Shown: positions 1 to 39,004 of the stretch, piece by piece
Layout of the letters: each line of letters starts with the position of its first letter
Numbering within the stretch: position 1 is the stretch's first letter
Virus record (IMG/VR): IMGVR_UViG_3300010885_041378
Coordinates: 1-39,004 of that record
From: a virus
DNA length: 39,004 nt
Direction: 5' to 3' (one strand)
Translations under genes and position numbers: made by a program
Notes under the pieces: model-generated
What the model was told of the DNA's origin: nothing
The model's input: only the letters and a program-made list of their open reading frames with translations
Databases searched by the model: none

Positions 1-425
1 GAACTACCCATGTTACCTTCGTCATATTGGAAATCAATATAAAGTAAGTCCATTTTAGGACCTGGAGTTGGCTTTACAGCAACTAAATCTAAACCTATTG
101 TTTGAGCAGCAATTTTCATCGCAACTGGTAATAAGTTTTGTCCTAAGTCACCAGAACCTAATGTACCGCCGTTACCAGAACCTGCTGTATTTGTTCCCCA
201 GTTAGTACCTATTGTAGTACCTGGTAATAATGATGCTTGTGGTGCGGTAATTGTACCTAAGCCTGATACGTTTGATACGTTAGCATATGCGTTTTCATTA
301 ATTGCATGATATTCAGCATATTCCGCCATCCAATCGATTCTGTCTTCGCCAATAACGCCCATGTTTTCCAATACTGGAGCCCATTTGTTAATAGCTTTTT
401 GTTTGTCTATACGAATGTGATTCAT
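1..425 (-). CDS. 23: Major capsid protein, gp23-like (N-terminal 141 residues; continues past window start)
   Basis: Reading leftward from the ATG at 425, the frame stays open to the window edge. The start resembles T4 gp23: a KWAPVLENMGV segment at residues 14-24 corresponds to the gp23 KWKPLLEGEG segment, and a LLPVAMKIAAQTIGLDLVAV stretch matches the beginning of the gp23 mature domain, followed by a PTPGP turn. gp23 builds the prohead shell and in T4 its N-terminal arm is removed by the head protease after a hydrophobic-x-Glu site. A matching I-N-E lies at residues 42-44, just before a Gly/Ala/Thr-rich linker, so the mature protein may begin at Asn45. It is the last gene of the leftward head module seen here, downstream of protease-scaffold and portal. 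A TATATATAC-type motif sits 27 bases upstream. The family call is firm; the cleavage position is inferred. Confidence 0.88.
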   Translation of the reverse strand, partial: MNHIRIDKQKAINKWAPVLENMGVIGEDRIDWMAEYAEYHAINENAYANVSNVSGLGTITAPQASLLPGTTIGTNWGTNTAGSGNGGTLGSGDLGQNLLPVAMKIAAQTIGLDLVAVKPTPGPKMDLLYIDFQYDEGNMGS

Positions 426-451
426 AATTTTTTTTTATTTTTTTTTATAAA

Positions 452-461
452 GTATATATAA
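452..461 (-). promoter_or_regulatory. Late promoter-like motif upstream of capsid gene
   Basis: The leftward strand reads TTATATATAC, 27 bases before the capsid ATG. It matches the AT-rich motif found before most virion genes here and resembles the T4 late -10 element used with gp55. Inferred from position and recurrence only. The rest of the 426-606 gap is AT-rich and has no visible gene. Confidence 0.4.
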
Positions 462-557
462 CTTTTAAAAACCTTTATTTTATCAAGAGTGGATTTTTTA
501 TAGTTTGTTTACCTTATAATAACTACACATTTTATGTGTTATAAATATATATCAAAG

Positions 558-590
558 AAATAATCCTCCCTTTAGAAGAGAGGATTATTT
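558..590 (-). terminator. Intrinsic terminator after protease-scaffold gene
   Basis: Perfect 11-bp stem (558-568 with 580-590, core AATCCTC/GAGGATT) around an 11-base loop, lying 17 bases past the stop codon of the leftward protease-scaffold gene. A T-rich stretch follows on the leftward strand. It separates that gene from the capsid gene, which has its own promoter-like motif. Confidence 0.7.
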
Positions 591-606
591 ATTAATTTTG
601 TTTAAA

Positions 607-2742
607 TTATTTTAAACTCTTAATTCTTTCTAAGATTGAATTAACATCTTTATCTGAAAGTTTATCTTCTTGGATTAAAGAATCATGGTTTACTAAAGTC
701 TTAGTAGATTCATTTTTCTTTAAATTTCTAGTATACCAGAAATGTTCAATTGAAGATTCAGTTGTTAAATCATAACCTAATTTAGCTTGAGATAAAATTG
801 ATTTCTTTGCAGATTCATTTAAATTTTCCCACATAGGTTTAACTGATTCTGGAATTAATCTTACAATTTTTTCTTCCATAGTTTCAGATTTAACTGATAA
901 TGCTTCTTGAACTAGCTTTAAAACGTCACCATTGTTGAAGTAAGATTTACCGTTAATATGTATTTTAACAGATTCTTGTTCTTCATTTGTTAAGCTATAG
1001 TAGCTATCAACTTGTGACTTATTTAAGAACTTTAAGAAATGTAAATCATTTGATTCAACTGCTTTACGTTTTTTAGCCTCAGCAATTAAATTATCTATTT
1101 GTGAAGATAATTGAGAATCAGATTCACCTGTAAATGAAGGAATAGCTGGTTCAGCTTCAGTAGTTTCGATAGTAACATTTGTTACGTCAACCATAGGAGC
1201 ATCAACTGTTGGTAATTCGTTAGTAACTTCAATTGAAGGTGCATCAATAAATATTGGTGCTTCTTCAGTTGGTTCTTCTTCCAATACTTCTTCAGTTTCG
1301 AATGAAGTTGGTTCTTCTATTTCATTTTCAAACCCCCACTCTTCTAATGTTGGTATTGCAGAAGATGATGCATCTTCATTAATTTTATTACCATTTAATT
1401 TTTCTGAAATTAAACCAGCATAAGAAATAGCTTTATCTAAGTTTTCAGCAATATATTCACCATAAGCGATATTTTCATCTAAATGTTCAGCAATGTATTC
1501 AGAGTAAGCAATGTTGCCTTCAACATGTTCAGCTAAATATTCCGAATAGGCAATTGCATTATCTACACTTTCAGCGATATATTCACCATAAGCGATAGAT
1601 TTATCTAAGTTTTCAGCGATATACTCACCATAAGCGATAGATTTATCTAAGTTTTCAGCGATATACTCACCATAGGCAATAGTTTTATCTAAGTTTTCAG
1701 CTATATATTCACCATAAGCAATAGTTTTATCTAAGTTTTCAGCAATATATTCTGTATAACCAATAGTTTTATCTAAGTTTTCAGCAATGTGTTCAACATA
1801 AACAATATTTTGATCAACTTTTTCAGCAATATATTCACTATAACCGATAGCTTTTTCAAGATTTTCAGTTAAGTAGTCATTATGTTGAATTAATTTTTCA
1901 GAAGTTTCTCTTAAATTTTTATTTTCATTAACCACTACTTGTACAGTTTCAGCTAAATAGTCTAAATATTTAACCATTTGAGAGTTAGTGCTGTTTAATA
2001 CTTCGTAGTATTCAAGAAGTTTTTCCAACTTTTTAGGATCCATATTACCCTTTTTAACGGCTTCATTTACAGATTTCTTAATTTTAGCTATCTCGTCAAT
2101 TAAATGGTTAGAATAATCAGAGATTTGTTCTTTTGTAACATAATCATTGTTGTTCATGTTGAAAATATCATTAATTTTTGACTCGTCATTCATTTCATAG
2201 ATTCTGAAATTAGAGTTATTTGAATAATTTAAAGATTCATTTATTGAACTCATTTTAGCGGAACCAAAACCTGGGTCAGCTACGATGTCATAAGTGAATA
2301 ATTTTTTAAGAGTTACAGTTCCGTCATTCTCGGTAACACCTGCTGCTCTAGAAGAAACGAAAATAGGACACTGGTCTTCAACCAATGCTCTTGCTTCTTT
2401 TCCCCAAAATGTTGATAATAATTGAATTTTACCCTCAATTCTATTTGCCTCTTTATTAAAAATAGCTTCTTTCACAACGTGTGAAGCTCTTTGTAAAGAA
2501 GTATCAAATACATCTGGATGGTCAAATTCACCATAAACACCCATGTTAGTTATTCTGTAGTTAAGTTCTTCTAAGCATGGTAGAAATCTTGGGGCAGTAT
2601 ATATTCTTTCATTACGATTTTTAATATCGAATTCAGTGAAAGTACCACCTAATAAATAAGACTTCTTACCATTAGAACTAACAAATTCCTCATTTAAACT
2701 TAATGGATTATTATTGTTTTCAATAATCATTACTGGTTTCAT
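607..2742 (-). CDS. 21: Prohead protease fused to a repeat scaffold (gp21-like N-terminus, gp22-like remainder)
   Basis: 711 residues; T4 gp21 is about 210. Residues 25-170 look like the T4-type (S80) prohead serine protease: GEFDHP with candidate catalytic His75, FVSSRAAG with Ser130/131, and YDIVADPGF with acidic residues 152/156. The remainder is not protease. Residues 287-454 are twelve 14-residue repeats close to YGEYIAENLDKTIA, a two-heptad period typical of coiled coils, then an acidic Thr/Pro/Glu linker (about 460-540) and a C-terminal domain to 711. In T4 the scaffold (gp22) is a separate gene next to gp21 and is degraded by it; here both seem to be one polypeptide. Each repeat has I-A-E or a near variant, the hydrophobic-x-Glu type of site cut by T4 gp21. 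Neighbours are portal upstream and capsid downstream, as in T4. Protease call firm; scaffold role inferred from position, coiled coil and cleavage motifs. Confidence 0.85.
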   Translation of the reverse strand: MKPVMIIENNNNPLSLNEEFVSSNGKKSYLLGGTFTEFDIKNRNERIYTAPRFLPCLEELNYRITNMGVYGEFDHPDVFDTSLQRASHVVKEAIFNKEANRIEGKIQLLSTFWGKEARALVEDQCPIFVSSRAAGVTENDGTVTLKKLFTYDIVADPGFGSAKMSSINESLNYSNNSNFRIYEMNDESKINDIFNMNNNDYVTKEQISDYSNHLIDEIAKIKKSVNEAVKKGNMDPKKLEKLLEYYEVLNSTNSQMVKYLDYLAETVQVVVNENKNLRETSEKLIQHNDYLTENLEKAIGYSEYIAEKVDQNIVYVEHIAENLDKTIGYTEYIAENLDKTIAYGEYIAENLDKTIAYGEYIAENLDKSIAYGEYIAENLDKSIAYGEYIAESVDNAIAYSEYLAEHVEGNIAYSEYIAEHLDENIAYGEYIAENLDKAISYAGLISEKLNGNKINEDASSSAIPTLEEWGFENEIEEPTSFETEEVLEEEPTEEAPIFIDAPSIEVTNELPTVDAPMVDVTNVTIETTEAEPAIPSFTGESDSQLSSQIDNLIAEAKKRKAVESNDLHFLKFLNKSQVDSYYSLTNEEQESVKIHINGKSYFNNGDVLKLVQEALSVKSETMEEKIVRLIPESVKPMWENLNESAKKSILSQAKLGYDLTTESSIEHFWYTRNLKKNESTKTLVNHDSLIQEDKLSDKDVNSILERIKSLK
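1381..1884 (-). repeat. Twelve tandem 42-bp coding repeats (14-residue coiled-coil units)
   Basis: In-frame tandem units encoding residues 287-454 of the protease-scaffold protein. Central units are almost identical (YGEYIAENLDKTIA or KSIA); outer units have diverged (for example YSEYLAEHVEGNIA). Units abut without spacers. They probably expanded by unequal recombination or slippage. Confidence 0.9.
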
Positions 2743-2763
2743 TTGTTATAGTTTATTTTTATA

Positions 2764-2773
2764 GTATATATAT
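2764..2773 (-). promoter_or_regulatory. Late promoter-like motif upstream of protease-scaffold gene
   Basis: The leftward strand reads ATATATATAC about 22 bases before the ATG at 2742. Same motif class as before the capsid, portal and tail genes. Inferred. Confidence 0.4.
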
Positions 2774-2898
2774 CATACCTTTTATGCCTATTTTAAAAAC
2801 GATGGACTTTTTATCATTAACATCCTTGGGGATTACAATAGAATATAAAATAGTGCGGACTTTTTATAAACATTTTTAAATAATTATATATAAGATAT

Positions 2899-3240
2899 AT
2901 GTATAAAATAGAAATTTATCCGATAATAAATGAGAGTATATTACCTCTCTATTACGGAAGTATAGATAATAATAAATTGTTTGGAACAATTGAAGATATT
3001 TTTAATGGAGAATATATAAAATTAAATGATGTTACACATAATATAAAAGAAATTATTGTGGAAAAAGACAAAATGTCTGCTATTATTGAATTCACTGATT
3101 CAAAATTAGGAAATCATGCGAGAGTTATAACTAATAGTATAAACTTAGAAAATATTCATCTTAAACCATATTTTATTAATGAAACAAATTTAGGATTAAA
3201 TCTAAAATCTAAGAATAAACTTAGAGGTGTTGTTTTATAA
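2899..3240 (+). CDS. Hypothetical protein, 113 residues
   Basis: Small rightward gene inside the otherwise leftward head module, in the divergent gap after the protease-scaffold gene. I do not recognise the family. It is not hydrophobic enough for a membrane protein and looks like a small alpha/beta protein; residues 55-75 (MSAIIEFTDSKLGNHARVI) recall the strand-turn-helix of prohead-protease-like folds, but no catalytic His/Ser/Asp pattern is visible. An ATTATATATA motif lies 7 bases upstream of the ATG, and its stop overlaps another TAATATATA motif before the next gene. It may have arrived with that neighbour as an insertion. Coding status is supported by length and by tight spacing to the next gene. 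Confidence 0.55.
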   Translation: MYKIEIYPIINESILPLYYGSIDNNKLFGTIEDIFNGEYIKLNDVTHNIKEIIVEKDKMSAIIEFTDSKLGNHARVITNSINLENIHLKPYFINETNLGLNLKSKNKLRGVVL

Positions 3241-3246
3241 TATATA
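3238..3246 (+). promoter_or_regulatory. Late promoter-like motif TAATATATA overlapping a stop codon
   Basis: TAATATATA begins at the TAA stop of the 113-residue gene and lies about 15 bases before the next ATG. The same stop-overlapping placement occurs between gp44 and gp25. Inferred from recurrence. Confidence 0.35.
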
Positions 3247-3260
3247 AAAATAAAAAATCA

Positions 3261-3641
3261 ATGATACTAACAAAAGAAGTTACCGTTAAAATAAATGAAT
3301 CTAATTATGAACACTATGAAGAATGTGGTTATAGCGTTAGTATTGGTGACACTATAGTTATTCCACCGGGACTTTTATCTACTGGTAGTCACTATAAAAT
3401 TTTATGCAAATGTGATTTTTGCGGCAAAGAAAAAGAAGTTATGTATAAAAATTACATAAAATATGACAATGTATGGGGTGAATATAATTGCCGTAAATGT
3501 TCTGAGCATAAAAGAAGAAAATCTTTAAATGAAAGTTACGGTGTAGATTATCCGATACAAAGTAAAGAAATAAGAAATAAAATACAAACTACATTAATAG
3601 AAAAATATGGTGTAGATAACCCTAAAAAGAAAAAACCTTAA
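3261..3641 (+). CDS. Homing endonuclease remnant (zinc-binding and KYGVDNP repeat region only)
   Basis: 126 residues. Cys pairs CKCDFCGK (about 50-57) and CRKC (about 77-80) suggest a zinc-binding module. They are followed by the repeated segment SYGVDYPIQSKEI...KYGVDNP seen in the N-terminal half of phage endonucleases of the Vsr/EDxHD class. The expected C-terminal nuclease domain is absent: the frame ends in a Lys-rich tail running straight into a terminator. It is therefore likely a truncated or decayed mobile endonuclease inserted between portal and protease genes, on the opposite strand from both. A DNA-binding regulator derived from such a gene is an alternative. Family by motif recall, truncation by comparison with known architecture. 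Confidence 0.55.
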   Translation: MILTKEVTVKINESNYEHYEECGYSVSIGDTIVIPPGLLSTGSHYKILCKCDFCGKEKEVMYKNYIKYDNVWGEYNCRKCSEHKRRKSLNESYGVDYPIQSKEIRNKIQTTLIEKYGVDNPKKKKP

Positions 3642-3658
3642 CTAATGTTAAGGTTTTT
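3631..3658. terminator. Bidirectional intrinsic terminator
   Basis: Perfect 12-bp stem (3631-3642 with 3647-3658, core CCTTAAC/GTTAAGG) with a TAAT loop, A-rich on one side and T-rich on the other, so it can act in both directions. It lies between the converging endonuclease remnant and portal gene and includes the stop codon of the former (3639-3641). Confidence 0.85.
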
Positions 3659-3664
3659 TCTTTT

Positions 3665-5410
3665 TTAAAATTCAAATTCAGTTGTCCCACCTTGTGCGCC
3701 TGCTTGCCCACCCTGTGGTGGAGGAGTCTGCGCTCCTGCTTGTCCGCCTTGTGCTGGTGGTGTTTGACCACCTACTTGTCCACCTTGTGCTGGTGGTGTT
3801 TGACCACCTACTTGTCCACCCATTTCTCCACCAGGAGCACCACCCATTTCTCCACCAGGAGCTGCACCTTGTGCACCAGGAGCTGCACCAGCTGCTTTAG
3901 CTTTGAGCCAAAAGGCATTATTTTCTTCAATTTCTTGTTGAGATAATTTTAATATATTAGTAACAATGAAATCAACGTGAAAATATGGTGTGCCGTCTGC
4001 TTTTTGGAAAGCAAGTATATTAGTAGCCGCTTCTATTTTCTTTGTATATGTTTTGATTCTTTTCCATTCTTCGATAGTTTGATTAGAACTAAATACTATA
4101 TCAATTTGATTTAAAAATATTTCATCATCTTTTAATTCTGGAAATTCCATACACATTTGTAATTTTAAAGGCTTAGTTATTATTTCTTTAAAATTAGCTC
4201 TTTGTCTTCCGACAAAATTAGCAAATTGTTGTTCTTCCTGACTCACATCAGCTGAATCCATAGTAAATATACTACCACCACCACTTTCCATTTCAAATCT
4301 TGGGAATGGAATTTTAGAAGCTCTCTTTAATGCATTAGAAAAATATTTCAAAGTTGTTTCCTCATTTAAGTCATTACCAGTTGGAGATACTAATTCAAAT
4401 GCTGGTGTTCCCTGATCACCATCTGGAAACCATAATTGTTTATTGTAAGGTAAATGTTTACTACCATTGATACTTAATGTACCTAAAGAATCATCCCATT
4501 CAATATGTTCGGAATAATTAGCTATTAACTGACCGATTTGTTCCTCAGCCTTTTGCCTTGATAAACCTTTAGTTGGTATAGTAAATTTTTGATAAATCTG
4601 AGCATTAATAATATTATACATTATTCTTGTTTGCTCGATTATCTTCAATTGATTATAAGGTTTAATTAAACCTTCTATATAAGAAGTTTCTGTAAAATCA
4701 TTTTGAGTAGTATAAGATATAAACACTAATTGCGAATCTAGAAATATTCTTCTTAATTGTGGATCTTCTGGATATTGTATCCATAAATTACCTATTGTAG
4801 GCTCATATGAAGGAACTAATGTATCAGGACGCATTCTATTAAATGCGATAATATTTTGTTTTTTATCATCCCATACAATTTCCATAGCTACAAAACCATC
4901 AATTAAGAAATCTCGCATCATATTCCATGCTGTGATGCCATCTGAGAACCCAAATCTATTATATATCTTTTCAAAATATTCTTGATATTTATTTCTTATA
5001 TCAGATGAGTAATTACTAGACAAAGGTTTTGGACTACAAAAGTCTTGACCATTGAATATGATACACTCATCCGATACAATTGCGATGTAATCTCTTATTA
5101 AATCTTTAATAGAATATTCTCTTAATATTCTTCTTTTATCTGAATATGATTTATCTAAATAAGGTATTGACTTTTTGTTTAAAACCTGAGCTACAGCTCT
5201 TTGGCTAAAAAAGTCATACATAGAATTATTTTTCTGTGATAAAGGATCTTCATTCATACCTATACCTACGGTATTTCTAGCGATCATATCATCATATTTC
5301 ATACCAAAACTACTTAAATTTCTAAGTAATCTGTTGAATACTCCTTTATTTTCACCAGCTGCGGCGGCAATATTCATATTGCCCTGATTTGTTGGATTAT
5401 AACTTGCCAT
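3665..5410 (-). CDS. 20: Portal vertex protein, gp20-like
   Basis: 581 residues; T4 gp20 is 524. Length, position (upstream of protease and capsid genes on the same strand) and several segments fit the T4 portal family: an N-terminal FFSQRAVAQVLNKKSIPYLD region, the central VSPTGNDLNEETTLKYFSNALKRASKIPFPRFE segment where T4-type portals are well conserved, and NFVGRQRANFKEIITKPLKLQM. Twelve subunits would form the packaging vertex that docks the terminase encoded at 19939-24170. The last ~75 residues are a Gly/Gln/Pro/Ala-rich tail with repeated GGQxxGQTPPAQ units, unlike T4 gp20 and much richer in G+C than the rest. The ATG at 5410 is preceded by AT-only sequence and a TAATATATA motif. Confidence 0.88.
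   Translation of the reverse strand: MASYNPTNQGNMNIAAAAGENKGVFNRLLRNLSSFGMKYDDMIARNTVGIGMNEDPLSQKNNSMYDFFSQRAVAQVLNKKSIPYLDKSYSDKRRILREYSIKDLIRDYIAIVSDECIIFNGQDFCSPKPLSSNYSSDIRNKYQEYFEKIYNRFGFSDGITAWNMMRDFLIDGFVAMEIVWDDKKQNIIAFNRMRPDTLVPSYEPTIGNLWIQYPEDPQLRRIFLDSQLVFISYTTQNDFTETSYIEGLIKPYNQLKIIEQTRIMYNIINAQIYQKFTIPTKGLSRQKAEEQIGQLIANYSEHIEWDDSLGTLSINGSKHLPYNKQLWFPDGDQGTPAFELVSPTGNDLNEETTLKYFSNALKRASKIPFPRFEMESGGGSIFTMDSADVSQEEQQFANFVGRQRANFKEIITKPLKLQMCMEFPELKDDEIFLNQIDIVFSSNQTIEEWKRIKTYTKKIEAATNILAFQKADGTPYFHVDFIVTNILKLSQQEIEENNAFWLKAKAAGAAPGAQGAAPGGEMGGAPGGEMGGQVGGQTPPAQGGQVGGQTPPAQGGQAGAQTPPPQGGQAGAQGGTTEFEF
3690..3900 (-). repeat. Low-complexity coding repeats in the portal C-terminus
   Basis: Imperfect in-frame repeats encoding the Gly/Gln/Pro/Ala tail of the portal, including two near-identical 36-bp units at about 3749-3784 and 3785-3820 and two short units encoding APGGEMGG. 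The open antisense frames here are an artefact of this biased composition. Confidence 0.75.
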
Positions 5411-5462
5411 ATTTTTAATTATTTTTTATTTAATTATTTTTTATTTAATTATTTTTAATTAT
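5411..5462. repeat. AT-only leader repeat upstream of portal
   Basis: Three to four copies of a unit close to TTTAATTATTTTTTA directly upstream of the portal ATG, immediately followed by the late promoter-like motif at 5463-5473. If that motif is the promoter, the repeat would be the transcribed, unstructured AU-rich leader, which could favour initiation in a host that rarely uses Shine-Dalgarno sequences (inference). Confidence 0.5.
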
Positions 5463-5473
5463 TTTATATATTA
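5463..5473 (-). promoter_or_regulatory. Late promoter-like motif upstream of portal
   Basis: The leftward strand reads TAATATATAAA about 53 bases before the portal ATG, just beyond the AT repeat leader. Same motif as before other virion genes. Inferred. Confidence 0.35.
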
Positions 5474-5527
5474 CAAGTTGCGTCCTTCCTATTTTAACAA
5501 TCTTGTATATTAGCCATTATATATTAA

Positions 5528-5580
5528 AATATGGTAAATAATAAAATCGGCTATTAGCCGGTTTTATTATTTACCATATT
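5528..5580 (-). terminator. Very long hairpin overlapping a gene end
   Basis: 25-bp stem (5528-5552 with 5556-5580) with a 3-base loop and one non-Watson-Crick position. The right arm includes the last codons and stop of the leftward gene 5567-6247. Core GGCT/AGCC followed by T-rich sequence fits an intrinsic terminator, but the stem is far longer than termination requires. Confidence 0.7.
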
Positions 5581-6247
5581 TTTCATAAGATTTCCTAACT
5601 CTTTCTATATGCTTTTCTAATGCATCATAATCATTTGAAATATCTTTTTCCAGATTATAGAAATCATCTATAACAGAATTCATCATCTCATTATGTCTTT
5701 TATCTCTATCGTTTATTTTCTTTTTCCAAATACTATATAGTTTTTTTGGGTCATATTTATTTTTTGGAAACCCAGAATATAAAAATTGTGGTATTAGAGA
5801 ATTTTTTATTTTATGAACTTGTTGAATTTGTTTCATATTATATTCAACTAAAGCATATTCATAACCATATTGTAATAAAACTTTATACACCGCTTGATAA
5901 TCAGTTTTTAATAAAGTATCTCCTTCTAAATCTTTTTTAGTAATATATCTATCAAATATAGTTGCCCTAACTTGTAATGGTATAAAATTTAGATTTAAAG
6001 CATAAATTACAACTAAATTATCAAATTTTCTAAAATCGACCGTAAATACTGGTGAGTATTGCATCCAATTAGAATCGTCTTGATATTGTAGAAAATAAAA
6101 TCCACCTAATTGCATCTGCCCAACTCTAATACTCATAATTTCTTTTGAAGTCTTTTGATATCCCTCATAGAAAAGCATCGTATTACTTTTGTAATTTTCA
6201 GCAATATTTTTGTCTTGTTCTTTTAACCTATTTAATAACTCTCCCAT
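5567..6247 (-). CDS. Hypothetical protein in the head module, 226 residues
   Basis: I do not recognise the family with confidence. It sits directly upstream of the portal gene on the same strand and divergent from gp4, so a virion or head-assembly role is plausible. The centre (residues 40-110) is rich in aromatic residues and strand-like, with a MQLGGFYFLQYQ segment and a LNLNFIPLQVRATIFDRY segment; the last 60 residues are charged and helical, probably coiled coil. No transmembrane segment, signal peptide or enzyme motif is visible. A TATATAC motif lies very close to the start codon. The end overlaps a 25-bp hairpin. Confidence 0.65.
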   Translation of the reverse strand: MGELLNRLKEQDKNIAENYKSNTMLFYEGYQKTSKEIMSIRVGQMQLGGFYFLQYQDDSNWMQYSPVFTVDFRKFDNLVVIYALNLNFIPLQVRATIFDRYITKKDLEGDTLLKTDYQAVYKVLLQYGYEYALVEYNMKQIQQVHKIKNSLIPQFLYSGFPKNKYDPKKLYSIWKKKINDRDKRHNEMMNSVIDDFYNLEKDISNDYDALEKHIERVRKSYEKYGK

Positions 6248-6268
6248 AATAGTATATATTTAAAAGTT

Positions 6269-6278
6269 TAATATATAC
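6269..6278 (+). promoter_or_regulatory. Late promoter-like motif upstream of gp4
   Basis: TAATATATAC, 21 bases before the gp4 ATG, followed by AAAAAAATTACAT, a string also seen before the glutamine synthetase gene. A second ATATATACT on the other strand (6251-6259) serves the divergent gene. Confidence 0.45.
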
Positions 6279-6298
6279 TAAAAAAATTACATACATAT

Positions 6299-6823
6299 AT
6301 GTTAAATTCAGCACCTAATAAAAATACTAAATTTAAACAAGGACTATTTATTCCAAAAAATAAAATTAAGATAATTAAATTAAATAACCAAGGTGGGCTC
6401 TACTATAGAAGTTCATTAGAACAAAAATTTATGATTTATTTAGATAATAATGAGAATATAGTTCATTGGAATACAGAATTAATTAAAATTCCTTATACTA
6501 AAAATGCTTGGAATAATAGACTAATGGAGATGACACTATCGGAGCATACATATTTTCCAGACTTTTATTATGAACTAAAAAAAGCTGATGGCTCTATATC
6601 CAGAGTTGTAGCTGAAGTAAAAGCAGAGCATGAAACACAGCCGCCAAAATTGCAAGCAAGTCCAACAGCAAAACAAATGAAAAATTTTGAATATGCCTTA
6701 AAAGAATACTCAAAAAATCTAGATAAATGGAAATATTGTATAGAGTGGTGTAAAAGAAAAGGATTTGAGTTTGTAATAATTACCGATAGACATTTAAATC
6801 CAGGTAAAATGAAAAGAAAATAA
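6299..6823 (+). CDS. 4: Head completion nuclease, gp4-like
   Basis: 174 residues; T4 gp4 is 150. Alignment by eye is convincing: YYRSSLEQKFMIYLDNN matches the T4 YRSNWEKFFFEWLDKN region, then HWNTELIKIPYTKN, then PDFYYEL followed by EVKAEHETQPPK, matching the T4 IEIKPKKETQPP segment, then NLDKWKYCIEWCKRKGFEFVIITD. The Glu of YRSxxE, the Asp of PDF and the E-x-K of EVK form a PD-(D/E)xK nuclease-like pattern. In T4 this protein acts after packaging to make heads competent for tail joining. It converges with a small leftward gene, and both stop codons lie in one perfect palindrome. Confidence 0.87.
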   Translation: MLNSAPNKNTKFKQGLFIPKNKIKIIKLNNQGGLYYRSSLEQKFMIYLDNNENIVHWNTELIKIPYTKNAWNNRLMEMTLSEHTYFPDFYYELKKADGSISRVVAEVKAEHETQPPKLQASPTAKQMKNFEYALKEYSKNLDKWKYCIEWCKRKGFEFVIITDRHLNPGKMKRK

Positions 6824-6868
6824 TTAAATGATTAAAGCCGCTCAATTGAGCGGCTTTAATCATTTAAT
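6823..6868. terminator. 46-bp perfect palindrome acting as bidirectional terminator
   Basis: Perfect self-complementary 46-mer centred on AATT with core AAAGCCGCTCAATTGAGCGG and outer arms ATTAAATGATT. It contains the stop codon of the leftward gene 6856-7104 and begins at the last base of the gp4 stop. The same GCCGCTCA/TGAGCGGC core recurs in the hairpin at 17051-17103. Confidence 0.85.
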
Positions 6869-7104
6869 ATCTCATCTATTCTCTCATCTCTTAATACTGA
6901 GAGTAATTTAAAATGTTCTTTAGAGATACTTTCTCTAAATCCACCATCATTTACTAAATTGTAATTTTTAGTTTGCTTAACATGAAGTTGATTCTCCATA
7001 TCAATTGCGTCATATATTTTACCTATAGTAAAGTGTCCTAAAAAACTATAAATACAAATTACTTTAAGTGGATAAATACATCCACATCCTTCTATATTAC
7101 ACAT
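6856..7104 (-). CDS. Small hypothetical protein, 82 residues
   Basis: Last gene of a four-gene leftward cluster; its start overlaps the end of the upstream membrane-protein gene by 8 bases, implying translational coupling. The middle (FTIGKIYDAIDMENQ... NLVNDGGFRESISKEHF) resembles small SH3-like phage and bacterial proteins with a G-K-x-Y-x-A start and a ND-x-G centre, but I cannot name a function. Three Cys (positions 2, 7, 9) cluster at the N-terminus. Confidence 0.6.
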   Translation of the reverse strand: MCNIEGCGCIYPLKVICIYSFLGHFTIGKIYDAIDMENQLHVKQTKNYNLVNDGGFRESISKEHFKLLSVLRDERIDEILND

Positions 7105-7408
7105 TGAATGATAACATTATATATAATATAATACTTATTATAGCTTCGATTAGTTCATACCATCTATAAACTTTGCCTCTAATTAAAGGATATATGAAAT
7201 ACTTTATTAATCCCATAATAGATAATATCATGTAAATCCATTTGCCAGTAAATAAACCAAATACTAACCAAACTGGATATAATAGCTTTAACAGATAAAA
7301 TATCCAAGAATATTTGACTATTTTATCGTTGATTTTTTTATAAAGTAATTCATTTTTAGATATATGGTAATATTTCATCCATATAAATAATAGTCCTAAA
7401 TATCTCAT
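7097..7408 (-). CDS. Small integral membrane protein, 103 residues
   Basis: Three to four hydrophobic segments: a weak N-terminal one, then about residues 36-55, 57-78 and 88-103, separated by short basic loops. Family not recognised. The start codon overlaps the upstream stop in an ATGA arrangement and its end overlaps the next gene by 8 bases, so the three genes are probably co-translated. It could act on the host envelope (for example superinfection exclusion), but nothing in the sequence proves that. Confidence 0.6.
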   Translation of the reverse strand: MRYLGLLFIWMKYYHISKNELLYKKINDKIVKYSWIFYLLKLLYPVWLVFGLFTGKWIYMILSIMGLIKYFIYPLIRGKVYRWYELIEAIISIILYIMLSFNV

Positions 7409-7695
7409 AGTATAACTATTTCTTCTAATTTTATTAGATTATTTAATTCAAAAGAAAGTAATCTATAACTTTCCTTTATAAGCTCGAAAAGATTATCATT
7501 TATCATAACCTCTATTGACTCACCCACAGGTCGGTCATATTCATAAGGAACTTCCTTATCATTTTTTCTTTGCTCATATATAGAAGTTATATATTTATTA
7601 CGGTCTTCTTCGGTAAGGTGTAGCGAGCATCCATCAGGACGAATGCCCCAACCTCTTTCGGACTCCTCCCAATATTGTAAATACACTTTTTTCAT
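7405..7695 (-). CDS. Conserved-type hypothetical protein, 96 residues
   Basis: I take the ATG at 7695 (MKKVYLQYWEESERGWG) rather than the upstream TTG in the same frame. The N-terminal WEESERGWGIRPDGCSLHLT segment followed by EEDRNKYITSIYEQR looks like a compact conserved domain of the kind shared by phages and bacteria, but I cannot name it. Helical C-terminus. A TATCTTTA sequence directly upstream resembles a Bacteroidota -7 element but lacks a TTTG at the right distance. Confidence 0.6.
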   Translation of the reverse strand: MKKVYLQYWEESERGWGIRPDGCSLHLTEEDRNKYITSIYEQRKNDKEVPYEYDRPVGESIEVMINDNLFELIKESYRLLSFELNNLIKLEEIVIL

Positions 7696-7722
7696 AAAGT
7701 AAAGATACAATTTTTTTGTGAA

Positions 7723-7974
7723 TTAAAAAAATAAATTTGATTGCTTTTCAAATCTATTAATAACTAATTTACCAAAATCATTTTCGGTTTCTACTTTGTC
7801 GGAAAATATGCTATAAGGGCGGACATATATGCTTCCAAAATTAATTGATTTGTAAACTACTAATTTTTCACCTGTTTCGGTATGTGTTGCCATACTTACT
7901 ATTTCATAAGTTCCACCTTTATAGTGTGTGTATATTTCTCCAGGTAATGGTAATTTGTTGTTGATTATGTTCAT
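7723..7974 (-). CDS. DUF1653-like protein, 83 residues
   Basis: Residues 10-57 follow the DUF1653 pattern: PGEIYTHYKGGTYEIVSMAT, then H-x-E-T-G-E-x-L-V-V-Y, then a YVRPYSIFSDKV segment. This is a small SH3-like beta domain of unknown biochemical role found in many bacteria and phages. First gene of the leftward accessory cluster, 27 bases ahead of the next start; directly upstream is the terminator that closes the gp55 gene. Confidence 0.75.
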   Translation of the reverse strand: MNIINNKLPLPGEIYTHYKGGTYEIVSMATHTETGEKLVVYKSINFGSIYVRPYSIFSDKVETENDFGKLVINRFEKQSNLFF

Positions 7975-7977
7975 AAA

Positions 7978-8011
7978 AAAAATTGATTATAATATTTTAT
8001 AATCAATTTTT
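7978..8011 (-). terminator. Terminator after the gp55-like gene
   Basis: Perfect 15-bp AT-rich stem (7978-7992 with 7997-8011, core ATTGATTATAA) with a TATT loop, between the gp55 stop and the next start. Its low G+C makes it a weaker terminator than others here. Confidence 0.6.
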
Positions 8012-8030
8012 AATAAGTTTTATTTATTTG

Positions 8031-8402
8031 TTAAATAGAGTGTAATCCTTGTCCTTGATTAGAACCTTCTAATGATATAAGTTTTATCTTATGTTCGGCA
8101 TCACCTTTTTTCTTATAAAGTTGATTGAATCCTTTTGCTAATCCTCTCTTAAAAATTTCAGTGAAGTATGCAAAAGCATTTCCATCAGATTTTTCTTCAT
8201 TAAAGTTATACCAGTTATCAAACATATCTAATAAACCAGATTGATAGCAATCCATTTTATCATCAGTAGACCAGTATCTCATTTTTTTAATTGTTTTCTT
8301 CGCTAATAATTCTAGCATCAATTTGGCATTTTTTGTTAATTTACCCTGTGCTTTACTTACTACGATTTCTACATAAAGGTCTTTGTTGTGGAGATAATTC
8401 AT
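8031..8402 (-). CDS. 55: Late-transcription sigma factor, gp55-like
   Basis: 123 residues; T4 gp55 is 185. The pattern fits the gp55 family: N-terminal YLHNKDLYVEIV (T4 YVNNKELLQAII), a basic helix with a conserved acidic/Cys turn (KMDCYQSGLLDMFDNWYNFNEEKSDGNAFAYFTEIFKRGLAKGFNQLYKKK) matching the T4 stretch ending in [29 protein letters not shown]. gp55 replaces the host sigma factor and recognises a short -10-like late promoter; the recurrent TAATATATA motif in this window is the natural candidate target. The C-terminus is shorter than in T4, so the sliding-clamp-binding tail may be missing or diverged. Flanked by terminators on both sides. Confidence 0.75.
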   Translation of the reverse strand: MNYLHNKDLYVEIVVSKAQGKLTKNAKLMLELLAKKTIKKMRYWSTDDKMDCYQSGLLDMFDNWYNFNEEKSDGNAFAYFTEIFKRGLAKGFNQLYKKKGDAEHKIKLISLEGSNQGQGLHSI

Positions 8403-8461
8403 TAATTAAAATTATTTTTGGATTATATAGAAATATTTCTATATTGTTTATTGGAAAAAAT

Positions 8462-8492
8462 AAAAAAGCCAATTTATTAAATTAGCTTTTTT
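8462..8492 (-). terminator. Terminator overlapping the end of the cupin-like gene
   Basis: 14-bp stem (8462-8475 with 8479-8492) with one mismatch, an ATT loop and flanking A and T tracts. It contains the stop codon at 8477-8479 of the leftward gene and ends that unit before gp55. Confidence 0.7.
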
Positions 8493-8755
8493 ACTTTTAG
8501 TGTTAAATCACCGTCCCCTTTAATGACTCGGTGCCATGTTTCTTTTTCTATGAAAATTATTTTATCAAAACTTATTGGAAGTTCATTATCTTTTTGAAAC
8601 ATCCAATTAGTTTGGTGTACACATTCTACGATTCTATCTTCTTGATCTCTGTGCCAGACAAATTCTTCTTCGTCAGTCGTAGAATCAAAAGTCCTAATAT
8701 TATAACCATCTTTTATTTTTTCGTTAAAAGGAAATTTATAATTATTCTCCGTCAT
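8477..8755 (-). CDS. Cupin-like small protein, 92 residues
   Basis: Start taken at ATG 8755 (MTENNYKFPFNEKIKDGYN); the longer reading to 8797 adds a Lys/Thr repeat that is only the other frame of the neighbour's acidic tail. The FVWHRDQEDRIVECVHQTNW segment and the later IFIEKETWHRVIKGDGDLTL segment are spaced like the two motifs of a small cupin beta-barrel, with two His residues that could bind metal. It overlaps the end of the upstream gene by 14 bases, which suggests translational coupling. Function unknown; a virion-associated or modifying role are both possible. Confidence 0.65.
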   Translation of the reverse strand: MTENNYKFPFNEKIKDGYNIRTFDSTTDEEEFVWHRDQEDRIVECVHQTNWMFQKDNELPISFDKIIFIEKETWHRVIKGDGDLTLKVKKLI

Positions 8756-9221
8756 AGTTTTCTTCGTCTTCTTCGTCTTCTTCGTCTTCATTTTCACCTT
8801 CTTCCTCAGAAAATGATGAAAAATTCTCAGGTTCTTCTTCCATATCTATACCCATATCGTTATACATATCTTGTTCCATATCCATAGTGTGTTCCATGTC
8901 TGAATCATGATCATATTCACCTTCTTCGGCATTGTTCATTAAAAAATTATATACTTGTTCAATATCAGTCTTTGCAACAGAAATATGATCGGTAGCCCAG
9001 TCATGACCGCTTTCTATAATTTCATCTACTTCTGTTTCATCTAAAGTTAATAGCTCTTCGATTAATCTTTGAATAGTCTTTAAATTTTCAAAGAACATAT
9101 AATTTGAAGTATTATCTCTATCCATATCATGTTCAATATCCATATGTTCCATGCCCATACTATGCATGTCCATATTGCCCATATCTTCGTTAAACTGTTG
9201 GAATTTTTTTAATTTATTCAT
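8742..9221 (-). CDS. Acidic protein with capsid-targeting-like N-terminus, 159 residues
   Basis: N-terminus MNKLKKFQQFNEDM is a divergent copy of the MKYIKLFExF leader shared by several genes here, with F-N-E as a possible cleavage site. Next comes a Met/His/Asp-rich segment, a compact helical domain (residues 40-95, from NYMFFENLKTIQRLIEELL to IEQVYNFLMNN), a second Met/Asp-rich stretch and a Glu/Asp tail of EDEEDEEDEE type. The helical domain looks like one I associate with T4-like phage structural clusters, but I cannot name it. Probably packaged in or attached to the head (inference). Confidence 0.65.
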   Translation of the reverse strand: MNKLKKFQQFNEDMGNMDMHSMGMEHMDIEHDMDRDNTSNYMFFENLKTIQRLIEELLTLDETEVDEIIESGHDWATDHISVAKTDIEQVYNFLMNNAEEGEYDHDSDMEHTMDMEQDMYNDMGIDMEEEPENFSSFSEEEGENEDEEDEEDEENYDGE

Positions 9222-9239
9222 TTTATAAAATTATTTTTA

Positions 9240-9740
9240 TTATATATTATTTTTCAATTTTGAAAAGGATCCAAAATACGACTTTATTAACTCATTTATA
9301 TTAAAATCACTTTTATATAAAATCATCACTGTTTGTCCCAATTCTAAACTTTGTAAAATACTGTATTCTAAATTTGTAAAATACTTGTAAAGTTGTAGAA
9401 ATATTCTACCTCTTTTATTTAATTTATCTTTAATAAAAATCTCACCAGACATCAATTTAGGCTTCATTATAATAGCATTGGGATTATTTTTATCAATAAA
9501 ATCCTTAAGAATAGAAGATATAGTAGATAATATTTTATATGTATTTTTATTTACTTCCATATATGAACCGTTGTATAATCTATACTCAAAAAACCAAATA
9601 TTGTCTTTGCCATTAAATAATGCTTCATAATCAATATCATCTATACTGAATTTATATATTTTAAAAAATGTATAATCCTTTATTATTTCAAAATTACATC
9701 TTTTTTCATCAAATAATTCAAATAATTTAATATATTTCAT
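9240..9740 (-). CDS. Hypothetical protein with capsid-targeting-like N-terminus, 166 residues
   Basis: Starts MKYIKLFELFDEKR, the shared leader with an L-F-E site after residue 8. The remainder is alpha/beta with many aromatic residues (YTFFKIYKF, IWFFEYRLYNGSY) and no recognised motif. The ATG at 9740 is firm because the shared motif starts exactly there. Preceded by a gene with a related leader (9757-10329) and followed by another (8742-9221), so three adjacent genes carry versions of it. Possible internal head protein. Confidence 0.65.
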   Translation of the reverse strand: MKYIKLFELFDEKRCNFEIIKDYTFFKIYKFSIDDIDYEALFNGKDNIWFFEYRLYNGSYMEVNKNTYKILSTISSILKDFIDKNNPNAIIMKPKLMSGEIFIKDKLNKRGRIFLQLYKYFTNLEYSILQSLELGQTVMILYKSDFNINELIKSYFGSFSKLKNNI

Positions 9741-9756
9741 AAGTTTCTAAAATCTA

Positions 9757-10329
9757 CTACCAAAATCCGGAATATGAGCCGGAATATAAGTTCTTATATC
9801 TGGGTATGCGACACGCCCAGTAGCCTGCAGTCATTTTGTCTTTTTTAGTGCTACATTTATGTCTAGCTACAAATGATTTTCTTGCAGCTGGATTTCCTAT
9901 TTTAGTAGTTAAACCACCCTTTAAATCACCAAAACTTATTTTCTTAATATTGCCAGTTTTTGGATTTCTAACATAAACTTGGTATTTTTTAGGACCTGAA
10001 CTTCTAGTTGGATGGTTTAATTGTGGATGTTTTTTTGCTTTTACCTTTTCATTTATCATTTCTTCTTCAAATGGGAAATCTAAAGCAACTCTTTTGCCTT
10101 CAAATTCTGCAAATTTACCTATATCAGTTGTTTCAAATAATTCCTTATCTAAATCACTTAATCCAATTAAGTTTTTTTCATATAATTCTCTTGCTTCATT
10201 TAATAATGAAAAGAATGCTTCCGAACCTGGTCTAAAGACATTTTCTAAAATAGACATTTTGTTGTCTATGTGATATTGTAAGTTCTCACTTACAACCTCA
10301 AATGAGTTGAAATTTTTTAAGTGTATCAT
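9757..10329 (-). CDS. Probable internal or virion protein with basic C-terminal domain, 190 residues
   Basis: N-terminus MIHLKNFNSFEVVSENL is a diverged form of the shared leader, with possible V-S-E and I-L-E cleavage sites in the first 30 residues. The C-terminal part (about 110-178) has the layout KKYQVYVRNPKTGNIKKISFG, then NPAARKSFVARHKC, then AGYWACRIPRY. I recall this as a conserved domain of T4-like marine phages with a Cys pair, but know no proven function. Strong positive charge suits DNA contact. Preceded by an ATATATATC-type motif and the hairpin terminator of the upstream gene. Confidence 0.7.
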   Translation of the reverse strand: MIHLKNFNSFEVVSENLQYHIDNKMSILENVFRPGSEAFFSLLNEARELYEKNLIGLSDLDKELFETTDIGKFAEFEGKRVALDFPFEEEMINEKVKAKKHPQLNHPTRSSGPKKYQVYVRNPKTGNIKKISFGDLKGGLTTKIGNPAARKSFVARHKCSTKKDKMTAGYWACRIPRYKNLYSGSYSGFW

Positions 10330-10332
10330 AAT

Positions 10333-10342
10333 GATATATATT
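10333..10342 (-). promoter_or_regulatory. Late promoter-like motif upstream of 9757-10329
   Basis: The leftward strand reads AATATATATC four bases before the ATG. Very close for a promoter; it may give a nearly leaderless transcript or be composition only. Confidence 0.25.
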
Positions 10343-10343
10343 T

Positions 10344-10380
10344 AAATTAAAAAACCACCTTTTTGGTGGTTTTTTAATTT
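10344..10380 (-). terminator. Terminator after the 426-residue gene
   Basis: Perfect 16-bp stem (10344-10359 with 10365-10380, core AACCACC/GGTGGTT) with a five-T loop and T-rich flank, 28 bases past the stop codon at 10408. Confidence 0.8.
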
Positions 10381-10407
10381 ATAAATAGCAGTCCTATTCC
10401 GCTAACG

Positions 10408-11688
10408 TTATAGTTTTACTCTTTCTTTGTATTGTAATTCTTTAACTGCTTGTAATTCATCATTTAATACTTGTTTTCTAGAATTAAGATTTTCCATAGC
10501 TGTTGAAAGAACTTCTGATTCACCAATATATTTAATTGATGCTTCTAATTTAGTGATATTGAAATTTAAATCTTCTAATTTAATAGAAATTTCTCTTTCT
10601 TTATCTTCTAATTTTCTCTTAACTATCATTTCCTTGTCTAATTTATTTTCATAGAAGAAAGTTAAATCATAATTAAGTTCATTTCTAACCTCATTTACTA
10701 ATTCAATAGCAGATTCATATTTGAAAAATGAATTACCATATCTTTCGTCACATCTATATAAATAGGTAGCATTTTTGTAATTGAATGCGAAACATTCTAA
10801 ATAAGGATTGATTAAGTTATTAACTCTTTTAACAACGTCTAATTCAACAAATTTATTGGTATTATTCATTGTTTCCATTAAAATTGGATAAAAGTTTTTA
10901 TTTACGATTGGGATAATTGGAGATGAGAATAAAGATTCTAATGTGGTTTCCTTCATTTCATCATCATTGATGTATATTACGCCTTTTTTAGCAACTGATA
11001 AACCTATTGTTAAATTTTCAGATATTCTAAAATTAATTCTATCTTCAGAAACGTTAGCGTAATTCATAGCAGTTTGTAAGTTTCTCAAAACCTTTAATTT
11101 TTCATTATCAGTAACGTGAGTTTCTAATAAAGTTTTTTCAATATTATTTTCAGAAAGTAAGAACCATGAATCTTTAACCATACAAATATAACCTTCTTCA
11201 ACTCTATCAACAATAGTATAAACTGATTCAGATTTACCACCTGATAAAAGATTAGTTCTTTGTTCTGGTGATTTTGTTAAATTATGAACAAACAACTTAA
11301 TTTCTGGAACCCAATCATAGATAGCTAATTCATTAAGAACTTTGGACATTCTATCTTGGTCTGAATCAAGATTAATCGTTTGTAGAACAACATTAATAGG
11401 TTGTCTATACATTTCGCCTTGGTTTTTTGAGTTTAACACATTATATAAGTTTTTCAATTCATATAATAATTGATATTGACTCATATCATTGTTTAATGTT
11501 TCCAACATTTGTTTAACATCGGAATCATAAGTATATGTTTTAAGCTTCTCATTTAGAGATAATATAATTTGCTTCTCAGATGCCACATTACAAGCGTTTA
11601 AATGGCTTTCTACGATATTAAAAATGTCATTTTGTTCATAAGACAAGTTTTTCTTAAAGTTAAAAAGCTCTAATTTGAGATCCTTCAT
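10408..11688 (-). CDS. Hypothetical protein, 426 residues, coiled-coil C-terminus
   Basis: Large leftward gene with a motif-bearing upstream region (TAATATATATAC ending 23 bases before the ATG). Family not recognised. Residues 1-120 are helical, residues 120-330 look alpha/beta, and residues 345-426 are a strongly charged coiled coil (for example KLEDKEREISIKLEDLNF). No signal peptide, membrane segment or nucleotide-binding motif. Its setting near gp15 and several probable virion proteins suggests a structural or assembly role, but that is only context. Confidence 0.65.
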   Translation of the reverse strand: MKDLKLELFNFKKNLSYEQNDIFNIVESHLNACNVASEKQIILSLNEKLKTYTYDSDVKQMLETLNNDMSQYQLLYELKNLYNVLNSKNQGEMYRQPINVVLQTINLDSDQDRMSKVLNELAIYDWVPEIKLFVHNLTKSPEQRTNLLSGGKSESVYTIVDRVEEGYICMVKDSWFLLSENNIEKTLLETHVTDNEKLKVLRNLQTAMNYANVSEDRINFRISENLTIGLSVAKKGVIYINDDEMKETTLESLFSSPIIPIVNKNFYPILMETMNNTNKFVELDVVKRVNNLINPYLECFAFNYKNATYLYRCDERYGNSFFKYESAIELVNEVRNELNYDLTFFYENKLDKEMIVKRKLEDKEREISIKLEDLNFNITKLEASIKYIGESEVLSTAMENLNSRKQVLNDELQAVKELQYKERVKL

Positions 11689-11710
11689 AATTAAAATTAA
11701 TTTTTGTTTA

Positions 11711-11720
11711 GTATATATAT
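11711..11720 (-). promoter_or_regulatory. Late promoter-like motif upstream of 10408-11688
   Basis: The leftward strand reads ATATATATAC within TAATATATATACTA, 23 bases before the ATG at 11688. Same class as other late-type motifs. Confidence 0.45.
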
Positions 11721-11739
11721 TACTATTGAAAAGTGCATT

Positions 11740-12511
11740 TTATTCACTTTTCATATTTCTTTTGATATCCCTATTCACCTTACTACATAAAGGTTGTAAA
11801 TTATTATGGTTGTTTAAATTTATTATTTCATCATTATCTGTGCATCCAAATAAAGGAGTTATATGATCAATATCCCAGCCATAATTTAACTCACCATTAT
11901 ATTTCCCGTAGTTTTCCCAAGACATCCATGATTCAAATTTGGATTCTAAATATATTTTAAAATCTATATAGGAACATTCTAAAATTTGTTCTGTTTTGGA
12001 ACTTTTTAGTATATTACTATTTTTTAATCCATTTTTAATTAAATTTCTAATATTTTCTGTTAATTTAAAAAGAGGATCAATTTTTCTCTTGTTTCTTTTA
12101 TATTCTTTCACCTTATTCTTAATCAATTCTTTATTATCTTGGTAATATTTTTTTCTTTTTTCTAAAATAGATTCTTTATTATTAATTTGGTAATTTTTTA
12201 TTTTTTCAATACTATTTACATAATAATTTTTATTATAATCAGGATTATTTTCTTCCCATTTTCTTTTATATTCGGGGTTGTTTTCTCGCCATTTTTTATT
12301 TTTCAAATCATATTTATCTTTATTATTTTCTCGCCATTTTTTTATCTTGTTCTCTCTTTTTAATTTTATTGCTATTATATATTCTTTGGTATTCTACTTT
12401 TTCTGTTCTTTTATTTAAATAATTTTCCTTACAACAAGATTTGCAAACAGAAAATTTAGAATAAAATTCTATAGTCTCCAATAATTTTTCACATTTAGTA
12501 CACTTCTTCAT
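11740..12511 (-). pseudogene. HNH homing endonuclease disrupted by a frameshift
   Basis: Two overlapping frames together make one typical phage HNH endonuclease. The first (12511 to 12323) encodes a zinc-finger start, MKKCTKCEKLLETIEFYS with CKSC. The second carries the usual Lys/Asn/Glu-rich repeat region (WRENNPEYKRKW, YYQDNKELIKNK) and ends with the HNH core: WDIDHITPL, then LNNHNNLQPLC and N-x-x-I-K. The Lys-rich reading continues from one frame to the other across 12351-12360, a TCTCTCTTTT run where a gain of one base or loss of two would explain the break. As it stands the second part has only a TTG start. Inserted between the 426-residue gene and gp15. Probably inactive unless ribosomes slip at the run or the shift is a sequencing error. 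Confidence 0.75.
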
Positions 12512-12573
12512 ATACTATATATTAAGAAGTTTAATCCTAAAACCCTATTTTTGTTAGTTTTTTATAACCAATT

Positions 12574-13395
12574 TTATATTGTATCTGGGTTTGTGCTATC
12601 GATGTTACCACTATTAGCTTGATTCCCCGCAGATTTATCTATACTGGAATACCATTTTGTTCTTTTTGGTATAATAATATTTTGCTCGTCAACTGAAAAT
12701 GAATCATAATCACTTGAATTAGACCAAGTATTTGGACCATCTATTCCTCTAATACCTTTTTTAGCTGGACGTCTATAACCTGGATAAAAAGTATAAACAT
12801 CAAATGTAGTTGTTAATTTAATTTCGTTTTTAGAAGATAAACTTTTTTCACGGGTATTTTCAAATTGATTTGATTCTGGTAATTGCATAACAGCATTTAT
12901 ATTAAACTGATTATACTCGAACATCATATACCTATAAATACCAATTGTATCCATTAATGCTTCTGCACATTTAAAATAATCATTTTCGGAATTTAAAAAT
13001 ATAGACAATTCATATTTTACAGATATAGGATAAGGTCTTACTCTAGCAGCTATATTTTTAACTTCATCAGTATCTTCAAATTTAACTCTCATCCATACAT
13101 TAGGATTATCCATTTGATCTGTTAATATATCAAATCCAGTCATAGTTAATACTCCTCTTGGTATTTGATCAGTATTTAATTCGGTTTTTCTATTATCAGA
13201 AACAACGTCATCTACAAATGTATCAATAATGAATTTTTCATCACCTGTTAAAGAATAATAAAATGGAACAACAACTTGTCTTGTACCTGATGTAAATTCA
13301 TAATTCCAATAAACTTCATTTTCTAATGTGTCTAATACAGCAATTGTTAAATTTCTTAAAAATATATCATCATAATTTTTTCTATCGCCTATCAT
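12574..13395 (-). CDS. 15: Tail terminator / sheath stabiliser, gp15-like
   Basis: 273 residues, the same size as T4 gp15 (272). The best-matching stretch is RPYPISVKYELSIFLNSENDYFKCAEAL, corresponding to the T4 segment SPIKMIYELSIFTRYEDDMFQIVEQI, followed by matching order of KNEIKLTTTFDVYTFYPGY with T4 IEWSLTFEVNGWMYPP. The N-terminal region with a strand-rich TRQVVVPFYYSL matches T4 DKFIRVPITYAS. In T4 a hexamer of gp15 caps the finished tail and forms the joint with the head. The Ser/Asn-rich C-terminus is diverged. A TAATATATAC-type motif lies upstream and gp44 is divergent. Confidence 0.78.
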   Translation of the reverse strand: MIGDRKNYDDIFLRNLTIAVLDTLENEVYWNYEFTSGTRQVVVPFYYSLTGDEKFIIDTFVDDVVSDNRKTELNTDQIPRGVLTMTGFDILTDQMDNPNVWMRVKFEDTDEVKNIAARVRPYPISVKYELSIFLNSENDYFKCAEALMDTIGIYRYMMFEYNQFNINAVMQLPESNQFENTREKSLSSKNEIKLTTTFDVYTFYPGYRRPAKKGIRGIDGPNTWSNSSDYDSFSVDEQNIIIPKRTKWYSSIDKSAGNQANSGNIDSTNPDTI

Positions 13396-13413
13396 TTTTA
13401 TTTATAATTTTAT

Positions 13414-13423
13414 GTATATATTA
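13414..13423 (-). promoter_or_regulatory. Late promoter-like motif upstream of gp15
   Basis: The leftward strand reads TAATATATAC, 18 bases before the gp15 ATG. Confidence 0.45.
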
Positions 13424-13472
13424 TAATAATTTTTTCTCTTTAAACTTTCATATTTCTTAAGATACAAAATAT

Positions 13473-14450
13473 ATGAAACAACTATTATTAGCAGATAAAT
13501 ACAGACCAAAGACAATGGAGGATATTATACTTCTTCCTAGAATTCAAAAATTTTTTGAAAATGGGTTAAACGACAATGTTATTTTATATGGACATTTTGG
13601 AACAGGAAAAACTTCTTTAGCAAGAATATTAATTGGTAGATATACTAAAGACGCACCAAAATTAGAATTAAATTCTTCGTATTATACATCTATTGACGAC
13701 TTAAGAACTAAAATTGATGATTTTTGTTCAAAGGTATATATGGGATTAGATATGTCGGTAGATATTAAATCTGATTCAATGAAATATGTGTTTTTAGATG
13801 AATTTGAAAGAACATCAAAACAATACCAAGATGCATTAAAAGCATATATTGAGGACTATTCTACTAAAAATGTTAGATTTATTTTAGTAACTAATCATAT
13901 TGATAAGGTATCAAAAGGTATAACATCTAGATTATCTTCTATTAATTTTGATTGTCAAGATGCCGGAGAAGAAAAATTCTTAAAAACTCTCTTTTATAAA
14001 AGAATACAAGAAGTTATTGCACCAGCAGAAGGATTTGAAATCAGTAAAGAAGATTTAGCTAAAATAATAAATAAGAACTTTCCAGATTTTAGACAAACTC
14101 TAATTGCATTAGATCATTTCAGAAGAAATGGTGAAATATCTGCTTCATCTAATATAGATATTAAAAAAAGAGATGAACTATTTAAAATAGCATTAGGTGA
14201 ACAGAAAACATTTGATGAAATATACCATCATATAATGGATAATTTTGGAGCTGATAAAGTAGATGAAATGATTTCCTTATTAGGAAGACCGTTTGTTGAT
14301 TATGTTATAGCAAATCAGCCAAAACATACAGAAAAACTTTTCAAAGTATGTAATGTAGTAACAGATCACACTCGATTATTAGAAACAAATACTGACCCAA
14401 TTATGTTAGGTATAACTGTCTTATCCAGAATAAGAGAAGTTTTTATTTAA
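13473..14450 (+). CDS. 44: Sliding-clamp loader large subunit, gp44-like AAA+ ATPase
   Basis: 325 residues; T4 gp44 is 319. Clear AAA+ clamp-loader motifs: N-terminal LADKYRPKTMEDIILLP, Walker A GHFGTGKT (40-47), Walker B VFLDE (106-110), sensor 1 LVTN (138-141) and an arginine-finger SR (152-153) in the position of the RFC-type SRC box. gp44 with gp62 loads the gp45 clamp, which drives the replisome and also supports late transcription with gp55. No gp62 or gp45 gene is visible in this window. The small gap to gp25 (10 bases) contains a late-type motif overlapping this gene's stop. Confidence 0.9.
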   Translation: MKQLLLADKYRPKTMEDIILLPRIQKFFENGLNDNVILYGHFGTGKTSLARILIGRYTKDAPKLELNSSYYTSIDDLRTKIDDFCSKVYMGLDMSVDIKSDSMKYVFLDEFERTSKQYQDALKAYIEDYSTKNVRFILVTNHIDKVSKGITSRLSSINFDCQDAGEEKFLKTLFYKRIQEVIAPAEGFEISKEDLAKIINKNFPDFRQTLIALDHFRRNGEISASSNIDIKKRDELFKIALGEQKTFDEIYHHIMDNFGADKVDEMISLLGRPFVDYVIANQPKHTEKLFKVCNVVTDHTRLLETNTDPIMLGITVLSRIREVFI

Positions 14451-14456
14451 TATATA
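14448..14456 (+). promoter_or_regulatory. Late promoter-like motif between gp44 and gp25
   Basis: TAATATATA begins at the gp44 stop codon and ends 4 bases before the gp25 start codon. Its placement would let a late structural gene be expressed separately from the replication gene in front of it (inference). Confidence 0.4.
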
Positions 14457-14460
14457 ATTT

Positions 14461-14844
14461 ATGTTTAATTATACCGATTTTTATATAATAGATAAAACAG
14501 ATCCTTCATTTACCGCTAATCAAGTTATCGAAGATGACATCATTAGAGTTATTTTACAAAAATATAAAATGATTTTATTTACAAATAAAGGTGATTTATT
14601 TGGTAATCCAAATTTTGGTGGTGATTTAGAATTACTATTAAATGAAACATCGGTTTCAAATCAATATGTAGAAACACAATTAATTAATCAAATAATGGTG
14701 TATATACCTGAATTAAATAATATGAATTATTCATTAAAGGTAGCTTTCACTAAAGACCCAAATAATTTTTATGATATAATGTATATTTATTTCCAAATAG
14801 CCGATTATGAAGTATATGCTCAATTTGGAAAATCCATTACTTAA
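14461..14844 (+). CDS. 25: Baseplate wedge protein, gp25-like
   Basis: 127 residues; T4 gp25 is 132. The family core is present: a strand with IRVILQKYKMILFTNKGDLFGNPNFGG and L-x-x-LL, then helix residues ending in QIMVYIPELNN and a strand YDIMYIYFQI near the C-terminus. gp25 joins gp6 and gp53 in the wedge and starts sheath polymerisation, so it partners the gp18-like sheath at 30649-34608. The stop codon lies in the loop of the terminator. Confidence 0.83.
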   Translation: MFNYTDFYIIDKTDPSFTANQVIEDDIIRVILQKYKMILFTNKGDLFGNPNFGGDLELLLNETSVSNQYVETQLINQIMVYIPELNNMNYSLKVAFTKDPNNFYDIMYIYFQIADYEVYAQFGKSIT

Positions 14845-14861
14845 AGTAATGGATTTTTTTA
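14829..14861 (+). terminator. Terminator overlapping the gp25 stop
   Basis: Perfect 13-bp stem (14829-14841 with 14845-14857, core ATCCATTACT) whose TAA loop is the gp25 stop codon, followed by a T tract. Confidence 0.75.
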
Positions 14862-14862
14862 T

Positions 14863-14871
14863 TAATATATA
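14863..14871 (+). promoter_or_regulatory. Late promoter-like motif upstream of nicotinamidase-like gene
   Basis: TAATATATA immediately after the gp25 terminator, 4 bases before the next ATG. Confidence 0.4.
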
Positions 14872-14875
14872 GATA

Positions 14876-15487
14876 ATGAGGTATATTAAATTATTTGAAA
14901 ATTTTTCCAAGAATAGAATTCTTATTATAGTTGACGTTCAAAAATCTTTTGAAAAGTTTTTTAATAAAAATTATTTAGCAGCTCTAAATACCTATTGTAG
15001 TGATTTTGATAAAGTTTATCAAATATTCGATAATCACCATGACGGAAAAAATCCTGATAAAGATTTCTTATATGATGAAACACCAGATATAGAAAATAAA
15101 GATGATTTATATAGATTCAATAACCAAATAGATTTAATCGAAAAAAGATATAACTATAATGTTAATGCAGATTATTATAAGAAAATTTTATCAGAAGATA
15201 CATATAATACTATAAAATCTAAAGAAGGTAATATACAAAGAGGTGAATACTTCGAAACTACAGAAGGGACTATTATAGTTTATATAGGTAATAATCATAA
15301 GTGGTTTCACTGTCCAATTAAATTATATAATATATTTAAATCTATAAAAGGAGAAGAAATTGTAATAGTTGGTGGTGCAGAAAATGAGTGTATATTAGAT
15401 GTGATGATTGCAGCTAAAGCACTCGGATTAAAAATACTTAAAAATGATAAATATATTTACTCAGCAAAAAATTGCCCTATAAAATAG
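14876..15487 (+). CDS. Nicotinamidase/isochorismatase-like cysteine hydrolase with capsid-targeting-like leader
   Basis: 203 residues. After the shared leader MRYIKLFENF comes RILIIVDVQKSF, the first strand of the PncA/isochorismatase fold with its catalytic Asp, then a FDNHHDGKNPD segment that may supply metal or ring-binding residues, then EIVIVGGAENECILDVMIAA, which matches the nucleophile-elbow region with the catalytic Cys and the usual following helix, then ALGLKILKND. The catalytic Lys is not obvious. PncA enzymes convert nicotinamide to nicotinate in NAD+ salvage; other family members cut related amides. If the leader is a head-targeting sequence with cleavage at L-F-E, the enzyme would be packaged and delivered with the DNA (inference). 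Substrate uncertain. Confidence 0.65.
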   Translation: MRYIKLFENFSKNRILIIVDVQKSFEKFFNKNYLAALNTYCSDFDKVYQIFDNHHDGKNPDKDFLYDETPDIENKDDLYRFNNQIDLIEKRYNYNVNADYYKKILSEDTYNTIKSKEGNIQRGEYFETTEGTIIVYIGNNHKWFHCPIKLYNIFKSIKGEEIVIVGGAENECILDVMIAAKALGLKILKNDKYIYSAKNCPIK

Positions 15488-15497
15488 GACAATTTTT
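15467..15497. terminator. Bidirectional terminator between converging genes
   Basis: 14-bp stem (15467-15480 with 15484-15497) with one mismatch and an AAA loop; A-rich and T-rich flanks suit both directions. It contains the stop codon of the cysteine-hydrolase gene. Confidence 0.65.
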
Positions 15498-15780
15498 ATT
15501 TATGATAAATTTTTATGATAGGTTTCTTCAAAACCTCGGTAATCACTGTTATCTTAAATTCATCTTCATTTAATTTTTTAAATTTAATATAATTTTCCAT
15601 TTGTTCACGATATAATTCTATATCTTTAATATCTTCTATAACAAATTCTTTAACTTTTGTAGCATTTTTAAAGTCTCTTTCTATCATTTCTGTTACTAAA
15701 CTTTGTATAGATATACCACAAAAATCAGCAGCATTTTTTAATCTCGTGTGTAATTCATCACTAACATTTATTGTTTTCAT
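15496..15780 (-). CDS. Ribbon-helix-helix DNA-binding protein, 94 residues
   Basis: N-terminus KTINVSDELHTRLKNAADFCGISIQSLVTEMIERD has the strand-helix-helix pattern of Arc/CopG/MetJ-type repressors (short basic strand, L-x-x-A helix, turn with G-I-S, then S-L-V-T-E-M-I). The rest is charged and helical. Such proteins bind as dimers to inverted repeats; two imperfect palindromes lie in the divergent gap to glutamine synthetase (15806-15822 and 15828-15844), so it may control its own gene and that one. Family call good, target inferred. Confidence 0.7.
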   Translation of the reverse strand: MKTINVSDELHTRLKNAADFCGISIQSLVTEMIERDFKNATKVKEFVIEDIKDIELYREQMENYIKFKKLNEDEFKITVITEVLKKPIIKIYHK

Positions 15781-15805
15781 AATTTATCCTTTATTTTTAT
15801 ATTGT

Positions 15806-15822
15806 ATGTAAAAAAATTACAT
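15806..15822. promoter_or_regulatory. Candidate operator palindrome 1
   Basis: ATGTAA-N5-TTACAT, six-base arms, in the gap between the ribbon-helix-helix gene and glutamine synthetase, 25 bases from the former's start. The AAAAAATTACATTA half recurs just before the glutamine synthetase start codon (15887-15900). Confidence 0.4.
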
Positions 15823-15827
15823 TAGTT

Positions 15828-15844
15828 GTGTAGGATTATTACAC
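15828..15844. promoter_or_regulatory. Candidate operator palindrome 2
   Basis: GTGTA-N7-TACAC, five-base arms, 6 bases from palindrome 1 and 56 bases before glutamine synthetase. Side-by-side dyads of similar length suit a dimeric ribbon-helix-helix repressor. Confidence 0.35.
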
Positions 15845-15871
15845 CAAAAACAACATTTTTTATTTCAAATA

Positions 15872-15879
15872 TATAAATA
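15872..15879 (+). promoter_or_regulatory. TATAAATA late-type motif upstream of glutamine synthetase
   Basis: Exact T4 late consensus TATAAATA, 20 bases before the ATG. In such AT-rich DNA this could be chance, but position and spacing fit. Confidence 0.35.
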
Positions 15880-15899
15880 AAAAATAAAAAAATTACATT

Positions 15900-17060
15900 A
15901 TGAAAAAAGTAAACATCCATTTGGAATATATTTGGTTGGATGTGGTGTATCCACAACAAATACGCTCTAAGACTAAAATTATAGAAAAACAAGTATCTAC
16001 GGTAATTAATGAAAATGCTATAACATTAGTCACATTATTTAATAATTGGAAAAAAAATCCTGAAACACTTCCTATGTGGAATTTTGATGGTTCTTCTACT
16101 GATCAAGCTGATACAAAAAATTCCGAATTATTACTTAAACCAGTTAATATATTTAAAGATCCATTTAAGCAAAATGGATTTATTGTTGTGTCTGAAGTAT
16201 ACCATACAGATATGACACCACATATTACAAATAAAAGAGCTAAAATGGTTGAAACATTAGATAAATATGATGATTATACTATGTATGGTTTAGAACAAGA
16301 ATATTTTATATATGATTTAAAGACAACTAAACCATTAGGGTGGCCTAAAGATAACTATGATATAACTACATATCCTTCTAGACCTCAAGGACCTTATTAT
16401 TGTGCTGTTGGTGGTAGAAATGTATCAGGTAGAGCATTTGTCGAAGAACATGCTTCAATGTGCGAATATGCTGATTTAAAAATATCTGGTATAAATGCTG
16501 AAGTAGCATTAGGTCAATGGGAATATCAAATTGGACCAGTTTATGCCAAAGAAGGCTCAGATCAATTATGGGTTTCGAGATATATCTTAGAAAGATTATC
16601 GGAAAAATATGATTATTATATTGTATTAGATCCTAAGCCATATAAAGGAAATGAGTGGAATGGGTCTGGTATGCACGTTAATTTCTCTACAAAAACTATG
16701 AGAGATGATTTAGTTAATAAAAAGAAATTAGTTATAGAAGCTTGTGAGAAATTAGCTACTAAAATTGAAGAGCATATTGCCGTTTATGGTTCTAATAATG
16801 AACATCGTTTAACAGGTGCTAATGAAACTTGTTCTATTAATGAATATAGATACGGTATAGGTGATAGAACAGCTTCTATTCGTATTCCTTCTTCTATTGA
16901 AGATTCTACTACACCAGGTTATTTAGAAGATCGCAGACCAGCATCAAATGGTGATCCATATGAAATTATAGATAGGATTGTACAAACAATTCTTGGTGAT
17001 ACAATCGTTCAATTAGAAGATTATTCATTTTTTATAAATGATCAACATTGTATTAGTTAA
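15900..17060 (+). CDS. glnA: Glutamine synthetase, type II (GSII)
   Basis: 386 residues, slightly longer than typical GSII (about 340-370). All main motifs are intact: IRSKTK (21-26), WNFDGSSTDQA (60-70), MYGLEQEYF (128-136) with metal/substrate Glu residues, GPYYCAVGG (164-172), GINAEVALGQWEYQIGP (197-213), NGSGMHVNFS (254-263), and the C-terminal R-L-T-G, RTASIRIP and GYLEDRRPASNGDPY (340-354). The enzyme makes glutamine from glutamate and ammonia using ATP. GSII occurs in eukaryotes and some bacteria including Bacteroidota, so host acquisition is likely, although base composition is as AT-rich as the neighbours. A phage copy could sustain nitrogen supply for nucleotide synthesis during infection. 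Divergent from a repressor-like gene; ends in a 26-bp hairpin. Confidence 0.92.
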   Translation: MKKVNIHLEYIWLDVVYPQQIRSKTKIIEKQVSTVINENAITLVTLFNNWKKNPETLPMWNFDGSSTDQADTKNSELLLKPVNIFKDPFKQNGFIVVSEVYHTDMTPHITNKRAKMVETLDKYDDYTMYGLEQEYFIYDLKTTKPLGWPKDNYDITTYPSRPQGPYYCAVGGRNVSGRAFVEEHASMCEYADLKISGINAEVALGQWEYQIGPVYAKEGSDQLWVSRYILERLSEKYDYYIVLDPKPYKGNEWNGSGMHVNFSTKTMRDDLVNKKKLVIEACEKLATKIEEHIAVYGSNNEHRLTGANETCSINEYRYGIGDRTASIRIPSSIEDSTTPGYLEDRRPASNGDPYEIIDRIVQTILGDTIVQLEDYSFFINDQHCIS

Positions 17061-17103
17061 ATTAAAAAGCCGCTCATTGAGCGGCTTTTTAATTTAACTA
17101 ATA
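17051..17103. terminator. Bidirectional terminator with perfect 26-bp stem
   Basis: Arms 17051-17076 and 17078-17103 are perfectly complementary around a single central base (effective loop of three). Core AAAGCCGCTCA/TGAGCGGCTTT is shared with the palindrome at 6823-6868. It covers the final codons and stop of glutamine synthetase and ends just before the stop of the converging gene. Confidence 0.85.
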
Positions 17104-17104
17104 A

Positions 17105-17611
17105 TTAAACTGGTAATTCTTCACCACCAGTTTGAGATTGTGCTGGTTGTGCTGTTGTTTGTGTTTGTACTTGAATTCCTGGTTGACCTTGTGCTGCTGG
17201 TTGACCTTGTGCTGCTGGTTGACCTTGTGCTGCTGGTTGACCTTGTGCTGCTGGTTGACCTTGTGCTGCTGCTGGTTCTTGTGCTGCTGGTTGACCTTGT
17301 GCTTGCCCTTGACCCTGTGCGCCACCTATAATAGCACTTGCTGGTATCTTTTCGACATCTAAACCATCTTTTATAACCCACTTTACAATTTCTTCTGCTA
17401 ACATTGCTTTACCCATTAAATCAAGAATATCTTTATTCATGTTTTGTTTAACTTTTTTAGCATAAGCTGATAAGAATTTGTCCTCAATGTCAACAATAAC
17501 ATTGACTCTATATGTATTTTCAACCTGGAATACAGTTTCGTTTACTTTATCTTCTATTTTAACTTCAGGTTTATTATTTTTAAAACCTTCGAATTTTTTT
17601 ACGTGTTTCAT
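17105..17611 (-). CDS. Protein with capsid-targeting-like leader and Gln/Pro/Ala repeat tail
   Basis: 168 residues from the ATG at 17611 (a TTG two codons upstream is less likely because the shared leader starts at this ATG). N-terminus MKHVKKFEGFKNN is the shared leader variant; its K-F-E lacks the hydrophobic P3 residue. Residues 25-90 form a small alpha/beta domain (VENTYRVNVIVDIEDKFLSAYAKKVKQ). From about residue 97 the chain is tandem AAQGQP units. Family not recognised. Probably a virion or internal protein by leader and repeat similarity with the portal tail. Confidence 0.65.
   Translation of the reverse strand: MKHVKKFEGFKNNKPEVKIEDKVNETVFQVENTYRVNVIVDIEDKFLSAYAKKVKQNMNKDILDLMGKAMLAEEIVKWVIKDGLDVEKIPASAIIGGAQGQGQAQGQPAAQEPAAAQGQPAAQGQPAAQGQPAAQGQPAAQGQPGIQVQTQTTAQPAQSQTGGEELPV
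17181..17302 (-). repeat. 18-bp tandem coding repeats (AAQGQP units)
   Basis: Five nearly identical 18-bp units, then a diverged one and a further copy, all in frame. Much richer in G+C than surrounding DNA. They also create long open frames in the other readings, which I do not regard as genes. Confidence 0.85.
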
Positions 17612-17634
17612 TATCAAAAATTGTTTTTTGTAAA

Positions 17635-17644
17635 TTATATATTA
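17635..17644 (-). promoter_or_regulatory. Late promoter-like motif upstream of 17105-17611
   Basis: The leftward strand reads TAATATATAA, 23 bases before the ATG. Confidence 0.4.
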
Positions 17645-17664
17645 TAAATAAAAAGTGGTTTTTA

Positions 17665-18225
17665 TTAAAGATGTCCTGCTAATATAGCAACAACTATTGC
17701 TCCTAGTCCACATGCAACTACAATTGCCTTATTTCTTTGTTTTTTAAACTTTTTACCTTCTTGTCTAGTTAGAGCAATTATATCGTCTTTCTTAATAATG
17801 ATACTATCTTTTGCTAGTAATCGAGCCGAACTTATAGCTATTTGTTCTTTTAAGTTTACTATTTGTAGATTTCTTGTATTCAAAGTAGAATCGTATGCTT
17901 TTATAGAAGCTTCTGCTAATACATTTGCTTTTTTATAATCATCTACAACTTGAACTAAAAAATTTACTGTTGAATCACATTCTTTGTGTAATCCTCTATA
18001 TAGATGCAATATATCTAAATCAGTATTAATTTTTTGAGCTTGTTTAATTGTAATAACAATACCGAGAGTGTCTTTTATATTTGTATTTACATTTTCACCA
18101 ATTAAATATCTTGGTATTAAAGTGCTAGTAGTATCAATAGCGGCTATGCTATAGTTTGTATAGGTTTGTGAAAATCCACTAAAACCTATTAATGTTATAA
18201 TTAATGATAATAATATTTTCTTCAT
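17665..18225 (-). CDS. Exported coiled-coil protein with C-terminal membrane anchor (spanin-like candidate)
   Basis: 186 residues. Signal peptide MKKILLSLIITLIGFSGFSQ ends in FSQ, typical of Bacteroidota exported proteins. Residues 65-150 are helical and probably coiled coil; residues 165-186 are a hydrophobic segment (IVVACGLGAIVVAILAG) after a Lys-rich patch. No lipobox Cys. The gene follows a small N-anchored coiled-coil protein by 3 bases, an arrangement like paired spanins that fuse the two membranes at lysis. Because it has both an export signal and a C-terminal anchor it also resembles a single-gene spanin. Lysis role is inferred; no endolysin or holin is seen nearby. Confidence 0.6.
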   Translation of the reverse strand: MKKILLSLIITLIGFSGFSQTYTNYSIAAIDTTSTLIPRYLIGENVNTNIKDTLGIVITIKQAQKINTDLDILHLYRGLHKECDSTVNFLVQVVDDYKKANVLAEASIKAYDSTLNTRNLQIVNLKEQIAISSARLLAKDSIIIKKDDIIALTRQEGKKFKKQRNKAIVVACGLGAIVVAILAGHL

Positions 18226-18228
18226 ATA

Positions 18229-18666
18229 TTAATTTATTTTTTTTGAAAGTGAAATTAATAAACTATCACCTTTTATATTTACCATATGCGATTCTAAATA
18301 AACTATTTTGTTTTTTGCATCGGTATATCTACCTTTATAGTAATTAGCTGTTTGCTCTGATTGTTTAGCATTATCGCTAGCATCATAAAATTCATCCTTT
18401 AAACTATCTAATTTAAGAGAGTCTGATTGAAATTTAGTTTCTAATGTAGTATATTCATCTACCTTTATTTTAGCCACATTTGATAGACTATCATCAATAT
18501 GTTGATACATATTTATTTTAGCATCTAATTCTCTTTTTTCTTTTTTGAAATTTAAAGAATCATTGAAACCAAAAATAAACATACCAGCACATAAAGCACA
18601 TAAAATAATGAGCATAATTGTTTTTAAATCAAATTTACTTTTGATTACCTGATTTTGTTCTGACAT
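18229..18666 (-). CDS. N-anchored coiled-coil protein (inner-spanin-like candidate)
   Basis: 145 residues. One membrane segment at about residues 15-35 (TIMLIILCALCAGMFIFGF) preceded by a basic stretch, which predicts the remainder outside the cytoplasm; residues 40-135 are charged and helical with heptad character. This is the topology of Rz-type inner spanins. Tightly coupled to the following exported gene (3-base gap). Divergent from the HAD/UVR/ClpS operon. A general envelope-tethering role would equally fit. Confidence 0.55.
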   Translation of the reverse strand: MSEQNQVIKSKFDLKTIMLIILCALCAGMFIFGFNDSLNFKKEKRELDAKINMYQHIDDSLSNVAKIKVDEYTTLETKFQSDSLKLDSLKDEFYDASDNAKQSEQTANYYKGRYTDAKNKIVYLESHMVNIKGDSLLISLSKKIN

Positions 18667-18682
18667 AATTTTTTGTAATTTT

Positions 18683-18713
18683 TTTGTTTTTTAAAAGATT
18701 TTTCGTATCTTTG
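18683..18713 (+). promoter_or_regulatory. Bacteroidota-type primary sigma promoter
   Basis: TTTG at 683-686, a 19-base spacer and TATCTTTG at 706-713: a perfect match to the Bacteroidota housekeeping consensus TTTG-N19-TAnnTTTG. The ATG of the HAD gene is 27 bases further on. Best evidence in this window for host group and for an early transcript. Confidence 0.8.
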
Positions 18714-18739
18714 TGTATATATAAAAAATACATTTTCTT

Positions 18740-19255
18740 ATGAAACTCATTTGTTTTGACTTTGACAAGACTCTTATACACACTATGGAACCCGAAGAAG
18801 GTAGACAAATCTGGCTTCGTGAAAAAGGTGAGCAATTTCCGCATCCCACTGGTTGGTGGGGTAAAAAAGAGTCTATGGATATGAGTGTATTCTATCCAGC
18901 TATGAATATGTGGACATACAAAAAATATACAGAAGCAATTGCTGAAAAAGATAACTATGTATTTATAGCAACTGGACGTATGGATAAATTAAAAGAAGAA
19001 GTCCAGGCTATACTTGATTTTCATAATTTAAAATTTAATGATGTATTCTGTAATTGGGGTAGCGAAACTTTTAAATTTAAAACTAAATTATTTGAAAAAA
19101 TAATTAAAGAAAATAAAAAAGCAACAGAATTTATTCTATACGATGATAGGCATGAACATCTAGTTAAATTTGTTGAGTGGGCTGCTGAAATAGAAAAAAA
19201 TTTTAAAATTAAAGTATCCATAATTGATGTAATTAGCAAAAAACAAATATTCTAA
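18740..19255 (+). CDS. HAD-family protein of the Swiss-army-knife RNA-repair-like group
   Basis: 171 residues. HAD motif I is DFDKTL (8-13), motif II is IATGR (about 77-81), and motif IV is YDDRHEH (about 134-140). GWWGKKESMD and the later T-F-K-F-K segment fit the HAD_SAK subgroup, which is found alone or joined to RNA-repair enzymes. Likely a phosphatase acting on nucleic-acid or nucleotide phosphate ends, by family. First gene of a three-gene operon directly behind the host-type promoter, so probably expressed early. The next gene starts one base after its stop. Confidence 0.78.
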   Translation: MKLICFDFDKTLIHTMEPEEGRQIWLREKGEQFPHPTGWWGKKESMDMSVFYPAMNMWTYKKYTEAIAEKDNYVFIATGRMDKLKEEVQAILDFHNLKFNDVFCNWGSETFKFKTKLFEKIIKENKKATEFILYDDRHEHLVKFVEWAAEIEKNFKIKVSIIDVISKKQIF

Positions 19256-19256
19256 T

Positions 19257-19670
19257 ATGAAATGGTTATATAAAATATTCAGTTTCTTCGAAAGTAGAAA
19301 AATTAAAGAATTAAAATTACTTCGAAAAGACGATATAATAAATATCTATCCACCAGAAGGATATACAGTTAATATAAATGGCAAAAAATATTGTGATCAA
19401 GTAATGAAAATTACACTTCATAATAATGACCCTATATCAAAAAAAGTATGGTTTTATACTAAGGTAGATGATAATCAAGTTAGTTTTATTAAAAGTTATA
19501 AATCGGAAATTTTTAAAGATTTTATTTTATTAAATTGCGGACCTTTAGAAACCCAAAATAAATCTAAAGAACAATTGAAAAAAGAAATGCAAGCAGCTAT
19601 TCATAATGAAAATTATGAATTAGCCAACTTAATTAATGAGGAAATAAAAAATTTAGATGGGCAAAATTAA
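19257..19670 (+). CDS. Protein with C-terminal UVR-type motif, 137 residues
   Basis: Residues 1-100 are not recognised; they are basic and strand-rich. Residues 103-135 (KEQLKKEMQAAIHNENYELANLINEEI) match the UVR helical hairpin, pattern L-x-x-x-M-x-x-A-x-x-x-E-x-Y-E-x-A-x-x-x-x-x-x-I. This element mediates protein contacts in UvrB/UvrC and in Clp-associated proteins such as McsA and ClpC. Its end overlaps the ClpS-like gene by 14 bases, so both products are probably made together. A joint effect on the host Clp protease is plausible but inferred; a UvrABC contact is the alternative. Confidence 0.65.
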   Translation: MKWLYKIFSFFESRKIKELKLLRKDDIINIYPPEGYTVNINGKKYCDQVMKITLHNNDPISKKVWFYTKVDDNQVSFIKSYKSEIFKDFILLNCGPLETQNKSKEQLKKEMQAAIHNENYELANLINEEIKNLDGQN

Positions 19671-19935
19671 AGAGCTGGAAAGTCCAGAATTGGAAGAGAT
19701 AATAAATTATCCATATGTAATTATAGTATGGAACGATGATATACATAGCTTCGATTATGTTATTGATTGTTTAATTAAACATGCTGGACATCAAAAAGAA
19801 CAAGCCGAGCAATGTACCTATTTAATACACTTTAAAGGTAAATGTGATGTTAAAAGAGGTGATAAAGAAAAAATGCAGATAATTTATAATAAATTATCTG
19901 CATGTGAATTAACAGTGACATTGGAAGAATCGTAA
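19657..19935 (+). CDS. clpS: ClpS-like protease adaptor
   Basis: 92 residues. The ClpS core is evident: YVIIVWNDDIHSFDYVIDCL with the N-D-D triplet (26-28), then KHAGHQKEQAEQCTYLIHFKGKCDVKRG and C-terminal LTVTLEES. ClpS binds the N-domain of ClpA/ClpC-type unfoldases and delivers proteins with destabilising N-terminal residues to ClpP, or blocks other substrates. The H-x-x-Q-A-E-Q-C helix and I-H-x-K-G-K segment resemble Bacteroidota ClpS, suggesting acquisition from a host. Third gene of the operon behind the host-type promoter. Whether it redirects or inhibits host proteolysis cannot be read from sequence. Confidence 0.85.
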   Translation: MGKIKELESPELEEIINYPYVIIVWNDDIHSFDYVIDCLIKHAGHQKEQAEQCTYLIHFKGKCDVKRGDKEKMQIIYNKLSACELTVTLEES

Positions 19936-19956
19936 TAGTTACCAACTATTACGATT
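19928..19956. terminator. Bidirectional terminator between clpS and terminase
   Basis: 13-bp stem (19928-19940 with 19944-19956, core TCGTAATAGTT) with an ACC loop, extendable with a one-base bulge. It contains the stop codons of both converging genes. Confidence 0.75.
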
Positions 19957-22152
19957 TCTTATTCCATATTGATTCATGAATTTCCTTTGCTTATTTACAT
20001 TTGTTAATATGTCATAATCATGGTTACTACCATAATCTTCTTGTTCTTGATTTTTTAGTATATCATTAAAATATTTCAATGTAGCCGAATCGACTAATTC
20101 AGGAGCAGCTGATTCAACCATTTCTCTAAACATAAATTTAGAAAAAACGCTAGATGCATTTACTATACTCATTACAGTATCATCATTGCCAGTATCAGCG
20201 GCATATCTTATATTACCAGAAGGTAAAACATGTTTGATAAATGTAGTAATTTCATTTATATTAGTAGGGTGGTTTATATCAAAATTTCTTTTATTCATAT
20301 TTTCTTGATAATCTTTTACTAATATCTCTTTAGTAGAAGTTATTCTTAATCCAATTTTTTCTTCTTCCGAATCTACTCTATGTTTATATCTATAAAATAT
20401 ACCTGAACCATATTGATTATTACCGTCAAATAAATGTGGTAATTCTGCTAAAAATGGCATACCATATGTGTTATATTCAATAACAGCTTTAAAATTCTCA
20501 GGATTAAAATATTCAAATGCTAATACATAGAATAATTCAGCCAATTGCTTAACAGATACTAAATTAGATCTATACATACCAAATTGTTGTAAGTAAAAAA
20601 AGTCCGATATATACCTATATTCTTTTTTATACATATCAATAATTTCCATTGGTTTTGGTGCAATTCTAAACATGTTAATAACTGAGTAATCTTGTCCTAG
20701 TCCTTCCGATATATCGATTGAGAATATACCTTTAATTTTATTTCTATCTAATGGTGAGAAAATTTTAGTATCATCCACAAATTGTAAATCTTCATAATTA
20801 AACTTCAATCTTCTATCAAACTCGTATGATGGATAATGAACATAATCTTTTTTATTCTTCAATAATTCGTCAATTAACGCTTCGTTTAATAATGAACGTG
20901 AACCATCAACAAATCTCAATGCGAATTCTTGATTAAATGCATCTTCACCACCAATTTCTTTGGTAGTTTCTTCTTGCCACGTTGTAACATAGGCTAATTG
21001 TTGTATAAAGATTTGTTTACCATCTTTTTCAACTATAAACTTTTTAACATCTTCAGAAGGAACTAAAACACCATTATGTTTATTATAAATATAAACAACA
21101 TGTTTTTCTAAATCAGCTATATAATTCATTTCTACTTTAGTTTGTGGAAATGCCGCTTTAACTTGTTCAAATACTTCTTCTTTTGTCAAACCATGTTCAA
21201 ATAATTTATTTTCAAAAAGTCTAAAATATGTTACAAATCTTCCTTCTACTTCATACCAATATATTCTTTTAGATTTAAAATTTGTTTTCAGTGGATCTAA
21301 TTCCGATCTTTCAGAATCAGTTAATAATTTATAAAATAAATTCATTCCTTTTGGTGTTGAAGTTATGATTATTTTGGAGTTATTAACAGCCGCAACAATT
21401 GGATATACTGCGGTATAATATGGTTCTATAATATTAGAAGGAATGTGCGCAAATTCATCCAAATATAAGAAGTCAATTGTGAAACCAATCGCTGGTGTCT
21501 TACTTCTCGCTGCTGTTCTAATTTTACAACCATTTTCACAAACCATAGATTTTTGATTCCAACCTTTAATACCAACCTTTAAAAAGAATGGTAAATTTAC
21601 ATAAATAGATTTAATTTTATCTACAATTTCAATAGTAGTATCTCTAAGATTCGCCACAATCATTACATTTTTATCATTATTAAAAGTAATAAAATGCAAA
21701 ATTGAAATTGCTGCATTAATTGTATTATGACTTAATATGCCATTTGTATAAAATCTGTGATTGGGATGATCAATTGTTAAGTCAAACATACTTAACTTAC
21801 ATTTAGATTTATTTATTCTAATAACTTTTGATAAACCTAAATCAGTTTGTATATAAGAATTAATAGCTAAATCTTGACAAAATATTTGATTAAAATTTTC
21901 ATCAAATAAAATATGATTATCAGCACATTCTAATTGATAACCATTATCTAGTATAATTTCATATACTTTGTAAGGCTGTGTTAGATGTATATCAGTTGCT
22001 TTTTCATATCCAGTATCAGTTTTAACCTTAATATTTAATCCAGATATTGTATTTAGTATCTTCTTATTTATATCTTCTTCATCTAATGAAAGATTCCTGT
22101 ATTCGTATTTCTCAATTAATTGTATTAAGAAATATATTATTTTTTTTATCAT
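19939..22152 (-). CDS. 17: Large terminase C-terminal part preceded by the C-half of a split intein
   Basis: 737 residues. Residues 1-143 are an intein C-half: ECADNHILF (75-83) resembles intein block B, and DLTIDHPNHRFYTNGILSHN (124-143) forms blocks F and G ending in His142-Asn143. Thr144 is the +1 nucleophile. From 144 it is T4 gp17: TINAAISILHFITF continues the P-loop helix, Walker B FLYLDE (228-233), IIITSTPKG (261-269), then the RNase H-like nuclease with Asp480 (FSIDISEGLGQDYS), Glu559 (AVIEYNTYG) and Asp657/658 (GNDDTVMS). The Walker A lies in the separate gene 23634-24170. Without trans-splicing this protein has no P-loop, so splicing should be needed for packaging. The spliced enzyme would be about 716 residues against 610 in T4. 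Confidence 0.9.
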   Translation of the reverse strand: MIKKIIYFLIQLIEKYEYRNLSLDEEDINKKILNTISGLNIKVKTDTGYEKATDIHLTQPYKVYEIILDNGYQLECADNHILFDENFNQIFCQDLAINSYIQTDLGLSKVIRINKSKCKLSMFDLTIDHPNHRFYTNGILSHNTINAAISILHFITFNNDKNVMIVANLRDTTIEIVDKIKSIYVNLPFFLKVGIKGWNQKSMVCENGCKIRTAARSKTPAIGFTIDFLYLDEFAHIPSNIIEPYYTAVYPIVAAVNNSKIIITSTPKGMNLFYKLLTDSERSELDPLKTNFKSKRIYWYEVEGRFVTYFRLFENKLFEHGLTKEEVFEQVKAAFPQTKVEMNYIADLEKHVVYIYNKHNGVLVPSEDVKKFIVEKDGKQIFIQQLAYVTTWQEETTKEIGGEDAFNQEFALRFVDGSRSLLNEALIDELLKNKKDYVHYPSYEFDRRLKFNYEDLQFVDDTKIFSPLDRNKIKGIFSIDISEGLGQDYSVINMFRIAPKPMEIIDMYKKEYRYISDFFYLQQFGMYRSNLVSVKQLAELFYVLAFEYFNPENFKAVIEYNTYGMPFLAELPHLFDGNNQYGSGIFYRYKHRVDSEEEKIGLRITSTKEILVKDYQENMNKRNFDINHPTNINEITTFIKHVLPSGNIRYAADTGNDDTVMSIVNASSVFSKFMFREMVESAAPELVDSATLKYFNDILKNQEQEDYGSNHDYDILTNVNKQRKFMNQYGIRNRNSW
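21724..22152 (-). other. Split intein, C-terminal half (143 residues)
   Basis: Covers residues 1-143 of the downstream terminase gene and ends in the His-Asn pair needed for Asn cyclisation. It contains the block B-like segment, which in ordinary split inteins lies in the N-half. The first ~20 residues are helical and hydrophobic (KKIIYFLIQLIEKY) and may pair with the helical end of the N-half. Confidence 0.88.
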
Positions 22153-22191
22153 TATTTTAAATGTTTTTTATATACCTCAAATAATTTCATA

Positions 22192-22590
22192 TTATCCAAA
22201 TACAATTTTTCCCATAGTAGCTATTTGTAAAAATATATCCGCATCCTCTGCATCATCAGTTTCGCTAACTATATTTAAGTAATTTGCTGAATATTCTTTT
22301 TTCATCGTATTTATAGCATCTAGTAAATTATTCATATTTATACTACCTAATAAATCATCTTCATCTTCTATATCATAAATATGTATTTCACCACCATTTA
22401 ATATAAATTCTCCTATCGCCTCAGATGTAGCTATATGTTTCTTACTCATTATGTTTTTTACTTCATTAGGTATATCTTTTAAATAATACCAATAATTAGA
22501 ACCTCCTTCTAATGCATTTACGAATAAATTAATTATCATTTCTTTAGTTAATTTATTCTCATAATCTTCAAATAATTTTATATATTTCAT
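22192..22590 (-). CDS. Protein with capsid-targeting-like leader, located inside the fractured terminase, 132 residues
   Basis: Begins MKYIKLFEDYENK, the shared leader with an L-F-E site. The body is acidic and mostly helical (KEMIINLFVNALEGGSNYWY, LLDAINTMKKEYSANYL) without a recognised motif. It lies 3 bases after the homing endonuclease stop and 39 bases before the C-half terminase start, all on one strand. It may be an independent cargo gene captured along with the endonuclease. No relation to inteins or terminases visible. Confidence 0.65.
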   Translation of the reverse strand: MKYIKLFEDYENKLTKEMIINLFVNALEGGSNYWYYLKDIPNEVKNIMSKKHIATSEAIGEFILNGGEIHIYDIEDEDDLLGSINMNNLLDAINTMKKEYSANYLNIVSETDDAEDADIFLQIATMGKIVFG

Positions 22591-22593
22591 TAG

Positions 22594-23610
22594 TTATATA
22601 TTTAAAAAATCTAAACATTTTTGTAGAGTACCGATTTTATCTTTTTTATACTCAGAATCCCATATAGTTAAAACTTCAAAACCAATGTTTGCAGCATCCG
22701 CAATTTTATTTGCATCTTTTTGCCATAAAAATTTTGCACTAAATCCTTTTCTGAAAGGATGTGGAAAATCATTTTCATTATATAATAATGGATTAGCATG
22801 ATATCTATCACCATTATATTCTATAAATTTACCCCTACTAATATCTGCAAAATCAAATATCCAAATACCACCTTCTTTTTTATCAATTTTATGTTCATTA
22901 TTTTTTGTAGCGAAATATACTTTTGATAATTCTTTAATATTTTTATAATTTTTAATTATTTCTAAAAATAATTCCTGACTAGCATTAGAATAACCATACT
23001 TTAAATTACCATTAGTTAATAAACTTGTCTGCCATCTATTTTGTCTATCTGTATAAACTTGTCTACCGTTTTCTTCTCCATATTTTTCTATGCATAAATC
23101 TAATGTAAATGTTTTTTGTCTTTCAGATACTTTTAATTTAGCATCTTCTAAATTAAATCCTTTTTTAATCCAATACTCAGTTTGTGCTGTTGATAACCTT
23201 ATTTTAGCTACATCTTTTGATAATTTACTTGCGGCACTTTGTTTGTTTACTTCCTCTAAATTTTTATATCCCACAAATTCTTTCGAAAATGGACTTCGTT
23301 CTTTTCTTTCCTTTTCTGTTGTATTTAATTTATGATTTGGATTATTATTACCTTTAATTTTTTCAGAAAACATATCTTTGTATTTTTGTTCTTTCATATG
23401 TAGTCCAGAAGATTTACTATTTGCTTTATGATCTGCTTCAGTTTGAATTGGAGCGTTCGGATACATAGTTCGATACGTTTTTATATCAATTCCATCTTCC
23501 TTTGCATGATTTTCCATATGTTTTCCATATACTCTTTTCATTCTTGCGCCACATAATCTACATGTGATTTTTTCTTCGTTGTCTAAAATTTTAACATTTT
23601 CTAATATCAT
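22594..23610 (-). CDS. Homing endonuclease, Vsr/EDxHD-like, between split terminase halves
   Basis: 338 residues. N-terminal zinc-binding start CRLCGARMKRVYGKHMENH (18-36), a middle helical region (TAQTEYWIKKGFNLEDAKLK, then IEKYGEENGRQVYTDRQNRW) typical of this family, and a C-terminal nuclease: WIFDFADISRGKFIEYNGDR followed by YHANP, then WQKDANKIADAANIGFEVLTIWDSEY. The Asp, EYNGD-x-x-H and W-x-x-D elements fit a Vsr-type fold. Free-standing Vsr-like endonucleases are known to sit between gene halves joined by split inteins in metagenomic 'fractured genes'; this is that layout. It would cut intact terminase alleles and spread the whole insertion. Appears intact. Confidence 0.8.
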   Translation of the reverse strand: MILENVKILDNEEKITCRLCGARMKRVYGKHMENHAKEDGIDIKTYRTMYPNAPIQTEADHKANSKSSGLHMKEQKYKDMFSEKIKGNNNPNHKLNTTEKERKERSPFSKEFVGYKNLEEVNKQSAASKLSKDVAKIRLSTAQTEYWIKKGFNLEDAKLKVSERQKTFTLDLCIEKYGEENGRQVYTDRQNRWQTSLLTNGNLKYGYSNASQELFLEIIKNYKNIKELSKVYFATKNNEHKIDKKEGGIWIFDFADISRGKFIEYNGDRYHANPLLYNENDFPHPFRKGFSAKFLWQKDANKIADAANIGFEVLTIWDSEYKKDKIGTLQKCLDFLNI

Positions 23611-23633
23611 AATAATTTCCTTTTTATTATATA

Positions 23634-24170
23634 TTAAATTTTTGTGTGCATGTTGTCTAAATGGGTAAGTAATTTATATAATTTTATTTTTATTTTTTCC
23701 AAAAATGTTAATTTTCTATATGAAGATAACAATGTGTAGTATAATTCGCTCAATGTTTTAATATTGGAATTTTCTATTACTATTCCACTCTGTCCAGTGG
23801 CACACTTACCTGACTGGCGACTAGCGCATAATATAACACGATTATTTTTATATAAATCTAATATACCTCTCTGATAATCTCTTAATTTTATAGGCCCAAT
23901 AGAACCATCTTCTCTTTTAATTTGACAATATCTTTCAGCAAAATATTGCACGTCATCCATACATCTAATATATTCTTGAACCTCTTCAGGTGATATACCA
24001 AATGATATACCAGCTCTTCTTATACCTACTTCATTTTTGAGCCATGGATTTTGATACCTTTTGAGTATTATACCATCACTAAGTTGTTCTGTTATTTCGT
24101 TTATATTTTTACTAGTAAATACAAATTTTTTGTTTTCTTCTTCTTGTTGTTGCTTTTTCGCAGTTGCCAT
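23634..24170 (-). CDS. 17: Large terminase N-terminal part fused to the N-half of a split intein
   Basis: 178 residues. Residues 1-122 are the start of a gp17-type terminase: helical region, ERYCQIKREDGSIGPIKLRDYQRGIL (the adenine-recognition region with its Gln) and Walker A CASRQSGK (115-122), equivalent to T4 LSRQLGKT but stopping after the Lys. Residues 123-178 are the intein N-half, starting at Cys123 (CATGQSGIVIEN, block A) and ending in a helical, basic stretch. Joining Lys122 to Thr144 of the other product rebuilds ...RQSGKTINAA..., a normal P-loop. ATG at 24170 is preceded by a shared divergent TATATATATA element. Confidence 0.9.
   Translation of the reverse strand: MATAKKQQQEEENKKFVFTSKNINEITEQLSDGIILKRYQNPWLKNEVGIRRAGISFGISPEEVQEYIRCMDDVQYFAERYCQIKREDGSIGPIKLRDYQRGILDLYKNNRVILCASRQSGKCATGQSGIVIENSNIKTLSELYYTLLSSYRKLTFLEKIKIKLYKLLTHLDNMHTKI
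23637..23804 (-). other. Split intein, N-terminal half (56 residues)
   Basis: Begins with Cys1 (codon 23802-23804) directly after the Walker A Lys codon. Block A is CATGQSGIVIENSNIKTL; no block B is present. About half the length of a usual N-half. Confidence 0.88.
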
Positions 24171-24186
24171 AAGAAATATGTTTTTT

Positions 24187-24196
24187 TATATATATA
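24187..24196. promoter_or_regulatory. Shared divergent promoter-like element
   Basis: TATATATATA lies 16 bases from the terminase start and 18 bases from the start of the divergent gene 24215-24823. Being self-complementary, it could serve both as a late -10 element. Confidence 0.45.
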
Positions 24197-24214
24197 GTAA
24201 AAATCAAAACTCCT

Positions 24215-24823
24215 ATGAGTGATAAGAAAACAGACAAAATAAACAACCTCCAAGAAGAATTTAATAAGATACAGGAGGATAATAAAGACTTAGATGTCAA
24301 TATGTATCTTGCGAAGATGGACGACCTGCCTGAATTAGGTGAAATAGAAATATATAATTATGATTCTGATATAGTCGATTCTAAATATCGTGCTGATACG
24401 GTATTAAATTCTCTAGTCGATCTATATTTAGGTGATGCGCCAAAAGTAAAAGAACATCCTTATGTTAAAAATAAAGTTGAAGAAGATGCACAAAACTATG
24501 CGGAAACTCTATTTTTAATAAAAATGACTAAGAAACATTTTATATCTCAATTAAGACAAGTTGATAATGGTGAAAATAATGCTAGAATGCATGAAGTTGT
24601 AAATCAAACTATGAATCAAATGCGTGAAAATATAAAATTTAATACATCAGTTAAATCGGAATTGGAAAAATTTTATAAAGAAATTAGAAAAGATCTTGGA
24701 TTAAATGAAGTTCAAAGCCAAGTTGAAGAAGATATAAGCGAAGACGAGGGTAAAGAAGATAATATGGTAGTTGATTCTAGAAGAATTAATGATATGGTAT
24801 CAAATTATCTTAAAAATAAATAA
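24215..24823 (+). CDS. Candidate small terminase subunit (gp16-like) or helical assembly protein, 202 residues
   Basis: Mostly helical and acidic: an N-terminal coiled-coil stretch (KINNLQEEFNKIQED), a central region with VLNSLVDLYLGDAPKVKEHPYVKNKVEEDAQNYAETLFLI, helices rich in Gln/Asn (MHEVVNQTMNQMRENI), and an acidic linker before a short C-terminal helix. T4 small terminase gp16 is 164 residues, helical, and adjacent to gp17. The divergent position beside the large terminase and the central coiled-coil region support that identity, but I see no diagnostic motif, so a different packaging-related protein is possible. Confidence 0.5.
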   Translation: MSDKKTDKINNLQEEFNKIQEDNKDLDVNMYLAKMDDLPELGEIEIYNYDSDIVDSKYRADTVLNSLVDLYLGDAPKVKEHPYVKNKVEEDAQNYAETLFLIKMTKKHFISQLRQVDNGENNARMHEVVNQTMNQMRENIKFNTSVKSELEKFYKEIRKDLGLNEVQSQVEEDISEDEGKEDNMVVDSRRINDMVSNYLKNK

Positions 24824-24829
24824 TATATA
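24821..24829 (+). promoter_or_regulatory. Late promoter-like motif upstream of the small basic genes
   Basis: TAATATATA overlaps the stop codon of the preceding gene and ends 4 bases before the next ATG. Confidence 0.4.
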
Positions 24830-24833
24830 CTTT

Positions 24834-25028
24834 ATGAAACAAATATTAAATTTTGAGGACTTTTCAATTTTAGAAAAAAATACACCAACGAATCCTTCAT
24901 TATGGCAATCTTGTGTTGCATGGGCTAAATCTAACTATGATGTATGGCCTTCGGCATATGCAAGTGGTGCAGCTTCTAAACGCTATAAAAGTAAAGGCGG
25001 TAAATGGAAAAAAAGTAAAAAGAAATAA
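24834..25028 (+). CDS. Small basic protein with capsid-targeting-like leader, 64 residues
   Basis: Start chosen at ATG 24834 because MKQILNFEDFSILEKN matches the shared leader; the I-L-E at residues 12-14 is a possible cleavage site. The body has an SCVAWAKSNYDVWPSAYASGAASKRYKSKGG segment, a compact pattern I recall from small phage proteins, and ends in a Lys-rich tail. Its stop overlaps the next start as TAATG. Small size and positive charge fit an internal DNA-associated head protein, by analogy with T4 internal proteins. Confidence 0.65.
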   Translation: MKQILNFEDFSILEKNTPTNPSLWQSCVAWAKSNYDVWPSAYASGAASKRYKSKGGKWKKSKKK

Positions 25029-25342
25029 TGGAACATTTAAAATTATTTGAAGATTTTGTTGAAGAACTAAACGAAAAGAAAAAACCATATGCGAATTCAC
25101 ATGGTGGTGTCGATAAATGGTTTAAAGAAAAATGGGTAGATATATCCAAAACTAATAAAGATGGTAGTCATCCACCATGTGGTAGATCAGACACATCTAA
25201 AGGTGGTTATCCAAAATGTCGGAAAGCAAAAGTTGCTGGAAAAATGTCGGAAAAACAAAGAAAGGCATCAGTAGCACGTAAAAGAAAAGCAGAAAAAAAT
25301 GGCAATAAAGGAACACATAGAAAACCTAATTATGCAAGATAA
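25028..25342 (+). CDS. DUF5872-like basic protein with capsid-targeting-like leader, 104 residues
   Basis: Leader MEHLKLFEDFVEEL contains L-F-E. The body reads GGVDKWFKEKWVDISK, then PPCGRSDTSKGGYPKCRKAK and MSEKQRKASVARKRKAE, a small Cys-containing, strongly basic domain resembling DUF5872-type proteins of bacteria and phages. Translationally coupled to the preceding gene by a TAATG overlap. With cleavage after residue 8 the mature product would be a very basic ~96-residue protein, suiting packaged DNA. Function otherwise unknown. Confidence 0.7.
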   Translation: MEHLKLFEDFVEELNEKKKPYANSHGGVDKWFKEKWVDISKTNKDGSHPPCGRSDTSKGGYPKCRKAKVAGKMSEKQRKASVARKRKAEKNGNKGTHRKPNYAR

Positions 25343-25372
25343 AAAAAAGCCACTCATTGAGTGGCTTTTTTT
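25342..25372. terminator. Bidirectional terminator, third copy of the GCCRCTCA core
   Basis: Perfect 15-bp stem (25342-25356 with 25358-25372, core AAGCCACTCA/TGAGTGGCTT) with A and T tracts. It overlaps the last base of the preceding stop and the first two bases of the converging stop. Close relative of the hairpins at 6823 and 17051. Confidence 0.85.
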
Positions 25373-26213
25373 ATTTCCATTTAAAATTTTCAAATTTCAT
25401 TAAGTATGAATTATCAATTTTAACACTGCTTGTTACAATTTTATTATACTTATTATTAGTTATTTTATTAACAATAAATTCAGGTCTATCATAATTAATT
25501 CCTTCCTTAATAACTTCTTTAATTCCATTATCAGTCTTAGATAAAACATATTTCAAATACGAATTAATTTCCTGTGTCATTTTTAATGTATCAAAATCAT
25601 TATCATAAAAATATAATTTTGAATATTTTGGTGCATCTTTATCAATGAATTTTTCATTTTGGATTTCATATCCAGTTAAATGTTGTAAATTAATTAATGC
25701 TTTTTTAAAGATAATTTCATCTGAACTAACATTATAAAAAGTTTCATTGATATAATAGAATTTCTTAACATCAATGCCTTCATATTTAAATTTCTCCATC
25801 AATTTAACTAAAAAATCTCCAAAATATCTTTCAGTATTATTAGAGCAAACTATATAAATATCTTCATTTTTATTTTTTAGATGTGAAATAGAGTCCCAAT
25901 TAATTGTATAATCCAAATTTTCAATTACATCTTTACTTAAAAATTCTTTAAGAGAGATAGCAAAATCACTCATACCAATTTTTTTGGTTTTGGCAATAAC
26001 TTTTAATTTTTCATAAAGATTGTTTGGTAACCAATATATACTACCATTATATTCAATTTTATTACCTTGATTCTTATATACACCATTTTTAAACAGATTA
26101 TAATCTGTTTTACTTATTTTAATTAAAGCTTCGTTTGGATTATTTTTACTTACAATCCAAGGTTGAGATGATGTTTTTAACAAAACGTCTATATCAAATA
26201 TATGTCCTACCAT
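25371..26213 (-). CDS. HAD-like protein with degenerate active site, about 280 residues
   Basis: Start taken at ATG 26213 (MVGHIFDIDVLLKTSSQPWI) with TATATATAC directly upstream; a longer reading adds nine residues from the motif itself. HIFDIDVLL resembles HAD motif I (DxD) but lacks the usual Thr; IYIVCSNNTERYFGDFL fits motif II, and LYFYDNDFDTL fits motif IV. The region ALIKISKTDYNLFKNGVYKNQGN followed by YNGSIYWLPNNL is a distinctive insert seen, as far as I recall, in large T4-like phages. Probably a HAD-fold phosphatase or pseudo-enzyme; substrate unknown. Confidence 0.6.
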   Translation of the reverse strand: MVGHIFDIDVLLKTSSQPWIVSKNNPNEALIKISKTDYNLFKNGVYKNQGNKIEYNGSIYWLPNNLYEKLKVIAKTKKIGMSDFAISLKEFLSKDVIENLDYTINWDSISHLKNKNEDIYIVCSNNTERYFGDFLVKLMEKFKYEGIDVKKFYYINETFYNVSSDEIIFKKALINLQHLTGYEIQNEKFIDKDAPKYSKLYFYDNDFDTLKMTQEINSYLKYVLSKTDNGIKEVIKEGINYDRPEFIVNKITNNKYNKIVTSSVKIDNSYLMKFENFKWK

Positions 26214-26217
26214 TAAG

Positions 26218-26227
26218 TATATATAAA
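26218..26227 (-). promoter_or_regulatory. Late promoter-like motif upstream of the HAD-like gene
   Basis: The leftward strand reads TTATATATAC 4 bases before the ATG at 26213, directly after the hairpin of the preceding gene. Confidence 0.4.
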
Positions 26228-26258
26228 AATTAAACCCCACAATTGTGGGGTTTAATTT
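26227..26258 (-). terminator. Palindromic terminator after 26257-26715
   Basis: Perfect 32-bp palindrome, core AACCCCACAATTGTGGGGTT, followed leftward by a T run. It overlaps the stop of the upstream gene by two bases. Confidence 0.8.
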
Positions 26259-26715
26259 ATTTTAAATATCCTTTATCCAAAGAAAATTCATATAAAGTTG
26301 GTAAATTTAATTTTTTTAAAAATTCTTTCTTTACATCGCTAAATGTTTTTGCTTTAGAGATTATATCTATAATAGATACACCATATTCTTCTTGGAAAGT
26401 CAAGTAAACTTCTGACCAAGTTTTATTATAATGTGTTCTAGAAATCCACTCTCTATCACCACCTGATAACCAATAAAGAGTTTTATCTGGGGCTATGTTG
26501 TTTATGTTAATATTAAATGAGGTTTCCCAAAACTTATTGTCATTAATTCCTTTGTTTAATACAATTGCGATTGCTTCTGATAAATCTGCTGTAATTTCGT
26601 TTTCAATTTCAAAAAATAATTCGCCGTTTAATTCTTTACTTACTCTAATTCTATCTGAACTATAAATAACAATGGAAGTTTCCCTCTCTTTTGTTATTAC
26701 TCTTTTCTTTTTCAT
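26257..26715 (-). CDS. Hypothetical protein, 152 residues
   Basis: Start chosen at ATG 26715 (MKKKRVITKERETS) rather than a TTG nine codons upstream. Two domains: strand-rich residues 10-55 (SIVIYSSDRIRVSKELNGELFFEIENE) and a more helical C-terminal half with a LYWLSGGDREWISRTHYNKTW segment. Not recognised; no membrane segment or catalytic motif. Second gene after the small W/G-repeat gene, with a 34-base gap. Confidence 0.55.
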   Translation of the reverse strand: MKKKRVITKERETSIVIYSSDRIRVSKELNGELFFEIENEITADLSEAIAIVLNKGINDNKFWETSFNININNIAPDKTLYWLSGGDREWISRTHYNKTWSEVYLTFQEEYGVSIIDIISKAKTFSDVKKEFLKKLNLPTLYEFSLDKGYLK

Positions 26716-26749
26716 AAAAGAAAATTTATTTTTTATATCCAATGCTGGA

Positions 26750-27034
26750 TTAGCTCTTTATTCCGGATTTCCATTTCCCGTCAAAATGCCCGTTCTCCCA
26801 TATGCCATTTTCCCATATGCCAGAGAAATTACCAAGAAGCCAAATACCGTAATGCCAGTTACCAGCATAGTAATTACCTTCTTTCCAGATTAAAGTTTTA
26901 TTCTTGATTTCTACTACTGCGCCCTCGATTTCCGAGTCAATTAACCATTGTAGATTGTTTTTAGTTAATTCTTTATTTATCTCAATAGGTTTCGTTAAAA
27001 CCTTGTCTCCTACTTTGAATTCTTTAAATCTCAT
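26750..27034 (-). CDS. Small protein with Trp/Gly repeats, 94 residues
   Basis: Residues 1-55 look like a small SH3-like beta domain (FKVGDKVLTKPIEIN, EGAVVEIKNKTLIWK). Residues 55-90 are repeats of the form x-W-x-x-G (YYAGNWHYGIWLLGNFSGIW and ENGIWENGHFDGKW), a short beta-turn repeat resembling MORN-like or other W/G phage repeats. Its role is unknown; such repeats usually form an elongated beta structure or bind surfaces. Confidence 0.6.
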   Translation of the reverse strand: MRFKEFKVGDKVLTKPIEINKELTKNNLQWLIDSEIEGAVVEIKNKTLIWKEGNYYAGNWHYGIWLLGNFSGIWENGIWENGHFDGKWKSGIKS

Positions 27035-27135
27035 AAAATAATTTTTAAATTATTACAATATATATTCTTTTTCATTTTAGCTTTTATTCCTTTTTTTGGT
27101 TTTTTACAAATTTTTTAAAATAAGATTTAAGTAAT

Positions 27136-27145
27136 TAATATATAC
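27136..27145 (+). promoter_or_regulatory. Late promoter-like motif upstream of the 924-residue gene
   Basis: TAATATATAC, 20 bases before the ATG at 27166, within a 131-base AT-rich gap containing no other visible feature. Confidence 0.5.
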
Positions 27146-27165
27146 CTAAAATATAATGTTCTTTA

Positions 27166-29940
27166 ATGAAATATTTAAATACAAGAGACGTTTACTTATC
27201 TACAATAAAAATTAAATTGAATGAAGATACTGGTTCAGGAACTTTCGCAAATGATATAACATTTGGGGGTTCTCTATTAGGAAGATTAATTAATTCTACT
27301 ATAAGAAAAGCAAAGATTCAAATCAATTACATGAAAATTGGATCAATTGCAGATGAAATTAGAGATGAATTAGATAGACTTCTAAAGGAAACTCTTGATG
27401 AAGAGCAAAAGCAAGAAATTAAAGATTTCATGTTAAAAGCATTATTAGAAGAAATCTATAAAGTAGTTATTAGTGAAGTAAGTGATGTTGAAAAAATAAA
27501 TCAACTTTTAGATAAAAAAGAAGGTGATGGATTAATAACTTTAGCTGTTAAATACATTCAACAAACACCAGATGAAGTAATCTTTGGTGGTAATAAGCAA
27601 GAGCTAATTGATAAGTTAGAAAAGTTTAGAAAAGAATTAGAAGAATTAAAAGGTGAAGAAGTTAAAGAAGGGGATGATACACCTTTTTATAACTCCACTC
27701 TTAATTTTATACAAGCAGTTTTAGATTTAAGTTCTAAATTTGTTTCTTTAACTTTTGAAACAACACCAAATCAAAATACAAATGCAAATAAAATTCAAAT
27801 TGGGCAGAAATTTTTATATATCACAAATGATAATAAATCTAAATATGTCGAAGTTGTAGCAATAAATCCAAATGGTTCGATAAAAATAAAAGATATATTA
27901 GGTGGTTCTCCTTTTGCTATTGACGAGAATGAACTTAAGCCTATTCCAGATGGAACTTACTTATATAAACCAAAAACAGGTGTAAATGCTGGTAAAAATA
28001 TTATTGTATTACAAGATAATGCACTAAAGACAAAAAACCAAGTAAAAACACTCAGTGGTACTATATTTCCAGCACAGTATAATGAATTGATTAAGTTAGA
28101 AAAAATTAATTATTTACACTTAAAATACTCTAATTTTTTAAATGAAAATAATGCAACACCAGCTGCAACGCCAGCTGCAACGCCAACTGCAACTGCAACG
28201 CCAACTGCAGCTGCAACGCCAGCTGCTACGCCAACTTTAACATCAAAATCTGATGAATTATATGATATGATGCTTAAAGTTTTTAGAAATAGTTTAAAAA
28301 ATTATTTGGCTAATTTACAAGAATTAGTAAAAACAAAAAATAAAAATGAAATAGTTAAATTTGGTAAACAAATAATGCTAAATTCGTCAACCGTTGGTAA
28401 ACCAGCAACTGCTGCTGAATTAAAGATAAATGAAGATTTATTATATAATGATACAGCTAAAGGAGTATCGTTATTATGCAGATTGATTTTACCGTTGAAA
28501 AATAGCAAATTATTAAAAGAAGGTAAACTATCAAAAATTGAAGAAAGTATTAATAAAATCATTGACTCCTATGAAGAAATGCAGTCTAATTATACTAAAT
28601 CACCAGTAAAAGAGTCACTTTTATCAGAAGACGTAGATAATGATAATGAGGCGATTATTGATACAGATATGGATACACAAGAGGAAGAGGAAACAACTCC
28701 AGAAATAACTCCAGAAGCTATTAAAGAGAAAAGTGTAAAAGGTGCATGGTCAAATAATTTTAAAGAAGGCGAAGAAAAGGAATGGAATATTAATCAAGAA
28801 AAAGCTAAACAATTGTCTGAAAAAATTGAAGATTCAACAAAAGATGTAGATAATGAAAAACTAAAAGACGAAACATCAAAAGATCATATATTAAAAATAG
28901 CTGATTTATTTGGTAAAGCTTATAGACTTTATGCTACCGGTACAATCCCATCTGGAAGACCAAATGATAGAATTTCAGGTAAAACATATAGAGAATATAA
29001 GTATATTGGAACAGGAACACCTAATGTTCCTACTGAAAGTGCTGGTCCTGGATATGGTCCCTGGGCTAATATAAAAGTATATAATGAATTTACTGATAAA
29101 ATTAGTGAAATAATACAAGAAAAGAAATATAGAAAAGTATTTAATGTTGGAACTTTAGCAGGACCAAATGGTAAAGTACCTAACAAAGGTAATGTACTAT
29201 TAGAGTTTATTAGAAATATGATAGATGAGAATACATTAAAAAGTTATGAAGCTAATAGAACAAAACTTCTTAATAAATATTTTGGATTAAAACCGGATGA
29301 ATCTATATCTTCACTTGATAATTCTGGTGATGATACTAGTGGTGTAGTAAAGAAAACTGCAGAAAAAGTAATGTGGCAACAAACAGGTAATTTAGATTTT
29401 GATAAAGCAAAAATTGGTGGTTTCATAGCATTAAATGTAGAATATATAGATACTGTAAGTAAATCACCACATCATAAATGTTGGATAGGTCAAATATTGA
29501 AAAAAGATAAAGATAGAATATTGATTAAATATTTAGTTGATGATGAATTAATACCAGAAACTTATGGTATGAAAATTACTCCAGAAAATAAGTATGTAAA
29601 TACTTCTAATCCGTCAAAAGAAGTTTATTATGGTTTAATTAATTTACCACTTAAAGAAGAAGGGAAATTTAAAATGGCTAGATATGGAAGAAGTAAATTA
29701 GTGGATTCTTCAGCTCAAAAACCAGATATTTTAGAACCAACGCTTACTAAGAAAAAAGTGGTAGGAAAAACTTTTAGAAATTCAGCAACAAGAGCTAAAA
29801 TAGCAAGATTATCATATCAAGATAAAGATGGCAATGATAAATTGGTTGAAGGAACAATAGCTAATGATCGTAACAAAATATACAATGATAAACCTATTGG
29901 ATTGGATAATCTATTTACAAACATGTCAAAAGAATTATAA
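27166..29940 (+). CDS. Large probable virion protein, 924 residues
   Basis: Not recognised. N-terminus MKYLNTRDVYLSTIKIKLNE is only loosely like the shared leader. Residues 25-200 are helical (GGSLLGRLINSTIRKAKI, then DELDRLLKETLDEEQKQ). A beta segment around 205-310 contains IQIGQKFLYITNDNKSKYVE, like a small barrel. Residues about 329-360 are a low-complexity Ala/Thr/Pro linker (ATPAATPTATATPTAAATP). The middle is helical and acidic (EEEETTPEITPEAIKEK near 505), and the C-terminal 400 residues are mixed, with a second barrel-like stretch (GGFIALNVEYIDTV, HHKCWIGQIL). The gene overlaps the next as TAATG and leads the tail module, so a tail or internal virion protein is likely. Confidence 0.6.
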   Translation: MKYLNTRDVYLSTIKIKLNEDTGSGTFANDITFGGSLLGRLINSTIRKAKIQINYMKIGSIADEIRDELDRLLKETLDEEQKQEIKDFMLKALLEEIYKVVISEVSDVEKINQLLDKKEGDGLITLAVKYIQQTPDEVIFGGNKQELIDKLEKFRKELEELKGEEVKEGDDTPFYNSTLNFIQAVLDLSSKFVSLTFETTPNQNTNANKIQIGQKFLYITNDNKSKYVEVVAINPNGSIKIKDILGGSPFAIDENELKPIPDGTYLYKPKTGVNAGKNIIVLQDNALKTKNQVKTLSGTIFPAQYNELIKLEKINYLHLKYSNFLNENNATPAATPAATPTATATPTAAATPAATPTLTSKSDELYDMMLKVFRNSLKNYLANLQELVKTKNKNEIVKFGKQIMLNSSTVGKPATAAELKINEDLLYNDTAKGVSLLCRLILPLKNSKLLKEGKLSKIEESINKIIDSYEEMQSNYTKSPVKESLLSEDVDNDNEAIIDTDMDTQEEEETTPEITPEAIKEKSVKGAWSNNFKEGEEKEWNINQEKAKQLSEKIEDSTKDVDNEKLKDETSKDHILKIADLFGKAYRLYATGTIPSGRPNDRISGKTYREYKYIGTGTPNVPTESAGPGYGPWANIKVYNEFTDKISEIIQEKKYRKVFNVGTLAGPNGKVPNKGNVLLEFIRNMIDENTLKSYEANRTKLLNKYFGLKPDESISSLDNSGDDTSGVVKKTAEKVMWQQTGNLDFDKAKIGGFIALNVEYIDTVSKSPHHKCWIGQILKKDKDRILIKYLVDDELIPETYGMKITPENKYVNTSNPSKEVYYGLINLPLKEEGKFKMARYGRSKLVDSSAQKPDILEPTLTKKKVVGKTFRNSATRAKIARLSYQDKDGNDKLVEGTIANDRNKIYNDKPIGLDNLFTNMSKEL
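28151..28236 (+). repeat. Ala/Thr/Pro low-complexity coding repeat
   Basis: Tandem variants of GCAACGCCAGCT encoding ATPAATPTA units, in frame in the 924-residue gene. Unusually rich in G+C for this region. Probably a flexible linker made by slippage. Confidence 0.8.
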
Positions 29941-30572
29941 TGAAATACATAAAAACATACGAAAAATTTGATTTAGTTAAACCAGACCAGCCCTTAAGTG
30001 TAGATTTAAGGGCTGATATGACTAATTTTAATCAATCCGAATTAAATAAAAAACAATTTGATAAATATAAAGCTAAATTACAATCAATATACCAAAATTA
30101 TATTGACGATCAAACACCTAATGAAAATGGTATAGCACAAGATTTATATAACAAATTACTCTCGGCTAAATTTATTAAAAAAGGAAATCCTAAATTAAAA
30201 GGACAAATAATTTGGAAAAATCCAGATGAAACTGATGAAACTATAGCAAAAGAAAATCCTATGTTTAAAATATATGCCGAAGAACTTTCGCAAGAAAGAA
30301 AAACAAAAAAAGCGGAAGAAACTTTACAACAAAAACAAAAAGATATGGCTGAAAAAGAACAAGCTATAAAAAATAATCAAGGAGATGCTTCTGTGGCTAG
30401 TAAAGATATAGATAATATAAAAACTGATATATCCACAGAAACAGATAATTTAAGTAAAACTGCCACAGAAGTTCAAACCTTAAAAAAGGCAGCTAAGAAA
30501 GAACTTGATGATAAAAAGAAAGAGTTAGATTTAGGTAAAAGAAGGATTGAAAAACTAAAAGGTTCCAAATAA
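29940..30572 (+). CDS. Coiled-coil protein with capsid-targeting-like leader, 210 residues
   Basis: Starts MKYIKTYEKFDLVKP, a variant of the shared leader with T-Y-E. Residues 20-90 are helical and residues 95-210 are a long, very charged coiled coil (KKAEETLQQKQKDMAEKEQAIK, then KKELDDKKKELDLGKRRIEKLK). Coupled to the preceding 924-residue gene by a TAATG overlap, suggesting their products act together. It could be an internal or assembly protein; a tape-measure role is unlikely at this length. Confidence 0.6.
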   Translation: MKYIKTYEKFDLVKPDQPLSVDLRADMTNFNQSELNKKQFDKYKAKLQSIYQNYIDDQTPNENGIAQDLYNKLLSAKFIKKGNPKLKGQIIWKNPDETDETIAKENPMFKIYAEELSQERKTKKAEETLQQKQKDMAEKEQAIKNNQGDASVASKDIDNIKTDISTETDNLSKTATEVQTLKKAAKKELDDKKKELDLGKRRIEKLKGSK

Positions 30573-30612
30573 ATCGTGTATTTGAAAACTACTAAAAGTT
30601 GGTTTTAAATTA

Positions 30613-30621
30613 TAATATATA
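30613..30621 (+). promoter_or_regulatory. Late promoter-like motif upstream of tail sheath
   Basis: TAATATATA, 27 bases before the sheath ATG, followed by an AT-only leader. A weak inverted repeat (30582-30608) just before it might end the previous transcript. Confidence 0.5.
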
Positions 30622-30648
30622 AAATAAATATAAAAATAATACAGACAT

Positions 30649-33600
30649 ATGCCATCAGTAATAATCAGTAATTATAAAAGACCAGGTATCTTTATAAATG
30701 AATATGATAATAGTGTAATAGCGAGTCAAACTTCGCAAGGTATTACAAATCTAGTCATAGGCGTTTCTAAGACAGGTCCTATAAATACTCCGGTGCTTAT
30801 ACAAACTACACAGGATTTACAAAACATCTTCGGTGGTATTGATAGAACATTAGAAAGAAAAGGTTCTTATTTCCAGAGAACAATTGCACAAATGCTTCTA
30901 TCATCTCCAGTATATGCTATAAACTTATTGGAAACTGATCCAACTTTAGATCAACTTGAATACGCTCCTTTATCAACAGCTACTAATAAAACTAATGATA
31001 TAGTAAGAACAGGTGCTTATAGTGGCTTCTTCAATACAACTGGTTTCTGGAAATTAGACACAGATTCTTTCTTAAATTTAGCTTCTGGAAATGTAAATTA
31101 TCAAAACAGATTATTAAACTTTACTAATACATCGGCTTCTTACATCACAGTATTTGTTTTCAAAACAACTGCTACTGGATTTGACGTAACTATGACAGCT
31201 TGGTATGGTTCAATAACTAATATACCACCTTATGTTTATCCAACAGATTATGTATCCGATTACATGGTAGATGTTGTGGTTGTAGCGGGTGATTGGTCAA
31301 ATTATCAAGCATTATCAGTAGATAAAACTTGGTCAAAATACTTTGACGCAACTGGTTTATTAAAAAATCAAGTTCAAAATTTCATTAATGATAGAAATGT
31401 TACATTATTAAAATACTATCAAGGTTTAAGTTTTATTCCTTATTTCAGAGATTCTAATAATCAAAACATATTTATTGAAACAGTAATTAACCAAGATACT
31501 CAAATAACTGGCTTATTCTGTGCATTTAACGCTGATTTATTAGATACTGATTTCCCAACTGGTGCTATTGACTTAATAGGTAATAACCTTATTAATACAG
31601 ATAGTTTAGTTGATTCTAACTCTACTAGTATTGATTTCTTATCTTATAATGAAAGTTTAATTTCAACATTAGAATTTAAAAATACAATTTTAGATGCACC
31701 GGGTAATGTAATAGCATTGGATTCTACATTATTATTTAATACAGATATAGTAGATTTTTCGCAAAGATCTGATAATTATGCAGAAGATACCGTAAGTGGT
31801 GTTCTAAGAGCTACTTCGGCTACACACTCTTCAACAGCGGCTAGTGTTGCTTATAATGTTTCTACAACAGCAAATACTCATAATAGCGAAATGCCATATG
31901 CTATAATAGGTGGTAACATAGTTTATGTAACTAGTGGACCAACTGTTTCTATATCTGTTAGCAATACTAACTTTGCTTCTAAATCCGCAACAGCAAGTTA
32001 TTATACAGCAATTAAATTAGATACAAATGGTTCTATAACTAATGTTACTTCAACTGTGGCTTCAGCAAAACCTACAGTTGCAGCATCTGATATTATTCTT
32101 GGTTATATGTATACAACAGTACAAGGTGGTAACATAGTTGCAAATACTGTTACAGACGTAACAGTTGCTACTGCAAGTTATTTAGACTTAGAGGCGAATA
32201 CAGATTACACGATTACATCTGGTGGAAGTAATAATACATTTACTATTACATTTACTGATACAGCAGTTAATCCAGCTACTTCTAACTATGAACAATATAG
32301 AAGAATCAAAAGATTTAATTCTTTAAGAACATTATTACAATCAGTTCAAATACAAAAATCAGTAATATTACTAGATTTAGATGGATTAGGCGACTACAAA
32401 AAGATAAGTATGGCTAACATGGGTATTAGTGTAGTAACTTCTACTTCACAAGATAAATCCATAACAATACAAACTAATCTTGGGTTAAGCGAAGCTACAT
32501 TTGCAGCAAATGTTATAAATGGTTTAGAAACTGCTTTAGTAATATATGCTAACGATAATGAGTTAATCTTATCCGATAATAAAATGGTTACAACAACTTC
32601 GCCAGCAACATCTAATTTAATTGGCGCAAGTGCGGTTGGTGTTGTGGGACAGTTCTCTACTTTATATCAAGATTTTTATAATGGTGTTATAAATAGTGGC
32701 GACTACTTCTATGCCAATGTTTTACAATATGACGCAGGTCTTGTTTATACAACATATACTGCTTCAAGCGTAAGCTTTGTACATACAACTAGCGGAACAT
32801 ATTCTGGATTAAACTTTGTAGTAATTGTTACTGACAAAAGCTACTTACCGTTTGATGACGGTTCTGGTGGAAATAAATTTGGCAACACATTTAATAGTAT
32901 AGTAGTACCTGATTCAATGCTAAATATGGGTAAATTAACTATAGCATCAGATCCATTTGGACAACACTCAATAGGTTATAACTATGCATCAGCATTAGGT
33001 TATACACAATCTTATACATATGCTTATTTAGTGGGTGATTCATTAAATACTGAAACAATTTACAATGTAACAAGAATTTGGGATGCCGATACTAAGTATT
33101 ACTTAGCAATGGATATTGATTCTAATAATAACTTAACAGTTAATATAACTGGTGATGATTTATATACTTATCAAGGAAATTTAACACAATTAGCTGATTG
33201 CTTTAGCGTAAATACTTCTTTCTATGTTAATTCATTCGAATCAGATTATCAAGAAACTGTTGAAATAGTTGTTCCAACTGGATATACACAAGTACCTAAT
33301 CAAATTTTAGTAAATGCTGCTAGATATTCAAATATAATAGTTGGTGATTTCTTATTACAAGATAATACTACTGCAGAGTTAGAAGTTGGACAACAAGCTA
33401 AAAACTTAACAAGAATTCTTTCTAAGAGAGTTTATAGCGGAGATAGTACATTAGCTTTAATAACTTGTGATGCGGCAATATACAAATTCCCATTCGGTAA
33501 TCAAGCATCTACAACTTATCAAACAATGAGATATTCTTCATTAGATAATTATGTATCTACTTATAAGGCTATTCCATTAAAAGGATTTAGAATACGTCAA

Positions 33601-34608
33601 GCGTCTTTACCAGATGGTACTGAAGCAAAACAAAATGAAATACTTAATTTAGTTGCTAAAGGAACTCCTTTATATAATGCAATTATAAATAAAGATGCAT
33701 TAGACTTTAGATATTTAATTGATTCTTTCGGACTTGGTTTAACAGAGTTTTCAAAACAACAATTATCTGATATTTGTGGTGGTAGATTAAATTGTCTTGG
33801 TTTCATAAATATGCCTTCTATGAAGTCATTTAGACAATCAAGTTCACCTAAGTTTACAGATGCAAATGGTGTATTACAAACTTCTTATATCGCACAAGGT
33901 GGTGACTTAGAAAGTAATCCAGCATTCTTATATAGCATGGCAGAAGGAGCGGGTACTACTTGCGTAGGTTACTTTGCACCATATCTTACAGTTAATGATA
34001 ATGGAGCACCACTAAGCGTTCCACCAGCAATGTTTGCTGCATCAACTTATATGAGAAAGTTCAATACTAATGTAACTTCAATAGTTCCTTGGACAATTGC
34101 AGCTGGTACAACAAATGGTTTAATAACTGGTATAGCTGGTGTTGAAATGGACTTCAATCCAACAGACGTTGAAAACTTAAATCAGGCTCAATTTAATCCA
34201 ATTATTCTTAAGAAGAATAGAGGATGGGTAATTGATACTGAAAATACAGCATTAACTCTTTATAAATCAGCATTATCTTACTTACACGTTAGAGAGGTAT
34301 TGATTGAATTAGAAAACGCTTTAAATGATATGTTATTACAATTCCAATGGAAGTTTAATACACAAGATACAAGAGCGGAAATTAAGTTAAGAGCAGATGT
34401 TATTTGTGCTGGATTTGTTAACAGAAATGGTTTATATAACTACTTTAACAAGTGTGATTCAGAAAATAACACAAATACATTAATAGATAATCAAATAGGC
34501 GTATTAGATACATATATCGAACCAATTAAAGGATTAGCTGTTATAGTAAATAACATTACAGTTCTTAAAACTGGTGCTATTGCAAGTGGTGGTTTCCAAT
34601 CTCTATAA
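30649..34608 (+). CDS. 18: Tail sheath protein, gp18-like, double length
   Basis: 1319 residues, about twice T4 gp18 (659). The N-terminus PSVIISNYKRPGIFINEYDNS, then TNLVIGVSKTGPINTPVLI and the FGG with following SYFQRTIAQMLL segment are typical of contractile-tail sheaths. The C-terminal third has the conserved sheath core (KGFRIRQASLPDGTEAKQNEI, GGRLNCLGFINMPSMKSF, APYLTVNDNGAPLSVPPAMF, NPIILKKNRGWVIDTENTAL, then the terminal helix region with LLQFQWKFNTQDTRAEIKLRAD). Roughly residues 110-930 hold large insertions rich in Ser/Thr/Asn and beta structure (for example HSSTAASVAYNVSTTAN), probably extra domains exposed on the tail surface. It should contract on infection together with the gp25-like and gp15-like proteins. 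No tube gene follows within the window. Confidence 0.88.
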   Translation: MPSVIISNYKRPGIFINEYDNSVIASQTSQGITNLVIGVSKTGPINTPVLIQTTQDLQNIFGGIDRTLERKGSYFQRTIAQMLLSSPVYAINLLETDPTLDQLEYAPLSTATNKTNDIVRTGAYSGFFNTTGFWKLDTDSFLNLASGNVNYQNRLLNFTNTSASYITVFVFKTTATGFDVTMTAWYGSITNIPPYVYPTDYVSDYMVDVVVVAGDWSNYQALSVDKTWSKYFDATGLLKNQVQNFINDRNVTLLKYYQGLSFIPYFRDSNNQNIFIETVINQDTQITGLFCAFNADLLDTDFPTGAIDLIGNNLINTDSLVDSNSTSIDFLSYNESLISTLEFKNTILDAPGNVIALDSTLLFNTDIVDFSQRSDNYAEDTVSGVLRATSATHSSTAASVAYNVSTTANTHNSEMPYAIIGGNIVYVTSGPTVSISVSNTNFASKSATASYYTAIKLDTNGSITNVTSTVASAKPTVAASDIILGYMYTTVQGGNIVANTVTDVTVATASYLDLEANTDYTITSGGSNNTFTITFTDTAVNPATSNYEQYRRIKRFNSLRTLLQSVQIQKSVILLDLDGLGDYKKISMANMGISVVTSTSQDKSITIQTNLGLSEATFAANVINGLETALVIYANDNELILSDNKMVTTTSPATSNLIGASAVGVVGQFSTLYQDFYNGVINSGDYFYANVLQYDAGLVYTTYTASSVSFVHTTSGTYSGLNFVVIVTDKSYLPFDDGSGGNKFGNTFNSIVVPDSMLNMGKLTIASDPFGQHSIGYNYASALGYTQSYTYAYLVGDSLNTETIYNVTRIWDADTKYYLAMDIDSNNNLTVNITGDDLYTYQGNLTQLADCFSVNTSFYVNSFESDYQETVEIVVPTGYTQVPNQILVNAARYSNIIVGDFLLQDNTTAELEVGQQAKNLTRILSKRVYSGDSTLALITCDAAIYKFPFGNQASTTYQTMRYSSLDNYVSTYKAIPLKGFRIRQASLPDGTEAKQNEILNLVAKGTPLYNAIINKDALDFRYLIDSFGLGLTEFSKQQLSDICGGRLNCLGFINMPSMKSFRQSSSPKFTDANGVLQTSYIAQGGDLESNPAFLYSMAEGAGTTCVGYFAPYLTVNDNGAPLSVPPAMFAASTYMRKFNTNVTSIVPWTIAAGTTNGLITGIAGVEMDFNPTDVENLNQAQFNPIILKKNRGWVIDTENTALTLYKSALSYLHVREVLIELENALNDMLLQFQWKFNTQDTRAEIKLRADVICAGFVNRNGLYNYFNKCDSENNTNTLIDNQIGVLDTYIEPIKGLAVIVNNITVLKTGAIASGGFQSL

Positions 34609-34622
34609 TAGATTATCAAAAT

Positions 34623-34653
34623 AAAAAATGCTCCCAAATTGGGAGCATTTTTT
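34623..34653 (+). terminator. Terminator after tail sheath
   Basis: 14-bp stem (34623-34636 with 34640-34653, core TGCTCCCA/TGGGAGCA) with an AAT loop and a T-rich end, 14 bases past the sheath stop. Confidence 0.85.
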
Positions 34654-34672
34654 ATTTTGAATACTCATATAT

Positions 34673-34682
34673 TAATATATAA
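34673..34682 (+). promoter_or_regulatory. Late promoter-like motif upstream of lectin-domain gene
   Basis: TAATATATAA, 4 bases before the ATG at 34687. It follows the sheath terminator directly, so the fibre genes may form a separate late unit. Confidence 0.45.
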
Positions 34683-34686
34683 TAAT

Positions 34687-36141
34687 ATGAGTAAATTATT
34701 AAGCAATACAACTATAAATGGCATAAATTCTTTTAGAAGTTTTGGTCCAGCGACAGCGAGTATTTCTGCTTTAACTTTTAGCACAAATAGAAATAAAGCG
34801 GTAACATTATCAGTCACTAATCCAGTAATACTAAGAGAAGTATCTATATATACACAAATTGGAGATTATAATCATATTGATTTAAACAATAGGTTTCAAA
34901 TAATTATTGCTACTAGTTCATTAGCATATGGCTCATATGTAGGTTGGCAGTCTTCTTGGAATGCAACTGCTTCAGCTAATTATTATATATCCTCTAATTA
35001 TACATTTAGTAATTTATTAAGCTCCACACCAATTATACAAAAAATACCATTAGATATTTTATTAAGTCCTGGTGCTTATGATTTCTATTTAGACGAAACA
35101 TATAATCTATATTATGGTATGGATAATTTAGGCTATATTTTAACAACAACAACAAGTAATTACCCATATATTGACCCAAGTGGTAGTATAAGAGTAATTG
35201 GGACATCATCTACTATGAATCAAAGAGGATTGACTAATAGCGTAGGTAATATCTTTTTTAACTGGGTTGTATCTGATGTTGAAGATGTGATAATAGAAAA
35301 TGGTTCTTTAGGCTTATATAATACTACAAATAGTTTAAAATCTTCATTTTCATTTTTATCAGGTAATAATGAGCTAGTATCTATAAAAAATAAACCGTTT
35401 TCATATACAGCATCATTTGTTATATCAAATGTCACATCAAGCAATTTATTAAAAATAGGTGAAGTTACAAATATAAACTCATATTATAAATTAAATACAG
35501 GTAAAGTATTAATGGCAAACTCAAGCAATACTGGAATATGGACAACATATAGTAATGCAAACGCTATATCACAATCTTTTAATTTTTGGAATACGGGTAA
35601 TAGCATTTGTGCAACTGCTTCCGAAGGACAAATAATGTCGATACAAGCTCCAGATGGTTGGGTATTTGTAAAAGTTGATTTTGCATCATACGGACTTCCA
35701 AATGGAACTTGCTCTAGTTTTGCGATTTCCACCAGTTACCACGCAACCTCAAGTGTGGATAAAGTTTCTAGTTTAATTTTAGGTAAAAATTATGCAACAA
35801 TATCAGCTACAAATGATGTATTTGGTGATCCGGCTTACTCATATCATAAAAGACTTTATGTTAGAGCACTTTTTTCTTCGGATTTCAATTATGTAACTAT
35901 TTCAAACGTTTATCCAAGTGCACCTACTTATAGTTATTTAGCAAATTTAAATACATCTTTTAGTAATAACTATACTTATCAAATTATAGATAATTCATCT
36001 TATAGTCCCGTATCAGCATCAATTTCATTTTATGACGGAAATACAAATTCTGTAACAAGTAATTATTATGCTGTAATAAGTGGAACTAGTTCTGGTGGAC
36101 CAAATGTAGCTTATCCAGGATGGAAAATAATAATAATTTAA
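34687..36141 (+). CDS. Fibre or adhesin protein with SUEL-type lectin domain, 484 residues
   Basis: Start taken at ATG 34687 (MSKLLSNTTINGINSFRSFG); a longer reading from 34639 would pass through the terminator and promoter motif. Ser/Thr/Asn/Tyr-rich, beta-type throughout, typical of fibres. Residues about 310-398 follow the galactose/rhamnose-binding SUEL lectin pattern: ASEGQIMSIQAPDGWVFVKV, then DFASYGLPNGTCSSF, an H-A-T-S-S turn, LILGKNYATISATNDVFGDP and KRLYVRALF. Most of the family's disulphide Cys are replaced, as expected for an intracellularly folded phage protein. The C-terminus (SVTSNYYAVISGTSSGGPN) is Ser/Gly-rich. Probable role: binding host surface glycans. The domain call is by pattern only. 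Confidence 0.68.
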   Translation: MSKLLSNTTINGINSFRSFGPATASISALTFSTNRNKAVTLSVTNPVILREVSIYTQIGDYNHIDLNNRFQIIIATSSLAYGSYVGWQSSWNATASANYYISSNYTFSNLLSSTPIIQKIPLDILLSPGAYDFYLDETYNLYYGMDNLGYILTTTTSNYPYIDPSGSIRVIGTSSTMNQRGLTNSVGNIFFNWVVSDVEDVIIENGSLGLYNTTNSLKSSFSFLSGNNELVSIKNKPFSYTASFVISNVTSSNLLKIGEVTNINSYYKLNTGKVLMANSSNTGIWTTYSNANAISQSFNFWNTGNSICATASEGQIMSIQAPDGWVFVKVDFASYGLPNGTCSSFAISTSYHATSSVDKVSSLILGKNYATISATNDVFGDPAYSYHKRLYVRALFSSDFNYVTISNVYPSAPTYSYLANLNTSFSNNYTYQIIDNSSYSPVSASISFYDGNTNSVTSNYYAVISGTSSGGPNVAYPGWKIIII

Positions 36142-36144
36142 CAT

Positions 36145-36999
36145 ATGAAGATACTTAATAGTTTAACAATTACAGCAGACGATAGAGGATCATCAAATAA
36201 TCCACTTGGTAGTAGCAATTTCAATAACCTATCTACAAGTTTATTAAATGATTTTATCATTAGTGGTGATACATTTCAAAGTTATATTGATTCTAATATA
36301 TTAAATGATATTTGGTATAATGGTGAAGCTTTACCATTTGTTGTATTACCAACAGCTCAAAATAGTGCTGGTTTATATATTACAAATAGTTATGTAACTA
36401 TAAATACATCAAATATAACCAGTACCATATTCTCATATTCAGGACTTACAAGTGGTAATCTAATACTAAATACTTCCGGTAATCTATCAATAGATTCAAA
36501 AAAAGGATTTACTGATTTTATCTTAAATGACAACTCTTCAAATATAGGTAGTTTATTATCTATAAATAGTGGAAATACTTATTGGGCTAAACCTGGCTTT
36601 ACACAAACATCATACTATGATTTATATCAAGATATAGGTGGATTTCCAAATCTAAGGTCATTTTCAGCCACATTTAGTTTCAGTGGTGCAACAGCAATAG
36701 GTGGATTGCGTTACGCTATTCCATGGGGAATGTCATATACCTCTTCTGTTGTATCCGGCATAACATCTTCGGCTGCAAGTGGATACTATAATATAGATGT
36801 ATATCATAATTTAGGAAATACATATTCTATTGTTAATTTCTTTGCTTATACTTCATCACAATGGCAAATGTTATATCCAACTATTGGTTTATCTGGTGTA
36901 ACTGGAACATTTTCATATTATTCATATGGAAATAACATTAGAATATCACTAACTGGTAGTTTACCAACTACACCTATACAAGTAAATATTATAGGATAA
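36145..36999 (+). CDS. Fibre-like virion protein, 284 residues
   Basis: Starts 3 bases after the lectin-domain gene stops. Composition is Ser/Thr/Asn/Gly/Tyr-rich with short strands and no enzyme motif. The N-terminal 60 residues (NPLGSSNFNNLSTSLLNDFI) may attach to a partner; residues 150-284 look like a compact beta domain (AIPWGMSYTSSVVSGITSSA, then GYYNIDVYHNLGNTYSIVNF). It probably forms part of the same distal tail or fibre assembly as its neighbours. Not matched to a named family. Confidence 0.6.
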   Translation: MKILNSLTITADDRGSSNNPLGSSNFNNLSTSLLNDFIISGDTFQSYIDSNILNDIWYNGEALPFVVLPTAQNSAGLYITNSYVTINTSNITSTIFSYSGLTSGNLILNTSGNLSIDSKKGFTDFILNDNSSNIGSLLSINSGNTYWAKPGFTQTSYYDLYQDIGGFPNLRSFSATFSFSGATAIGGLRYAIPWGMSYTSSVVSGITSSAASGYYNIDVYHNLGNTYSIVNFFAYTSSQWQMLYPTIGLSGVTGTFSYYSYGNNIRISLTGSLPTTPIQVNIIG

Positions 37000-37013
37000 A
37001 AATATATAAACAA

Positions 37014-39004
37014 ATGAGAAATATTTATAATAAATTATATGTATCAGGTTCATCTGGTTCAACAGATGCAGTAGCCATTAATGCCTCAGTAGAATCAAAT
37101 CTACTATCTATTGTATCACCCACATCTAGTCAAACTATTTTTAAAATTAGAAATACACAATACGGATTTACTATTTCAACATTAGATATAGTTTCAACAA
37201 TAGCTGGATCAACTGCTGCGACAAGTGGCTCTTCTGGTGATGGTGGTCCTGCTACTAGTGCATTACTTAACTACCCAAGTGGTTCCGCATTTGATAGTTA
37301 TGGTAATCTTTATATAGCAGATATGTCAAATTACAAAGTTAGAAAAATTGATACAAATGGTATAATAACAACTTTTGCTGGTAATGGAACATCTGGCTTA
37401 TCTGGTGATAGTGGTCCAGCAACATCAGCACAACTATTTAAACCATTTGGTGTAGCTGTTGATTCTAATAACAATGTATATATAGTTGATGTATTAAATA
37501 TAGCCGATACTGGCGCAATAAGAAAAGTTAACACAAATGGTATTATAACAACTGTTTTAGGAATTACAACATCAAGTACTGCAGGAACAGCTGGAATCAC
37601 TGTGGATAACAATAATAATATCTATTTTACTTGTGGTAACATTGTTAAAAAAATTACACAATCTGGAATAACAACAATTGTTGCCGGGACAGGAGTGGAT
37701 GGTAGTTCTGGTGATAATATACCAGCAACATCAGCACCGTTGTATGGCACTTGGGGAATAGATGTAGATAATTTGGGTAATATTTATTTTGCTGATTATT
37801 ATAATGGGCTGATAAGAAAAGTAGATACAAATGGAATTATAACTACTATAGCTGGTGGTGGTGTTTCGCTTGTAGAGGGAGTTGGTGCAACATCAAGTTA
37901 TTTAGTTAATCCAATTGCTGTAAAATATAAAGATGGTGCTATTTATGTATCTAATGGTGGATACTATAGCATAAGAGTAGTAAGCTCTATAGGTAAAATT
38001 AGGACACTAGCGGGTAGTTCTGCATATGGTTACTCAGGTGATGGTGGTGTTCCGCTATCAGCTAAATTCAGTTATATTGGTGGTCTAAGTTTTGATAATA
38101 TCGGTAATTTGTATATAAGTGACAGCAGCAATAATGTAATTAGAAAAATTACTTTATCATCTCTTAATACTAGAAGAGATAATTCCGCTTATTTAAATTA
38201 TGAAAAAAATAATAATCTATTTGCTATAGATGGAAATGGAGTTGTCAATTTAAATGGTAGTATAACTTTTAAAGATATTAACTTTTTAACACAATCTTAT
38301 AGAAATGCTAATGGGAATATAAATGGGTTTGTATTACAAGATGGATATAAAATAACCAGTTCTCATTTTAATGGTACCGAATTTTTAACACCAGGTTCTT
38401 TTTTTTGGATGGAACCAGGTTATTCTAAAACTTGGAATGCATATTCAGCATTAGGAGATATTAGTAAAATATCTTTTAGTGCTTCGTTTGCAACAGATTC
38501 ATTAGTATCATTTATATTATCACCAACTTCTTCTTATAGTGGTTTAACTTACTCGGATTTATTTAATATAACATTATTTAATAATAATCAACCTGTTTAT
38601 TTACCTGTAATAAAAACTTATTCAACATCAGGTAATTTAAATGTATCTATTGATACATATGATACTAATATAACAAATTTAAGTGCAATATTATTAGGTA
38701 GAAATATAAATTATTCATACACATATTCCACCTCATTTGCTAACACAACACTAGTAACATTTTATGGTTATAATGCTACACCAGTGACATATAGTTTACA
38801 ATTCAGTAACTATTACTTTGGAACACAAAGTTTTACTATGTCACCATACAAAATTGCAAAACTAACAACAAAAAATGCTAAATTATTAAATACCAAACGT
38901 GAAGTATATAATAATAATGGTGCAGCATTATTTTATGGACACTATTATACAACAGTAGGTAATTATGGAAATACTACATCTGGTGTTTCATATACTTATT
39001 TACA
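37014..39004 (+). CDS. NHL-repeat beta-propeller virion protein (N-terminal 663 residues; continues past window end)
   Basis: Begins at ATG 37014, 14 bases after the preceding stop, and stays open to the window end. Residues about 60-385 contain six NHL-type repeats of the form D-x-x-G-N-x-Y-I-A-D-x-x-N-x-x-V-R-K-I (for example FDSYGNLYIADMSNYKVRKI and VDNLGNIYFADYYNGLIRKV) with connecting loops of the GDGGPATSA type: the count for one six-bladed propeller. The part after 385 is Ser/Thr/Asn/Tyr-rich and fibre-like (KTWNAYSALGDISKISFSAS). NHL propellers bind proteins or carbohydrates; within this tail module a receptor-binding role is likely. Repeat call firm, role inferred. Confidence 0.8.
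   Translation, partial: MRNIYNKLYVSGSSGSTDAVAINASVESNLLSIVSPTSSQTIFKIRNTQYGFTISTLDIVSTIAGSTAATSGSSGDGGPATSALLNYPSGSAFDSYGNLYIADMSNYKVRKIDTNGIITTFAGNGTSGLSGDSGPATSAQLFKPFGVAVDSNNNVYIVDVLNIADTGAIRKVNTNGIITTVLGITTSSTAGTAGITVDNNNNIYFTCGNIVKKITQSGITTIVAGTGVDGSSGDNIPATSAPLYGTWGIDVDNLGNIYFADYYNGLIRKVDTNGIITTIAGGGVSLVEGVGATSSYLVNPIAVKYKDGAIYVSNGGYYSIRVVSSIGKIRTLAGSSAYGYSGDGGVPLSAKFSYIGGLSFDNIGNLYISDSSNNVIRKITLSSLNTRRDNSAYLNYEKNNNLFAIDGNGVVNLNGSITFKDINFLTQSYRNANGNINGFVLQDGYKITSSHFNGTEFLTPGSFFWMEPGYSKTWNAYSALGDISKISFSASFATDSLVSFILSPTSSYSGLTYSDLFNITLFNNNQPVYLPVIKTYSTSGNLNVSIDTYDTNITNLSAILLGRNINYSYTYSTSFANTTLVTFYGYNATPVTYSLQFSNYYFGTQSFTMSPYKIAKLTTKNAKLLNTKREVYNNNGAALFYGHYYTTVGNYGNTTSGVSYTYL

Follow-up and report, generated by a model that had tools for sequence, protein, structure and literature searches.

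A SUEL-type lectin domain with similarity to Bacteroidota surface lectins in a protein encoded behind the tail sheath gene of a megaphage

Introduction

Does a protein encoded behind the tail sheath gene of a phage carry a true lectin domain, where do the nearest relatives of this domain lie, and which sugar could it hold? The question arises from one gene, that of the protein P0001, in an IMG/VR virus record of 39,004 bases, the whole of which was analysed and is called the window here. A sequence-only reading of this DNA had seen in the gene a SUEL-type galactose/rhamnose lectin domain of a phage fibre protein, and a candidate module for the recognition of host glycans. The features considered below are collected in Table 1.

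Table 1. Positions in the window of the P0001 gene, its lectin domain and its neighbours
Feature	Position	Strand	Evidence or remark
Tail sheath gene, upstream neighbour	30649..34608	+	phrog_34521, E 1.5e-87; 50% identity to megaphage sheath
Terminator-like 21-bp hairpin in the sheath/lectin gap	34616..34660	+	-28.3 kcal/mol, z -8.65
CDS of the SUEL-lectin protein P0001	34687..36141	+	484 aa, ATG to stop
SUEL/Gal_Lectin domain, about residues 303-399	35593..35883	+	Pfam PF02140, PDB sequence matches, AF2 model, fold searches
C308 codon	35608..35610	+	putative partner of C342; both Cys in 12 of the 14 prokaryotic/viral sequences with either
E313 codon	35623..35625	+	alignment; CSL3 Glu7 / latrophilin-1 Glu42
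Y335 codon	35689..35691	+	alignment; CSL3 Tyr27 / latrophilin-1 Tyr63
C342 codon	35710..35712	+	loop-1 Cys
Y351 codon	35737..35739	+	replaces Cys4, the partner of Cys7
N376-D-V-F-G-D381	35812..35829	+	alignment; CSL3 Asn74 and Asp79
Loop 2, A383-Y-S385-Y-H-K388	35833..35850	+	alignment; K388 is CSL3 Lys86 / latrophilin-1 Lys120
Downstream neighbour of 284 aa, likely appendage protein	36145..36999	+	position only; 3 bases past the P0001 stop
NHL beta-propeller protein, 844 aa	37014..39004	+	TEN_NHL, E 3.3e-33; completed on sister contig G001

Results

The domain is a member of the SUEL family

The sequence-only reading had set the start and stop of the P0001 frame as we do (Table 1), and the protein opens with MSKLLSNTTINGINSF. 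A longer reading from a TTG at 34639 was rejected, because this position lies inside the strong 21-bp hairpin.

When the whole of P0001 was compared with Pfam, the profile PF02140 (SUEL_Lectin) matched residues 323-394 with 31.1 bits (E 3.1e-7), just below the cut-off of 31.4, and residues 291-404 alone passed this cut-off with 35.5 bits (E 1.3e-8); a PF02140 profile search of the genome gave 35 bits for the domain. Among the solved structures, the sea-urchin lectin SUL-I was matched by phmmer at 9.4e-18 over three domains. To exclude circularity, an HMM was restricted to four animal and plant SUEL sequences, and it scored P0001 at 40.9 bits, whereas the best of 4,000 shuffles reached 8.3 bits. 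The domain is a genuine member of the SUEL/Gal_Lectin family (PF02140). The order of motifs noticed earlier at about residues 310-398 is borne out, as S312-E313-G, FASYG (332-336), C342, H352-A353, N376-DVFGDP-382 and K388-R-L.

AlphaFold2 (AF2), run on residues 291-404 with 54 relatives, gave a mean pLDDT of 87, and 82 of the 114 residues reached at least 90. The first 14 matches found by Foldseek in the PDB were all SUEL/RBL domains, from SUL-I to the latrophilins (E 1e-7 to 1.5e-3), and the first unrelated match followed at E 0.045. Comparison by VIA showed that SUL-I, CSL3, the latrophilin Lec domain and the C-terminal domain of rice beta-galactosidase 1 resemble P0001 in fold (Z 11.7-14.5; the rice domain at 14.5, rmsd 1.5 over 98 residues). 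The pocket residues are shared as well, the identity of this animal and plant set being 16-28%. The model thus predicts the SUEL alpha/beta fold for the domain. Since a profile match and a SUEL fold, the two tests of SUEL identity named beforehand, were both obtained, this identity is supported.

In a library of viral structures, the best two matches were the uncultured Caudovirales phage proteins A0A6J5NGG5 (652 aa) and A0A6J5PD65 (657 aa), which are longer than P0001 and show 42% and 37% identity to it over the domain. UniProt names both of them SUEL lectin domain containing protein, and therefore the idea of a SUEL domain in phages is already present in databases. The algal giant virus CeV-01B, too, has a protein with a predicted SUEL-like domain (BFVD A0A0N7G7M7).

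The domain is flanked by about 300 N-terminal and about 85 C-terminal residues of unknown family, for which Pfam and PHROGs gave no match. For residues 1-301 and 400-484, the viral contigs yielded relatives only on G001, a sister contig of this phage that is 99.97% identical to the window over 10,234 bases. Because AF2 of full-length P0001 (mean pLDDT 51.5) was confident for the lectin domain only, we make no claim on the fold of the rest. Residues 221-291 matched the CBM of 5klc at E 0.031 when compared with solved structures by phmmer.

The disulphides of SUEL domains connect C1-C3, C2-C8, C4-C7 and C5-C6 (PMC3269628). The earlier remark that most of the disulphide cysteines are replaced was correct, as C308 and C342 are the only cysteines left in the domain. 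Most prokaryotic and viral members keep C4-C7 only, and some have the N-terminal and loop-1 cysteines as well. C4 and C7 were both present in 65 sequences and both absent in two (the window and L080); the N-terminal and loop-1 cysteines occurred together in 12 sequences, were both missing in 53 and stood singly in two, and C5 and C6 were both found in one. Cysteines thus disappear in pairs, in agreement with the disulphide topology of SUEL domains, and Fisher values on the pairs are not strict probabilities because related sequences are not independent. A putative disulphide would join C308 and C342. The eight-Cys pattern and the YGR and DPC-KYL motifs of animal rhamnose-binding lectins are absent from P0001, unlike the animal SUEL members, which have eight Cys and YGR; by these motifs, P0001 is a SUEL family member outside the eight-Cys animal subfamily.

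Pocket residues and the changes in loop 2

The primary site of CSL3 is formed by the side chains of Glu7, Tyr27, Asn74, Asp79 and Lys86 together with the backbone of Gly83 (PMC3269628), and mutation showed that Glu42 and Lys120 of latrophilin-1, equivalent to CSL3 Glu7 and Lys86, are essential for sugar binding (PMC2430599). According to our alignment, all five side chains are kept in P0001 as E313, Y335, N376, D381 and K388. The alignment consisted of 55 contig rows, of which PF02140 matched 52; of the 54 rows besides the window, 51 came from virus contigs and three from genomes of Bacteroidota. Asn, Asp, Lys and Gly83 were identical in 54 of these 54 rows, and Glu and Tyr in 53.

Loop 2 reads DPAYSYHKRL in P0001 and DPCxGxxKRL otherwise, with A383 in place of Cys7 and S385 in place of Gly83, and the Arg of YGR is replaced by Leu (YGL). 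Binding may be weaker or altered as a result. The main rival explanation starts here: the SUEL fold would be kept and the binding of simple sugars lost, or changed through loop 2, so that the domain has a structural role or binds protein, as is the case for some latrophilin/EVA-1 relatives. Apart from the window, none of the 55 contig rows lacks Gly at position 83, and only one other is without Cys4-Cys7; the branch of the window in the tree described below is long (0.88), and binding was lost in some animal SUEL domains (PMC2430599). However, Glu and Lys, the loss of which marks the non-binders (PMC2430599), are kept together with Tyr, Asn and Asp; Gly83 gives a backbone contact only, which may persist via Ser385; and the Arg of YGR is absent in most bacterial and viral members too. 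We consider a loss of binding unlikely on balance.

Similarity to Bacteroidota surface adhesins

Two scans gave about 70 viral-contig loci with a SUEL domain besides the phage of the window. Many of the viral SUEL proteins, L055, L059, L019, L034 and similar ones, appear to be secreted and anchored in a membrane: they have a signal-like N terminus and a stalk that is proline-rich or of low complexity, and part of them also a hydrophobic C terminus. In bacteria, PF02140 matched 5 of the 395 genomes searched from the phylum of F. limicola and 9 of the 397 from its family. The best bacterial matches, obtained by one exact-pattern genome scan, were from Pontibacter and Flavobacterium (50-53% identity), and in one genome scanned the Bacteroidota SUEL domain lay within large multidomain proteins with HYR repeats.

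A profile of our alignment found RemA of F. johnsoniae at 3.2e-25. RemA is a mobile gliding adhesin, for which binding of the galactose-containing EPS of neighbouring cells is reported (PMC8481357). The SUEL domain of RemA (residues about 710-808, 8gl6 chain D) is of the same subtype as that of P0001 (FASYG-P-G-C, CHA, ATN-FGDP, KRL) and has kept the pocket side chains, the N-terminal Cys and the loop-1 Cys. RemA and its Bacteroidota kin differ from P0001 in that they belong to the bacterial surface, carry HYR/Ig-like repeats and keep the Cys4-Cys7 pair and Gly83, both of which were lost in P0001.

P0001 scored 101 bits with a Bacteroidota-only HMM versus 85.8 bits with a viral-only HMM. In a tree of 71 rows and 97 columns, the window was placed among Bacteroidota-type sequences (84/91) at a fork that is not strongly supported, and its nearest neighbour was L004/L035 (support 80/81). 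Given this fork and the long branch of the window, we make no claim on which way a transfer went. Animal and plant proteins, which the earlier description had brought to the fore, are therefore not the nearest kin; by identity, profile and HMM scores, RemA-type surface adhesins of Bacteroidota come closest, and the P0001 domain is kin to Bacteroidota surface lectins. That the phage captured its host's own RemA-type lectin, and binds the same EPS as the motility adhesins of gliding Bacteroidota, is a tentative reading, which we regard as possible rather than probable.

Tail genes around the lectin gene

The sheath and TerL of the window are nearest to those of uncultured megaphages of 634-642 kb (50-51% and 56-59% identity, respectively), and the gene order from TerL to sheath is common to both. 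The window contig is a megaphage fragment. Behind the sheath, those megaphages encode no lectin but a protein of 315-319 aa that shows no similarity to P0001. The next relatives of sheath and TerL were mostly from Bacteroidota phages (Flavobacterium, Prevotella, Tenacibaculum), Sphingomonas phage PAU being the exception among the TerL rows. On these gene relationships, the host is likely to be a member of the Bacteroidota.

TerL is apparently interrupted within its Walker A site by a split intein, and its parts lie at 23634-24170 and 19939-22152 (both minus strand). The N part ends with ASRQSGK followed by CATGQSG..., and in the C part ...GILSHN stands ahead of TINAAIS. Pfam Intein_splicing matched residues 102-143 of the C part at E 7.8e-7, below the cut-off, and a related megaphage has an unbroken TerL gene. 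The ORF between the two parts (22594-23610, minus strand) encodes 338 aa and belongs to no known family. In addition, a tag like MKYIKLFEDF opens many otherwise different ORFs, in the window at 9240-9740, 17105-17611 and 22192-22590 on the minus strand and 14876-15487, 25028-25342 and 29940-30572 on the plus strand, and in the contig L099 at 6594-7049 (minus), 14172-14552 and 17502-17807 (both plus). This tag is reminiscent of the leader sequences that target the internal head proteins of T4 to the capsid.

The hairpin in the gap between sheath and lectin genes was missing from the listing of the consensus scan. The 284-aa downstream neighbour had no family match in Pfam or PHROGs, and BLAST for modules shared among the three neighbouring proteins gave nothing significant (best E 0.19). 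The model that matched the NHL protein is that of teneurin. In animals, teneurin pairs with latrophilin, itself a SUEL-lectin protein, and the link to the present gene pair is probably a coincidence.

The designation of P0001 as a fibre protein held in part. The position behind the tail sheath gene agrees with it, but neither a fibre family match nor a confident model was obtained outside the lectin domain, and because of this the term is taken from the position beside the sheath. SUEL genes adjoin tail-fibre genes in two other cases: that of L035, a stand-alone SUEL protein of 114 aa, lies 18 bases behind a tail-fibre gene, and that of L040 (437 aa) directly follows two short-tail-fibre genes and a tail-collar gene. 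Unlike P0001, these proteins, from unrelated phages, either start with the domain or consist of nothing else, and the L040 type has six Cys. The SUEL genes of L037 and L078, and many other viral ones, lie away from fibre genes. The kept sugar-contact side chains, together with lectin genes beside fibre genes in unrelated phages, strengthen the proposal of a candidate glycan-recognition module.

When P0001 as a whole (E limit 0.01) or its domain (E limit 10) was compared with 50,697 phage records, only short chance matches with E >1 were observed, and the SUEL domain was not found in PHROGs; the setting of P0001 is unrepresented in these two collections. A literature search for SUEL lectins in phages found no relevant paper in the library covered.

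Discussion

We propose that P0001 is a virion adhesin of a Bacteroidota-infecting megaphage, and that its SUEL domain, shared with Bacteroidota lectins, binds a host polysaccharide, which we consider probable though well short of certain. P0001 would be assembled into the virion as a fibre or baseplate appendage, with the single SUEL domain as its carbohydrate-binding tip. Because this domain is closest to the surface lectins of gliding Bacteroidota, the phage probably grips a rhamnose or galactose sugar on its host; the tip would hold L-rhamnose or D-galactose of the surface or capsular polysaccharide via the usual SUEL pocket. The grip on the sugar would lead to a reversible first attachment. 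The source of the domain would be a SUEL domain of the kind found in RemA and other Bacteroidota surface proteins, or both would go back to a common ancestor. Points against the proposal are that monosaccharide binding by single SUEL domains is weak and that the nearest megaphages have no lectin gene behind the sheath.

After the loss of binding discussed above, the next alternative is a virion lectin aimed at mucus, algal or biofilm polysaccharide, holding the phage near its hosts and not acting on a receptor, for which the Ig-like decorations of other phages offer a comparison. SUEL domains also bind galactose-containing eukaryotic glycans (PMC3269628), and RemA is itself reported to bind EPS between cells (PMC8481357), but the P0001 gene stands among tail and not capsid genes, and SUEL genes of other phages have tail-fibre neighbours; we judge this alternative improbable. 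A third alternative places P0001 outside the virion: the infected cell would display or secrete it, for instance so that cells clump or competing phages are kept out. The secreted look of the large viral set of L055 and L019 types would agree with this, but it is very improbable, since no signal peptide was seen by eye at the N terminus of P0001 and since its gene is flanked by the sheath gene on one side and by other appendage-like genes on the other.

With P0001 read as a virion adhesin, an unannotated megaphage appendage gene gains a named sugar-binding fold and its contact residues. The records searched contain no cultured member of this megaphage group, and the domain makes the receptor chemistry of such phages easy to test, as a single purified protein suffices. 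If the lectin was indeed captured from the host, phage adsorption and host self-adhesion would compete for one sugar. The similarities described here indicate an exchange of lectin modules between the surface adhesins of Bacteroidota and phages.
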